The position numbers and the translations under genes are program-made. Below, piece by piece: positions 1 to 64,000 of a stretch of DNA of 64,000 nucleotides. The stretch comes from Ectocarpus siliculosus (Eukaryota; Sar; Phaeophyceae; Ectocarpales; Ectocarpaceae), in the NCBI GenBank assembly GCA_000310025.1, contig FN649739.1, positions 796,550 through 860,549 of the forward strand. The letters run 5' to 3'. Each line of letters starts with the position of its first letter. Position 1 is the first letter of the stretch. The notes below the pieces were generated by a model. That model was not told where the DNA came from. It did no database searches and saw only the letters and a list, made by a program, of their open reading frames with translations.

Positions 1-296
1 CTGTGTGGTGCATGCAACGGTAAGCTCTGTTTCGCCAATATTCCAATACATCCGGCGATGAACCCCCCATATGAACGTAAGAAGATACATTTGACGCCCC
101 GCGTTGGACGATTCTAGCCATACATCCATGTCTGTTTGTTTCTCTCACCCAAGACCGTCCCTGCGTGCGCTTCAATCCGTGACGTTCCTTTTTTGAGCGT
201 TGTTGCTGCTGAATCAATTGTGCAGGCGCAAGTCCAAGTCCACGCAGGAGCGGCGCCCTCTTTTCGGTAGCCCCGGGCCGGGCTTGCGTTCCAGCA

Positions 297-2214
297 ATGG
301 CGCGCACCCCAGCACCACTTCATTGCCTGGCGGTCTTGTCGCTTTATCTCCTTGGCGCCGCTTCCGCGCTGGTCCGGCGTGCCGATGCACAGCAGAGTAG
401 CAGCCGAGACTGTTACGACCTGAATCTAGCCTGCAGTGGGTACGGCATGCCAAATACGTCAGGAATGTTCAAACATCCTTCCAGTGCAGTAAAAGGACTA
501 CAGTAGGTACTACGGGGAGCACTGTCCGTGCCACCGCGAAGATGCGTTGATTAATGCTCGCTGATGGTTTCCCGGTCCGAGAAGACCTCAGAGCTCTTTG
601 GCATTTACAACGTACGGGTGAGCATGCTTGAACATGGCACCGTACGTACGACCTCAGTACGAAGTTCGTTGATGCAATAAAAAAAATACACATACGTGTA
701 GCACTACTCCTCGCGTCCCGATTTGTTTCGGGGGATGGGCCTGGTAGGGGGGACACCGGCACGCAACGAGCTCCCCTGTCTTCGTGAGGGTGCGAGGAGA
801 TGCCTTTCTGCATGTTCTTCTTGCTCGTACTACAGTAGTATCGGCGCTCACTCTGTTAGCATACGCGGCGATGTGAACCCAATGCTGAGGTGCCAATGGT
901 TCTGTCGGCAGGGTTGCCAAGTGTTCATTGCGCCTTTTGAGTGCCGACAAGGCCTGTGACTAACAAAGTGGTGTCGGTGACCGCATGGCCGTACGTCTTG
1001 CACTAGAAGAGACGAAGCACTGGCTGAAACATCGTTGGGTGCCCTCTCCGTATACGACCACAACGGGCCCTCCTCAGTCAAAATCGTGGTCAGTCTTCCA
1101 AAGCAGCGATTGTTCGACATCCTCTTCGATTGATGTACTGACCCGGAAACCCGCCCACGCCTTCGAAACTCTCGAAAAAACTCTTTTTGCAGTCAAGGAG
1201 GAGGTCTGCACGGAGTGCTCCAACGCTGCGGCCGATGATGCATTTTTCGCCTGCATTGACAGCAAGCACCTCAGCATTACCTACGACGTTTGCGCCGCCA
1301 ACGAAGAGTTTGTGTGCTGCTTCAACGAAGCGACGGGAATTGATTGCTTAGGCGACCCGGTTACGCGTGCACTCTTCGAATGCATGTTCGGCAAGTCCAA
1401 CTTGTGCGAGGAAAAGTGGGCATGCGGCGGCGCCAGTGCTGGTGACGACCCTCCCACCACGTCGGCGTCCGGCTCCACAGCCTCGTCGCACCCAAGGCCC
1501 CCTTCCTATACCCGGTTTGCCGGATCAGATACGACCCAAACCAACGCCACTGCCCCGACAAGGAGCCCGGTGTCCACTTGGTCAGATCGGAATATGAACC
1601 TCCCTACTGCGGAGTTACCCGTTACGTCCCAATCGGTGGCAGCCACGTTTACTGCTTCCCCTACGGCTTCTCCTACGGCTTCCCCTACGGCTTCCCCGGC
1701 GGCTTCCTCTACCCCGGCATCGCCCTCTACATCCCAGGTGGCGACTACCACGTCTTCTGGAGGAGGTGAGAACTTGTTGCCTGCTTGGGTTTCCCCGAAA
1801 CTGAAGGTGGGATGACATTTTTTCCAGAATTTACGAAACACAAGGTTTTGCGAGCAACAGCAAAACCCAGATTTCGGCCCCGCCCACCGCTGCCAATTGC
1901 CATAACCTTGTACATCTCTGACGTCTTGAAGCCCCGGGAACCATACCTTTTCAGCTCCGGCCGGCCCGATCGTGGGCGGCGTAGTGGGCGTGCTGGTACT
2001 TGGTGGGATCATCATGGTCGCTGCGATCAAGACTGGGCGTCTCAAGAGCTGCAGCAATGGCACCACTCCGAATGCTGCTATCCCTGTTGGTGGGGCGCCC
2101 GCGGCGCCCCAGACATCAGGCGTCCAGCCTGTGGGTGCTTCTGGTGACTCTGCCACCCAATATCCCGTAGCTCACCAGTACCCAGTAGCTTATCAGTATC
2201 CCGAAGCCCTGTAA
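297..2214 (+). CDS. Family member A: secreted Cys-rich head with transmembrane and cytoplasmic tail
   Basis: The three-exon model is 297-435, 1193-1765 and 1955-2214, giving 323 codons. Exon 1 is a signal peptide (start MARTPAPLHCLAVLSLYLLG) ending in DLNLAC plus one base before the donor GTGGGT. The acceptor TTTTTGCAG opens exon 2, which holds the Cys-rich head (about residues 48-125) with motifs EEVCTEC, FVCCFNEATGIDC and CEEKWAC. A Thr/Ser/Pro stalk with SPTA repeats follows. The donor GGTGAG and acceptor TTTTCAG preserve frame into exon 3, a membrane segment (IVGGVVGVLVLGGIIMVAA), a basic stop-transfer KTGR and a tail of about 55 residues ending in QYPVAHQYPVAYQYPEAL. It probably acts at the cell surface as a type I membrane protein. 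Other members end in a GPI-type tail instead. No known domain was recognised, so the function is unknown. The splice model is an inference, supported by phase agreement at both junctions and by the paralogues. Confidence 0.8.
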
Positions 2215-2399
2215 GACCTTGACGGCATTGGAGCGTTCAGCGATAGGGCAAGTAGTCTGCGAGCTTTCCACCAGTCGAGCAGTGCCACTTCCAAGGCCTT
2301 TAGCAGTGCTCGGAACAGTAGCGTGTGATCATTACGGCACCCACCGCATTTTTGGCGCATATGCATCGGTAAAGGGTAGTGCCGAGTTGCGCGCTGGGG

Positions 2400-2537
2400 T
2401 GCTGGTTATTGATGAGACAGACACGAGCTGGCGGAAAAGGACTTTTCGTCTCTGGTTGTGATGGGTTGTGGATGGATGATATGACTGGCCCACTCGCATT
2501 CTCCGCCGCTGCTGCCACCGCCGTGGCGGTCGTGTGA
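2400..2537 (+). pseudogene. Relic of a GPI-type 3' end from the same family
   Basis: The stretch reads DETDTSWRKRTF in one frame and, after a frame change, GPLAFSAAAATAVAVV followed by TGA at 2537. These match the C-terminal pattern of members B, C, D and E (DDTDTTSGG, then GLLAF, then a run of Ala/Val, then stop). It lies about 190 bp downstream of the stop codon of member A. It looks like the ancestral GPI-anchor end of A, or of a lost neighbour, now decayed by frameshift. No clean acceptor in the right phase was found that would make it an alternative last exon. Confidence 0.55.
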
Positions 2538-3233
2538 TGAGCTCTTCGTCTCTTGAGACATGTTACTCACGACAATGCCCAGGCTTTAGCGCCGACAGAC
2601 GGCCGCGCAGCTCCTCGTGACGGGTCCTCCGTTAGCGTTCTGCTACCGTACTCGGTGCAGATTGGAACATACGTCCTCGCCGGCGGAACAGGGGAGGCGA
2701 GTGTTGTGTGGTGTTGATCACGGAACCTTAGATTCCATGCATCGCCGTGTAGAATGTAGAATTTCCTTTCGTAGCAAATAGTTGTGTACAGGGAGAAACA
2801 CGTTTTGTGTTCGAGGCAGTAGTATTTACGTTCTGTTAGTGACTCTTGCTATCTACGCGGTTTCACGCCATCTGATTGGTCAGCCGTTGGTTCCTATCCT
2901 TGACCCTCTCCTCGTTCGAGGAACGAACGGGATGATAAAAATTCGAGACGGCGACGGGTAGTTCCGTCGGAGTAAGACTACTGCAGTTGCTGCTCCACGC
3001 GAGTCTCGTGTACAAATTCATGAATGCTAGATATTGCCCTAACGGAGTAAATGCTGATCCCATCAACCTAGAGAATAGCAACCCCAAGCCAACCTAGCAC
3101 CTCATCGGATAGGGTGTGGGTTTGGGGTTAGGTAGGGATTGTGTTAGAGTTTGAAGCGGGTGCATCGAATATTTTTCATTTTGCTTGGCAGGTGCTAGGT
3201 TGGTTCTTGACGTGGGTAGGTGTAATGTTGTAA

Positions 3234-3787
3234 TTCCTCCGAGCCCTCAGATAAGCTCACTTAGCACATAAAGAGGAGTGGCGTGTGCCCATTTGGGACT
3301 TTTTCAAAACGGTTATTTAACTGTTTTCGCGAAGACCTGGAGAAGGACTCTAAACCGAGGTTCTTTTCTGAGAGCGCGATGGTGCACCACCTACACCTAT
3401 AGTAAGCAGGGGTAGTCGACCGTGAAACAGTTTGATCCACCGGTTGGTAGGGTCAAGATGTTTTTTTTTTAAACTGTTTTTTTCTTGGTTCTCGTGACGT
3501 TTCGGAGAACCGCGCAAAACAGTCGATTCTGGATCGCGCTACACCGTTTTTTTCTCCAAACCGGCTTATCTTCCGTAGAACACGAATAATACCCCCGGGG
3601 ACGATAACATGCTAACCCCTGGTCGATTTTTTTTTTTCTCAATCGCGTTACTCATTACACGTTGACCATATGTAGGCAGTTTCATGGTCATATGTCCTAT
3701 ATTGGCCGGTGTAAATGAGCTTTTTCAAAGTGAGCTTATCTGTCTGGTGTTTTTTGCAAAGTGAGCTCATCTGATGGCTCGGAGGAA
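3234..3787. mobile_element. Putative inverted-repeat (MITE-like) element, about 550 bp
   Basis: The left end TTCCTCCGAGCCCTCAGATA recurs inverted at the right end (TCTGATGGCTCGGAGGAA) with a few mismatches. The repeat extends over about 28 bp and includes AAGTGAGCT(C/T)ATCTG. Short GTA sequences lie on both outer sides, but a target duplication is not certain. The interior has T-rich runs and no coding capacity. It would be a non-autonomous DNA transposon if real. Confidence 0.45.
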
Positions 3788-4853
3788 GTACAAGATAGCT
3801 GTACTGTAACCCATACCTACACGATGGAGTTGGTTTCGGGGGATTGGAGCTCTGTGGGCAGAGATATGCCGAGTAATTAAGAAGTTACTCCACCGGTGGA
3901 GCAAATACCGTTATACCGTTATTCCGATGTATAAATGGGCCAGTTTTTCGCGAAACTGCAGCCTGCAATGAGTCGTAGCTTGCGTGGCATTGTGCTTCGT
4001 TGTTGGTGGTTGTTGGGAATGCGGCGGTGGTGAGATACCGCGAAGCCTATATGTGCAGGTGGTGCACAAAAGGTTCCGTTGACTTCGACCTCGTGCATAA
4101 ACAGACACGTTTGATCACAAGTAGATCGCACTGATTTGATTTCAGGCTGTGTCTCTTGTGCATCTATATCTGCTGTGTGGTGCTAGTTGACGTCTTGGGC
4201 CGAATGTGTCTCGCTGGACGCGTCGTTCTGCATCGCCTACAATACTCTTATTGCACCAAACGCACCCACTCACTCGTACTAGTCGACGACTAGCAAACGA
4301 TGATACCGGTCAATGTAGATCGTTTGGCAACACGAAAAGCATGTTCTTGGATTTCTTTGCTGGCCGGCGAGTGCCTTTCGAGAACACGCTCACGAGGATT
4401 ACCTTGTGTCCAAGATCGAAAATCCAAAATACCCCCCCCCCCTGATGCATAGAACGCAAGCACGAAGCACGACAGAAAAAGCCTTGCGTTATTCTCCCTT
4501 CGATTTTATTGCACGAAACGTGCGTACGCGTGTGGTACCGAGGTGTCGTCGGGGTTGGTATTATTATGGGTGAGGTAAAAGAAAGGTGTAGCACCTTGTC
4601 GCGGGGGTGGCCTCTGACGGCGTATGGCGTATTGTACATCCATCTTCTACAATATTATTTCTATCAGCGGTGAAGAGAGCACCAACAACAACAAAACACA
4701 ACAGGCCTCGTGACAGTTGTTGACTGTAAAATAACTACTGCTTGCTGCTGCACTGCATAACACTACTACTACTGCGAGACTACTGCCTGAAGAAGTAGTT
4801 CAATGCAAGAAAATGTTCATCCAACATCATCTGGAAAACCTCATCCGGAGGCT

Positions 4854-5135
4854 GAGTTGTTTTGTACAAACAACAGTACTTCTTCAAGTATAGCCTACAG
4901 TACAGTAGTCTACTCCAACTCGCCTACTCTACCACGCTACAGTAGTGAGTTGTTTTGTACAAACAACAGTACTTCTTCAAGTATAGCCTACAACAGTACA
5001 GTAGTCTACTCCAACTCGCCTACTCTACCACGCTACAGTAGTGAGTTGTTTTGTACAAACAACAGTACTTCTTCAAGTATAGCCTACAGTACAGTAGTCT
5101 ACTCCAACTCGCCTACTCTACCACGCTACAGTAGT
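4854..5135. repeat. Three tandem copies of a 93-96 bp unit
   Basis: Copies occupy 4854-4946, 4947-5042 and 5043-5135. They appear identical except for a 3-bp AAC insertion in the middle copy. Each starts GAGTTGTTTTGTACAAACAA, which contains a palindrome around GTAC, and ends CTACAGTAGT. The unit length is close to a multiple of three, so an artificial open frame runs through it. Confidence 0.9.
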
Positions 5136-8100
5136 GCATGGCCTGATGTACTGTATGTAGTCGCTTGGTGCCGCCGTAGTCTGGTACACACGTTGTGGAA
5201 GGAGTAGACTACTTTTCGTGACAGAGTTTTCATGCAAGGTTCTCCATGCAGTCAGTCGGCTGTAATGTACAGACGATTGTGGGCATCGAAAAGTATTCCC
5301 TCAGCAGGAAGCTGGGGCTGCCGAGACTAAAGGTAAGTGGTCGTGCACAATAGTGATGCGGTGGATTATTTTCCGTAATATTGTACACAGAGCACCGATG
5401 GTGACGATGAGAGCAGCAGAGCAAATCATCGAAATCTGCCTATGATATTGTATAATACATACATTCGGCGTTGTACCCGAAACACGCAGCCAAGACTCAC
5501 AACTATTGTAGTACCTATACAGGACGACGACAACCACCAGAGAGGGATGGGAGAAATACATGCAGTATGAAAACGGAGAGGTAAAGAGAGGAGGAGATTC
5601 GCATCCCGCAGACATGGAAACGTCTTTGGGTCGGCGGACAGATGGGGGATCCGCACCGGTCCATGGTCCCCCGGTCCACACGCGCAGAACCAGAGAACCG
5701 GTCTTGAGCCAGCAGAGAGCGTACAACAGTTTGCCCAATAAAGAAATCCCAGAAATTTCCCTGGATGTTCAATGGGCCATGTGTATGAGTGGGCGCCACG
5801 CACACACACACACACCTTCCCTGCTTCTTCGCTCTTGCTTCTCACCCCTCCTCTCCGCACGCTCACCACTTCTCTAGGGACCGATCAAGGGGGCACTCCT
5901 GGACTATCAGGTAAGGCTGCTTGCCTTCTCGTGCGGCCTTGGGGTGTGGCGCTCTGTTGTGTGCTCGGCGTGTGTGGTGGTGGTGCGGTGTTGTCATTTG
6001 CTTTTTTTTAGTTCTTTGTAGCAGAATTGATGACACGCTATACATATAGAGTGGACATCAAGAGATAGCCATATGCCCACAAGGTCGGAAAAGGGCATTG
6101 ATGCGCACCCTTGCGACAAGCCCTTACCTGCCTCTAATGGCGGAACAGCTTCCTCGCGTTTGAAGGCTTACAGCAGTTGCGTGTGCGTCGTCCCCTGAAG
6201 CCATGGCGCGCTGAAGGCGTCATAGTTGTTTTCCGGGTGAATCGCGGTTCCAAATGTCATGAGTTGTCCGCTTTTTAGCAGCGTGTCCTGGCTCCTGACC
6301 GTCGTGGTTGCGCCGTTTGTTGTTGCTGTTGCCGGTGATAGAATACTGCTGTTGGCGTGGTGTGTCTTCACGTGCGTCCCGGTTCGGTCCCTACGAGTTG
6401 CGTTCTACTCCCACGTTCTGGCGTGCGCTTAGAAACGACTCCGGGTGGTCAGGGGGGCGCGCTCATGAGTTGGGCGCCGAAATGCGTGTTTGCACTGGCT
6501 CTGGCAATATCTCTTCCTTTGTCAGTGCCTCAGGAGGTTGGCTGCACAAAGCAACACGGATAGAAGCCCCACCCATGTGCGCATCCATGCGCTCTGACTT
6601 TAGAATAGCGTGAGGGGTTAGGAGGGAGGGCGCCCCAGGGCAGCGATTGCCGCTGCCCAGCAGCGCATGCAGACTGCGCAGGGATGCCAGACAGCTGCCT
6701 CTGAATTTTCAAACTTTCGGATGAAAAATTCTTGTCGATGCACAACACGTGATGGTTGTTCGTGTTCCGACGACTTTAGCTACATACATACAGCAGCAGG
6801 TTTTTTGCAGGTGATATGGCCGAAGGGTCTCAAGGTCGTAGGTAGGTGTAGCTCGATACAGAGGGCAGGCAGCTTCTCTCCGATCATTGGCGATTTGGCA
6901 GTTCGGGCCCAGGCCAAGGTGCCGAGACACATGTGGTCCGCCCGCCAAAGCCAGCAGCAGTGGCATGTGGAACGAACATCCGTACATTCGGTACATGCGT
7001 GGTCTCCCGAGTGCCTTGTTATCGCCTCCAGCGCGAGTTGTCGTGGTGTACTGCTGTACGGTTAAAACGGCAACGTCTGTAGTGCGTTGCTTCAGCTTTG
7101 CACTTCCATATGCATAGTAAATTCGCGAGCGACGCACGCACCGAACACAGTGTCCGTCACAACTATAAATAGAGTGTTCGCACAGCAGTAGAAAATTAGA
7201 AAGCCTCCAATTTCGCCACGCGCAGGCTCTCCGCGCCTCATCTCGACGACGTCATGTCCAAGGCTGATTTGCGCCAATTAAATTGGGTATGCCGTGGTAC
7301 GGTTACAGATGACAACCCTGTTTTTTTGTCCCCCTCGTGTTTCCTGCATTTATTTCTTGCCTCGGCTTTTATTGCGAACAGCAGTACAGTGTTCAGCCGC
7401 CCCATTCCCGCGTCGACCTTGAATTCGAGTTGCGCACGATCTTTCTCAACGGACTCCTTGATACCTGGGAGTTTCGGGAAATTGTTTCGTTTTGGTCAGG
7501 CTGAGTCTCACAGACAAAATTGCCCAGACAAGAGCTGGTATAAAAAATATCCGAAAAGAGGCTCAGATTTTTTTTGGCATGACGTGGCAGCAGCCCCCCC
7601 GCTGATTGGCCGAAAGACTCGCGTGCGCCGTTCCCCACGCCACCTCTTCCCTTTCGTCTACACGAAAAAAAAAAAAAAAAGTAGGTGTTGTTGCTTGGTT
7701 GGCTGCTGCTATCATCCAAGGTGCCAGGTTCATCTAGCGGGGGTGTTGTCACCGCAGAGAAGTACCCTGTAGAAAGGCTTTTGTTGCAAGCAAACTCTCA
7801 GCCGCTTGTTCCAATCAAGCGAAAGAGCGAGAGGCGGCGGTTTATTCAGAAGCAGCTCGCAGCAGCAGCAGCAGCTTCAACCGAGAACAATCACCCTAAC
7901 AGCTGTCTAGAGGGGGTGGCGCCGATAGAGAGTATCACTAGGCAACTTTTGGGCCACCTCCCAGCAGTTCGAGTGGTCTACACAGCTCATGGTCTGGGTG
8001 TTCTCCTGACCTGTTTGTAGACAAGAAAGTTGCTCTATTTTGAGGCTAGTGATACGTGTACGTGTCTCATCCCACCGCCCTTCCTTGGCGGTTCCTTCCA

Positions 8101-8645
8101 CAGCGATCACCTCATACATACACATATAACTATGTGCTGTAGACGCACACCGCCCGCATCTGAGGAGGAGTAGTAGGTCTGTCTGTGCAGGGGTGTGGTG
8201 ACAGGAGTCTTGGACGAGTCTGTCTGTACCCTGCGATGCCATGTTCTTGTGGTTTACTACTGTGTTGCTGCCAAAATGTCTGGACCTTTTGACTGAACAG
8301 GAACCCACGCCTCAGATAAAGTGAGGTTTTTGTGTGAGCCGTGGGCGGAAAGCGGGCCCGTCTCAGATGAATAATTACGTTACCGGCTACATGATCTAAG
8401 AAATCTGACCCTCTTTTTGTCTGACCCAAAATAAGAATTCCGAAAGGGTCTGTCTACCCAACAATTTCTCAACCAACCTCATCATGTTGGCCTCTTTTTT
8501 TTTTGTGTGTTGCCCCTGCTATGCTTTGTAATGTTTGGTGCAGCCGGGTCGTCCAGGTGGACAAGAAGACTACGGCCCGCACCACACAACGTAGCGCTCG
8601 GCATTGGCTACCACTACACCGTCGGACTACGATTGCCCATCAGTC

Positions 8646-10784
8646 ATGGCACGCACTCCAGGAACCCACCCTCGCCTTGCGTCGCTCTACCTCCTGGTAG
8701 CCGCTACCGCGGTCGTGCTGTACGCCGACGCGCAGCTTGAAGAGTGCACGGAAGCCGCAGTCACACAGGCATGCGGTGAGTAGTGAAACTGGCGAAACTC
8801 CAACACGCTGAAGTTTGTTTCTTCTTGATCAGGTGGAGTGGGGGAGTGGCTGACCGCCCCCAGGCGCTCCAAACGGGGTTGGAATCACGCCGACGAACCA
8901 ACCCCTTGGACAGAATAGGGGTGCACGGGGATAAGTGCTTGGTGCAGAAAATAACTTGGTATGCAGCACTGCTGCTGTAGCCCGCCAGCGTCGAGTCGAA
9001 TGGTTTTTGCGTGCACACGACGTTTTCGCTTTGCAAGATCGCAGTTGCGTATGCATAGCAGATACGCACCATACCTATTGTGGTGTGTATTGGATAGCTA
9101 TTCGCGAAGTTGGAAATCGTCACTCGTAACCCCAGGAAGTGTGTAAAGCCTGGTCGCGTAGACCCCGGACGAGAAGAACCCCCCCCCCTCCCTGCCGGGT
9201 CTTGGAAAGAGCGTGAAAATTCGAGCTTCTTCCAAGTGTTGGGCCTCTTGAATGTAGTGGTACTCCTTCACAACGGTAGCACACGTGCGTTTTTTTTTTT
9301 TGTCCCCTCGGGGACGGATCTCGCCAAATTCCGTTTTATATACAAGAAAAGCATAATTGAGAACACGGCTCGTGTCACACCCGTTGGAAGCGCTGGAGGT
9401 ACAGAAGTACGTGGTTCATGACGCAAGACGAGCAAGACAGGTACGCAGAGTACTACCAGAGCACCGAAGAGCCATTTCTTCCAACGCAACAGCTGTAAGC
9501 AGCATGTTGACCCCTGCCTTGTTCAATTCCTCCCCGCCAACAACCCAACCCGTTCTTTCAGATGAGAGCGCCATCTGCCTCCAGTGCACCGCCGTCATAA
9601 CGGGCGGGTCTTTCTCGGACTGCCTGTCGGGCATCGACGCCACGATCGGCTCCTGCGAGTTCACGGAGCAGGCGGCGTGCTGCTTGAACGAGGTCTCCGG
9701 CATCGACTGCGTGAGCGACCTGGCTACCTTCGAGTTCTTCGAGTGCGTCTACGACCTGGCCGCGCCGTGCGACGTGAGCCTGACGTGCAGCGGCGACACG
9801 ACCCCGGCGCCGGCTGCCGCTTCCGGGACGGGCACGCCTGTCGCCGGTGGTGGCGGCGGGGCTGACACCCTTGCACCTACACCCGCCGCCGCTGACGGCG
9901 GCAGCGGCAGGCCGACTGCGCCAACCGCTGCGCCCGCCCCTGACGACGGCCGGCCTGCCCCGCCCTCGGAGACCTCCGCGCCCGCTGCCGCCGGCGGAGC
10001 TGAGACCATGTCGCCCGCTGCTGCCGCAGACGGCGGCATGCCCGGTGCGCCCTCGGATACCACCGCGCCCGCTGGTGCCGGCGGAGCTGAGACCATGATG
10101 CCGTCTGCTGCCGCAGACGGCGGCATGCCCGGTGCGCCCTCGGACACCACCGCGCCTGCTGCCGCACCGGCGGCGGACGGAGCTGAGACCATGATGCCCT
10201 CTGCTGCCGCAGACGGCGGTAGGCCTGGCGCGCCCTCGGACACCACCGCGCCCGCTGGTTCCGGCGGAGCTGAGACCATGATGCCGTCTGCTACCGCAGA
10301 CGGCGGCATGCCCGGTGCGCCCTCGAATACCTCGGCGCCCGCTGCGGCCGGTGGTGCCGAAGGGACCGTGATGCCCACTTCCGGAGACGGTGACCGTGCG
10401 TCGGACATCACACCCGCCCCTTCTTCTTCTGCTGGTGCTGCTACGCCATCCGCCACTACGATGACTTCGATGACTGGCGAGGGCGAGACGATGTCCCCGA
10501 CCGCCACCGGCGACGGCGACCGCGAGTTGGACATCACCCCCTCCCCCGCCGCTGGCGGCGGCGGCGGCGGCGGAGGCTCTACTCCCACCGCTTCCGACGA
10601 GACCATGGCGCCCACCAATGCTGCGGGGGAGGTGGGCAGCGAAAGCGTGGCGCCGACCGCCCTCGGAAACGCTGACGACACCGACACGACCTCGGGGGGG
10701 CGCGGCCTGTTCTCGACGAGTGTCGGAGGCGTTGTGACAGGCCTACTCGCGTTCTGCACCGCCGCCGTCGCCGTGGTTGTGTGA
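8646..10784 (+). CDS. Family member B: secreted Cys-rich head with long Ala/Pro/Thr stalk and GPI-type tail
   Basis: Two exons, 8646-8775 and 9562-10784, join in frame (1 + 2 nt) to give 450 residues. Exon 1 encodes a signal peptide (MARTPGTHPRLASLYLLVAA, then ADAQ) and ends QAC plus one base before GTGAGT. Exon 2 follows the acceptor CTTTCAG. The head has motifs ICLQC, FSDC, CEFTEQAACCLNE and GIDCVSD. The stalk (about residues 125-400) contains units built on ETMMPSAAADGGMPGAPSDT, then a Gly run and DDTDTTSGGRGLF. It ends with a hydrophobic segment (VVTGLLAFCTAAVAVVV) and stop, with no cytoplasmic tail, which is typical of a GPI-attachment signal. The likely location is the plasma membrane or cell wall, where the stalk could be heavily O-glycosylated or hydroxyproline-modified. 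The biochemical role is unknown. The intron is homologous to the intron of member C. Confidence 0.85.
9985..10400 (+). repeat. Coding minisatellite in the stalk of member B
   Basis: Four to five imperfect units of about 84-96 bp each encode a version of ETMMPSAAADGGMPGAPSDT followed by an Ala/Pro/Gly linker. Unit length is a multiple of three, so copy-number change would not break the frame. Confidence 0.8.
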
Positions 10785-12336
10785 TGGGAGTGACGATTCG
10801 ATTTGGAAAAAGGGGGGGCGCTGATGCCTCACGTGTGCAGCTTGGTTCCTACTGTAAGCGTGTTTTGCTTCCCTTGCGTCTAGTGAGAGGTGGAAATCGG
10901 GGACTTGTCCAGGGTTTCATCACGGCCGGCGGAAGACTCCCGCAGTGCGTACCTTCTTTTGGAGAGACTCCCGGCACTATATTTCGAGTGCGGACTGTTA
11001 ACAGTATTATATGTGTCGTGGCTTCTTTTGCTTCTGCTCGAGTTGTAGTTCCCGCCGATTGGCCATCTTCGTGGATGCTATCAGTGCTCGTGGTCGAATT
11101 CCCGCGTGTATCCATATGCAGACAACAACCGTCTCGTACCATTTTTTTTGTAGGTTTAGATCTCCCCCCGTTTTTTCTGAGAGTGCGTGATCGGCGTCGA
11201 GTTTCCTTTGCATGCTCGCGCCTTCTCGCCTTGACGCCTCTTTTCTTTTCTCGGTGATGCAGTGCAGGTGTTCCGCGTGTGTTCCTAATTCCATGTCCCG
11301 ACGCCGGCTGAGTGAGAGCGATTGGGTCGCCGGGGAGGAGCCCTTGAGGCTCTTGCGGAGCCCTTGAGGCTCTTGCCATCGTGTGGAATGTATATTTTCC
11401 TGTTGTAGAAAGATGTGTGTTACCGTTGTGGGAGACGAGCGTGCGTGTTGCTCAGAGCAAAGGAACGGGGTGGGGGGGATGTCCAGGGGACGTAGGGTGG
11501 TCGGGGCTTGACGCAAAACATTTAGTGCTCCTCGAGTAGGTCGCACAGGGAGCGCAAACGGCTTCGCTGAAACTGCAGCTCGAGTCGCTCATGTGGCAAT
11601 GACTTTTTTTTTCTTGCAAGTGTTGCTTGTGGTCGTGCTGTTGCCAAGGCTTACAGCGATGGGGGTAGCGACAAGCGTCTTTGCGCGGTGGGGGTTCTGT
11701 GGAGGTCGCCCTCGTGAGTAATAATATATCCATCATGTTCTCGTTCGGTTTTATTTTGCTGAATCCGTGTGGTGGAACCACACAGCAGCAGTGCCAACTA
11801 CTGGACGAAAGCGTCTCGCGCGTTCTCTCTGACGCCCACAGGATCTATTTGGTGTCATAGGCCAACTCTTCGTTTGGCTTTCTGGTGCAGGTGCTGGAAC
11901 TTTTGTACTTGTACCGTCGTTGACTCGATGCACGCAGTGCTGTCACGAGACTCGAGCGCACAAAGCGAGAACGCCGTCCATGCAGGGACCTGCAAGGGAT
12001 TCAGCCCCGTTCAAGCCCCGACTGTTTTGTTTTTTCAACGTACATGCATACAATCACAGCAAGAGTGCCGGGTCGAGAGAATACCCCCAACTCTTCGTTG
12101 ATGGCACACACTGCCTTCCTTGTGCATGATGTACATATTTGACGATTTCTTCTCCCGCAAATCCTCCCCCCTCCCCTGCTTGTCGACAAACGCACGGCGA
12201 AACATTTCCCTCCCTTCGAATCCAGAGAAGGAACACTCGCTTTGACTTGGCAGGCCGGGTGCCTCTCGGCGACACACGAATTCCCGTGTCCGCAAAAAAG
12301 CGCGAAATCACCACCCTCACCCCGCCTGTAACAGTT
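10785..12336. other. Intergenic interval between B and F
   Basis: About 1.55 kb with no supported gene. A direct repeat GCCCTTGAGGCTCTTGC occurs twice near 11340-11380. Open frames of 110-180 codons on the minus strand (11007-11546, 10849-11379) overlap each other in different frames and show no family resemblance, so I treat them as chance. Confidence 0.5.
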
Positions 12337-13192
12337 TCAAGTTCTTTGCAACGCGCCCACGAGCGCGAAGAAAGCAACCACCATTATTGCCGCTCGGCCA
12401 ATGGACACCGGCCGCTTCCCGCTGCCCGCAGCACTCGTGTCGGAGGTGGAGGTGGTCATCGTCTCCGTGTGCTTGCAAGACAGGCTTGAGCAGGCCTGCT
12501 CGCTGGCAGCCTGGACGATACACTCCGAGTACGAAACGAACTTCGGGTTGGCCAGGCAGTCGTTTGGAGACAGCACGTCGAAGCAGCACGACGTCGCCGA
12601 AACCGCCGAGCAAGTGCCCGCGTATTCGTAGCTGCGCGGGCGAAGAGGGGCGCAGAGCACGCCACAGAAAGAACGACGGCAAAATGATGTCTTCGGTTTA
12701 CTTGATTGCGCGACGGTTATTATGTAGCAATCGCGGCGTGTAGACTAACGACCCGGCAGTGGGGATTGAATGGGGGAGAGGGCCGGCGGGTATATGGTCG
12801 AGAGGGGCCGAGTGCGGCCGTGCCTTTTTTCTTACCTCGCGAGGCACGACTCCCACTCCAACTGCTCCTCGCTGGTGGCTTCAAGGCGGCATTCCTATTC
12901 ACCGTCAGAGTCATTAACATCCGGAGCGGCACCAGTCACAAAAAAAATAGCCTATTCGCATAAGAAAAAAAGTTAGTTAATGAAATGTTTGGCGGGCGGG
13001 GTTAACCTTTTATTGCGTGTGTCGCGTCTTCTTGCCCAGCCGAAAGCTTGAGTGACTACAACTGGTGCAGTTGAAGAGACAAGAAGCAATCAATTGCACC
13101 TGACACTCTCTATCCGCCGCACAGGCATCCGCCGCATCCTCGCATCCTGCAAGCGAGTGGGCAAGAGAGCGCGCGTGAGAAAATAGACTACT
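12337..13192 (-). CDS. Family member F: divergent Cys-rich protein with C-terminal hydrophobic tail (partial model)
   Basis: The last exon, 12337-12631, follows the acceptor CCCGCGCAG. It encodes the second half of a family-type head (CSAVSATSCCFDVLSPNDC, then SYSECIVQAA, then CSSLSC), a short Thr/Ser linker (TETMTTSTSDTSAAGSG) and a hydrophobic end (AIMVVAFFALVGAL) before TGA. A candidate upstream exon begins after the acceptor CTTGCAG at about 13192. It encodes CEDAADACAADRECQ, the kind of Cys spacing expected for the first half of the head. I could not find a donor in matching phase joining the two, nor a signal-peptide exon, so the 5' part is unresolved and the gene may be broken. If real, the head is split by an intron absent from members A-E. 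Confidence 0.5.
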
Positions 13193-13744
13193 GGTGTCCG
13201 CAGCGAGCGCAAGAACAATGTTTTCGGCAAGTTTCACCTCTCGCCAGATACTTTAGCAGCAACTTTCGCAACTCCCTGCAGTCGATCGGCCGTCGAATGG
13301 TACAATGTCTAGAGCGAAGTGTAGCACGTTCGGTGTACATAGTAGACGAACTTTCTGGCCCGCCGATCCTTTCCGTCTGTGTGCGTATCTCGTTGCCGTG
13401 GCACTTTGCAGTACGGACTGAAATGCTATGTAGAGGCTCCTGTGCGGAGGATACATCGCGAATATAGTCTAGTCTTCTTCTGCGTCCCTCCACGGCGCCT
13501 ATTCTCAAGGATTTTGCCCAACAAGCAAGTTTTCGGGGGCGAGCATCCATTGCGCTCATCACCGTTTTAAAGCCAGCATTCATTTAGGAACAAAAACCAT
13601 GTCAAAGTGTCAGTCTCATCATAGGTTGACCGGTACTCTGCCATTTACTCCAGGCCACGATCTTCCTGCGGGCGTTAGATGTGCAACGTTTGAGACGGCG
13701 TCGGTCACTTTCACATATAAACACCAAAGTTTCCGACCAACGAC

Positions 13745-13850
13745 TTACCGGTGCAGATATAACCGTTTTCGCCAGGGAGGCAATCGCTGCAGATATCTTC
13801 CCCGGGGCAAGCTTCAAGACCGACAGAACAGCAGCCATTTCAGGGCATGA
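13745..13850 (-). pseudogene. Cys-rich exon-like fragment with an in-frame stop
   Basis: The minus strand reads GLEACPGEDICSDCLPGENG and YICTG up to a good donor (GTAAGT). This resembles the CxxCxPG modules that follow LRR domains in stramenopile receptors. A TGA lies directly upstream in the same frame, with no acceptor between, so as an exon it appears broken. It may be a downstream remnant of the LRR gene at 14.7-19.1 kb. Confidence 0.35.
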
Positions 13851-14734
13851 AGATAAGAACAAGATATCTTGCTGTGGCTGAAACGCCGCCACCACTTCTT
13901 CGTCGATCATGATCGGTGGTGCTTTGATTCCCTTGCATCCAACCCGCCAAGCAGAAGAGCCCACGGCATATTGCGTATTCTCTGCTTCCTACCATGTGAC
14001 TCTCTCTGCCCAATATTGAGCAGTTGCTAGCAGATCCATCCGCCATGTGTGTCACGTTCATTCATGCACATAACCGTGGGGGAGCTCAAATTGGAGGTAG
14101 CGGGGTGCACATTTGGTGTGATATTATTACCTCCAGGACTACCGTACATACGTAGAGGCAGGAGCTGCAGTCAAAAATGAGTATGTCGACAAACAGAGGC
14201 TACACATATTCACCACACGGCCGTGTACCCGTTGTGATGTATTTCGGATACATCTCCCTCCCGAACACATTTGGTGCAGTCAATTCGACAGGGAATCATG
14301 AAAGGTATGTAGTCACTCACAGCACACAGCGCTGCTGTCGAAACCTGCCGGGAGTAGCACATTGCTGACCGCCAAAGCAGGCGACCTGCGCATCGACAGA
14401 TGCATAGATTCAAACAGAGGTGGTGGATGGCGGTCTTGTCGACATGTGCGGTATGAGCGCGGTTGACAGCGAGCGGTGGCCCCACCCCAAACTCACTCTA
14501 CAAGTCCCCCCCTCAGTAATACGACGTCACTTTTGCCTGGATTGTCTTTGGGGATGGGTCGGTGAAAGGTGATGCGTGTCGCACTTGCTGGAGTTTGGCT
14601 CGTGCGACCACGACTGCAACAAAAACCAAGGTGGCACTGCAAATTGTTGGCGGGGTAGTGGGCTTGGATAAAAATTTCAATGAATTGCGACGATGAGGTA
14701 CCTACCAGCACGCCCATTCACGACCACAACTTAC

Positions 14735-17700
14735 CCCGCTGTCGAGGGAACACACTGAAGGACACCGTTGCCTTCCAAGCCCCTGGGCAGATCCAATTCA
14801 CAGCATAATAAGTTCGCATTTGGTTTGAGACAATACGGAGATGAAGGGGATGGATTAGAGTCATTCGAAGCCGTCGGGACAAGGGACTATTTTCACGGCA
14901 AGGACGTGAATGTCAATACTTCAGTGCACAACGTGTTCTCGGTGCTATCGTAGCTTCCAGTCAGTGGTAGCGTGGTCGCTTCCGTATTAAATCGGAAAGA
15001 TGTGCTCAACCTTTAGGGCACCTACGAAGAGAGGTGGTGTGCACATTACGAGCGACAAAGTAGTCGGCCTTCCCTCGTGGGCCCAACACATGGGAAGACG
15101 GTCCTCCTGCCGTTCCCCGCTACTGTAGTGAATTGACAATGAATCACCCTACGTTGCCAACACTGGTGCTGCACTATTTCCACCGGAAACCCCAAACCAT
15201 CTGCACACTCGGCAGGTCTCAACCGGGCCCTCACAGTGTTTTAAGCGCTGTGAGCCCGTCGAAAAGCCCCGCCTGCAAGGTCTCCAGCTGTGTGTTGGAA
15301 AGAGTTCTGCGTGGACGACACGGGGCGTGATGGAAAACGCTTTCAAGGCCCGCCTTTGGCATGTGCTGGGTCGCACATCATACGTCAAGTAGAAGGCCGT
15401 TCTTGCGAGAGAGCATGGAGAGCGTGAAATCCACGCGGTACCGACGCCAAATTGCAGAGAACGACCTGTGGTTGCTGTGTACGTGCGAAAAGGAGAACGA
15501 TATTGATCATAATGTCGCAATGGTCATAATATCGCAAACTTCAGCAAGAACGGCTTGAACATGATCCCATGTCTGAGCTCAACGCGTACGCCAAACCTTC
15601 GTCAACGAAAGCGGGCGAGCTGTGAGTACGATCACTCGTGTCCCACCATGACGAAAAGCCCCCTCAGCTACAACGGAAATTGGGTTCCTAACGGGTCGCC
15701 CACGGGTGCTCAAGGCTTGGCGATGTACTAAACCGAATGAAAATGCGAATGGATGGGAACGGATGAGGCGCACCACGTGTCCTACAACACTCGTACTCAA
15801 CAGTGTTTCAAGCGCTTCCAACCCAGCGAACGTCCCGGCCGTCAGTGTCGTTCCCAACGGGTTGTCCGAAAGGTACCTGGTAGATTGGAAAAGGGGGAAC
15901 CTTGTGAAAATATGTAGCCGGCGGTGAAATGTCGATATTCATCCTAAAGCGTGAAGGCGCACCATACTACTCGGATGCATGTATCACTTCGTGACCTCCA
16001 CACGTTGACGGATTCATCAACCGTCTAACGCATCTACCCAACGGCCGGCGTTCAGGTTGATTCCTTCGGAAAGATTCAACATAGGCCATTTTCGTGCTCA
16101 CTCTCACTCCATACCAAAAGAGAACGAAATACTCGAACATCCATCCTCACAGCTTCAAGAGTCCGGTAAGACCACCGAAAACGCCGAGCGGGAGGGAAGA
16201 GATGTCGTTCCCTGATAAATTCCTGTATGCCGAGGTTCCAGGGGAGAAAATTTGAACATGGGGCGGCGTCGGCGGGGTTCAACAAGATTGTAACAGATCG
16301 GCATGCAACCCTCTAAGACACTTGGGTATGATTTACCTTTTTTTGTTTACGCGCTTTCCAGGAGGTTGAACCAAGGAATCACGGTGAGAAGCAGAAAGGG
16401 TCACTCCGTCGACGACTATTGCACGTGGGACGCGAAGCCGCAAACACTTTCTTCGTTAGAGCGCGTTTGTTTGGTGATATTGGTTGCAGGTCGCGGCTTC
16501 TTGTTGGTATGACATACATGACCGAACAAATGTATAACACGAAGCGCATGCAAGAGCGAGTACCGGGTGGATGGCCGGATAGGTCACCATTCCGACGGCG
16601 TTATGGCTCCCTTGCCATCATGCCCAGATGCTCTTGGATCAGAAAAATGATCGTCTAAGTACCAGATTGTAGCGAGCCAACCCGTCGGACTTACGGACAA
16701 AACACCGAGGGAGTACCTCGTAAGCAACGCCAATTGAACCGTTAGCGCAACAAAAACAGCCTGAAAAAAAACGAGAATGTTCAACTACTTCGTCATGAAC
16801 TTCGTGGTTCGGCCCATTGAATTTCCGGAACAGCAAGTTCGTATGTATTGAGAAATCAACGTGCTCCACATGCGTTGGTGCTCACAATGTATTTAGTGAT
16901 TGCAGGGCCTCGTTGCCGAAAACAGCCAATGGCAGCGTCTCCAGGTTATTTCCTCGAACGTCGCTGGGTGGACGGCATGTTCAGGAAGGCACCCAAGGAC
17001 AACATCAAAGAAATATTGAAGGATAGTAACTTGGCTCATATATCCAACCTTGGTTGCAAGGAAGAATTCTTTCGGTCGGTGTAGGAAACGGAGAAACATG
17101 TCGAAAGACCTCTCCGACATCCGGAAAATGGAGGGCACATGACACATATGTCATGATGAATATGCACATGTCCAGCAATATAGCATCGTATGGATGCACC
17201 GCAGGCATACACCGGGCAAGAACTATACAAATTTAAGGTAGGAACCCTTAGATACGCCTAAGAGATCCCAACTCCCGAAAATTCATTCCGCAGGAAAGTG
17301 CAGCGCCTATCTGTACGCAGCAGTTTACTCTAGCTTGCCGTTTGTGTAGCATAAAAGGAGACGCCGCGATCAGTCCGGTACTCACAAGATTTGAAGATCC
17401 TGGAGAGTGTGCAGGACCGAAACATCTAGAGAGCTGAGTTTGTTGTTGTGGAGATATCTGCAACAAGCAGACACGGTGATAGGCACGGAAGGGTGTTCGG
17501 AGTATCTCCCTGCGACTGACGGACAGGGAAGGGGCGGGGCTATGTATTGTCCTGGAGGTGAGGTTAGGAAGGTTGAACAACATGACGGAACTTGGCATAG
17601 GCTGAGCAGTTATGCAGCATTTCGAGCGGGAACACTCTCGGGGAGGTGCTTCACAAGGACAGATATGGACGAAGGAACCCGGAGGATGGTGAAACATTCC

Positions 17701-19081
17701 GGCACATTGTTGGGAGGGTATGCATTTGGTACTCGACATGACTCTGTAAGTGCGGACGAAGGAGGCACGTCGTGGCGGTGGTTCGTGGCAATGCTCCAGA
17801 AATTGGTTGATTCATGTGCATGCCTCGGTGCTCATTTTCCGTGTCATCGGCAGATACCTGAATCATGGTTCCTTGTCTATAGGTGGGAGAGTTGTACATG
17901 AGTTCCGCGACAAGGAAAAGGTTGGTGATCCCACGGAAAGTGTTTGTCAATGAACCGAACAATGCGATGACCCTTGCCACCGCAAACCCATTCTACGAAC
18001 TGGGCTCCAACACGGTCGCTTGTGCTGGAATCTCATTCACTGCTGTGGTACCGCTTGCGCCCCACTCACAAATGCTGAAGAGCCACGACATCGTCCAAAA
18101 TGCCGACCTCGAGCTGATCCAGCTGGCTTCCGTTGATCCAGCTACAGGGCAAAAACAGCAGGGCAGCATAAATTAAATTGGAGCTTGCACAACATGGATC
18201 TATGTCCTACAGTTGACATGCCGGGATCGATACGCAACATACTTTCCGTTCAACCTTGCAGCTTCGAGACAGCCTCCAGCTCTGTAGTCCGAAACTAGGA
18301 GAAGCGGGAAGGGCAGTGCATGGGGGGGCGCCTTTGCCCCAACGAATACAGAGGGAGCAGGGGAGAAGCCAATGGAATACATATGAGAACGGAAAGTGTT
18401 GCAATACGCACAGGCGTGTGAGGGATTGTAGCCCATGGAACAGCCCCGCCGGTAGGACTGTAAAAGGATTATTTCCTATGTACAAGGCCTCCAGCGCTCC
18501 AAGATCCTCGAACACGTCAGCTGGCAAAGTTGTCAGAGAATTATCTGTTAAGTATCTGCCATCGAGAGCGACAAGCGACGAGCGAGAGGCGAGCGTGACG
18601 ACGAACAAAGCACGAAAAACGACGTGGGAGGACGCTTGAGACTCTATTCCACTTTCTGCAATGTCGGCCACAGGGTTCAAGGCTAGCTATGGATAGTGGG
18701 TGCACGATGTTCATAGCCTATGCAAGCTCGAAACCTTTACGTGTTCACGAGTATCCGAATATCACGGCTTTTATTCCTACCCGGGGGCTGCTGGCATGGC
18801 CACATCAAGATCGAAACGCTCTTCATCAGAACGGCGTTCACAGTCGCTTCGCCTTGCACAGAGGGTCGATATCTCTGATTCCTAATATCTATTCGTTCTG
18901 TGTTTTCCCTTCGTGGCTGCTACCGTCAAATACGACACACCTTTCGCCACAGATTATCCAATATCATCCCGGCAGCGCAGGTTTCACTTACATGATTTTG
19001 ATCGAGTCTCTGCCAGCATTGTCGAAGCACGAACCGATGTCCACGCTGTCGGCGTCGGTTAGTCCACAGTTGGAGAGGTTA
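14735..19081 (-). CDS. Leucine-rich-repeat gene made of phase-2 cassette exons (start and end not found)
   Basis: Nine minus-strand exons have agreeing phases (each starts with 1 nt and ends with 2 nt of a codon): 19081-18992, 18555-18412, 18141-18070, 17457-17386, 16963-16886, 16222-16151, 15876-15802, 15306-15235 and 14782-14735. They encode, in order, NLSNCGLTDADSVDIGSC; a double LRR (YLTDNSLTTLPADVFEDL); single LRRs such as WINGSQLDQLEVGILDD, YLHNNKLSSLDVSVLHTL, NLSGNDISSLPLGVFGGL and TLSNTQLETLQAGLFDGL; and a cap GLEGNGVLQCVPSTAG. Five of the exons are exactly 72 nt and others 75, 78, 90 or 144 nt, so all but the cap (48 nt) span whole repeats. Donors are mostly GTGAG-type. LRRs bind protein or glycan ligands; in brown algae such cassettes occur in candidate immune receptors. 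No signal peptide, GTPase or kinase domain was found here. A degenerate LRR near 16.66-16.75 kb and the broken Cys exon at 13.8 kb suggest a decaying or partial gene. Confidence 0.6.
16660..16746 (-). pseudogene. Degenerate LRR cassette exon
   Basis: The minus strand reads NGSIGVAYEVL, then F, then KSDGLARYNL, which retains LRR spacing and a GLxxYNL end like its neighbours. A stop codon lies just upstream in frame, and the position of the expected donor lacks a usable GT in the right phase. It lies between two intact cassette exons (16963-16886 and 16222-16151). Confidence 0.35.
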
Positions 19082-22000
19082 CTGCCAGCCGGGACAGCCG
19101 AGCGAGGGATAGTTAGAGGCGAGAACTTTTCCGGACGGCTGAAATAGTATTCACACCCCCAAAACTGTACCTCCATGTCAAGCGTCTTCAACGCTTTGCT
19201 TGAATTTTTGGGAAAGACTCGGGGGGTGACTTCCTCAGAATCACTCCGCTTGTACCTTGTATCACGGAGACACGATCTGCATACCTACACTGTCCGCCCG
19301 TACGTGCAGAATGGCTGAGTGAGCCGTTTTTCATTTTATCGGGCCGTTCCGTACCGACGAACGTTCTCGTGCTGAAGGCTCCAGGCATCACACCCGGGGT
19401 ATCGTGTCGTGGCCGACAGGCTCATACTTTCCAGCGCGCACAAGCACTTGAACGTTGGCACTGATTCGAGTACGACCCAGCGGAAGCTATCACGGCGGAA
19501 TGGTACGATGACCTCCGAGTGAAACCGTCATTGCCGGGGCTAGGCATCGCTTAGGTCCTTAGCCAGCTAATCCGAACTTCGAAAAGGGTCGGAGATCCCC
19601 TTCGGAATTGATCGTATGCATGTTTTCCCGCCAAGACCGTCTGAGAAGAGACAGAGAATGTTGGCAACGTCGAGCGCTCACATGGTAGTCACGTCCGCCC
19701 CGCACTTGAACTGCCTTCCGCTAGAAGTGGAATCCATGCACGTGTTAATACCTGAAAGAGAGGATAATTGTCGGCGGGGCGTCAGCAACCGAGGTGAACT
19801 GTTCCTTTCGTTTGAATCCGGAAGGTGGTTTCCGGACGACCTGGGTTGGTGCATGCTGCGCTTAGGGAGATCAATATTCACCGCGGAGCGCTTGACCTCG
19901 GCGGACGAAGTCACTCAATCGACAAACATGGTCCGGAGTAGGTACTGATGCCCGCCTCCCGTGGGGCAGAGAAATATGCACCAGGACGTCAACGCAGTCA
20001 ACTTTGACAGCACACGTCGTACTTTGTCGATCAAGCAGTTGAAAATCAGATGAAACGACAGTAGCGTTTCCGACGGGTGTCGAAACCCGATTCTGCAGTC
20101 CATTCCTCCTATGCCTCATTAACAACACATCGTCACCGCTTGCCAGAAATATACAACTTGAAGCCATCAACATGTGCGTCTTTGGGCTGTGGACAAGAGG
20201 TTGTTCTCTTACCGTTTGCTGCCCCCGCGGCAAGAAGTGCCACCAGCGCGACGTGCCTTTTGCAGCTGCCGTAGCACGAGGTGCGGTGCTGGGTGAAGAA
20301 CGTAAGCGGGTGACGAGGCGGTATCATTGTAGCTGTATTCACAGGCAGGGACAAATTCAGACACCAGGATTCGTGGATTCAACCCGCGAAAGCATGGAAG
20401 CACTTTCAACTTTCAACTGATGGACTTCACCGCTCATCCTTCACCAGAATCGTGCATCACCGTGGAATGCTCGAGCTTGACGTTTGATGAGGGAATGCCA
20501 TTTCTATGGCCGAATGCTGTGAGTGGTGGTGCGAGGCGCGTTGGTTCGTCCAGATGTCGACTATTGACCTACCACACGAGAGAGATACGCTGCCCGGCTA
20601 TGTATGCTGTCGATAGGCAGCTTGAGAGGGTAGAGTGGCGTAGGTTGCGCATCACTTCACGTATCGAGGGCACAGTCAGCGGCATTTCAGCCAGCCGGAG
20701 GCAGACTGAATCAATAATCATTCAACAGCGATGTTCCTGCATCTATTCCGACGGTGGCTTGCTGCAGCTGCGAGCAGCTATGCCCGAACACCCACAACGA
20801 CCGCTCAGGCAAATTATTGTAGAGTGTAAGTTCCTCTCATGTGTTGGTGAGGGCAAAGAAATAACTCCGAAGAAGAAAAAGTATCCACGAAGCCCACTCT
20901 CGCCGTCACAAGAGAGCGTCAACCTCCCTGTCTGTTGCTTTACTGCCAGTCGACCTTTTTACTGCGTAAATTTCGGTCAACTTTAACTTTGCGCCCCCAC
21001 GATGACTGATTGCCGTTCGTTACAACGACCGTGTCCTCTCCATCCTCAAATGGGCAGAAAAACGAGGGAACCCATGATGCGGGTGAAATAATCGGTAGAA
21101 GAACCAATTTTTTCTTGAGGGGCCACTAGAGAAAAACTATCTGGTATACACTAGCAAACGCAAGCTTTAAAGTAGAACTAGCTGTTATTGTGCCAGTCAG
21201 ACCACGAGATCGTTGCACCTGCGTATGGTGATGACTGCAACAATAATAGTGCCACGATCACCCCTCAGGTATCTCCATCATGAGGCAAGCGCATACTCTC
21301 AGGTGTTGACAGGCAAAGAGACAAAAAGATTCCATGAAGCAGTTGATGTGAGGGAACGAGCAGTGAACCAAACAACATCCAACCGCGAACATTTTCGAAA
21401 TGTTTCTGCTGTGGACTACTGTAGTGATGGACCTGAAAATAATGACCCTTCTTCGGCGTTGTTCGGGCCAAAGAACGCGACGCTACTGCTGTACCTCAGT
21501 CGCGAAGCAGCTGACAAACTTTCTGAGTGTGAAATACATAAGAGGGTTCAATTGTTTGATGAGAACAAGATCCTGCCCAAGTACAACCAATCGATACGAA
21601 CGGCGGGAAGTTCGGTTTGATTACGTCGAGATGATTGAACACCGACGACGCAACCAAGGATACCGCAGCATGCACCAACCGGGCTCAAACTTCGGAAGGT
21701 CGAGTGCATGTCTACAGTGGCCAGTGGGATGACGTCTCTCGCCGCCGGAGTTCCGCTCAAACTGGCTTGGGTGGTTTAGAGCTTCCGACACTAAGGTTGA
21801 TGATCCATGGTCTAACACAGCAGCAGGGGCCATCCGTCCTATTGCTGTACATACATGCATAGGCGTGCGGACGCTCGGTAATGTACATTAGCGATACATT
21901 GACTACGAGACCTTGAGACCGGGTTTGTTTGTGAGGTGTTTGCACTTAAACCGTGTGGCTTCCAGTACCCTCGAATGTACTTCCGGCAGAGGCAAATGAC

Positions 22001-22310
22001 GGGCGTACAACGGGTGCACACTGTTTGGGGGCTCTCCGATCACTCGCGACTTCCGTCATTCGCTTTTGTCTGATGATTCGACACTCACATGGATATTAGA
22101 ATTGGTGAATATAGGCGCCATAGGGTGGTTTGAGGTGTAGCGGGAACCCGATAACTCCCGGACACTCCCGCGGTGCGTCCCGCCGTGCTTTGCCTAGCGT
22201 TGTGACGCAACCACGGAGAGGCATCACTTGCTCTGATTTTCTGTCGTCGTGGTGTGATTACGCCGAAAAGTAAGGCCGAAGGGCAACATCTGATCTGTGG
22301 TTCTATTTTT
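19082..22310. other. Interval upstream of the LRR exons, no supported gene
   Basis: This would contain the 5' part of the LRR gene if it is complete. A weak minus-strand exon candidate (19751-19682, INTCMDSTSSGRQFKCGADV, acceptor TTTCAG, donor GTGAGC) is seen, but its phase cannot be tied to a neighbour. Plus-strand frames at 20420-20986 (188 codons) and 21213-21620 (135 codons) have no recognisable domain. Confidence 0.4.
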
Positions 22311-23580
22311 TTGGTTCTGGACGCTGATTGGCCTATCTGTCGCTGACACTCTGTCGGTCTCTCTCTTTCTCTCTCTCGTCGCCTCCAGCATCGGCCACGA
22401 CGCGCTTTGTACCAATACAAATGCTGGTACACATGAGAGGGTTCATGACCTGAGAGGGTTTTTGATTCATTTCGAAGCTCGTACGCTCAAATTGTGTGAG
22501 CGCACACGTCACCGGAAACTACTACTGCATAGTTTTCATGAGCGGGTGGGTGGTGGGGGCAGTAGACTACATATGCATACACATACATAATAGATAACAT
22601 GCGTTGCACTTTACATAAACTACTACGTTGTCGAACTAGAGAAATTTCTGCTTGAGAACTACAATCACGTCATCAGCGGATGGTGTCCGGCTCAAATGAC
22701 AATAGAAGAGTGCAATTCATCTATGGCCCAGATCCGAACGGAAAAGGGACAAGATGATGGGGCATCCTGCGCTTCATATTTTACCCGAGTCCCTCTCATT
22801 GCTTCGGCTGAGAGGGAACCATCAGGGCTCGACTACAGCAGCACCACATGACACAACCAGATAGATACTGTAACACATCCTTCGCAGTATATATGCAGTA
22901 CAGAAGTATTCACTGTGGTGTTTAGTATAGATTGGGCTTCGAAACGATTCAAGTGCTAAGCTACTGTACCAAGATGTAGCTCCATCCGCGAGATTCCTCC
23001 GTGGGCATCCACAACATATTCCTAGCGCCCAACCACGAATCGTCGTTTACGGTTCCCCATTTGCTCCATTTGTCTTACAACCAAACCATGGTTCTCAAAA
23101 CAAGCTCACACACAACAATAGTCTACATATTGAATAACAAGTCATTTTACCTTCAAACAGTGATATGGAGCCCAAGGGCCTCTGTCCAACAAACCCGCCA
23201 ACTCCCACTCCCACCGGCTGCGTAGAACGTTTTGTTACACGTGCAACTCCGGAAAACCTGCATCCCAAGGGAGCAGGGGTAAAGGCGGGCCCGATCACAC
23301 CAAGGAGGCTGGACGCCGATCACGTACTCGTACAACGGGAAGGAATCTCTGACATATCGAAACAAAACATACTAACGCTGTAACGCATGGGTCACACTCC
23401 AGTAGCGCGTAGCCAAGCCCGATGCTAATCTGCGGTCGAGAACCCATCCCAGAGGGCCCTTCAGCAAAATCTGCTCACTACTGTACACCCTCGAACCCTC
23501 AACCAAAGTCCCGATTCCCACTAAACTAACATCGGAACACGACAATGCACACGCGCCAGCAACAATCCTACAAAGCTCCA

Positions 23581-25567
23581 TTACACAACCACGGCGGCGG
23601 CCGAGAACGCGAGCAGGCCTGCCACAACGCCTCCCACAGTGGTGACGCTCGACGACAGGAGGCCGCGTCCCCCCGATGTCGTGTCGGTGGCGTCACCGTC
23701 TTCGCCCTCGCCGACGGCGGTCGGGGCCGCGCTAGTGTCCACCCCACCCGCAGCACTGGTGGGCGCCTCGGTCTCGTCAGCTCCGGAAGCGGTAGGGGCG
23801 GAACCTCCGCCGGCTTCGCCGGTGGCGGGGGAGGGGGTGACGTCCAAATCGCGGTCGCCGTCGCCGGTGGCCGTTGGCGCCATCGTCTCACTCTCGCCGG
23901 CCATCGAAGTAGTCGTAGTAGTAGCGGACGGCATAGCAGCACCAGCAGAAGAAGAAGGGGCGGTTGTGATGTCCAACGCGCGGTCGCCGTCTGCGGAACT
24001 CGGGGCCATGGTCTCATCTCCGCCGGCCGAAGTCGTAGAAGCAGTCGGCGCGGGCGACATGCCGCCGTCGGTGGCGGAGGGCGCCATGGTGTCACCTACG
24101 CCGGCAGAAGTCGTGGTAGCAGTCGGCGCGCGCTCCACGCCGCCGTCTGCGGAACTCGGGGCCATAGTGTCATCTACGCCGGCAGAAGTCGTGGAAGCAG
24201 TCGGCGCGGGCGACATGCCACCGTCGGTGGCGGAGGGCGCCATGGTGTCATCTACGCCGGCAGAAGTCGTAGCAGCAGTCGGCGCGGCGGGCGCCGCGGT
24301 CTCAGCCCCGCCGCCACCGCCGGCGACAGGCGTGTCCGTCCCGGAAGCGGCCGGGGCCGGGGCCGGGGTCGTGTCGCCGCCGTTGGTGGTGTCGCCGTTG
24401 CATGTCCAGCCCCCGTCGCATGCCTCTGTCGGGTCGTAGAGGCACTCGAAGAACTCGAAGGTAACCGGGTCGCTCACGCAGTCGATGCCGGAGACCTCGT
24501 TCAAGCAGCATGCCTGCTGCTCCACGTACTCGCAGGAACCGAACTCGGCGCCGATGCCCGCCAAGCAGTCCAGGAAAGAATCGCCCGAGGTGAAGGAGGT
24601 GCACTCGAGGCAGACGTCGCTCTCAACTGAGAGACAGGTTGTTGGCGGGGGGGAATTCGACAAGGCAGGGTTCAACATACTACTACTGCTACAACAGCTG
24701 TTGCGTTGGAAGAAACGGCTCTTCGGTGCTGCTGACACTCTTACACCTGTCTTGTTCACCTTGCGTCATGAACTCTTTATCTCCAGCGCTTGCAAGGGGT
24801 GTGACAAGAGCCATGTTCTGTTCGAGGCTCTTCTACATAACCTAAAACGCAACTTGGAGAAATCTGACGCCGAGGCCGAATAAACGTACGTCCCGAAGGA
24901 GGACCACTACATTTAAGAGGCGACACACCTCGAAGAAGCTCGATTTTTCACGCTCTTTCGAACACCCGGCAGGAGGGGGTGAGCGCTTCTCGTTCGGGTC
25001 CCGCGCGACCAGGCTTTACCCTCCCCTGGGGGGTTACGAGTGGCGTTTTCCAATCCAAACGCTACAAACTCCTATTTACTAACACACACCGCATTGATAG
25101 GGTGCATATCTGCTACGCAACTGCGATCTTGCTAAACCGGACGTCTAAACAATGTGCGACGCGACATGGCCATGCATTCCCAAAGCAAAGCGAGAAGGTC
25201 GTGTGTTCGCAAAAAATATTGAACTCGACGCTGGCGGGCTGCACCAGTAGTGCTTCATACCAAGTTATTTTCTGCACCAAGCAATGCTCTCCGTGCACAC
25301 CCATTCGTTTGAAGGGGTGGGTGGGTACGTCGGCGTGATTCCAACACCGTTTGGAGCACTGGGGGGCGGTCAATGTTCAACCCCCATTCCATCTGATCGA
25401 AAACAAACAAAACTCATCGTGCCCGAGTTTCGCAAGTTGCACTCACCGCATGCCTGTGAGGTTCCCGTGCAGTCTCTCTGCGCGTCGGCGTACAGCACGA
25501 CCACGGTAGCAGCTACCAGGAGGTAGAGCGACGCGAGGCGAGGGGGGGCTGCTGGAGTGCGTGCCAT
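23581..25567 (-). CDS. Family member C: secreted Cys-rich head (B-like) with T/A/P stalk and GPI-type tail
   Basis: Exon 1 is 25567-25447 and exon 2 is 24626-23581. The donor GTGAGT and acceptor TCTCTCAG join in frame to give 388 residues. The signal peptide (MARTPAAPPRLASLYLLVAA) ends ADAQ. The head carries VCLEC, FLDC, CEYVEQQACCLNE and GIDCVSD and is closest to member B, as are the signal peptide and the intron. The stalk has units of about 26 residues (DTMAPSATDGGMSPAPTAST and variants), then GDRALDITTAPSSSAGAA and DTTSGGRGLL. The end is hydrophobic (GGVVAGLLAFSAAAVVV) with no cytoplasmic tail, indicating a GPI signal. From the start of the stalk to the stop and beyond, it is almost identical to member D. 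The likely place is the cell surface; the biochemical role is unknown. Confidence 0.85.
23975..24300 (-). repeat. Coding 78-bp minisatellite in the stalk of member C
   Basis: Four imperfect units encode (G/V)DDTMAPSATDGGM-type blocks followed by APTA(S/T)TTSAG. The same unit is present in member D with one more copy. Confidence 0.8.
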
Positions 25568-28500
25568 GACTGGAAAAGAAGGCCTGTCTTGGGGAATAGA
25601 GAGCAGGGTGCTGCTCTGTGTGAAGCAGCAGCAGCACAACAAGACGAAGGCGGAGGATTAAGTTAAGCGCACGCAGCGACGGCCTGTAGCGACAACAACA
25701 AGCACGCACACACGGATATGTAAAGCAAGAATGTCAAGATCGCTAACGTTCACGTTGGTGGTTTATCACCGAGCGTTAACACCGTATAGTGACAAAACAG
25801 CGTTGAACGGTGTATCGCAAATGGCACAGCTCAGGATAATGGGTTACTGAAACACAGGGAGGCAACGCGCAGGGTCACTGGCACGCGAAATGTAATCATC
25901 ACAATAGTAGCCTGTGATAAGGCTGCTTTAGCAAAAATAGCGAGAGAAGAGGAAGTGCGATCACGGCCACGGAAAGGGCCAAGCCGTAGCGTAGCTGTAA
26001 GACAACAGAACGGTGATTTCGCACCCTGAGCATCAAAACCCTAGCGACAAGACAGGGCCAAGGGTGAGAGAAAGAAAACGTTGATGCAAGAAAGAGTGAC
26101 ACAGGGAAGCTGCGGAGAGTGGTAGGGGGTCATCCCAAGCGACAAAGAATACTATTGTTCTGTCCTCCGGCACGAGGGAAGTTGATATCGTCGGGTTTGC
26201 TCAGCGTTGTAGCTAATGCATCTAGCGATGAATATTCGAAGGAGCGGGTTGTACCGTAAACTACGAAGTTTTCCCCCAGGGGAGGGGATCGTTTTTTTTT
26301 TCTGAAACCAACCCCCCCGGGGGGTAATTGACGTACCGGGGGGGGTTAGTTTTTTTTTTTCCAACGGAACCCCAGGGGGAAGCCCCCCCCCCGGGGGGGT
26401 TGTGCAAAATTATGATGGTCCACACACCACACACACACACACACAGAGTGGCGAACCTGAGATGGACAAGGTTTTTGTCGGGTCGCAAGAGAAGTACCAT
26501 TGCCTAAGCTCATGCACAAGAATTCGCAGTTTGTCCGCAGGAATAAGCTATTTTTATGGTTTGGTTCTACGTTCCTTTAATTGTGAGATCCAAAAATGAA
26601 TACGCGATTATTTGTTCCCTTTATGCGGAAGGTTTCATCAGCATGTTGAGGTACGTTTCAGCTCACTCCAGGGATGATAAATGCAAGAAACAGACAGGAA
26701 AACGAGAGCATGTCACCCATAAAACAACTGCGAGGGCCAAGTGACAAACGGTACACCTAAATCTCGCTCAAAGCGCAGATCTGCAAATGAATTTTCCGTC
26801 CCATACCATGCTTTTGCTCCGCGATGCAACAAAATCGACTAAGAAAATAAGGGAAACACATCCCCCCTGGGAGGAACTCGTGCGAAACTGGTACCCCGGG
26901 GGGAAATTGAAATACCCGGGGGGAAATTGTTTTTTTTGGTCGAAAACGATCTACCCTAGGGCTAAATCGACGAAACCATGCTTCCAGGCCGAAAAGGTGA
27001 TGAGGGGGGGGGGGATCTGTACTAGGGGGGGGGAACTCCGTAGTTTACGGTATGTGGTCACGATCGACCAAGCGCTGGGGAGAGGCAGCGATTCTCGACT
27101 CCCGAAGAGAGAGACGTGGCCATGCACACAGAGCACAACAATATTCTTTGAGGCCAGAATTCGAGCCTCCGGAGGGTGGCGACATTTGTTTTTCATCTCA
27201 GACGGACACCGACAAAGAAGGGGTACCTTCGCAGTAAAAAAAGGGTTCCCGGTCGTCGTCTTAAGAGCCAGGGAAGGAAGTGCGCTCGCGGTAAAACCGC
27301 TTGCCTGGCTCCTCTCGCACGACCAAATGAAAGAAAAAGGGTGGTGGAATGAAGGGCGTGCGCATTTCAACACACGTAAGCCCACCAATCAATCTGAAAA
27401 GCCGGGTGAGCAGGGGGGTCTTGGGCTGGGAAAGATAGACAGATATCCTTGTAAAAATTATATGAGAACCACAAAGTGAAACAAACGGTCGCCCAATGGT
27501 GCTTTGAATTTCCGAATCCGACTACGAACAACCACAGCTGTGAGTGAAAGCATCCCACCATGGCTCACTGCTGTGGATAGCGTCGAAAAAAAATGAATTT
27601 TATTATTCCGGGATTGTCACTCTTGCAACTAAATGAAATCGGTACCCACCACCACATAGACTACCTACACTAGCGAATGAATATCATATGCTACGCGTGG
27701 TGGTCAAAATTTATTACGTCTACCCCACTATTCAGCATATACGTACACGTAGCAAGAAAAATGAACACTCACGAGGCTGTAAGAGTACCCGCCTCCCCTC
27801 GACCGCCAGGCGGCATGCACCAATGCGTGCGGGAAAAACGAAAAATAACGGGCACCTTTTTTGGAAGTCTTTAATAAGGCTGCGGTATAAGTCACGTTAC
27901 ACTCAATATCATCGTTGGCGGAAGACCTCTTCTGCAAGAACATCCTTCACAACTTCACAACCACGCCGGGTTGTTCTGGTCGGCTCCTCTGCTGGTTGTA
28001 TGCATACATGCATGAACGTATGCATACGCGTACCAGTACCTACGGTACGACGTTACTGCTGTAGAGTACTCTTTATGCATAGTCTAGACTCATGTAGGCT
28101 TGGCCCGCCGCCCACGGTGAACTTGTTCTGCCTGTGGTTCCGATGATTCTTACAATGTTTGCCGGGCGATTCTCCTCATCCAAGCACGCGTGTGAGAAGA
28201 GTGAGGCGTGTGGTGCGTGGTGGCTGTCGGGCGGTTCTTGATTCGTTGGGTTTGAAAAAATTCAAACAAGTTGTCCCGGAAGGTTGCAATGCCCTTTGTG
28301 CATTCTTATTCTTTAGTACCTGGTATGCATCATGGAACAGACGTCCACACGTCGCTCTCTTTGGGCAGCAGTGAACACGGCAGCGCTAGAAAAAATATGA
28401 CACCCAGTGTTTAAGCCAACCTCTATGCGGGCACTCTTTAGGACAAGGACGAAGGAACGTGATCCATTCGACAACAACCCAACAACCCGGTCCGTGGAAT

Positions 28501-29640
28501 TCCAACGGTACTCTTTGCGGTAAGCTGTGCAAACATCCACCAATCCACCAAATCGTGACAAGATGCACAAGCAGACAGTCTTCCGCGGCAAAGCATCGTC
28601 CAAGCAGGGTTGGGTCTACCCGTGAACAAGAAACAAGCACCGACGACTCTCGGCTGGGAACTCAGTGTGTGTAGGGCAGCTTGTGAGACCGCAGAATTTC
28701 GCTTCTTTCGTTTATTGAACCATCCATGTGAACCAGTTTTGTGGTGTTATGTAGGCAAGGAGATATTTGGGTGGAGGTCCACGTTTCGAGGCTGTGGGGG
28801 GAACACATAACGAACGCAGTAGCAGCAACAACGACAACATCCATCAAGACAACGTATAGCAGCAACAACCAGTCTCCACAACACAGTACGCCATGCCCCC
28901 CACGAAGAGGGAGAGGGGTTACAACTACTTGGTGAAGAGATTCGTGCCTGTGTTACTTGAAAAAATTGCCCCGAGACCTGCAGCTATGTATGTAGTTTGC
29001 TGCAGTCTGTGCAAGTCTATGCATACATCCACCAACGGCCGCGGGTTTAGCGGAAAGCATACGCCCCCCTCCTTCCTAAACGCATAGCGCATGCATAGAT
29101 GGACCACGGAAAAGGTGTAGAACCATGCCCCTACGTACCTCGACCCAGCGCATTTCGAGTTGTGAACTGTGGGCGCAGCTCCATCTCAGTCATACAGCAG
29201 ATGATGCTTCTGCATGAGGTGCAGGCACCACACACGCACACCAAGAGCCTGACGGCACATGTGTAGGCCGCGAAACGAAGGGAACCAGCTCTTACCTGGG
29301 AGCTGTGGGGTGATCCTCGGCCGGTCCTACGAAGAAAAGCGCCGTGTGTGTGGTGGTGTCGTGAGGATGAGAGCCGAGGGTGAAAGGCGGCAGAATGTGC
29401 ATGTATGGTGTGGGCGGCGATGGGGCGAGACCCGTTCCACCCAGCGGGAACAGAACAGAGTCAAGATCGCCAGGCGTCCGTGGGAAACACCCAGCGAAAT
29501 TTCTTAGAAGCCAAAGAGGAGCCTTCGGTAACGCTCTTCAGTAAACAAGCTAAAGAGCTGTTGAGCTGGAACGGCAGTTATTCTGATGTAGTGGTCAACA
29601 GCAGTCTGCAGTGTGTGCGTTCTACTGCTGTGGGCTATGT
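25568..29640. other. 5' intergenic part of duplication copy 1
   Basis: No supported gene. Conserved with copy 2 at DNA level, but the frames are not conserved, which argues against coding. It contains the foldback element at 26252-27052. Short open frames sharing GRPNPAW and HDLVDWWMFAQL (28438-28629 and 36055-36282, minus) are the only protein-level similarity between the copies outside C/D. They may be a small exon or chance. Confidence 0.45.
26252..27052. mobile_element. Foldback TIR element with TA flanks, absent from the duplicate copy
   Basis: The left end TACCGTAAACTACGAAGTT is matched by the inverted right end AACTCCGTAGTTTACGGTA. Inner arms also contain inverted G- and C-runs (26280-26400, 26870-27030). 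The flanking dinucleotide is TA at both ends. The corresponding place in copy 2 (about 34047) runs GGGCTCGGGTAGTCAC without the roughly 800 bp, consistent with insertion at a TA after the duplication. No transposase is encoded, so it is probably a MITE mobilised by a Tc1/mariner- or PIF-like enzyme elsewhere. Confidence 0.65.
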
Positions 29641-30804
29641 TGGTTCTGTAGGTTTTGGTCGCTGTCTGTCTGTCTGTCTGTCTCCCTGTCTCGTCGCCTC
29701 CAGTATCGGCCACGACGCGCTTCGTACAAATACTACCGGTACACATGGGAGAGGGTTGTTGACCTGAGAGGGCTTTGAAATGAGCTCGTACGCTGATTGT
29801 GTCACCGGAAACAAAGTATAGGAGACTACGTTGCACATGACTTCCGTTGTCGAACGAAACCGATTTCTGTTTGAAAACTACTACGTACCACGTCGTCAGT
29901 GGACTGTACGTTCAAATAATAACAACAGATACACGCGGTTCTCAGCGCAAATCATCCGTGGCCCAGACCCGCAGGGAAAAGGGACAAGATGACAGGGCAT
30001 CCTGAGCAATACATTTGACCAGAGTCCCTCTCTTTGCTTCGTCTGAGGGGGAACCATCAGGGCTCGACCACAAACACACCAGCAGCACAGAACAGTACCA
30101 CAAGATCAATTTGCAACACAACCCGAAGAAACTACACATGTACTTCAAATACATACGTTGCTCAAGTTCTAAGGTACCAAGATGTAGCTCCATAAAGATT
30201 CCTCCTTGGGGACCCAAACGATATTTTACCTCCCAAACACGTAGTATACCATCGTTTACGTTTCCCCATCCTCCATTCGTGTAAAATCCAAACCATGGTA
30301 TGCATACTCCAAACAAATAAATGTTACTACTGTACACGCAAGACATGATAGAAATTGCGGCATTCTACCTTCAAACGATGATACGGAGACCAAGGGCCTC
30401 CGTCCAACAAACCCGCCGAGCTCACACTCTCACCACCTGCGTAGGGTATATATGCAACTCCGGAAAACCTGCATCCCAAGGGAGCAGGGGTAAAGGCGGG
30501 CCCGATCACACCAAGGAGGCTCGCCGCCTATCACGTACTCGTACAACCACGGGAAGGAATCTCTGACATACCGAAACAAAACATAATAACGCTGTAACGC
30601 ATGGGTCACACTCCAGTAGCGCGTAGCCAAGCCCGATGCTAATCTGCGGTCGAGCAATGATATCAGAGGGCCCTTCAGAAAAATCTGCTCACTACTGTAC
30701 ACCCTCGAACCCTCAACCAAAGTCCCGATTCCCACTAAACTAACATCGGAACACAATCCAGAATCACAATGCACACGCGCCAGCAACAATCCTACAAAGC
30801 TCCA

Positions 30805-32832
30805 TTACACAACCACGGCGGCGGCCAAGAACGCGAGCAGGCTTGCCACAACGCCTCCCACAGTGGTGACGCTCGACAACAGGAGGCGGCATCCCCCCGA
30901 TGTCGTGTCGGTGGCGTCACCGTCTTCGCCCTCGCCGACGGCGGTCGGGGCCGCGCTAGTGTCCACCCCGCCCGCAGCACTGGTGGGCGCCTCGGTCTCG
31001 TCAGCTCCGGAAGCGATAGGGGCGGGACCTCCGCCGGCTTCGCCGGTGGCGGGGGAGGGGGTGACGTCCAAATCGCGGTCGCCGTCGCCGGTGGCCGTTG
31101 GCGCCATCGTCTCACTCTCGCCGGCCATCGAAGTAGTCGTAGTAGTAGCGGACGGCATAGCAGCACCAGCAGAAGAAGGGGCGGTTGTGATGTCCAACGC
31201 GCGGTCGCCGTCTGCGGAACTCGGGGCCATGGTCTCATCTCCGCCGGCCGAAGTCGTAGTAGCAGTCGGCGCGCCCGCCATGCCACCGTCGGTGGCGGAG
31301 GGCGCCATGGTCTCATCTCCGCCGGCCGAAGTCGTAGTAGCAGTCGGCGCGCCTGCCATGCCACCGTCGGTGGCGGAGGGCGCCATGGTCTCATCTCCGC
31401 CGGCCGAAGTCGTAGTAGCAGTCGGCGCGGCCTCCATGCCACCGTCAGTGGCGGAGGGCGCCATGGTGTCATCTACGCCGGCCGAAGTCGTCGAGGCAGT
31501 CGGCGCGCCTGCCATGCCACCGTCGGTGGCAGAGGGTGCCATGGTCTCATCTACACCGGCAGAAGTCGTAGATGCAGTCGGTGCGGCAGGCGCCGCGGTC
31601 TCAGCCCCGCCGCCAGTAGCGGAAGTCGTAGCAGGAAGAGATGGCGCCGGGGTAGAACCGGAGGCCGAGGTTGTGGAAGGGTCGCCGCCACCGCTAGAGC
31701 CGCTGCAGGTCCAGTTCTCCTCGCACTGGTTGGCGTCGTCGTACAAGCATTCCATCAATGCAAACGTGGTCGGGTCGTTGATGCAGTCGAGGCCTGACGC
31801 TTCGTTGAAGCAGCAAGCGAATTCCTCGTTGCTGTCGCAACTGTCGTCCGTTGTAGGGATGGGGAGGTTGTCAAGGCAGGTAAAAAACGCTTCGCTGGTC
31901 GAAGTTTCGAAGCACGCCGCGCAGGTCTCACTTTCAACTGCAAAAACGCGTTGTTGCAAAGTTGTTGCGAAGAGATCGAAGGCGAGGGCGGCGGCGGGGG
32001 TCAATGCACCAATGGAAGAGGAAGTCGATACAACCTCCGCTTTAGCAGACTTGCGAAGCTAAATAGCGTTGACTGCGTAGTTTGTTGATGTTAAAGGCCG
32101 CATCCGTACGAAAAAGGCACAAGACAAACCTCCAGTAAAACACTATTTGACACCTCAGCATCGGGCACCCATCGCCGAACACGCCGACAAGAGCGTCGAT
32201 ACTACAGTATTTGCCACAAGAACTACTTTGGTACCCAGAAAGCCATCTCCTCGGGCCAATACGATTCCACGGGAGTCCGTTGCGTGCGGAGGGTTCCGCC
32301 TCCCAGTACCCACCCACCCACCCACCCACCCACCCACCCACCCCCAGAACACGCTTGGGATGCGAAGGGGTCTCAAAACGCTTTTAATGAATCAAATACC
32401 CATAGAACTCAAAAGTATCCACGAGCATCGTACTGGTGTCGTGCGTGCGGTGACCTTGCGAGCATGTGCTCCCTACGTTTCAACTGCTCGAGAGCTACTA
32501 TCGCTCGGACCAGGCAGGCCATGCGCAAAACAATTTCATTTCACCACGGCATCTTCTTCCGCGACACGGACAACGAGCACGTATATGTGGGTACTCTACT
32601 ACTGTGACTGTACCTTGTTTTTAGTCAGTAGACTACGCCCCCCCTCGGTCTATCAACAACCAACAACCGCGGGCGTACTTCACACGCTGTACTCACAACA
32701 GGCTAAGTTGAATTCGTTGCAGTCCCGGCCGCTGTACTGTGCGTCGGCATGCCGGACCACTGTGGTAGCGGCGCCGAGGAGGTAGAGAGATACAACCCCG
32801 AGACGAGGGAGTGCTCCTGCAGTGCGGGTCAT
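30805..32832 (-). CDS. Family member D: secreted Cys-rich head (A-like) with T/A/P stalk and GPI-type tail
   Basis: Exon 1 is 32832-32697 and exon 2 is 31937-30805. The donor GTGAGT and acceptor TTTTTGCAG join in frame to give 422 residues. The signal exon (MTRTAGALPRLGVVSLYLLG, ending ADAQ, then FNLAC) matches member A. The head carries ETCAAC, FFTC, EEFACCFNEASGLDC and CEENWTC, also A-like. The stalk has five units of 26 residues (GGDETMAPSATDGGMAGAPT and variants), then the same GDRALDITTAPSS block and GPI-type end (GGVVASLLAFLAAAVVV) as member C. The intron also matches intron 1 of A and contains a (CCCA)n tract. A chimera between an A-type head and a C-type stalk is the simplest reading. 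The likely location is the cell surface; its role is unknown. Confidence 0.85.
31200..31620 (-). repeat. Coding 78-bp minisatellite in the stalk of member D
   Basis: Five near-identical units, each GCCGAAGTCGTAG-rich on the plus strand, encode DETMAPSATDGGM-type blocks on the minus strand. One more unit than in member C. Confidence 0.85.
32309..32345 (-). repeat. (CCCA)n microsatellite in the intron of D, G-rich on the sense strand
   Basis: Nine CCCA repeats on the plus strand read as (GGGT)n in the sense of gene D, so the intron RNA has several runs of three G spaced by one U. That pattern can form a G-quadruplex. Confidence 0.85.
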
Positions 32833-35800
32833 GACTGGAAAAGAACGCTGGTCCTGGGATATAGAAAGAAGGGCGCTGCTCTGTGTGGACCTTGTGTGCA
32901 CGATTGACAACGAAGCAGCAGCAACAGTACCACAAAACGAAACGAAAGCAGAGGGAAAAACTAAGCGCACGCAGCGACGGCCTCAGGCGACAAAAACAAG
33001 CACAAACACACACACAGGATTAGTGCGGTCGATGCAAATAAAACGAACACACAGACGGGATCTCATAGTAGTGCAGATAAAACCGATCATGATAGCAATG
33101 AGGGGAATTCGTTTGGCAGCGATGAAGGAGGAGAACAGGGAACGGGAGGAGTACAAGAACACAGAGACCAAGACAGCAGTCGAGGAGGGGATCATGGCGT
33201 GGAAGAGAGCAAGATCTTCGAGCCAGATAATCTTCCCCATAACGAACGACGCAGGGCCAGAGAAGAACTGCCGAAAAAATACTGTTAAAATGATGATGAG
33301 AATGGTGACAGTGAAGCAAGGAGGGATGATGGTGAAAGCACTCCAAAACGAACGTGGAGCGCAAGGTAGCAGCCTTGGTAGACGCGTGCAATTTTCTTCT
33401 GTTGCTACATACCGTTTCTGTCTTCATCCGGAGAATAGCTTAGCCTCCCCCATGCCGTCCCCTCACGGGGCCCCAGTTAATGGAAAGTTTATGAGTGTTT
33501 TGTGCTTTCAACCGCACTGAGACTAAGTCTTTTCGTTGGTCAGCCGGTTAGCGCGGTCGATGCTACACAATAATAAAGACACACACACGGATGCGTCAAG
33601 GCAACTCGTAGGGTCACTGGCACGCAAAATATGGCCTTTGAGAGGCAACAAAACCAAATACCACGCGAACAGTTCAATCGGCATCCTCACAAGGTATTTT
33701 TAGCCCTACCACACTCTGAGAGAGAAAATATTGCAAGAAAAACGGCAGCGCTACCACGGCCACGGAAAGGGCGAAGCGTACAATAGCGCAGCTGAAAGAC
33801 AACAGACCGACGATTTCACACCCTGAGCAATAAAACCCCAGCGACAAGACAGGGCCAAGGGGAAGAGAACGAAAACGTCGAGGCAAGAAAGAATGACGCA
33901 GGGAAGCCGCGGAGAGCGAAAGGGGGTCATCCGAAGCGACAAGAATACTATTTTTCTGTCCTCCGGCGCGAGGGAAGTTGATACCGTCGGGATGGCTCAG
34001 TGTTGCAGCTTTAGCGTCTAGTGGTGCATAGTCGATAGGGCTCGGGTAGTCACTATCGACCGTTGCACGCGCTCGGGAGAGGCAGCGATTCTCGATTCCC
34101 GAAGAGCGAAGTGGCCTATGCACACAGAGCGTAACTATTTGGCCCAAGGCCAGACATCGAGTCGATGACCAAAAAAAGTGGACTGACTGCTGTTGTACAG
34201 TGGACATGACACCATCTCGGGATTCCATGGAACAAAGCAGGCAAACCGCGCTAAATGTATGGTCACCTTTTCCCGCTCGACGGGTGGGCTGCACCTCTTG
34301 TTTGTCTTATGTTGGAAGCTAGAGATGGAAGAACGCTGAAAGGTACGCGCACGAAGAACGATTTTCAGGCCGAAGCGCACCTGCTCCTTCTACTACTGTA
34401 GACTACACAAAAAATGGCAAAATGTTGAAAATTCGACACCGAAGCAAAGCGTGGCTCGTCGTCCCACAACAACCCAAAACGTTCATAAAATGACAATGCA
34501 CACACGAGATCATCAATTATTGCTTCGTCTTCGTTAAAGATCCGACAACCTTTGCCGCCAGTGAGCGCCACAGAGACACGCACGACGACCATGACGGCGC
34601 CATTCACACCCATCTAGCCAAGCAAAGAGCCTCCCGACGGTGGCGATATTTGTTTGTCGTCCCAGACGGACATCGAAAAAGAAAGGGTGGCTCGCAGCAA
34701 AAAGGATTTCCGATCCCGACTTTGTTGACGGGGAAGGAACGCGCTCGGGTTGAAATCGCTTGCTTGGTTTGTCTCTCGCACGACCAAATGAACAAAAGGG
34801 TGGTGAAATGAAGGGCGTGCGCGAAACGCATTTCAACATACGTAAGCCCACCAATGTGTAAACCCCGGTGAGCAGGGGGGTGTTGGGGAAAAATAGACAG
34901 GGATCACTTGCAAAAATCTGAGATCCTCAACATGAAATAAGCAGTCGCCATCCCTGGTGCTTTGGATTTCCGTAGCTGACTACACAGTACGACCAACCAC
35001 CGTTGTGAGTGAAGATAGTCAAAGCATCCAAATGGCGCAATGTACTTGTAGAACTAAGTCGGAAAATTTGGGGATTGTCGCGGGTGCCTGCAACAAAATG
35101 AAATCGACACCCACCATGTACCGTATATGACACAAGATAACACACCCCCTGGACCGATTTCCAAAGCTCGATTACTCCACGACGAAGAGGATGCACAAAC
35201 AAAACGATACATTTTCGAAAATTTCTCGACGAGACGATTCCAACGCTGCCGTTTTCGGCGCCGTGACTCTTCCTGCTGTTGAGAAATCGAGCTTTGAAAA
35301 TCGGCCAAGGGGGTGTGTTATCTTGTGTCATATACGGTAATATTAGCGACGTAAAATGAAATTCACATCTCCGCGTGGTGGTCTATGCATTACTTCTACC
35401 CCACGATACAACGTAGTACACGCGGCAAAGTAAAAAAAACACTAGTGCCGCCGTGGATCTCGTGATGTTTTATACGACGCCCCTACCTCAGACCCTCTGG
35501 CGGAATGTACCGATGTGTGCGGGAAACGAAATAATCCGGCACCTTTTCTGGAGGTTTGCATGGTACAAATACACTCAACAGTTGACGGAGGACCTCTTAT
35601 GCGCGAATACTCTTCACAACTTTACAACCACACAGGGTTGTTTGGTCGACTCCCCTGCTGGTTGTATGCCAGTGCGGTATACAAATACTACTGTACTTGC
35701 TGTACATGTAGTCTACCTGTTTTGTTAGACTCATAGACAAGCAGGTGTATGTAGGCCTGTCGCACATGGTGAACTTGTTGTGCCTGTGGTCCCGATGATT

Positions 35801-37350
35801 CTTCCAGTGTTTGCGGCGCGATTCTCCTCATCCAACAGCACGCGTGTGAGGATACTGCTGTTGCTCTGGTGTGGTTTTTGGGTGTAGGCGGTTTCTTGAT
35901 GTGTTGGGTTTCAAATTTTCAAACAAGTTGCCCGGATGTGGGTGCATGCTTACTGCAACAAATCGACCCGCCGCCCCCTTTGGCAGCAGCGAACACAGCA
36001 GCGCTAGTAAAATCGTGACACGCAGTGTTTAGCCAACCTCTATGTTGGCACTCTTTAAGGACGCCAAGGACGAATGTGTGATCCATCCACCCAAGATTGA
36101 GCCCGCGCGGGCAAGCCACAAAAAACACAACCCGTCCGTGGAATGCCATCGGTGCTCGCCATCAGCTGTGCAAACATCCACCAATCCACCAAATCATGCC
36201 TCAACTCATGACGAGCTGTACAAGCACGCAATCTTCCGCGGGAAAGATCCTTCCAAGCAGGGTTGGGTCTACCCGTGAACAAGATACAAGCACCGACGAT
36301 CTCGGCTGTGACCTCAGGGTCGGTGGTTCGGTACTAATTTGAGACCGCAGAAATTCGCTTCTTTCGTCTTTTGAACCACTACGTGGTGTGTGTTGTGAGG
36401 CAAGGGGGTATTTGGGTGGAGGTCAACGTTTCTAGGCTTTCGGGGGGAACCCATAACCAAGGTAGAGGCAGCAAGTTCGACAAGAAACATCATCAAGACA
36501 ACGCATAGCACTAACAACCAGTCTCCACAGTAGCGCCATGCGCGCCACGAAGAAGATTTCAACCACATAGACCATGGCAGCTTGTGTACTCGTTGTAGAA
36601 GATAACCTGCCTGCGTGTTCAGGGAAAAAACTGCCGACGACCTACATCCACCAATGGCCGCGGGTTCAGCGGACAGCATACGCCCACCTTCTTCCTAAAC
36701 GCAAAAGAGCATGCATAGATAGACCACGGCAAATGTTTAGACCCATGTCCCTACCTACCTCGACCCAGCGCGTTTCGAGTTGTGACCTGTGGACGCAAAT
36801 TTCTATCTCAATCACGCAACACCAGCATGCTGCTGCTGCTGCTGCATGATGTGCAGGCACCACACAAGCACACAAAAGCCAAACGGCACACGTAGGCCGC
36901 GAAACGAACCAGCTCGTACCTAGGAGCTGTGGGGTGATTCTCGGCTGATCCTACGACGAAGGCGGTGGTGTGAGTGGTGGTCGTGAGGATGGGAGCAGCG
37001 GGTGAGAGCGACAAGAATGTTGTATGATATGGTAGGGCGGACAGACCTTTCCAGCAAGCGGGATCAGAACAGAATCAATGTCGCGACGTCCGTGGAATAC
37101 CCAGCGAAATATCTGAGAAGCGAAAGAGGAGCCTTCAGGAAAACTTTTCAGTCAACAAGCTGTTAAGAGCTGTTGAGCTGGAAGAGTGGGTAGAATGGTC
37201 AACAGTCGGCAGAGTGTGCGTTGCGGGATTGAGGGGAGAGTTGCTAGAAGTCTTCCTTGAAAAAGGCGCGACAAAGCCCGGCTGCAGGTGTATTCCTCTC
37301 GGTGCCTCTCTCTCTGCCTCTCTCTGAGACGGTATGTCCGTGTCTGTCTG
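32833..37350. other. 5' intergenic part of duplication copy 2
   Basis: No supported gene. Homologous to 25.57-29.64 kb, but without the element at 26.25-27.05 kb and with a different inverted-repeat insertion at 35119-35339. A 232-codon plus-strand frame at 32822-33520 lacks any domain and overlaps the likely 5' UTR and promoter of D, so I do not call it. Confidence 0.45.
35119..35339. mobile_element. 221-bp inverted-repeat MITE with TACCGTA ends
   Basis: Terminal inverted repeats of about 50 bp: the left TACCGTATATGACACAAGAT is matched inverted by ATCTTGTGTCATATACGGTA at the right. They continue inward through GATAACACACCCCC and CGATTT...AAAGCTCGAT. The flanks carry TA at both ends. Copy 1 of the tandem duplication (near 27650) lacks it. 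It has no coding capacity. It shares the terminal TACCGTA with the element at 26252-27052 and may use the same transposase. Confidence 0.65.
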
Positions 37351-38132
37351 TCGGTTTGTATCTAACCCTGTTGGCTCTTGTTGCTCTGTATTCGTCGGGG
37401 ATGATGATCGGATCGGATCCAAACAAGCAGTCGTAAAGATTCTTTCCAAGACGAGGATTCTGTTATCCTCGTGCGAAAAATTGTTCCTGATGAAGTACTG
37501 CTGTGTTGCATGAGCTGTGTGGTTGGTGATAAGGAGAGGGTGACATTGCCGTAGACTAGCCTATGTACAAGACCACTTTTTGTGAGAAAAGAGAAACAAA
37601 GTGACGACGACGACAGCATATATCTCGGTGAACCTGTGTATCATGCGTTGGGGAAGTTGACGCAAGACGACCAGTCGTGAAGATCTAGATATTTTCCACA
37701 ACGATCAGTGAAAAAAAGGTGAGTGGTCAGGTCCGATGTTTGGATGTGGCGATTTCCAGTACAGCTGTGCTGCTGCTGTGGTACGTGTTTTGTGAAGTTG
37801 TGACGGGGCGGGCAGTGTAGAAGGAGACTGCTGTACCATTGGTACATAGTAGTGTAGAAGGATGCTGTCGTGTTACATGCATGTGATCCAAGCAGGGGCA
37901 AACGGATGATGATGGAAGCTCTATACTGGAATACTGTACAGTAGGTGTATTGTAGCCGGTCCCTCTCGCCTTCACCCATCATCAACAGAGTTTCGATTTC
38001 ATGTCCAATCCGTAGTCTGATGCTGCAGTAGTAATATGTATGGGGCCTTTCGCCTTGCTGCATATGTATGTCATCAACGAGTGAATGTGTGGCACCAACG
38101 TGATCTATATGTGGCTGTCCCTGGGGGTGGTT
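37351..38132. other. Interval between the tandem duplication and the LTR element
   Basis: No supported gene. A minus-strand frame at 37641-38183 (180 codons) is rich in His/Thr/Ser with no domain and runs into the LTR, so I regard it as chance. Confidence 0.5.
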
Positions 38133-38137
38133 TGTGT

Positions 38138-38436
38138 TGTAAGATATACTCGTAGCATAGTAATGTGGTTGAATATGAGGCATGGATCTACGGAGATTGC
38201 AGGTGGTAGACTGCGGAGGAACAGGCAGTTTCTGCTTGGTTTCTTCGGAGATTCGATGAGTAATCTGAATTGCGTGACGGATAGGTGTGGTGACGCTCTC
38301 TTCGGTTGCTCGCTCTCTATTGTTCTCTGCTGTTCCCTCTTCCCTCTAATACAAGACTTTCCCATCTCGGCCTTCACTGGCCGAGTAGCCTTTCTCCACA
38401 AACCTACAAGCTTCGGCCTACCCGGTTTATCCAACA
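38138..38436. repeat. Left LTR
   Basis: 299 bp, TG...CA ends, nearly identical to 40904-41202. The 5-bp sequence TGTGT lies immediately before it. Confidence 0.78.
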
Positions 38437-38749
38437 CGCTAGCGTTAACGACTTTGTCGAGGGTGATTGGGTAGCACCGATGGGCAGCCGCATGCGCGGC
38501 TGACGACATCCAACCAGACGAAGAGGCCAACAGCGGCGAGGGCCTGCACAGCAGCAGCACCCACAAGACCTACAGCAGCGCTCCCAAGACCTACAGCAGC
38601 GCCATCGTTAGCTGGAGCCCGCCGTCTACTGGGCTTGTAGGCATGAACAGGCACGTGATGACTTGTCAGTTTTCGACTGCTGTCGTTATGTGTACACACA
38701 CCCATCCATGCGGTGATGCGGTACGCCTACCTACATGTGCCGTCAGATT

Positions 38750-38908
38750 CTAAACGCGGTATTACGCCGTGCGGTACTGCCGTCAAACTCTCTCTCCAAC
38801 TCTTTCTCTAGTATAATCGCGGCAACACGCTGCGCGGTAAAGCCGTCAAACACCAACACTTGCTCAATCAAAACGCGACAATACGTCGTGCGGTACAGCC
38901 GTCAAACT
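38750..38908. repeat. Triplicated motif inside the LTR element
   Basis: Three diverged copies of a block of about 40 bp built on ACGCNGTGCGGTANNGCCGTCAAAC occur at about 38752, 38815 and 38870, spaced by short linkers. Confidence 0.6.
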
Positions 38909-39137
38909 CCACCGCTCGGTCAAAGGCCGACTACCTGTAGCAAATGGGTAGACACAATCGAGGTTACCAGTAATCCTCAAAAACTGATGCCAGTTTCTAA
39001 ACTGATTATATTGTGTGTGCGTGTAGCATGGTATTAGAAATAGTATTGTGCATAATGTAATGCAGTGATTGGCGAAGTTGTGTGCTTTGTCTTCCTGACA
39101 GCCGTGCTGAGACCAACTTTCTCTCGCCGGCAACAAC

Positions 39138-39266
39138 GTGATCAACGTTTTATCTGGGCTCTTTTTGGTAGCTACTTTTTGAGCAGCAGGTTTAGCCTGA
39201 TCAAAAATGCGTGATCAACGTTTTATCTGGACTTTCTTTCGGTAGCAGGTTTAACCTGATCAAAAA
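39138..39266. repeat. Direct repeat inside the LTR element
   Basis: GTGATCAACGTTTTATCTGG, followed by a GGTAGC and an AGGTTTA(A/G)CCTGATCAAAAA block, occurs twice, starting at 39138 and 39211. Confidence 0.75.
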
Positions 39267-40002
39267 CTTTTCATGTCTTGGTTGTGTCAGCGAGTACCAC
39301 AGACGTGTGAAGTCTCAGCGACGTGCAACATTGATTGGTACATCCACCTTGTTGCAGATTAAAAACCCACAATATTGACGAAATAAATGCTGATTTCCGA
39401 ATATTGTTATACGTTGTCTTGAGGTTGCTATTTGTTGTGAGATTGCGGTTACAAAGTTGTGAAAGTTTCGACGTAGGATTGATTACCCTTTGTTTGGAAC
39501 AGGAGCAGCGGCTGAATTATGATTTTGTGATAGAGGACTAATCAACCTCCGTTTCAGGATGATATTCAGCTATGTATTGAATGGCAATGTCGAAGTGACA
39601 GGTAATTTCAGACAAACATTGCACAAGTAGGATGCGACGACTTGAAAGTGTATTTCATTTAATGTTTTTTTCTGCTGCAGTCACTACTGTGCAGAACTGG
39701 GGGGAGTGTTGGTAGTATGTGATTCTCTTCAGTAGTGCTGGTTTGTTCGGAACTAATCTGCCGCCATCTTCTCCAAACGCGCGACCTGCCCTGCACCACC
39801 GTCGAGTCAATCCTCCGGGAGCGACAAATGTTCTTCCCCCACTTCAGGCGGATGCCAACATCCAAGCTCGAGTCGCGGCCAGCCGGAAAAGATGAAAGAC
39901 GGAAGGCGACCGCGGCGAAGGCGTGCGAAATATCCGCTGGGGGGAGAGAAACAATGGCTTGGGCAATGGTTTAGCGCTGGAGCTTGATGGGCCGGCAAAT
40001 GT

Positions 40003-40155
40003 AGGAGTTTCGAGTGTTATTGTTTTGGTATTGAATTGGAGGATTTTCGAGTGTTGATTGTTTTGGTATTGAATTGGAGGGTTTTCGAATGTTCTGTTTT
40101 GGTACTGGATTGGATTATATGTTTTGGCATTGAATTTGATTTGGTTTTGGTGTTT
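40003..40155. repeat. Short tandem repeats inside the LTR element
   Basis: Repeats built on TGTTTTGGTATTGAATTGGA and diverged forms, about four copies, T/G-rich. Confidence 0.7.
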
Positions 40156-40903
40156 TGTCGGGATTTATTTGCAGGAGGATTGTTTTTCTTGGGTTTCGAC
40201 TGGATGAACATTAAATGTTGTTCTTTTGTTCTATGGTTCAGACTCCAACCCCTTCTAAACTCACGGGGGCGCGTTGTTCTTTCGGAAGGAATTTACTTGT
40301 AGGTGGTACTACGTTTCTAGAGAGAAACAATAGGAATACTCGCGTATTTTCTGCATAAATGATCTTGACGCTGAACGAATGTTTGAGGATGGATGTTGTT
40401 TGATCGGAAATGTGAGAGTAAAAAAAGGATCCATACCATACCCAGCTGCGTTTTACCTGCAATATGGGCATGTTCACACTTACTTCTGTTTTTGCGAAAT
40501 TTGTGTTGTCTTTGTAGGATTTGTAGACGGATGGATGGATGTACTGGAAGCACAACGAAGGCGAATTTCTACGAATTGATCCGTGTTTTCGAAAGTGAAC
40601 GTAATGACGAGCGTCACAGATAGGTTTGGTTCGATGGATTGTTTAAAGCTTCGGTTGTGCGGGGGATATTAGTACTTTGCGGGTGTCGTTGCGGTGAAGT
40701 ACTGAGAAAGGATGGACCAGAAGAAGAGCGTTTTTCAGAGAAGGAATGAAGGCGATGAGACAAGACGTTGTGAGTTCAGGAAAATTTGCATCATCGAGTT
40801 CTTGGTTATTTGTGTGTCATGGAGGAGTAGGATCTACGTTTTGGGTCGTAAATGGAATTATATTGACTTGCCGTGTCATTACGATGCATACGAGCAGGGG
40901 GGC

Positions 40904-41202
40904 TGTAAGATATACTCGTAGCATAGTAATGTGGTTGAATATGAGGCATGGATCTACGGAGATTGCAGGTGGTAGACTGCGGAGGAACAGGCAGTTTCTG
41001 CTTGGTTTCTTCGGAGATTCGATGAGTGATCTGAATTGCGTGACGGATAGGTGTGGTGACGCTCTCTTCGGTTGCTCGCTCTCTATTGTTCTCTGCTGTT
41101 CCCTCTTCCCTCTAATACAAGACTTTCCCATCTCGGCCCTCACTGGCCGAGTAGCCTTTCTCCACAAACCTACAAGCTTCGGCCTACCCGGTTTATCCAA
41201 CA
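40904..41202. repeat. Right LTR
   Basis: 299 bp, preceded by a G-rich purine tract and followed by TGTGT, the matching target-site duplication. Confidence 0.78.
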
Positions 41203-41641
41203 TGTGTTTTCTGCGCTCAATGTATGTAGGCGCGAGGCCATACAAAATGCTCTGGATTGCAAAAAGTGAAAACGGGTTGTTTCCCTGGCCGACGTGATAA
41301 TGAAAAGGTATCCACGTAACTTCAGGTCTATGATGGCACTAACATACCGGTGTGTCTCTTTGCCGCTGAGGAGCCTCCCCACCGCTCGCTTTGTTCACTC
41401 CTTTTCACGACGAACTACATATATGTACATCAGTCTATGCATCAATGAGCATTTTATGCGTAAGTACGCCGCTCGTTTTCGCTACATATATTATTCTCTT
41501 TATTTTTGTCGTTGCTGGACACTCACTCGCGGTCACGGAGCGTGCCCTGCTTATCGCAAGGGCTTGTTGCTGTATCCGTTCCGGCGGTGTTATTCTTCTA
41601 TTCTCATTCGTGCTGTTTTGGGTCTCCTGACACAATCCTCC

Positions 41642-41797
41642 NNNNNNNNNNNNNNNNNNNNNNNNNNNNNNNNNNNNNNNNNNNNNNNNNNNNNNNNNNN
41701 NNNNNNNNNNNNNNNNNNNNNNNNNNNNNNNNNNNNNNNNNNNNNNNNNNNNNNNNNNNNNNNNNNNNNNNNNNNNNNNNNNNNNNNNNNNNNNNNN
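41642..41797. other. Assembly gap of 156 N
   Basis: Run of N. The sequence on its right (41798-41958) consists largely of G and C homopolymers and is probably unreliable. Confidence 0.98.
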
Positions 41798-43909
41798 AGC
41801 CCCCCAAACCGGGGCAGCGCCAAGAAAAAAACTCAGGAGGGGGGGGGGGGGGGACCCACGGGGGGTGGGGCCCCCCCCCCCCGGCATTTTCAGTTCTTCG
41901 GGGGGGGGGGGGGGAATTCCTTTTAAAAAAATATGGGGGGGGGGGGGGGGGGGGGGGGCGCTCTTATGTTTTCCATATCTTAGCGGCCTACTGTAGATCG
42001 TTGACCACGTGTGTGTCCTCGAGAGGACGAAGAATGGCTCCCACAGGACCGAAGACCGATGGCCAATCGTTCCTTCCTACTTTGCCAAAGGTGTCTCAAA
42101 AATGTTTCCCTTGGCACAACTTCTATATCCTATCAAAATCACTTCCCGCATCTTCAACCCACGTACCGTCTTCTCCTGGCTAGTCCATGCCTCAAAAATC
42201 TCTCTGCATCTATCTTCTTTTCCCAGCTCAAGCATGTACAATTTCCTCTCCTAATACAATAGACATCCCCCAACTACATGAACCCGGTCTTCGTACTCGG
42301 AGCCGCGTTCACACTTTTTTTCCTTGGTCGGTCCGGAGGGGAGGGGTAGTAGGTGCTTACAGCTTTGTTGTACAAGGATACCTCTGTCGCGTGATATTGG
42401 GGTGCCATGCACGAGAGCCATATTTACCCCTTGAAACATTGAAGGAGCTCGGCCAACTGTCAAAGTTGAAAGGAAGAGGCGTCATTCTTGATCGACACCT
42501 ACCTCGAGGCCATCAAAACATGTCCTTCATTGCTGGCAACTGCCCACGAAATCAGATTGGGAGGCCTTCGAGTCGACGCAGGGGTGGGTGACGAATGCTT
42601 ACCGACATCAAATCCTTCGTCGCACCCACCGGTTGTCGAATTCAAGCCTCTAAACTCGCTGCTGTAGCGTGGAGTACTCGTTAAACTGAGCATGGGCTGG
42701 TTAGGTGAGCTGATCACTCGGCAGTCTCAGGAGCCTACCCGCCACCTTTACGACTACCGTGCGCATTTCGAGCTAGACCAAAGCACGCACCGCATGAAAC
42801 TGAGGTTGGACAAGTACAGTGGAGATGCGGGGGCGGTGATCAGGTCGTGGGTTTTTGCTTGAGGAGAGCGCCGTCGAGCAGGGAGGAGGTCCGGCCATCG
42901 AACAGCAGAGTGAAGGTCGCAGTGATGTAGTTACGACGGGCGTTAGTGGAGCGGGGAGGACAATCACGCCGAACGTGACCCTTGTGGAAGGTTCAATGTT
43001 TGCTCAGATGCGTCAATATTTCAGGCGATGCCGCGTCTGTATTTCTACCTTCTGGTGATCGCGGAAGCTGCGGTACGCCGAGTTCAGAGATCTCTGTTGA
43101 GCGACGTTCTACTCTGTTACATGAAAACACGCTGCTCTCAAGTGTCGAGTTGAATCAACGCAACAAACCCGGTGTCCTGGGGCCCTCGGCGTAGAAATAA
43201 GAACAAGAACCCCGTTTTTCATACAGATATATATGCCCGCTCGAAAAAAGAACTTTGAAAATAAGAACGGGTGCTCAATTTGAGGCAGCCAATAAGCATC
43301 GAGCCTCAGCCAAAATAATAAGCGGTTCTTGAGTGCGGGTGCCATCTGTATACACTTTGGCACACCTCATCCTTCTTGTGACTGCCAATTTTCACGGCGA
43401 CAATGCTCGAAGGATCTCCGCGTCTTTGTAATTTGCCGGGAAGGACGGGGGGAGCATATTCCACTCAGTATGCGTAGTCGGTGGGGGGCGTGGTGTATTC
43501 AGGGTGCACGGTGCCGTTACAGATCAATGATGCGCACATTCATTTTTATTAAATATGTATCCCTTGGTCGGGATCATTCACTGTAGGCCTTTTTTGAACA
43601 CCGCTGAGTCGAACGAGCGTGGGAGTTCATGGTTGTCTGCCATTAATCAGTAGCGAATGCGGGGGATTGCATTACTGCGCCAAAAACAAATTAAGTGAAA
43701 CGACATGTCTTTCTCGCCAAATGTCAGCTTTCTTTGTCGTCGCGTGGTCCAGCCAACCAAGTCATGGACACATGCATTTGTTGTTTTGGCATTTTGTATT
43801 GTGTGGTGTGTAATTTTCCCTGGTATGCATGTGTACTCAACGCACATCTACGTTTGTTTGCTTGTTTGTTTGTTGTTCACCCTCGCTCCGCGACAGCGCT
43901 TCGACGAAT

Positions 43910-44010
43910 TGCCCTCACCCGAATCAACGCCTGGAGAGCACCAACTTCGTTTCGTACGAGGAGTGCGTCGTCCACAGCCCAGATGTGCTCGAGCCTTTGT
44001 CCTACAGGGA
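43910..44010 (+). pseudogene. Relic of an F-type Cys-rich head
   Basis: One frame reads CPHPNQRLESTNFVSYEECV, then VHSPDVLEPLSY. This aligns with SPNDCLANPKFVSYSECIVQ in member F (12.3-12.6 kb), with a clear DNA-level match around TTCGTTTCGTAC and GAGTG. Several Cys are missing, no signal exon or hydrophobic end follows in frame, and it lies on the opposite strand to F. Confidence 0.55.
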
Positions 44011-45472
44011 CAACCCCCAGGGACACCGGCCCGATTGTCTACACTACTTATTTTGCGTGCGAGCGATGCAGTCGGCGGGAGATGACCGATGTCCGCTGTC
44101 TTCCGGTGATGAGCGGCGTCCTGCGTGGGGTATGAAATTCCGAGCAGTGAATTCAGACAACATCACGTTCGCTCGTACTCTAATCGCTACCTAGTCGACG
44201 GCAAGTAGAGGTGGGGTAGGGTTTATGGGAGAGAAAATATTGGCACGGCTGTGCAGAAGGAGATGTGCCGCGACAGCACGAGCTCGAGTTAGGCGGAGCT
44301 CAAACTCCTGGTATGTAGGTTGCCGCATTGGCGTCGGCATAGCTCGGCGCGCTCGAGTCTGGTTAGAACTTACAGTATGCATTTTTCCCTGCGCTTGCAC
44401 TAAAATATGAACGAAGTTATCAGGAGCGGGAGGTGATCCCACGGCCGAGAGCGGGCGAGGCGCATTCGTTCTAACTGTTCCACTCAAGCATTATTGCAAC
44501 AAACGAAAGCATTCGTAGAACAAAAGAAATGTCACCAACCGACGTATCGACTTTGTTCGCATACGCAAGAATCAATTTCGACGGGCCCCACAAAAACCGC
44601 ATGCATGCACGTATGTTCTGCCCACTCCAGCCACCCTTGCACCCCCCGCATCAACAGGGACGCAAAATAACTAGAATGCAAATTGCAACTCCCACGCTTT
44701 TAGCTTCGACTCTTCAGGCTGCCGAACAATGAAGGGGCTTGCAGCTGTTCCCAGTATCAAGCAGTCCTTCCGGCACGTGCTACCCTTTGTGCTCCGGACA
44801 TTCTGTGTGTAAAATACTCGTGTTACTGCCAACAACACTCTCACAAATGCGGTGCCCTACAAAGGGTACTGTAGTTCTGCACCTAAATACTCTAAAGGTC
44901 GAGCCCCAGGGCCCCTCCTCGACAGCCTCACATGCCCGCTCCCCCGTCAAGTCCGTACAACGTTTCGAAGCACACACACACGTGGACAACACAAAAAAAG
45001 CTGCGTCCCACGGGAGCGGGCTTTGAACGCCAAGCCCGAGCATACTAAGGAAGCTCGGCGCCTATCACGCACGTACTACAAACACCGCAAAGAAAACAGA
45101 GCGGCACCCAAAAACAGCAATCGGAAGCGTATCTCTACGCACAACATAGCAGACTCAAGCAAAACCGGCCGATCTGACTATTCCAATCAATGCGCGGTCG
45201 AAATATATGGTACCGGGCGATCCCCGACATTTGGTTGAGCACTGCAGCAACACCTGGGTCATAACCCGGCACCCGTCTCTCTCTCTTATCGAGGGAAAAG
45301 TCCCAACCAACTGGCAGCTTGCAGCCAGCACAGCTACCTGTAGCTGTTGTTGTTTTTTTTGTCATTTTCCATCATCACCCCTTGATGACACTGATCTGTG
45401 CATCAGACGTATCGGGAACACGCTTAGGAACCGAGCTGCACGCGTGCGGCAGCAGCACTCCCCTCAGTTCCA

Positions 45473-46790
45473 CTACACAACCACGGCTGCGGCAGCGGCG
45501 CAGAACGCGAGCAGGCCCGTCGCGACACGGCCGACACTAGTCGAGAACAGGGCGCTTCCCCCCGAGGTCGTGTCGGTGTCCTCGCTATCGCCGCTGGCGG
45601 TCGGGGCCACGCTAGCGCTGACCGTTAGCTCCGAGGGGGCAGGCGTGGGCGCCGCGGTGAAGCTGCCGCTGCAGGTCCAGTCGTCGTCCTCGCACGAGTC
45701 GGTGGTGTCCCAGAGGCACTCGAGGTACGCGTACGTCACCGGGTCGCCGACGCAGTCGTTGCCCGACGCCTCGTTGTAGCAGCAGACATTGTACTCCGCG
45801 TATTGGCACACGAAGAGGTCCGAAGGGAGTGCCGATTCGCAGGCCGCGTAAGCCGGCTCGCTCGTGGAAGCAAGGCACGCGCTGCAGAAATCGCTCTCGT
45901 CTTGTTTTTTCGTTTTGTTGCAGTGACGTTGTCGAATCGGCCGTGGTTGGTCGACACACCAACCGGAGGGAGGAAGAGCAACAGGATACCGTGGCGTTGG
46001 GGGACAGGGGACAGGCCTTAGAACAAGGGTTTCTGGTGCGACGATTGTTGTTCGTGTTGAACAAAAACAAAACGCCAAGATGAACGGTATTGACGGCGAT
46101 GGAAGCTCGTGGGACAATCCCGGCGCTAGGGCAAAAACCCTCACTAAGATAATGTCCTGCCAACACTGCGGAAAAACAACACAATGAAGCACGACCCCTC
46201 TTGTCATTGCTGAGTCTCGGAGGTAAAAAAAGCAAATCACGTTCAAGGAGTACAGTGGCGCTTCGAAAACGAAGAAACACAGAGGAGCTGTGTACATTCT
46301 CGCATTCCTGCAAAGCTGGCGGATCGCCGGCTCTCCCCCCAAAACCACTTACGGTACCAACGGGTTTCCCTTCCGGAAAACACGGCATGCATTTTTTTCA
46401 CGCACGCCGAGCAGGCGGTGTGCCCGCTCTCGACGGTCTATGAACCCTACCCTGCTCCGTTCTTGTAGACACACAGACCCCGGTTTAACTCACGAACCAG
46501 GCGGCAATAATAACTGTCATACATTTCCGAGCGGGCGGTGCGGTGGATCGAATGGACCTAAATACTTCACGCCCCAACAGTCGATCGAGAACACGAAATC
46601 AACACCTACTTGTAGTAACCGCGATTTCGTCCATGCTTCGCGAGGTCCACTCACCGCAGGCCAGTAGGAGGTCACTACAGTCTCGGGACTGCGCGTCAAC
46701 GCGCAGCACCACTGTGTTTGGGGCGCTCAGGAGGCAGAGTGTTGCAACCACGAGCACGAGGCGAGGGAGTGCTGCCGGGGAACGTCCCAT
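45473..46790 (-). CDS. Family member E: short secreted Cys-rich protein with GPI-type tail
   Basis: Exon 1 is 46790-46655 and exon 2 is 45900-45473, in frame (1 + 2 nt), 187 residues. The signal peptide is MGRSPAALPRLVLVVATLCL, ending VDAQ, then LLLAC before GTGAGT. The acceptor is AACAAG, with a poor pyrimidine tract, but it gives exactly the family join DESDFC. The head has FCSAC, AAC, VCQYAEYNVCCYNEASGNDC and CEDDDWTC. The stalk is only about 35 residues, without repeats (TPAPSELTVSASVAPTA), then DTDTTSGGSALF and a hydrophobic end (GRVATGLLAFCAAAAAVVV). It is the minimal form of the family, so the long repetitive stalk is dispensable. The 3' flank is homologous to those of C and D. Confidence 0.8.
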
Positions 46791-48783
46791 GGCTTGGGAA
46801 GGAAACCACGCCAGGTGCGGGTGGACGTTACGCTGAGATCTCAGTTGGCGAGAGGGCTGTTTGGTGTGGACCACTCACTCCCTGGTAGATGCAGCAGCAG
46901 CAGCAGCAGCGGCAGCGGCAGCAGCAGCACACAACATCATTGGAAGCAGAGCGCAACGCACGAGTTCGAGTGAGAAAACACACACGCACACACGGATGTG
47001 TCTGTCACAGGCACAATCATATCAGCAGTCTAAATATTGCAGCTTTCGGAGGCGTGTGAGGTTCATCACTGCACGAAACGGTTTCATCGACGAAACGGCG
47101 CTTCGACCTCAGGGTGTGTTGAGTAGCTTTGTGCGTGGGTGCCTCGGCGCGGGGTCCCGTAGTGGGAAACAAAAGGTGCCAGCAGCTGGGTACTGCCAAC
47201 GGTCAAAATGTAGAAACTATCCGCGGGCGTGAAAGCCCTTCTACGTGGTGGAGCGTGGAAGCTCGTGTATAATATAGTTGTGGCGTGGAAGCCGGGTGGC
47301 GTGGTGGCCCTGATGTAAAGGTATATGTAGGGACGTGGGAGTCCTGAAGGCGTGGAAGCCGGGTTGGCGTGATAGCCGGAGTATGGGCGTGGAAGCCGGG
47401 GTTGGCGTGAGAGCCGGGAAAAGGACTTGATTATACACAGAAAAAGGAAGTGAGGAACCACAAGCCACGCACACAAATTCCGTTGTAGACACCCATACCC
47501 TCAAACCTGCAATATGTGATAAAGTTGGTACCACCAAATCTAATCCATAGCAACCATTGAACCCCCAAACTCCCCGCTCCATCTGCTCGGGAAATTCTTG
47601 CTCGCAATAATCTGTTGATGCTGTGAGTACATCCAACAGGGTGTAAGGTTCCTGACACCGGGGGGGCATTTATGTCACACGAATTGGGCACGATCAATGC
47701 ACCAGGCAGCGTGTCTGACCCAGTGCATGAACCTTCAATATTCCTACCGTTATCTGTAGTCGGAGAATTTGGCACCCACGTAGGACTGGCGTGCGATACA
47801 TCTCGCTGCTTTGGCTTTTGTTCGTACCGCATGGTGCCGAGTGTGCGGTACATGGACGCACGCACTAACGTCGGCCTTTTCTCTCCAGCTGGTGATACCA
47901 TTTTTGCTGCTTCGTGTGCTTCTACTCGTCATTCAGCTCCCCCCATGTGGCACGGCACGCGTGTATGCTTCAGGTGATGGTGACTGCTGTGTCGCAACTG
48001 GCGATACTGGCTACAGAGCGCCGGGATTCTCGGCCGCTGTTTTCCCTTCGATGCACCCCAATCTCTCGTATCCGAAAAAGCGAGTGGGCCCGCGGCGCAG
48101 TTGAGGCGCGTCATCGGGCGGTGCTCAAAGCTCAAACCTTGTAGAATCAATAACAAAATTATCCTGGCCCCTTTGTTGTTGTTTTGCCTTCACAGAACAA
48201 ACGGTTTCGGTCCTGCTAATATCATACCTCGTAACACCCACGCCCGTCCAACTGACGCGGACGCCTTCGGTGCTCTTAGGCCAGCTATCGCAAAAAAAAA
48301 GAAAATATATTATATATCGAAAAAACGATGCAACACAGACCGAGAAAAATCCTCAAACAAGCGCGTCGTCATTAAAAACAAACCGGTGGAAGAACGGACC
48401 CGGAAAAAAAATGTAAGAACCGAACAGAAAACAGCAGGAAGGCCCCATCGAAGCAAAATAGAGAAAAAAAGGAGAGCCCAACGTTCTCCTGTTGATCCGC
48501 TACAACTTCCATGACGAAGCTCAAGACCCCGTAGGTTAGATGCGGGAGTCACCGGGCTTGCCACGGGGTACCGTCGAGGCACGCGATACCAAGGAAAAAC
48601 AGTAGAGAAGAATCAAAGATAACCAGTCAAGATCTTCTGATGGCTTTAGCATTTTTGTGACCACGGGCCGAGTCTTTGCTAGATTTTGGGATTAGCAACT
48701 GACACGAGTTTAATGTGAAGAAAAACAACACAACAACAAGTCAACAGAACCATCCCAAGAAGGATAAAAATTTTGCGTCACAT
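46791..48783. other. Interval upstream of member E
   Basis: No supported gene. It contains a CAG-rich stretch (46889-46930) resembling that upstream of C, a minisatellite with GCGTGGAAGCCGGG units (47240-47420), and an A/T-rich stretch (48290-48330). Frames of 101-156 codons at 47.4-48.5 kb have no recognised domain. Confidence 0.45.
47240..47420. repeat. Degenerate minisatellite, GCGTGGAAGCCGGG units
   Basis: GCGTGGAAGCCGGG(G)TTGGCGTGA(T/G)AGCCGG and shorter forms recur about six times. Confidence 0.7.
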
Positions 48784-48854
48784 GTCCAATCCGAGAATCG
48801 AACTCGGGTTTCCACAGCCACAATGTGGTGTACTGACCACTATACTAATTAGAC
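48784..48854 (-). tRNA. tRNA-His (anticodon GTG)
   Basis: The minus strand folds as a full cloverleaf of 71 nt. The acceptor stem GTCTAAT pairs with ATTGGAC (one G-T). The D-arm has AGTATAGTGGTCAGTAC. The anticodon stem CCACA/TGTGG holds the loop TTGTGGC, with anticodon GTG. The T-arm is CCGAG-TTCGATT-CTCGG. There is no intron. Eukaryotic tRNA-His normally receives its extra 5' G after transcription, which fits its absence here. It stands alone, away from other tRNAs. Confidence 0.93.
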
Positions 48855-49114
48855 GGCACGCTCGTTTCGCGCAGAATACCCACCTTTCATTGTTGTGTTG
48901 TACTCATGAGATTTTTCGAAAACATGCATCAGTAGGTATGCATATGCCATCGCCTCGGGGGAGCTGTTCGAGACCCGCAAGGTGGACAAAAGAGTGGGTA
49001 CAGTTCGAAAAAGGCGGGTCACGAAAATCGACCCCACTGCTTTGTGCGTTTTTATCATAATAGTTCAATCGTCTAAGAATTTCGGGTAAATTTGTCCATT
49101 TCGCCCCCAAAAAA

Positions 49115-49254
49115 CTATATCATGTCGAAAGAGCAAATCGTGTGTTGGCGCTAAGTTTACGCGATACGTCGTGTGTTGAAGTGCCTATATCATGTCGAAA
49201 GAGCAAATCGTGTGTTGGCGCTAAGTTTACGCGATACGTCGTGTGTTGAAGTGC
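49115..49254. repeat. Two adjacent copies of a 70-bp unit
   Basis: 49115-49184 and 49185-49254 appear identical, each starting CTATATCATGTCGAAAGAGC and ending GTTGAAGTGC. Confidence 0.93.
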
Positions 49255-51747
49255 CCCAGGGGAACACATGCCAGCCACCCTACCGACGGAAACGCAGTCA
49301 GTCGCCGCCGGGAACAATCGGCGGGAAAACCTACCCTATATGATCAATCGTGATGACCACAGAGAGAGATGAAACTTTCAACACTTTCAACAGGCGTATA
49401 GCTGGGCGACTTCAGCAGGGCGACAAAAACGTACAAAGCTCGCCACAGCGGTTTCAGCGGACGGGACGTGCTCCTAGCCTTCGAACACGTATCTAGCAGT
49501 CGAGAGGCAGCAGCTCAGGATTTTGATGCGGATGGACTCGGCGTATCACAGCAGGATTCAGTGAGTCCGCTAAAAGCCGCTCGAATAGAGACGGCAAATA
49601 GATGGCTCACCTGGAAGCGTGGGGAGCCGGAGTAGTCCTCGGTTTAGTAAAGGACAGTAGTAAACTAGTACTCTGAAGGTGTTGGCTGTAGACGCGGTGG
49701 TTGTATGTAGGAGTGTGGCGTGATGTGGGAGGGACGATGCGAGAGCGAGGTGGACCACGGGATCTTTCCCAACACCCACGGGGAAAGGTCGGAGCTTTTT
49801 ATTCTCGGCATAATGTCGGCAGCTCCCTCGGAACCTGTTTTCGAGGCACGCTGCGCGCTTGTGGGTCTAAGAGCCGTACACCACATGCCTACAAGCTCGC
49901 ATGAACAGATAGGCAGAGCATGGGGCACCAAACTTCCACAACCAAGCACACGCAGGAGGGACAGCAGTAGCAGTGCAACAGAGTGCGGCAGACGAAAAAG
50001 GCGGGAAAACTCACGAGACTGTCATCTGTTATCTGTCACAAAAAACGGTATCTACCTACGTGCAGTCACCAGACTACCTGCTGTGCTGTAGAGTGGGCCC
50101 CACGTTGAACTCGCATGTTAGCATTATCATGAACCACGGGTGTGGCTTGGTGGCAGAAAGAGGACCGTTGTCCAGTATGCTCGCCCACAGAAGCCTTTTC
50201 TAACGGCGGAACAGAGACAAGACGTTTCTGATGCCTATGGGTACGCATGGCAGTTGCACCTTCTCCTAATCGCCGGCGGCGGTTTACCCGCAAAAGAAAA
50301 AAAAACATAGGTACATACGATGAAGCACGGTTACACGATGTGCATACCCCACACGCACATCTCAAAGCCCTGCTCGTTCGTTGCTAAGGCAACAGGAAGG
50401 GGGGCGCATTGGCGCGTGCGACAGCGGAAGGAACCAGGATGGCGAAAGACGAGGCGAGCTTCTTCGGTGGCCACTCTCTGGTAAGACCGCTGCACAAATC
50501 ATCCAAAGAAAAAGTCGTTACAGCAGTACCCTGGTTGTGCGAGGGGCAGAATTTGGTGCGATGCCGGCTGGGCGCCCGCCCTTGCCACCCTGTGAAGGGA
50601 TGTGATGAGAGAGCGCCGAAAAAAGCACCCGGCCTTGTCCCGCACACTTGCGCCTACCGGTGTGCCCATGCATATCTCTGGGACCGGTAGGGGCGATGGG
50701 TGGCCGAAGCCGGAATTTGTTGCGCGCGATGTTTCAACCTACCGTCTGGTCTGCTGCACAAGCAGTTTCGTTCCGCTGTTTGCATTTAATTCCGGCGCTT
50801 ACAGCACACCCCCGACGACACATCCCTCCTGCAAGTAGCTCGGGTGCTTGTGTTTCGGCATGATTGGAGCACCCCTCTCCGAGGCAGTAGAGATGAAACG
50901 CCGCGCAGGCTTACTTGAAGCAGCTTCGATGGCTCCTCACTAACTTTGTGTGTGGTGTGTGCCATCATCATCCTGCCTGTGGTTCCTCACGAAAACGCGG
51001 CTCAACCAGGTGCACAGCCCGTGTCCCCGCCAACATTCCTCCCGGGACACGCCTCATCACTTCACAACACATCCTTCCGAACGGGGTATTTTCTCGAGCA
51101 CGGGCACTCGTTCTGTTTGTGGTATTTTCTAAGGGAAAAATCGGACAAGTGCTGTAGTAATGGATGCTTGTTGTACAATGCATATAATGCATACCAGTAT
51201 AAGTTACGTATGAGCGGGTGCAGGTTGTAAGGGGGGGTGGTATCTTCGGTCTCGGTGACCCTCTATCCTTGGGTCTAGGAATGTTTGTACGGAACGTTTT
51301 CGGTCCGGCTCGTGATGTTGAGCCTCAAGCATACCATGAACCGGCGTGTTCTTTATGCTGTACTCTCGGCCAGTCACCACGCATGGTCGATTCCTCTAGA
51401 TTCGCCGTATAGCGTGTAGTTTCCTCTTCACTGAGACCCAGAATAATAATAAATATGCATCGTATAAATAAATATCAAATCGACTTCTCTGATTGGTCAG
51501 AAGACGGCACATCCATCCATGCCTTCCCCTGGTGTCCGGTAGAGCTTGTTGTGTGCTGATTTCCTGAAGAACGTGAGAAACGCCCGTCCGGTGGACTTTA
51601 TGTTCGGGGAATTGACCTTCCAGAGCGTCGGCCGCAGGCGCCCGGTCCTTGGAAGGACGCCCATCTTTTTTTTGTTTTTTTTCTTAATATGACACAACGA
51701 GTCCATCTCTATCATAGATTATAGAGTCAGAGACAGATTTCCATTTT

Positions 51748-52472
51748 CTGGACAGGGAACAGGGAATAGGGAACTCGGAATTATTGCCTGATTGGCCAGC
51801 CACACAAAATAACTTTCCTGGAAACAAGAAATGCCACACACGTTCCCTGCTTGAGGTAGTTACGGCGCACGATAATTTTAACTCCCGAGGAAGTTAAAAT
51901 TAGCCAACAGACCGTAGGGAACGTGGAACACGGGCTCTTCGGTGGCAATTCAGGACGTGGTGGGATGTGTGTGATCACTCTCGGGCATGCGGCTGCCACA
52001 GGTGCTGCATGCTATCGGTTCAAGTCGTATAGGCATTGCCACCATTGTCAGGTGTCTCGCATGCGAAAAAACGCCGGCGGAGGCGCGTGTAGCCGTTGTA
52101 TGGGGGAACATACAGTGTTCGAGAGACGGCAAGCTGCCATTGACCACAACTCAACAAAGCATGCCTTCCAGAGCGCTGCTGTCGAGGGTGCGGATTGCAT
52201 GGCGAGCACCGCCTGTTATCCGATACGTAGCACATGTGTTTGATGTGTGCTCGTCAACAGCCTCCTTCAAAACCTACACCACCTCCTCCCTCCTCTACCC
52301 CCCACTCGTCTTTGTGCATCTAATGGTTGCATTTGTTGCCTTCGAGTACCTGCGGGCCGCAAGCGCGCGCTGAAACGTTCCGTGTTCCTGGAAATGTGTC
52401 GTGGTGTCGTATGTTACACACGGAACAGGGAACAGGGAATTCCGAGTTCCCTGTTCCCTGTTCCCTGTCCAG
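51748..52472. mobile_element. Inverted-repeat-bounded segment, 725 bp
   Basis: The left end CTGGACAGGGAACAGGGAAT, then AGGGAACTCGGAATT, is repeated inverted at the right end with about one mismatch over 35 bp. The right end also carries an extra GGAACAGGGAACAGGGAATT, forming a hairpin (52422-52466). No target duplication was seen and no transposase is encoded. It may be a MITE or a minisatellite-derived palindrome. Confidence 0.5.
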
Positions 52473-53807
52473 CAAATAGACGTTCACCCTTAACGAAAAA
52501 GGAAAAAAAAGGGTCATGCCTTGAACAATTTTTGGTACTGTAGTTCGGTATTTCGTTTTCTTCTTTTCTCTGCACTTCAAATCATGAGCGCTCACAGCAC
52601 TTAACTTGTGCCGTTTTCTCCAACCCATGGTCACACAGCAGAAAGTTTCCCCTCCCTGAGGGTAGGTCTATTAACGAAGAAATCAGATCTCGAAATCACA
52701 TTTCGATATCAGAATAAAAGAGTCGGATCTACCCAAATCGGGACAGAAATGGCCTGTGGAGATCTGCCAAATGGAAACGAATCTCTGCAGTCCACCGCGA
52801 ACATCCCGAGAGGTCCGCCGCTTGCCGACTGCCAGGTTACTGTTGTGACGTACTGTTATGACGTGGCCACACCACATGAGGAGCTATCGCTCCCGAGAAG
52901 CACACACCAAACGCGTACATGGCCTCTGTGCGGTACTGACACGATGTCTATGCATGTGAGACTTTGAATGGAGCCTCGTCCGACGGAAAGCCACCAATTC
53001 GTCTGAGCATTTGAGGTTCGACAACCCACGGGAGATTGCCCCACAGACCAACACATCCCACGAACGGTTTTTTTTCGGCGCCAGTCAACAACGATGCGCA
53101 GTCACCCTCCCTTTGGGTTGGCTTTTTGTGCTCTCTGTCTCTCCTCCGTGCTCGGCGGTGGATGGAGTTCGTGTGGATGGGGGTAGGTGGGCACGCGCCG
53201 TGCCTGCGAGTAGACCGCTAACGTTCGAACTTGGTTGCGGGTTCACCCGAATCGACATCCGATTAAATCATTTCACCTTTGAGGCTCCCCCTACCCACCC
53301 CTCCTGGGGCACTTTGCCTTCGATTATAGCGACAAGAGTGCAGCACTCTCTTCCCTCTGTGTACAACACGAACAACATTTGTGAACAAAACGGGGTACTT
53401 CTTTGTAAATATAAAACTTTTAGCCGACAAGGGGGTATAGTACTGAATACCCGGCGGGTTCGTGAACAAAATGGGGTCCTCCAACAAGCCCCCCTCTTCC
53501 GGGCCCTAGTCCACGTTAAACGCTACGGGAAAAAAAAAAAAAATGTCGTCCTTCCCATGGACGACCTGGCGCAGGAGACTTGAAGCGCTTGAAGGCAGTC
53601 AAAGGCACCTACTCGGCGTCAGGCATTGCGCCCCACACCGAAAAAAAGAAAATATGCCCCTTTTCGTGCCTAAGCACGCGGGGTATGTACCCCATTTTGT
53701 CAATACCCCTTCTTTTATCGTTACCTCGTCCAACGGCAGAGCCGTTTTTTTTTTTTTTCCGCCTCGCTTTTTCCTCGACATTGCTCTCCTTCTTCCAACT
53801 GGTATGA

Positions 53808-54177
53808 ATGACATTGCCGTTTGAGATTAAACCGTGTGGGGCTGGGTCTCGGGCGGCAAATCCTCGCGACGGCGGGCTTGGGTTTGGGTACCCGTTCGGT
53901 CATGGTTGCGGTGTATTTGGAACAACGGGCACACCCGTTCCTTCCGGTGCTTCTTCCTCACCGCACATCCGTACGGTGAAAACAACGTCAACAGCTTCTC
54001 TAGTGTGAAGATCTGTTACCATGTACCTTGCATAGTTTGCCAACAGCTGTCTATTAGTAGTGTGATCTATTACAATATACCTTGCATAATTTTGTCAACA
54101 GCTGTCTAGTGCAATCTATTTCAATGTACCTTGCATGATTTGTTTTTCTTCCCCCCCGTTCTTCCGTTTGTGTGTGT

Positions 54178-54230
<53 letters not shown>

Positions 54231-55196
54231 TCCCTCTCTCCCTCTCTCTCATTCTTTGTCGTTTGTTTTCTCGTGTCTAGCCTGACCTCAGTGTCAGTCC
54301 CACCTTCGGGCGACAGACGAGCGCGCGAGAAGCCGAGAGCTCGAACAGTATCCTTGGTGCGGTGGAATCGGGAGATCATGCAAAGGTAAAGCACCTTCAG
54401 AAGGCACTCGCACCAGGGGGGCATCATCCGCAGCGGTCATCATGTGTACAGTTTCGACGTTTGTATGATGCGTTGGGGGGACGAAAACCCCGGGGGCCAA
54501 ATTGGCTGCTGGTTGCTGTTCAGTCGCCGTGGGTTTGTTTTGTTGAGGCTGTCGATCCCGAGTTGTGGTAACGGTTAATGTTACTTCGTTCGTTGCGGGT
54601 GTTTTTGGCTTGCCAACTTCAAGTTGAAGTGGACGATTCAATTTTCCCCGGGGGTGGTTTCGGGAATAACTATAAGTAAAATAGTTGCTCCGGTGTGTCT
54701 GACGGTCCTTTCGCATGCCGAAGTCCTTCTCATGCGGCACTAGACATGTGATCTCAAGTATCTTCCATGCTATGCTTTTGTTTTATTAGCTCGAGCGTGC
54801 ATCATGCTGTTGTGTGGTGCCGGCGGAGAGGTCGATCAGGCCGCTCGGCACTCAGCGCGGGCCTGGATTTTTTTTTTTGTCCTGGATCTCCCCGGGGGGT
54901 GTCAATCGTCGAGACTTGAGGGAGGGAGGGGAGGGGGAGCGCTATTCGTGCCGGTTCACTTCGCCAGAGAGGCTGAAAATGAGACGTTTCTCGTCCCAAT
55001 CCGACGACTCAGGAGAGGGTATTTGCTGTGATCAGTGGTGCCGCCAAATGTGCGATTCTGCCCCTCGCAAGGCCGCCGGTGTAGGTGTTGCCTCGCCCGC
55101 AGTTTTTTCTCACCCCGGCCCTCATTCCGCCCTCCCCAACATGTGCATTGCATGTCGTCGCTATTTTGGGCACTTCGTTCGCCTCAACCCCCCCCC

Positions 55197-55242
<46 letters not shown>

Positions 55243-58200
55243 TGGTGGTACCCTCCTGTCGGCGTCTTGGTCGTACCACCTTTGCGCGGAATATCCCGCG
55301 GCCACAGCTGCGGGAGGGCCTGTCTGGCTCCGCCAAGCCTCCCGCCAACGCCGTCCTCGCCCCTAGCATGTCCTTCGAGCACCGCATGAGAACGCCCCTC
55401 ATGGCCGCCGCCGCCACCGGTAGCCTGGCCCTCTTCACGACCGTCCTTCACGCCGTGAACCGTGCCATCGGCGAGCAACGGATGGTAAGCGCAACGCCGT
55501 ACGTTGCGTGTTAACGCGGTTTTCACCTTGAGAAAATACGGGATGCTGACGGTGGGACGACGCGTATGAATCATGTTTTTTTTTAAGCGCGTGCCCACCC
55601 CTGTCACTTCCCTCAAGAAAAACGGGATGCCGGCGGTGGGTGGGACGCGTATGAAAAATGGTTTTGAGCTCGGAATGCTCCCCCCCCCTCCCTCGATATT
55701 GCGGCACGTAACGTGTGTTTGGCGGGCTTTTAATTAGTCTAGCTTGCAGTTGCGAAAAACACCCCGTCAACCGCCCCCCCTGTCAAGCTGTGCCCACTCG
55801 TTCCGACATCGTTATCGCCCCTCGTTGGTTCCGATGAGAGATATGCACTCAACCCAACACGCGCGGCCAGCCGCACACACCCACCAACCTCCTCTGCGGC
55901 AACGACGACGAATGACCGTGCTGTCCGTGGCTGTTTGCACCTACAACGACACGCAGGAGACGAATCGGATCAGCCTCAGGAGGAAGCAGCTCGAGTACGT
56001 GGACGAGTCGGGCATGACGCTGCTGATGCTGGCCGCGAGGAGCGGTAGCGTGGGGATATTGGAGGCGGTGGTGGAACGTGTCCGAATCGTAGAGGTAAAG
56101 AATTATTCTATGTTGACGGGGCTTTTGAGGGAAGAGATGCCTGGCTGTTCTTGGCAAGACAGGGCCGAGAAAACGCACCTATTCATGACAAGACGGGGGT
56201 GAAAAGAACTGCACCTTTTCGTGACGAAGAGAGGACTGAGAAACGTGCACCTTGTCGCAGCAAGACAGGCCGAACGCAAAGTCGGGGTTGTGGCGTGTTG
56301 TTGTTGCGACCCGCTGTTGTTGCCGGGGGGGGGTTGCGGCGTTTTTTCGACGATCGATGCACCGAAGCCCCCGAGGCCTGCCGCGGAACTCGTGTAGCGC
56401 GAACACACGTTGCGAGGTTCTCGTGCTTTTGCGGTTACCTGTTTGCGTACCAGCACTCAGTGGAGAGGCTTTGCCTGTGGCGCGTTTAGTGGCAGGAGTG
56501 CTTTTCGAGTCTTCGGTGCCGTGACCGAAGCAATTAGATCGCACTGGGTGCTTCTGCTGTGTCACGCGGTCTTGGACGTGTTGACATGGTGCCGAAACAC
56601 TCACCCGGCTTGACCGTTTTCGGAGGGAAAGCGGGTGCTTTGGCGGAATGGAGGCCAGCATTGGGCCCATTGCTTTGCAATAGTTTGGTCTCGCAACAGT
56701 ATTACATCACAGCAAGACCACGACGGCCGCTACAACCCAACAATTAAGTTAAACCACACCAGCCTAGACACCCGCTGCCTCGCCATCATGCCCCCCCATT
56801 GCAACCGACCGCTCCACGAAACCTATCTGCCGTCTGACGAAAATGCCGGCCACAATGCCGACGCACACGCGCGGATGCAGGCTCCGGAGCGCCTGCTGGA
56901 CCGCGACCACAGCGCCACGACGGTGCTCATGCACGCCGCCGGCGCCCGTCGCTCGGCAGTGTTCACCGTCATCCTCGACGAGCTACAGAGATGCTACAAG
57001 GACAATGTGAGCCCGACATCATGAATGCTTCGCCGGCGGGACAATACGAAACGAAACAAAGCCGTGGGAAAGCGGTGATATCGGATACGGGAAAGTGGAA
57101 TAAATTTCTCACGCGGAAAACGTCTATTTTTGGCAATTGGAACTATTTTGCTCCAAGTTACGGCAACACCGGGGGCCCCGACAACACTAGGGGGCCGTTG
57201 AATCAGAATCCTCGATTTTCCGCTGCTGTACTATCCTCGAGGCAGTCGCCGGACACGCGCAAATGAAGCCCAACTAAACGCCGAACTCGTGAAATTAGAG
57301 CTATTAAACTATTAAGTAGGCTGCAGCTGAGCGAACGCCAGAAAGAGGTACAGCAGCCTCATCGGGCGCAAAGGCCTGGCAGGATACTGGGATCGAGGCC
57401 TCGCAAACATGGGATGTACTTGTGGGTACGGGAGGTTGGTAATTCCGTGTGTGATAGCAATGAGCGCATCTTAGGGGACGCCCCCCTCGCTTGAGTCCAA
57501 CCCTATCATCGATTTTCAGTGGTCTTCTTCGCTACCCTCTTCCCCGCCGTTTCAGGATATTTCATCGGCGATTCCCCTCGCTTCCCGCACCCGCCATTTC
57601 CATCGCCCCCCCCCCCGTGTGATGTGGACGTTCTTTGGGGTACGGCGATAAACGACAGGTGGAAGAGCAGCTGCTGGCGTCGTCGGCAGACGACCGTACG
57701 ATCCTAATGCACGCGGCCCGGTGTGGCGACCAGATGGGAGCGCTGTCCGTCAGCCACGCATGCCAGAGGTTCATCATGCCCTCGAGGGTACGTACAGGGG
57801 TACTCTCAAAGAACCCACAGCACCAACAGCATAATATACCAATGAGGAGCGTTTGCTGTTTGCTGCCAGCATTCAAAAGAAAAACTTTCAGCCCACTGCC
57901 AAGGAGGCTTCTTTTTGCAGCGTTCTCCGAAGAGCAATAAATTCCGCACCTTGTGCCTATTAATAGGAGCCTTTGCTGACATCAGCTGAAAAAGCAATAT
58001 ATTTCGCACACAAATGCCAAGGAGGCTTTCGCTGCGGTTAATGTTTGGAGGGGTGTCGCGGCGGTGTGGCACACGATGCGGTGAGGAGGGTGACGCCCCG
58101 GGGGGCACCGTGTGTGTGTGTGTGTTGTGTTTTTTAGGGCTCGGGGATAAGGGTACCGGGTTCTATGTTGGCTCCGCAGGAGATGTATGCGTGTTGCTGT

Positions 58201-61200
58201 CGCCACCCACGCGCATGCGATAGCAGCCCGCGCGTGCACCAACGATGCCACAACGCTCGCTCCGTGTGGTGGGTCCTTGGCACCTGCAGTGGTAGACCCC
58301 CGGCACCAGCTGGAAGCTTACAAGGTTGTACCCCCCGCAGTCCTGTCCTGTCCCGACGACCTGACCTCGCGGTCCATGCATCCCCCCCCCCGCCTTGTAC
58401 TTGAACACCCTGGTCCCGAACCTTCGCCCCCACGACGCAGCTGAGGAAGCTGATCAAGCAGGTCGACGGCGAAGGGGTAACGTTCCTCATGCACGCCATA
58501 TCTGCCACCGCCGACCACACCGGCGCTCCAACAACAACAACGACGACGACAACAACAAGCGGTGGGGGACAACGGCAATCGGCGGACGAAGAGGCTGGTG
58601 AAGGCGGAAGCGGCGATGGTGATGATTACGACGAGGAGGAGGAGGACGATGTCGCCGTGGCCGCCGCCGTGGCCGCCGCTGGGGAAGGGGCCCCGCGGAA
58701 TGAGTGGGTGTTGGACCCCGGCATGGCGGTGCTGAAGTCGGCGTGGGCCCTGGTGAAGGAGGTGCTCTGGAAACAGCAGGCACGTGGTGGTTTGTGGCAT
58801 GATATATCGTAGACGCGCGTGCTGGCTGCGGCGGTGGGACTGAGCGCAGCTATTTTCGTTTCTTGATTTTTGTTGTACATGTGGTGCTAAATATTTCGAC
58901 GTCAAACCGGATGGAGCCTTGCGCTTCCCCTCCCTCCGCCCGCGGCTAATCGGCTACTCAATCGAAACAAACCCCACTTGAAGCGAACCTACCGCGCGAA
59001 AGGTAGGAGTGGAACAGCCAAGCAGAGGGGTGTAGGCGAAGAAAACTGGTGTGTGTGTCGTTTGTAAAAATCCTGGCACGTGCCACGCACGTACCACATG
59101 CACTTGCTTCCCCCCCAATTTCGCTGCGAGAGGCCCCGTGTTTAGAGTGAGACGTAGTACGTGCCTGGGGACGGATTGACGAAGCAACTTCAGTCTACAT
59201 TTTCGCGTGGAGGCCCCATTCGCATTGTTCAGACGTGCGAAGAGTAACGTTTTATCCCCGCGCTCCCCCCGGCCACGGGCGGTCGTCGCACGTCCAGGTG
59301 CGCGAGCAGCTCAAGGCGACGGACTCTTGGGGGAGAACGATCTTCGGGCACGCCGTCCTCACGAGGCGCCCCAAGGTGTTCGACGCCGTATTCTTCGCAG
59401 CGAGGGAGTACATTCTCGACGACGAGGTACTGGTACTGCCGTGGGCGCTGGTGCTGCTGTAGGTGTTGGTGCCGCCGTAGGCACTGGTGCTGCTGCAGGC
59501 ACCATGTAGGTGCAACGTTCGGAAGCACCACCGCAGCAGCCGGAGGCATGGGTCCTGCCACGACCGGAATGAAAGTCTCTCGTTGTTGTTGTAGCCGGCA
59601 CTCATTCGGAGGAGCTACGTGGTGTTTTACCATGTTGGCGTTGTTGTTTGGAGGTTGAGGAGCTCGTTCATGCGCAGGGGTGTTTTTTTTTCTCTCGGGT
59701 CTATGGGTCATGTTTCTGTTGAGAAGGCGCGCAGGAAGCAGCCGGCAGCCGCTGAAAACCCAACGAGTCCGCCCCCAACATATGCCATGCCATCGTTAGA
59801 ATAGATGCACATGATCAGCAGTAGCGACGGTGGCAGCAGCAGCAGCAGCAGCAGCAACTAGTAGCAGCGAGTATCACGTGTGGGACGTCGGAGATTGTTT
59901 GGAGGGTGGTCGTGTATGTTCAAACATTTGATGTTCGCTCCTTGTTGTTATTTTCTCTCACATGTGCCCCTTCCTGTCTGCCGATTCGTTGCAAGCTCCT
60001 AGCGTTTATTTTTGCATCAACGACTGGATAGAGTTGCTCGTCATCAGTGGTGAAGAAATTTCAAGACGGATTAGGAGGTTGTGCAAGATGGACTACGCAC
60101 GTCCATAGCCAAACCGCATAGAGAGATTATTTCTTCAACATGTCGGCGTGCGAGCAGACAACGAGCGGCATGTCTGATTATTCGTATGATTGTGCGTCTG
60201 TTCGTTTTTTCTTTTTTGCCTTGGTTGTTCGCTCTGACGCTCCCACGCCGCTTTTATCGCGTTCGTCCTCCTCCTCCTCCTCCTCCTCCTCCTCCTCCTC
60301 CTCCTCCTTTGTCCTGGACACACAAAAAACCAATAGATCGCTGCCCTGATGGGCATCAACAAGGAAGACAAGTCGGACACGATAATGGAGACCGCGCTGC
60401 AGACAGTCCCCAGGGCCATGGCTGCGAGGGTTGCCCGCAGAGACCAGGAGCTTAAGGTGGGACGGCAAGCAGGCAGGCAGGCTGAGTCACGGCGCGGCCA
60501 CCGCCGCCGCCACCACCACGCGCAAGCGAAACTGTTAGATCCACATGCCCGACAGACGGTTTCACGGTGACGTCGACAGGCAGGCGTTTTTCTAGCGGTT
60601 ACACAGTTGAGAATCAGAATCGTCCGCGAGGAATTGACGGGTTTTTTTCCGGATCTTCACCGTTGCCCGGGTATGTGAGTTTTCAACCGAGCCGTTCTAC
60701 GCCCCGTCCAGTTGAACAAACACACGGCTCGAAGTCGGTAGATGTTGTTGAAATCGCGGCTCAAAGTCGTTTTCGATGAGGAACAACTGTTGCGCGTTTT
60801 TCTTTTTCACGCCCTTGCCGCGGTGTACATTTTATCTCGATTTTTCACGCATGCCGTTCTCTGCCTCCTCCTAATCCATTGTGTGTTGTGTGTGTGTTTT
60901 TTTTTTGCAGAGGGCGATCACCCTTGAGGAGCGGGCTTCCACAATCGAATCCAAGATTCAAAGCTTCATTCCTGGCAAATTGATCGTGGTGAGTGAGACG
61001 TACGTGACGTGCTGCTCTGTTTGGTTCTCGGGCGGTGTGTTTCGGTTGTTCGTGCCCTCAAGCTTGTGGCCGGTGAATGACGTTTTCGTGCTTGGTTGAC
61101 GATGCCATTGTTTGTTGTTGTTGTTGTTGTTGTCGTTGTTGTCGTTGTCGTTGTTGTTGTTGTTGTTGTTGTTGTCGTTGTTGTTGTTATTGTTGTTGTC

Positions 61201-61241
61201 GTTGTTGTTGCTGTTGTTGTTGTTGTTGTTGCTGTTGTTGC

Positions 61242-61284
<43 letters not shown>

Positions 61285-63711
61285 GCTGCTGCTGCTGCTG
61301 CTGTTGTTGTTGTTGTTGTTTTTGTTATCGCTGATGTTGCTGTTGTTTTTTGTGGTGGTTGTGGTGGGGGTACTGTTGATGTTGGCGTTTTATCGTCGTG
61401 TCATGTTTGATTTTGTTTTTTTGTGTGTTGATGGTGGCAGCGATAGCGGCGGCGGTTGTTGCGTGTTGCGTAGCCTTTCCTGGCGCGGTGGATCCACCAG
61501 GCCCTCTGAAAACCGGGGCAGGAAGACCAGACGTAAGTCATGAACAACGTGTACGTAGAGATAAACTACAACGTTCGGTCTCGGGAAAAGAGATTTCGTG
61601 CGTGCCCTGTGGTGTCGAGATCGAGAAAAATACCTTTTTTCCTGCTTTTTTCCTGCACGCGCTCGAATGTATGTGTCAATGCTCCAATACCTGCGTTGCA
61701 GATCTTCCAGCTTCTTCTGCCTGAGGTCGGGAGCAGCGACAAGCTGGTTCTTCTGATCATCATGTCCGCCATCGCTCCGGCTTTGTCCTGGGCGGGGAGC
61801 CTGGTCGCCCGGGAGAAACCCGGATCGACCGAAAAAAGGTACATACTTGACGGCAAACACCAAATGGAAAAAGAAAAGTATCTGGCAAGCGACCATCTCC
61901 CCGAAAAAAGAGGAGTAGTTTTACAGATCAACGTATTTTGGTCGGGCGTCGAAACGAAGAACAGTATTTCGATGCGGAATGTGGTTCGCACGAATAACAG
62001 AGGAAGAAAATGCCTATACCGTACCCAAGAGATCGGGTACAATAGTTAACTTCGGGGCAGTCGATCCGTGTATTATTTTTTGACGGGCCCCGGGCGGCGG
62101 CGGGTGTTCGAAACCCGCAGGCGTTCGTTGGTGTCTCTGTTCCTGTCTGCCCCGGCCATGTTCTTCTGGGGCCTTGGAACGAGCACCGTCGGGATGACGC
62201 ACGGCATGGGCTGGGACGATTCCGCCAGCGCTGCCGCTCTGGCCGTGGCCACCATTGTCATACCCGCGGTGGACGCGTTCTTCAACAGCCGGAAGGTGGA
62301 GCAGTGGTACGACAAGGTGCGGCGGGATTTGTATTTTTTTTTTGTTGCGTTTCGGAAAGCTCGTGAAAAAACAATCGTTTCATCGAGGTGGAGATACTAT
62401 ATTTTGTCGTTTTCGGGGAGAGCAGTGATGGCCGTTTTGTTGTGCTGGGGTCCGTTCTATACGTGACTGGAATGCGGTCGCCGCTTCCAGAGCATGGGTG
62501 GGGGGTTTCCGTCGTGCTCACTGCCTAGCCTGATCAAACGCTGGCTGATACGTTGGAACAGCAGTACTCGAGAGGCGGAGTTTTGGCACGGAAAGCGGAC
62601 TGCCGTGTGTTCGTTGGCCCCCTATCATCGAACAACTTGGCCTCGAAGACGACAAACCGTTCCCGCCTCACAGCGACACGCGCTCGACCCTCCTCCGCGC
62701 CACCCCCCACGATTTTGCGTGAGGGCATTGTGCTGCCCAATCCTTCTCACACGCAACACGTGTTTTCCCAAGTGTCTTGACTCTCCCCCCCCCTCCCCCG
62801 CGCCTCGCGTTTCTACGCCGGGGTCGCCCCGTCCGCTACCCGTTGCCGCCGGCCTGCACACCCAACACGCGGCGCTCTGCTCCCTTGCAATTGGACGGTG
62901 ACGATCACGGTGACTGTCAACTGCCTGGCTGTCAGTGGTCTTGCCAACGCTGGCGTTTCTCACAGCGGGTGAGCCGCATTTCTGGGTTGCTACGGGACGG
63001 GCCTTTCACGCGCTGTTGCTGGTGGTCTCGTGCTATTTTTTTGTATGGTTTTCTTTCTCTCGATCACAGACGGTTTTCGCTATACTTTTTTTCAGCCTAC
63101 TGCTGTTTTTGACTCTGCCCAATTCGGAATTGTTTCGGTGTGGCTTGGTGCGATGTTGCTTGGACGGCTCGACTACTGCATCCGCAACGTGTGGATAGGA
63201 CTGAACGAACAACCGCCCGCTCTTGGGCTGGGTTTTGGGGGAGGTTAGCGCACACTGTCTACCCCGTTCCTACACCATTACTGGATGTTTTGCCATCGAC
63301 AACTAGCCTTGTTGGAACATGTGGAGGGCGCAAGCGAGGGAAGAAGAACGGCGAAGCGTGCCTTGGAACCAACTACCTAAATGGGTGAATTGTGACCCTA
63401 TCTCTTGGCTCGACCACGTGTGTCTCTGTCGACCCCTTGTCTTCTGGTGCACGTTCGTTTGCTTTGGGGACGCCGGGGACCCCGCGGCTCTCAGGCCCAC
63501 GCGAAGTGGGTGAAAGAGTGCGCGAAGGTGTCACCTGCTGCTGCTGCTGCTGCCGCCGCTGCTGCTGCCGCTGCTGGCCCTCGTGCGACCGATAGCTCCA
63601 AGGTGTGGGGACGTCCTTGGAAGGCTGTGTGAACGTTGTCTCTCTAGTACCCGCATTCAGGCGGACTCGCGTCGAACTCTGCTTGCAGCCGCAAAGCGAT
63701 CATCTCGCTTG
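53808..63711 (+). CDS. Multi-exon ankyrin-like repeat protein with PGG-like multi-pass membrane domain
   Basis: Exons with agreeing phases: 53808-53975 (possible first exon), 54281-54385, 55308-55484, 55957-56094, 56881-57006, 57659-57787, 58441-58779, 59298-59426, 60337-60456, 60911-60992, 61441-61532, 61702-61838, 62121-62316, 62529-62718, 62936-62968, 63070-63188, 63495-63602 and 63661-63711. Exons three to eight each encode one ankyrin-like repeat (RTPLMAAAATGSLALF, GMTLLMLAARSGSVGIL, ATTVLMHAAGARRSAVF, DRTILMHAARCGDQMGAL, GVTFLMHAISATADH, GRTIFGHAVLTRRPKVF). Exon seven has a Thr-rich then acidic insert. Membrane segments follow: KLIVVTIAAAVVACCVAFPG with PPG just after, LVLLIIMSAIAPALSWAGSL, SLVSLFLSAPAMFFWGLG, AAALAVATIVIPAVDAFF, ILLVLPTLAFLTAG and FGIVSVWLGAMLLG. 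This order resembles plant ankyrin-PGG membrane proteins, which act in stress signalling. An alternative end is the TAG at 63246-63248 if exon 63070 is not spliced. The start is uncertain and the role is inferred. Confidence 0.65.
54004..54150. repeat. Three diverged tandem units in the presumed first intron
   Basis: Units of about 50-57 bp built on GATCTNTTACNATNTACCTTG and CAACAGCTGTCTA, two full copies and one partial. Confidence 0.7.
54166..54250. repeat. (TG)n then (TC)n microsatellite at a 3' splice site
   Basis: A run of TG changes into a long run of TC that ends about 30 bp before the acceptor TCGTGTCTAG of exon 54281-54385, so it lies in the place of the polypyrimidine tract. Confidence 0.85.
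55190..55241. repeat. C-run then (CT)n microsatellite in an intron
   Basis: Pure CT repeat preceded by a C homopolymer, about 65 bp before the acceptor GGCCACAG of exon 55308-55484. Confidence 0.85.
60264..60308. repeat. (CTC)n microsatellite in an intron
   Basis: CTC repeated about 15 times, ending about 30 bp before the acceptor CCAATAG of exon 60337-60456. Confidence 0.88.
61110..61322. repeat. (GTT)n microsatellite, about 210 bp
   Basis: GTT repeat with scattered GTC, GCT and ATT interruptions in the intron before exon 61441-61532. It produces meaningless poly-Val, poly-Cys and poly-Leu frames. Confidence 0.92.
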
Positions 63712-64000
63712 GTAGGTGTTGCGGCAGCATCTGACACCCCCCCCCCGTTGCGTGTCAGCTGGCATCAGACCGCGTAGACCCACGTTTCGTGTCACATGCC
63801 GTTGACAGCAAGGGGTAGTCGTTGTTTCACGATCGTTCCCGGGGGGCGCTGCTTCCCAAAACCTGCCGTCACTTCAATAACGTGGTATTGTTGAAATTTC
63901 TCCCCGAGAAAACTTGAGAGGGTGGTTAGCGACATGGCATGAACGAACGCTGCCTGTCGGAATACGCCCCCCCCCCCCCCCCCGGGTAACCCCCCCCCGG
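63712..64000. other. Right end of the window
   Basis: No exon recognised after 63711. The last 40 bases are C homopolymers with a few other bases and look like low-quality contig-end sequence. Confidence 0.5.

Follow-up and report, generated by a model that had tools for sequence, protein, structure and literature searches.

Two neighbouring genes for predicted surface proteins of Ectocarpus siliculosus, members C and D of a cluster of five paralogues, are mosaics: C carries the signal exon, intron and Cys-rich head of member B, D carries those of member A, and both carry the same stalk and tail. That this mosaicism arose by recombination between paralogues is strongly supported by the site patterns, divergences and tract edges laid out below. 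The account that we favour, and hold to be right with rather better than even confidence, is that the cluster exchanges sequence by non-allelic gene conversion and that C and D have passed through three steps. A unit of ~7.3-7.6 kb with an A-type gene would have been duplicated in tandem, giving C and D (K about 0.19). A B-type donor would have overwritten about 1.26 kb of C, from the ATG through the signal exon, intron and head into the stalk start, with the 5' flank, stalk, tail and 3' flank of C retained; this step would be about as old as the duplication or slightly younger (B/C intron K 0.20, head dS 0.14). A later conversion between C and D, in either direction, would have homogenised the stalk, the tail and 339 bp of 3' flank. 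The two neighbours would thus have ended up with related flanks and a common stalk and anchor, but with unlike heads. As the B-to-C transfer and the duplication overlap in age, the first two steps may have taken place in either order.

The gene cluster and its products

The cluster lies in a stretch of 64,000 nucleotides (the window; positions 796,550 to 860,549 of contig FN649739.1, assembly GCA_000310025.1). All data come from this one assembly of one strain (189 Mb searched, 492 contigs), and the gene models were derived from the DNA sequence. The five genes have in common a signal exon, a phase-1 first intron of 754-820 bp, a Cys-rich head whose cysteines are divided between exon 1 (two) and exon 2 (ten, conserved), and a stalk of Ala/Thr/Pro-rich repeats (Table 1). 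From their translations, read by eye, B, C, D and E display a signal peptide and a C-terminal hydrophobic segment without a cytoplasmic tail, and are predicted to be GPI-anchored and surface-located. The GPI tail that the sequence-only reading gave to C and D is thus upheld as a prediction, but it does not extend to A, whose translation ends, after an extra intron, in a transmembrane segment plus a cytoplasmic tail.

Table 1. Positions in the window of the genes, exchanged tracts and duplicated units
Feature	Position	Strand	Parts, edges and basis
Member A	297..2214	+	Signal exon 297-435; intron 436-1192; head 1193-1425; then stalk; second intron 1766-1954; then transmembrane segment and cytoplasmic tail (exon-by-exon reading of translation, alignment)
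Member B	8646..10784	+	Signal exon 8646-8775; intron 8776-9561; head 9562-9788; stalk and GPI-like tail 9789-10784
Member C	23581..25567	-	Stop 23,581, ATG 25,567; signal exon 25447-25567; intron 24627-25446; head 24400-24626; stalk and GPI-like tail 23581-24399
Member D	30805..32832	-	Stop 30,805, ATG 32,832; signal exon 32697-32832; intron 31938-32696; head 31705-31937; stalk and GPI-like tail 30805-31704
Member E	45473..46790	-	Signal exon 46655-46790; intron 45901-46654; head 45671-45900; short stalk with GPI-like tail; has its tail and the proximal part of its 3' UTR in common with B
B-type cassette in C	24312..25567	-	Signal exon, intron, head, stalk start; left edge at the ATG, right edge probably near the switch point and overlaid by the later C/D tract
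A-type 5' half of D	31611..32832	-	Ends at the switch point
Recent C/D tract, C side	23242..23999	-	C-terminal half of stalk, tail, 339 bp of 3' flank
Recent C/D tract, D side	30453..31220	-	Alignment, edge test
Left unit (contains C)	22339..29621		C/D local alignments; genome searches with parts of the unit
Right unit (contains D)	29658..37222		C/D local alignments; genome searches with parts of the unit

The family is small: besides the five complete genes of the cluster, it comprises a partly read second copy of B at another locus and a few divergent relatives. A protein search of the genome with the C head returned matches at all seven scored candidates, namely members A to E, a distant relative on another contig (C33, E 1e-4) and a divergent stretch within the window (E 1.2). 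The D head likewise matched at seven of seven scored candidates, five being members A to E; at the two weak matches (E 0.23 and 0.56) the ORF lists show nothing head-like. With the C tail, all four matches were C, B, D and E, member E at 0.035. The second copy of B, on contig C16, is 92-95% identical to it over the parts read, namely the upstream region, exon 1 and most of the intron, so that the family count is a lower bound.

None of the five proteins exceeds the cut-off of a Pfam family, PF19114 included, three weak matches lying below theirs. The single match of a PDB search (E 4.9) is not meaningful, and no relative was found among the 41 stretches of viral contigs that fit a pattern. The eight-cysteine motif of nsLTPs, some forms of which are GPI-anchored, reads C..C..CC..CXC..C..C; it is absent from the five heads, which have a CC pair and no CXC. 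The EsV-1-7 Cys-rich motif (PF19114) has at least 150 matches in the genome (all 150 scored among 880 candidates were over the cut-off) and was found in none of 14 control genomes. On our own reading, an LRR open reading frame lies near the cluster.

Mosaic structure of members C and D

The exon-by-exon alignment of A to E bears out the coordinates of C and D and the sequence-only reading, which had paired C with B and D with A upstream of a switch in the same short stretch of both genes: 'GGCGGGGCTGAGACC' starts at 24,312 in C and at 31,611 in D. Upstream of it, B/C identity is 90% in exon 1, 79.7% in the intron and 82.4% in the head, and A/D identity 72%, 62.3% and 66.5%, while C/D identity is 45.3% in the intron, a level that unrelated introns also reach (A/B, 43.0%), and 56.4% in the head. 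Informative sites for AD|BC, AB|CD and AC|BD number 21:0:1 in exon 1, 129:2:3 in the intron and 36:0:2 in the head, and in AU tests of genes A to D both alternatives to AD|BC are rejected in all three parts (p<1e-4). Sister heads of C and D, which had been named as the contrary case, are thus rejected (AU p 4e-7; exon 1 5e-5, intron 2e-11). With E in place of A the pattern is weaker: both alternatives are rejected in exon 1 (AU 0.009 and 0.021), whereas in the intron C+D is rejected (AU 0.008) and B+D stands at 0.057, and in the head C+D stands at AU 0.035 (KH 0.074, SH 0.078) with B+D retained at 0.22. Noncoding DNA and synonymous sites, by intron K and dS, follow the pattern of the coding DNA.

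It had also been claimed that C and D differ sharply upstream of the switch. They do so as far as the ATG, but beyond it their similarity resumes, with C/D K2P of 0.206 in the 5' UTR, 0.183 at 25,930-26,239, 0.185 at 27,163-27,548 and 0.186 at 27,676-29,621, so that the divergent part is a bounded cassette. The other flank is similar (0.233 at 22,650-23,240; 0.183-0.233 over both sides). When C is compared with B and D as parents, the sites at which C=B, C=D and B=D number 8/59/15 upstream, 37/7/4 in exon 1, 307/34/56 in the intron, 70/11/15 in the head, 29/172/32 in the stalk and tail, and 6/127/3 downstream of the stop; the maximum descent is 266, against at most 50 in 2000 permutations. The cassette of C is therefore bounded on both sides, by a D-like 5' flank and by a D-like stalk and 3' flank.

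The upstream relations rest on short alignments and depend on the method. Over 180 bp, AB|CD has eight sites against three and one (AU 0.015 against each alternative), but with E in place of B the C+D grouping is not significant (AU of the alternatives 0.19). The 250 bp upstream of C score z 26 against D, 7 against A, 6 against E and -0.3 against B. The upstream region of A is closer to C (60.2% identity) than to D (51.6%) in one alignment, and the order is reversed in another.

The proposed tandem duplication is confirmed by these flanks (K 0.18-0.23) and by two direct, adjacent units of about 7.3-7.6 kb each. The stretches 27,100-29,650, 22,620-23,580 and 25,568-26,240 match elsewhere in the genome the right unit only, at the sensitivity of that search. 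Intron and flank queries of C and D gave 3, 1, 3, 3 and 2 genome matches, each a family locus or the twin unit, the sole hit outside the window being the second copy of B; such low numbers rule out dispersed repeats. A block at ~26,252-26,999, whose query region has at least 72 listed matches including its own site (40 of 106 candidates scored), is a dispersed element and was left out of the duplication; no empty site for it was seen in the stretch read at D.

Downstream of the switch, C and D had been described as nearly identical from the start of the stalk to past the stop codon. This holds from the C-terminal half of the stalk through the tail to 339 bp beyond the stop, at 96-98% identity, but the first ~300 bp of the stalk (24,000-24,300), a repeat array, are only 87-89% identical. 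Over their final 480 nt the two reading frames show 97.5% identity (K2P 0.026; dS 0.008 in the last 158 compared codons) and the 3' flank at 23,242-23,580 is 96.1% identical. Divergence is thus far from uniform along C/D, with K 0.03-0.04 in the tract (0.026-0.040 in the tail and 3' flank) against 0.18-0.23 outside, and with a sharp 3' edge at 23,242 (chi2 81.9, where none of 200 permutations exceeded 16.0). The 5' edge is blurred by the stalk repeats and may reach 24,312. In the tail of genes B to E, all 14 informative sites group CD|BE (14:0:0), and B+C sisters are rejected (AU p 0.007). The surrounding flanks are much older than the stalk and 3' flank, which were therefore probably homogenised after the duplication. 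The sequence-only reading, in which stalk and anchor were left alone while heads were swapped, is thereby amended: both were kept, but their near-identity appears to stem from a separate, later homogenisation.

Direction and mechanism of the exchanges

C is likely to be the recipient and a B-type gene the donor, because the 5' flank of C is D/A-like while its cassette is B-like. The flank and 3' UTR of B differ from those of C; the proximal 3' UTR of B scores z 14.7 against E and 2.5 against C, the latter inside the range of 200 shuffles. The A-type head of D is probably native to the duplicated unit, and only C would have received a new one. Gene conversion or unequal recombination had both been put forward. 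A recombination between paralogues that replaced the head cassette, with flank, stalk and anchor kept, is strongly supported, but unequal crossing-over from B to C does not account for the data: B (+) and C (-) are inverted and both flanks of C match D, which speaks against a simple unequal crossing-over and for conversion. C and D are direct partners, yet their tract is also bounded on both sides.

A different division of the same events is unlikely, though less so than the other rivals. The whole B body, from ATG to stop, may have been copied into C, from which D would then have obtained its stalk, tail and 3' flank; both genes would be mosaics, and an earlier anchor of D, perhaps transmembrane like that of A, would have been replaced. 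Indeed, B/C similarity spans ATG to stop and ends at both, and B/C K2P is alike in the intron (0.202), head (0.202) and tail (0.184), overall 0.18-0.20, so that by this measure the tail is no older. By synonymous sites it is: B/C dS is 0.467 (0.325-0.641) in the 152 compared codons of the C-terminal stalk and tail and 0.143 (0.059-0.255) in the head, with intervals clear of each other, which suggests that the B-derived tract ends before the tail, an argument weakened by the location of the stalk synonymous sites in GC-rich repeats, which may mutate faster.

The reverse assignment, in which the duplicated unit was B-type and D had its 5' half replaced from an A-like gene, is clearly improbable. 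It would yield the same mosaic alignment, and C is B-like over its whole open reading frame. However, A/D divergence is steady across the ATG (K 0.341 in the 5' UTR, 0.360 in exon 1, 0.407 in the head, and 0.354 in the intron, the last being near aligner noise, as A gives 0.491 with a shuffled D intron and 0.457 with B). At 0.34-0.41, it lies well above the ~0.19 of the duplication, so that, unless rates differ, A is an unlikely source of the D head after that event. Searches with the D head (seven scored candidates) and with the D intron brought up no closer A-type gene; the genome search with the intron finds only the D intron itself, A/D pieces being found in local comparison. The A/D likeness also crosses the ATG into the 5' UTR, the flank of C resembles those of A and D, and the older B/C dS of the tail as compared with the head also counts against this assignment.

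An assembly artefact, with heads or stalks mis-joined at near-identical sequence, is very improbable: the C/D tract, ~97% identical over 0.8-1.1 kb, could confuse short reads, but a switch there still leaves unlike heads on near-identical stalks, and the edge at the ATG lies in non-identical sequence (B/C 90% in exon 1), and both flanks are old. Fast divergence of the C and D heads by diversifying selection after the duplication, without recombination, can be dismissed, for although the heads of recognition proteins often evolve fast and C/D head dN is 0.48 (dS 2.56, saturated), the intron (129 of 134 informative sites) and synonymous sites are equally discordant, C going with B and D with A, which rules out selection alone.

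Possible roles and known systems

The translations suggest that a mucin-like stalk keeps a disulfide-rich head at a distance from the membrane; conversion would then exchange this head and leave both flank and anchor as they were. The sequence-only reading had likened the pattern to surface-antigen or allorecognition families. Ligand binding by the head, which that reading assumed, and a receptor or allorecognition role are guesses: the cluster is small, and in the B/C head dN (0.202) does not differ significantly from dS (Fisher p 0.35), giving no significant sign of positive selection. It is conceivable, but a long shot, that the genes form a cassette system whose promoters, heads, stalks and anchors (GPI or transmembrane) are continually recombined by conversion and serve the recognition of self and non-self, of gametes or of pathogens, with head repertoires that differ between strains. 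If the heads bind, the exchange would be a concrete route to re-heading a surface protein of the alga with its flank and anchor unchanged; if they are not binding domains, it is ordinary concerted evolution. The near-exact breakpoints and small family can be tested in other strains.

Gene conversion is a known process, and the example is new. Among the papers listed by literature searches, which covered few subscription papers, none described a brown algal family of this kind, and term look-up within PMC4700764 and PMC3879662 gave no relevant passage. According to the passages available, ectopic gene conversion acts in surface-protein families of protists such as the Gal/GalNAc lectin genes of Entamoeba (PMC3125142) and the promastigote surface antigen of Leishmania (PMC2584048). 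As there, surface-protein paralogues exchange sequence here; unlike those unrelated parasite proteins, the present genes are few and clustered, and among them a single head cassette has apparently been swapped and a single stalk homogenised. The EsV-1-7 Cys-rich family, described as expanded in brown algae in the available part of PMC7457493, is similarly Cys-rich, multi-copy and present in this genome, but the heads do not pass its Pfam cut-off or any other. The nearest concept, as far as the accessible text of PMC11378527 (which cites Zambounis et al. 2012) goes, is the exon shuffling of candidate recognition parts in the LRR-ROCO and NB-TPR genes of brown algae, through which recognition diversity has already been discussed for what is apparently the same lineage. 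In both cases a candidate recognition part changes while the rest is kept; unlike the LRR and TPR systems, the heads of this cluster match no Pfam family, and the unit that appears to move between its paralogues is a whole 5' cassette, whereas in those systems individual LRR or TPR repeat exons are shuffled.

Relatives of the head inside and outside the cluster

Beyond the five paralogous putative surface-protein genes A-E, a divergent sixth cluster member was found in the window by a match to the family head (E 7e-5), and it carries a short stalk and a hydrophobic C-terminus. A distant relative lies off the cluster on another contig of the source genome, where a reading frame of 155 amino acids displays a Cys pattern resembling that of the family and terminates in a hydrophobic tail. 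A second copy of member B, accompanied by several kb of the sequence upstream of B, is located on contig C16: the longer pieces exhibit ~91-95% identity with B; the head and stalk are unreadable at this locus.

Features of the window (~, approximate) and family-related loci elsewhere in the source genome
Feature	Sequence	Position	Strand
Member A	window	297-2214	
Divergent sixth member	window	~12,517-12,744	-
Dispersed element	window	~26,252-27,052	
Direct repeat (299 bp)	window	38,138-38,436 and 40,904-41,202	
tRNA-His	window	48,783-48,854	-
Distant relative	contig C33, locus L014	1351-1818	-
Second B copy	contig C16, locus L022	ATG at 4,616,063	-

Repeated sequences

Upstream of C lies a dispersed element with inverted ends (TACCGTAAACTACG), which has no D-side counterpart in the alignment of the two tandem duplication units; its query region returned 72 genome matches among the matches listed. 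The two copies of the direct repeat are 99.3% identical.

The anchor of member A

As read from its translation, A combines the family head with a transmembrane anchor, followed by a Tyr/Pro-rich cytoplasmic tail. A and D have their head class in common but differ in their anchors.
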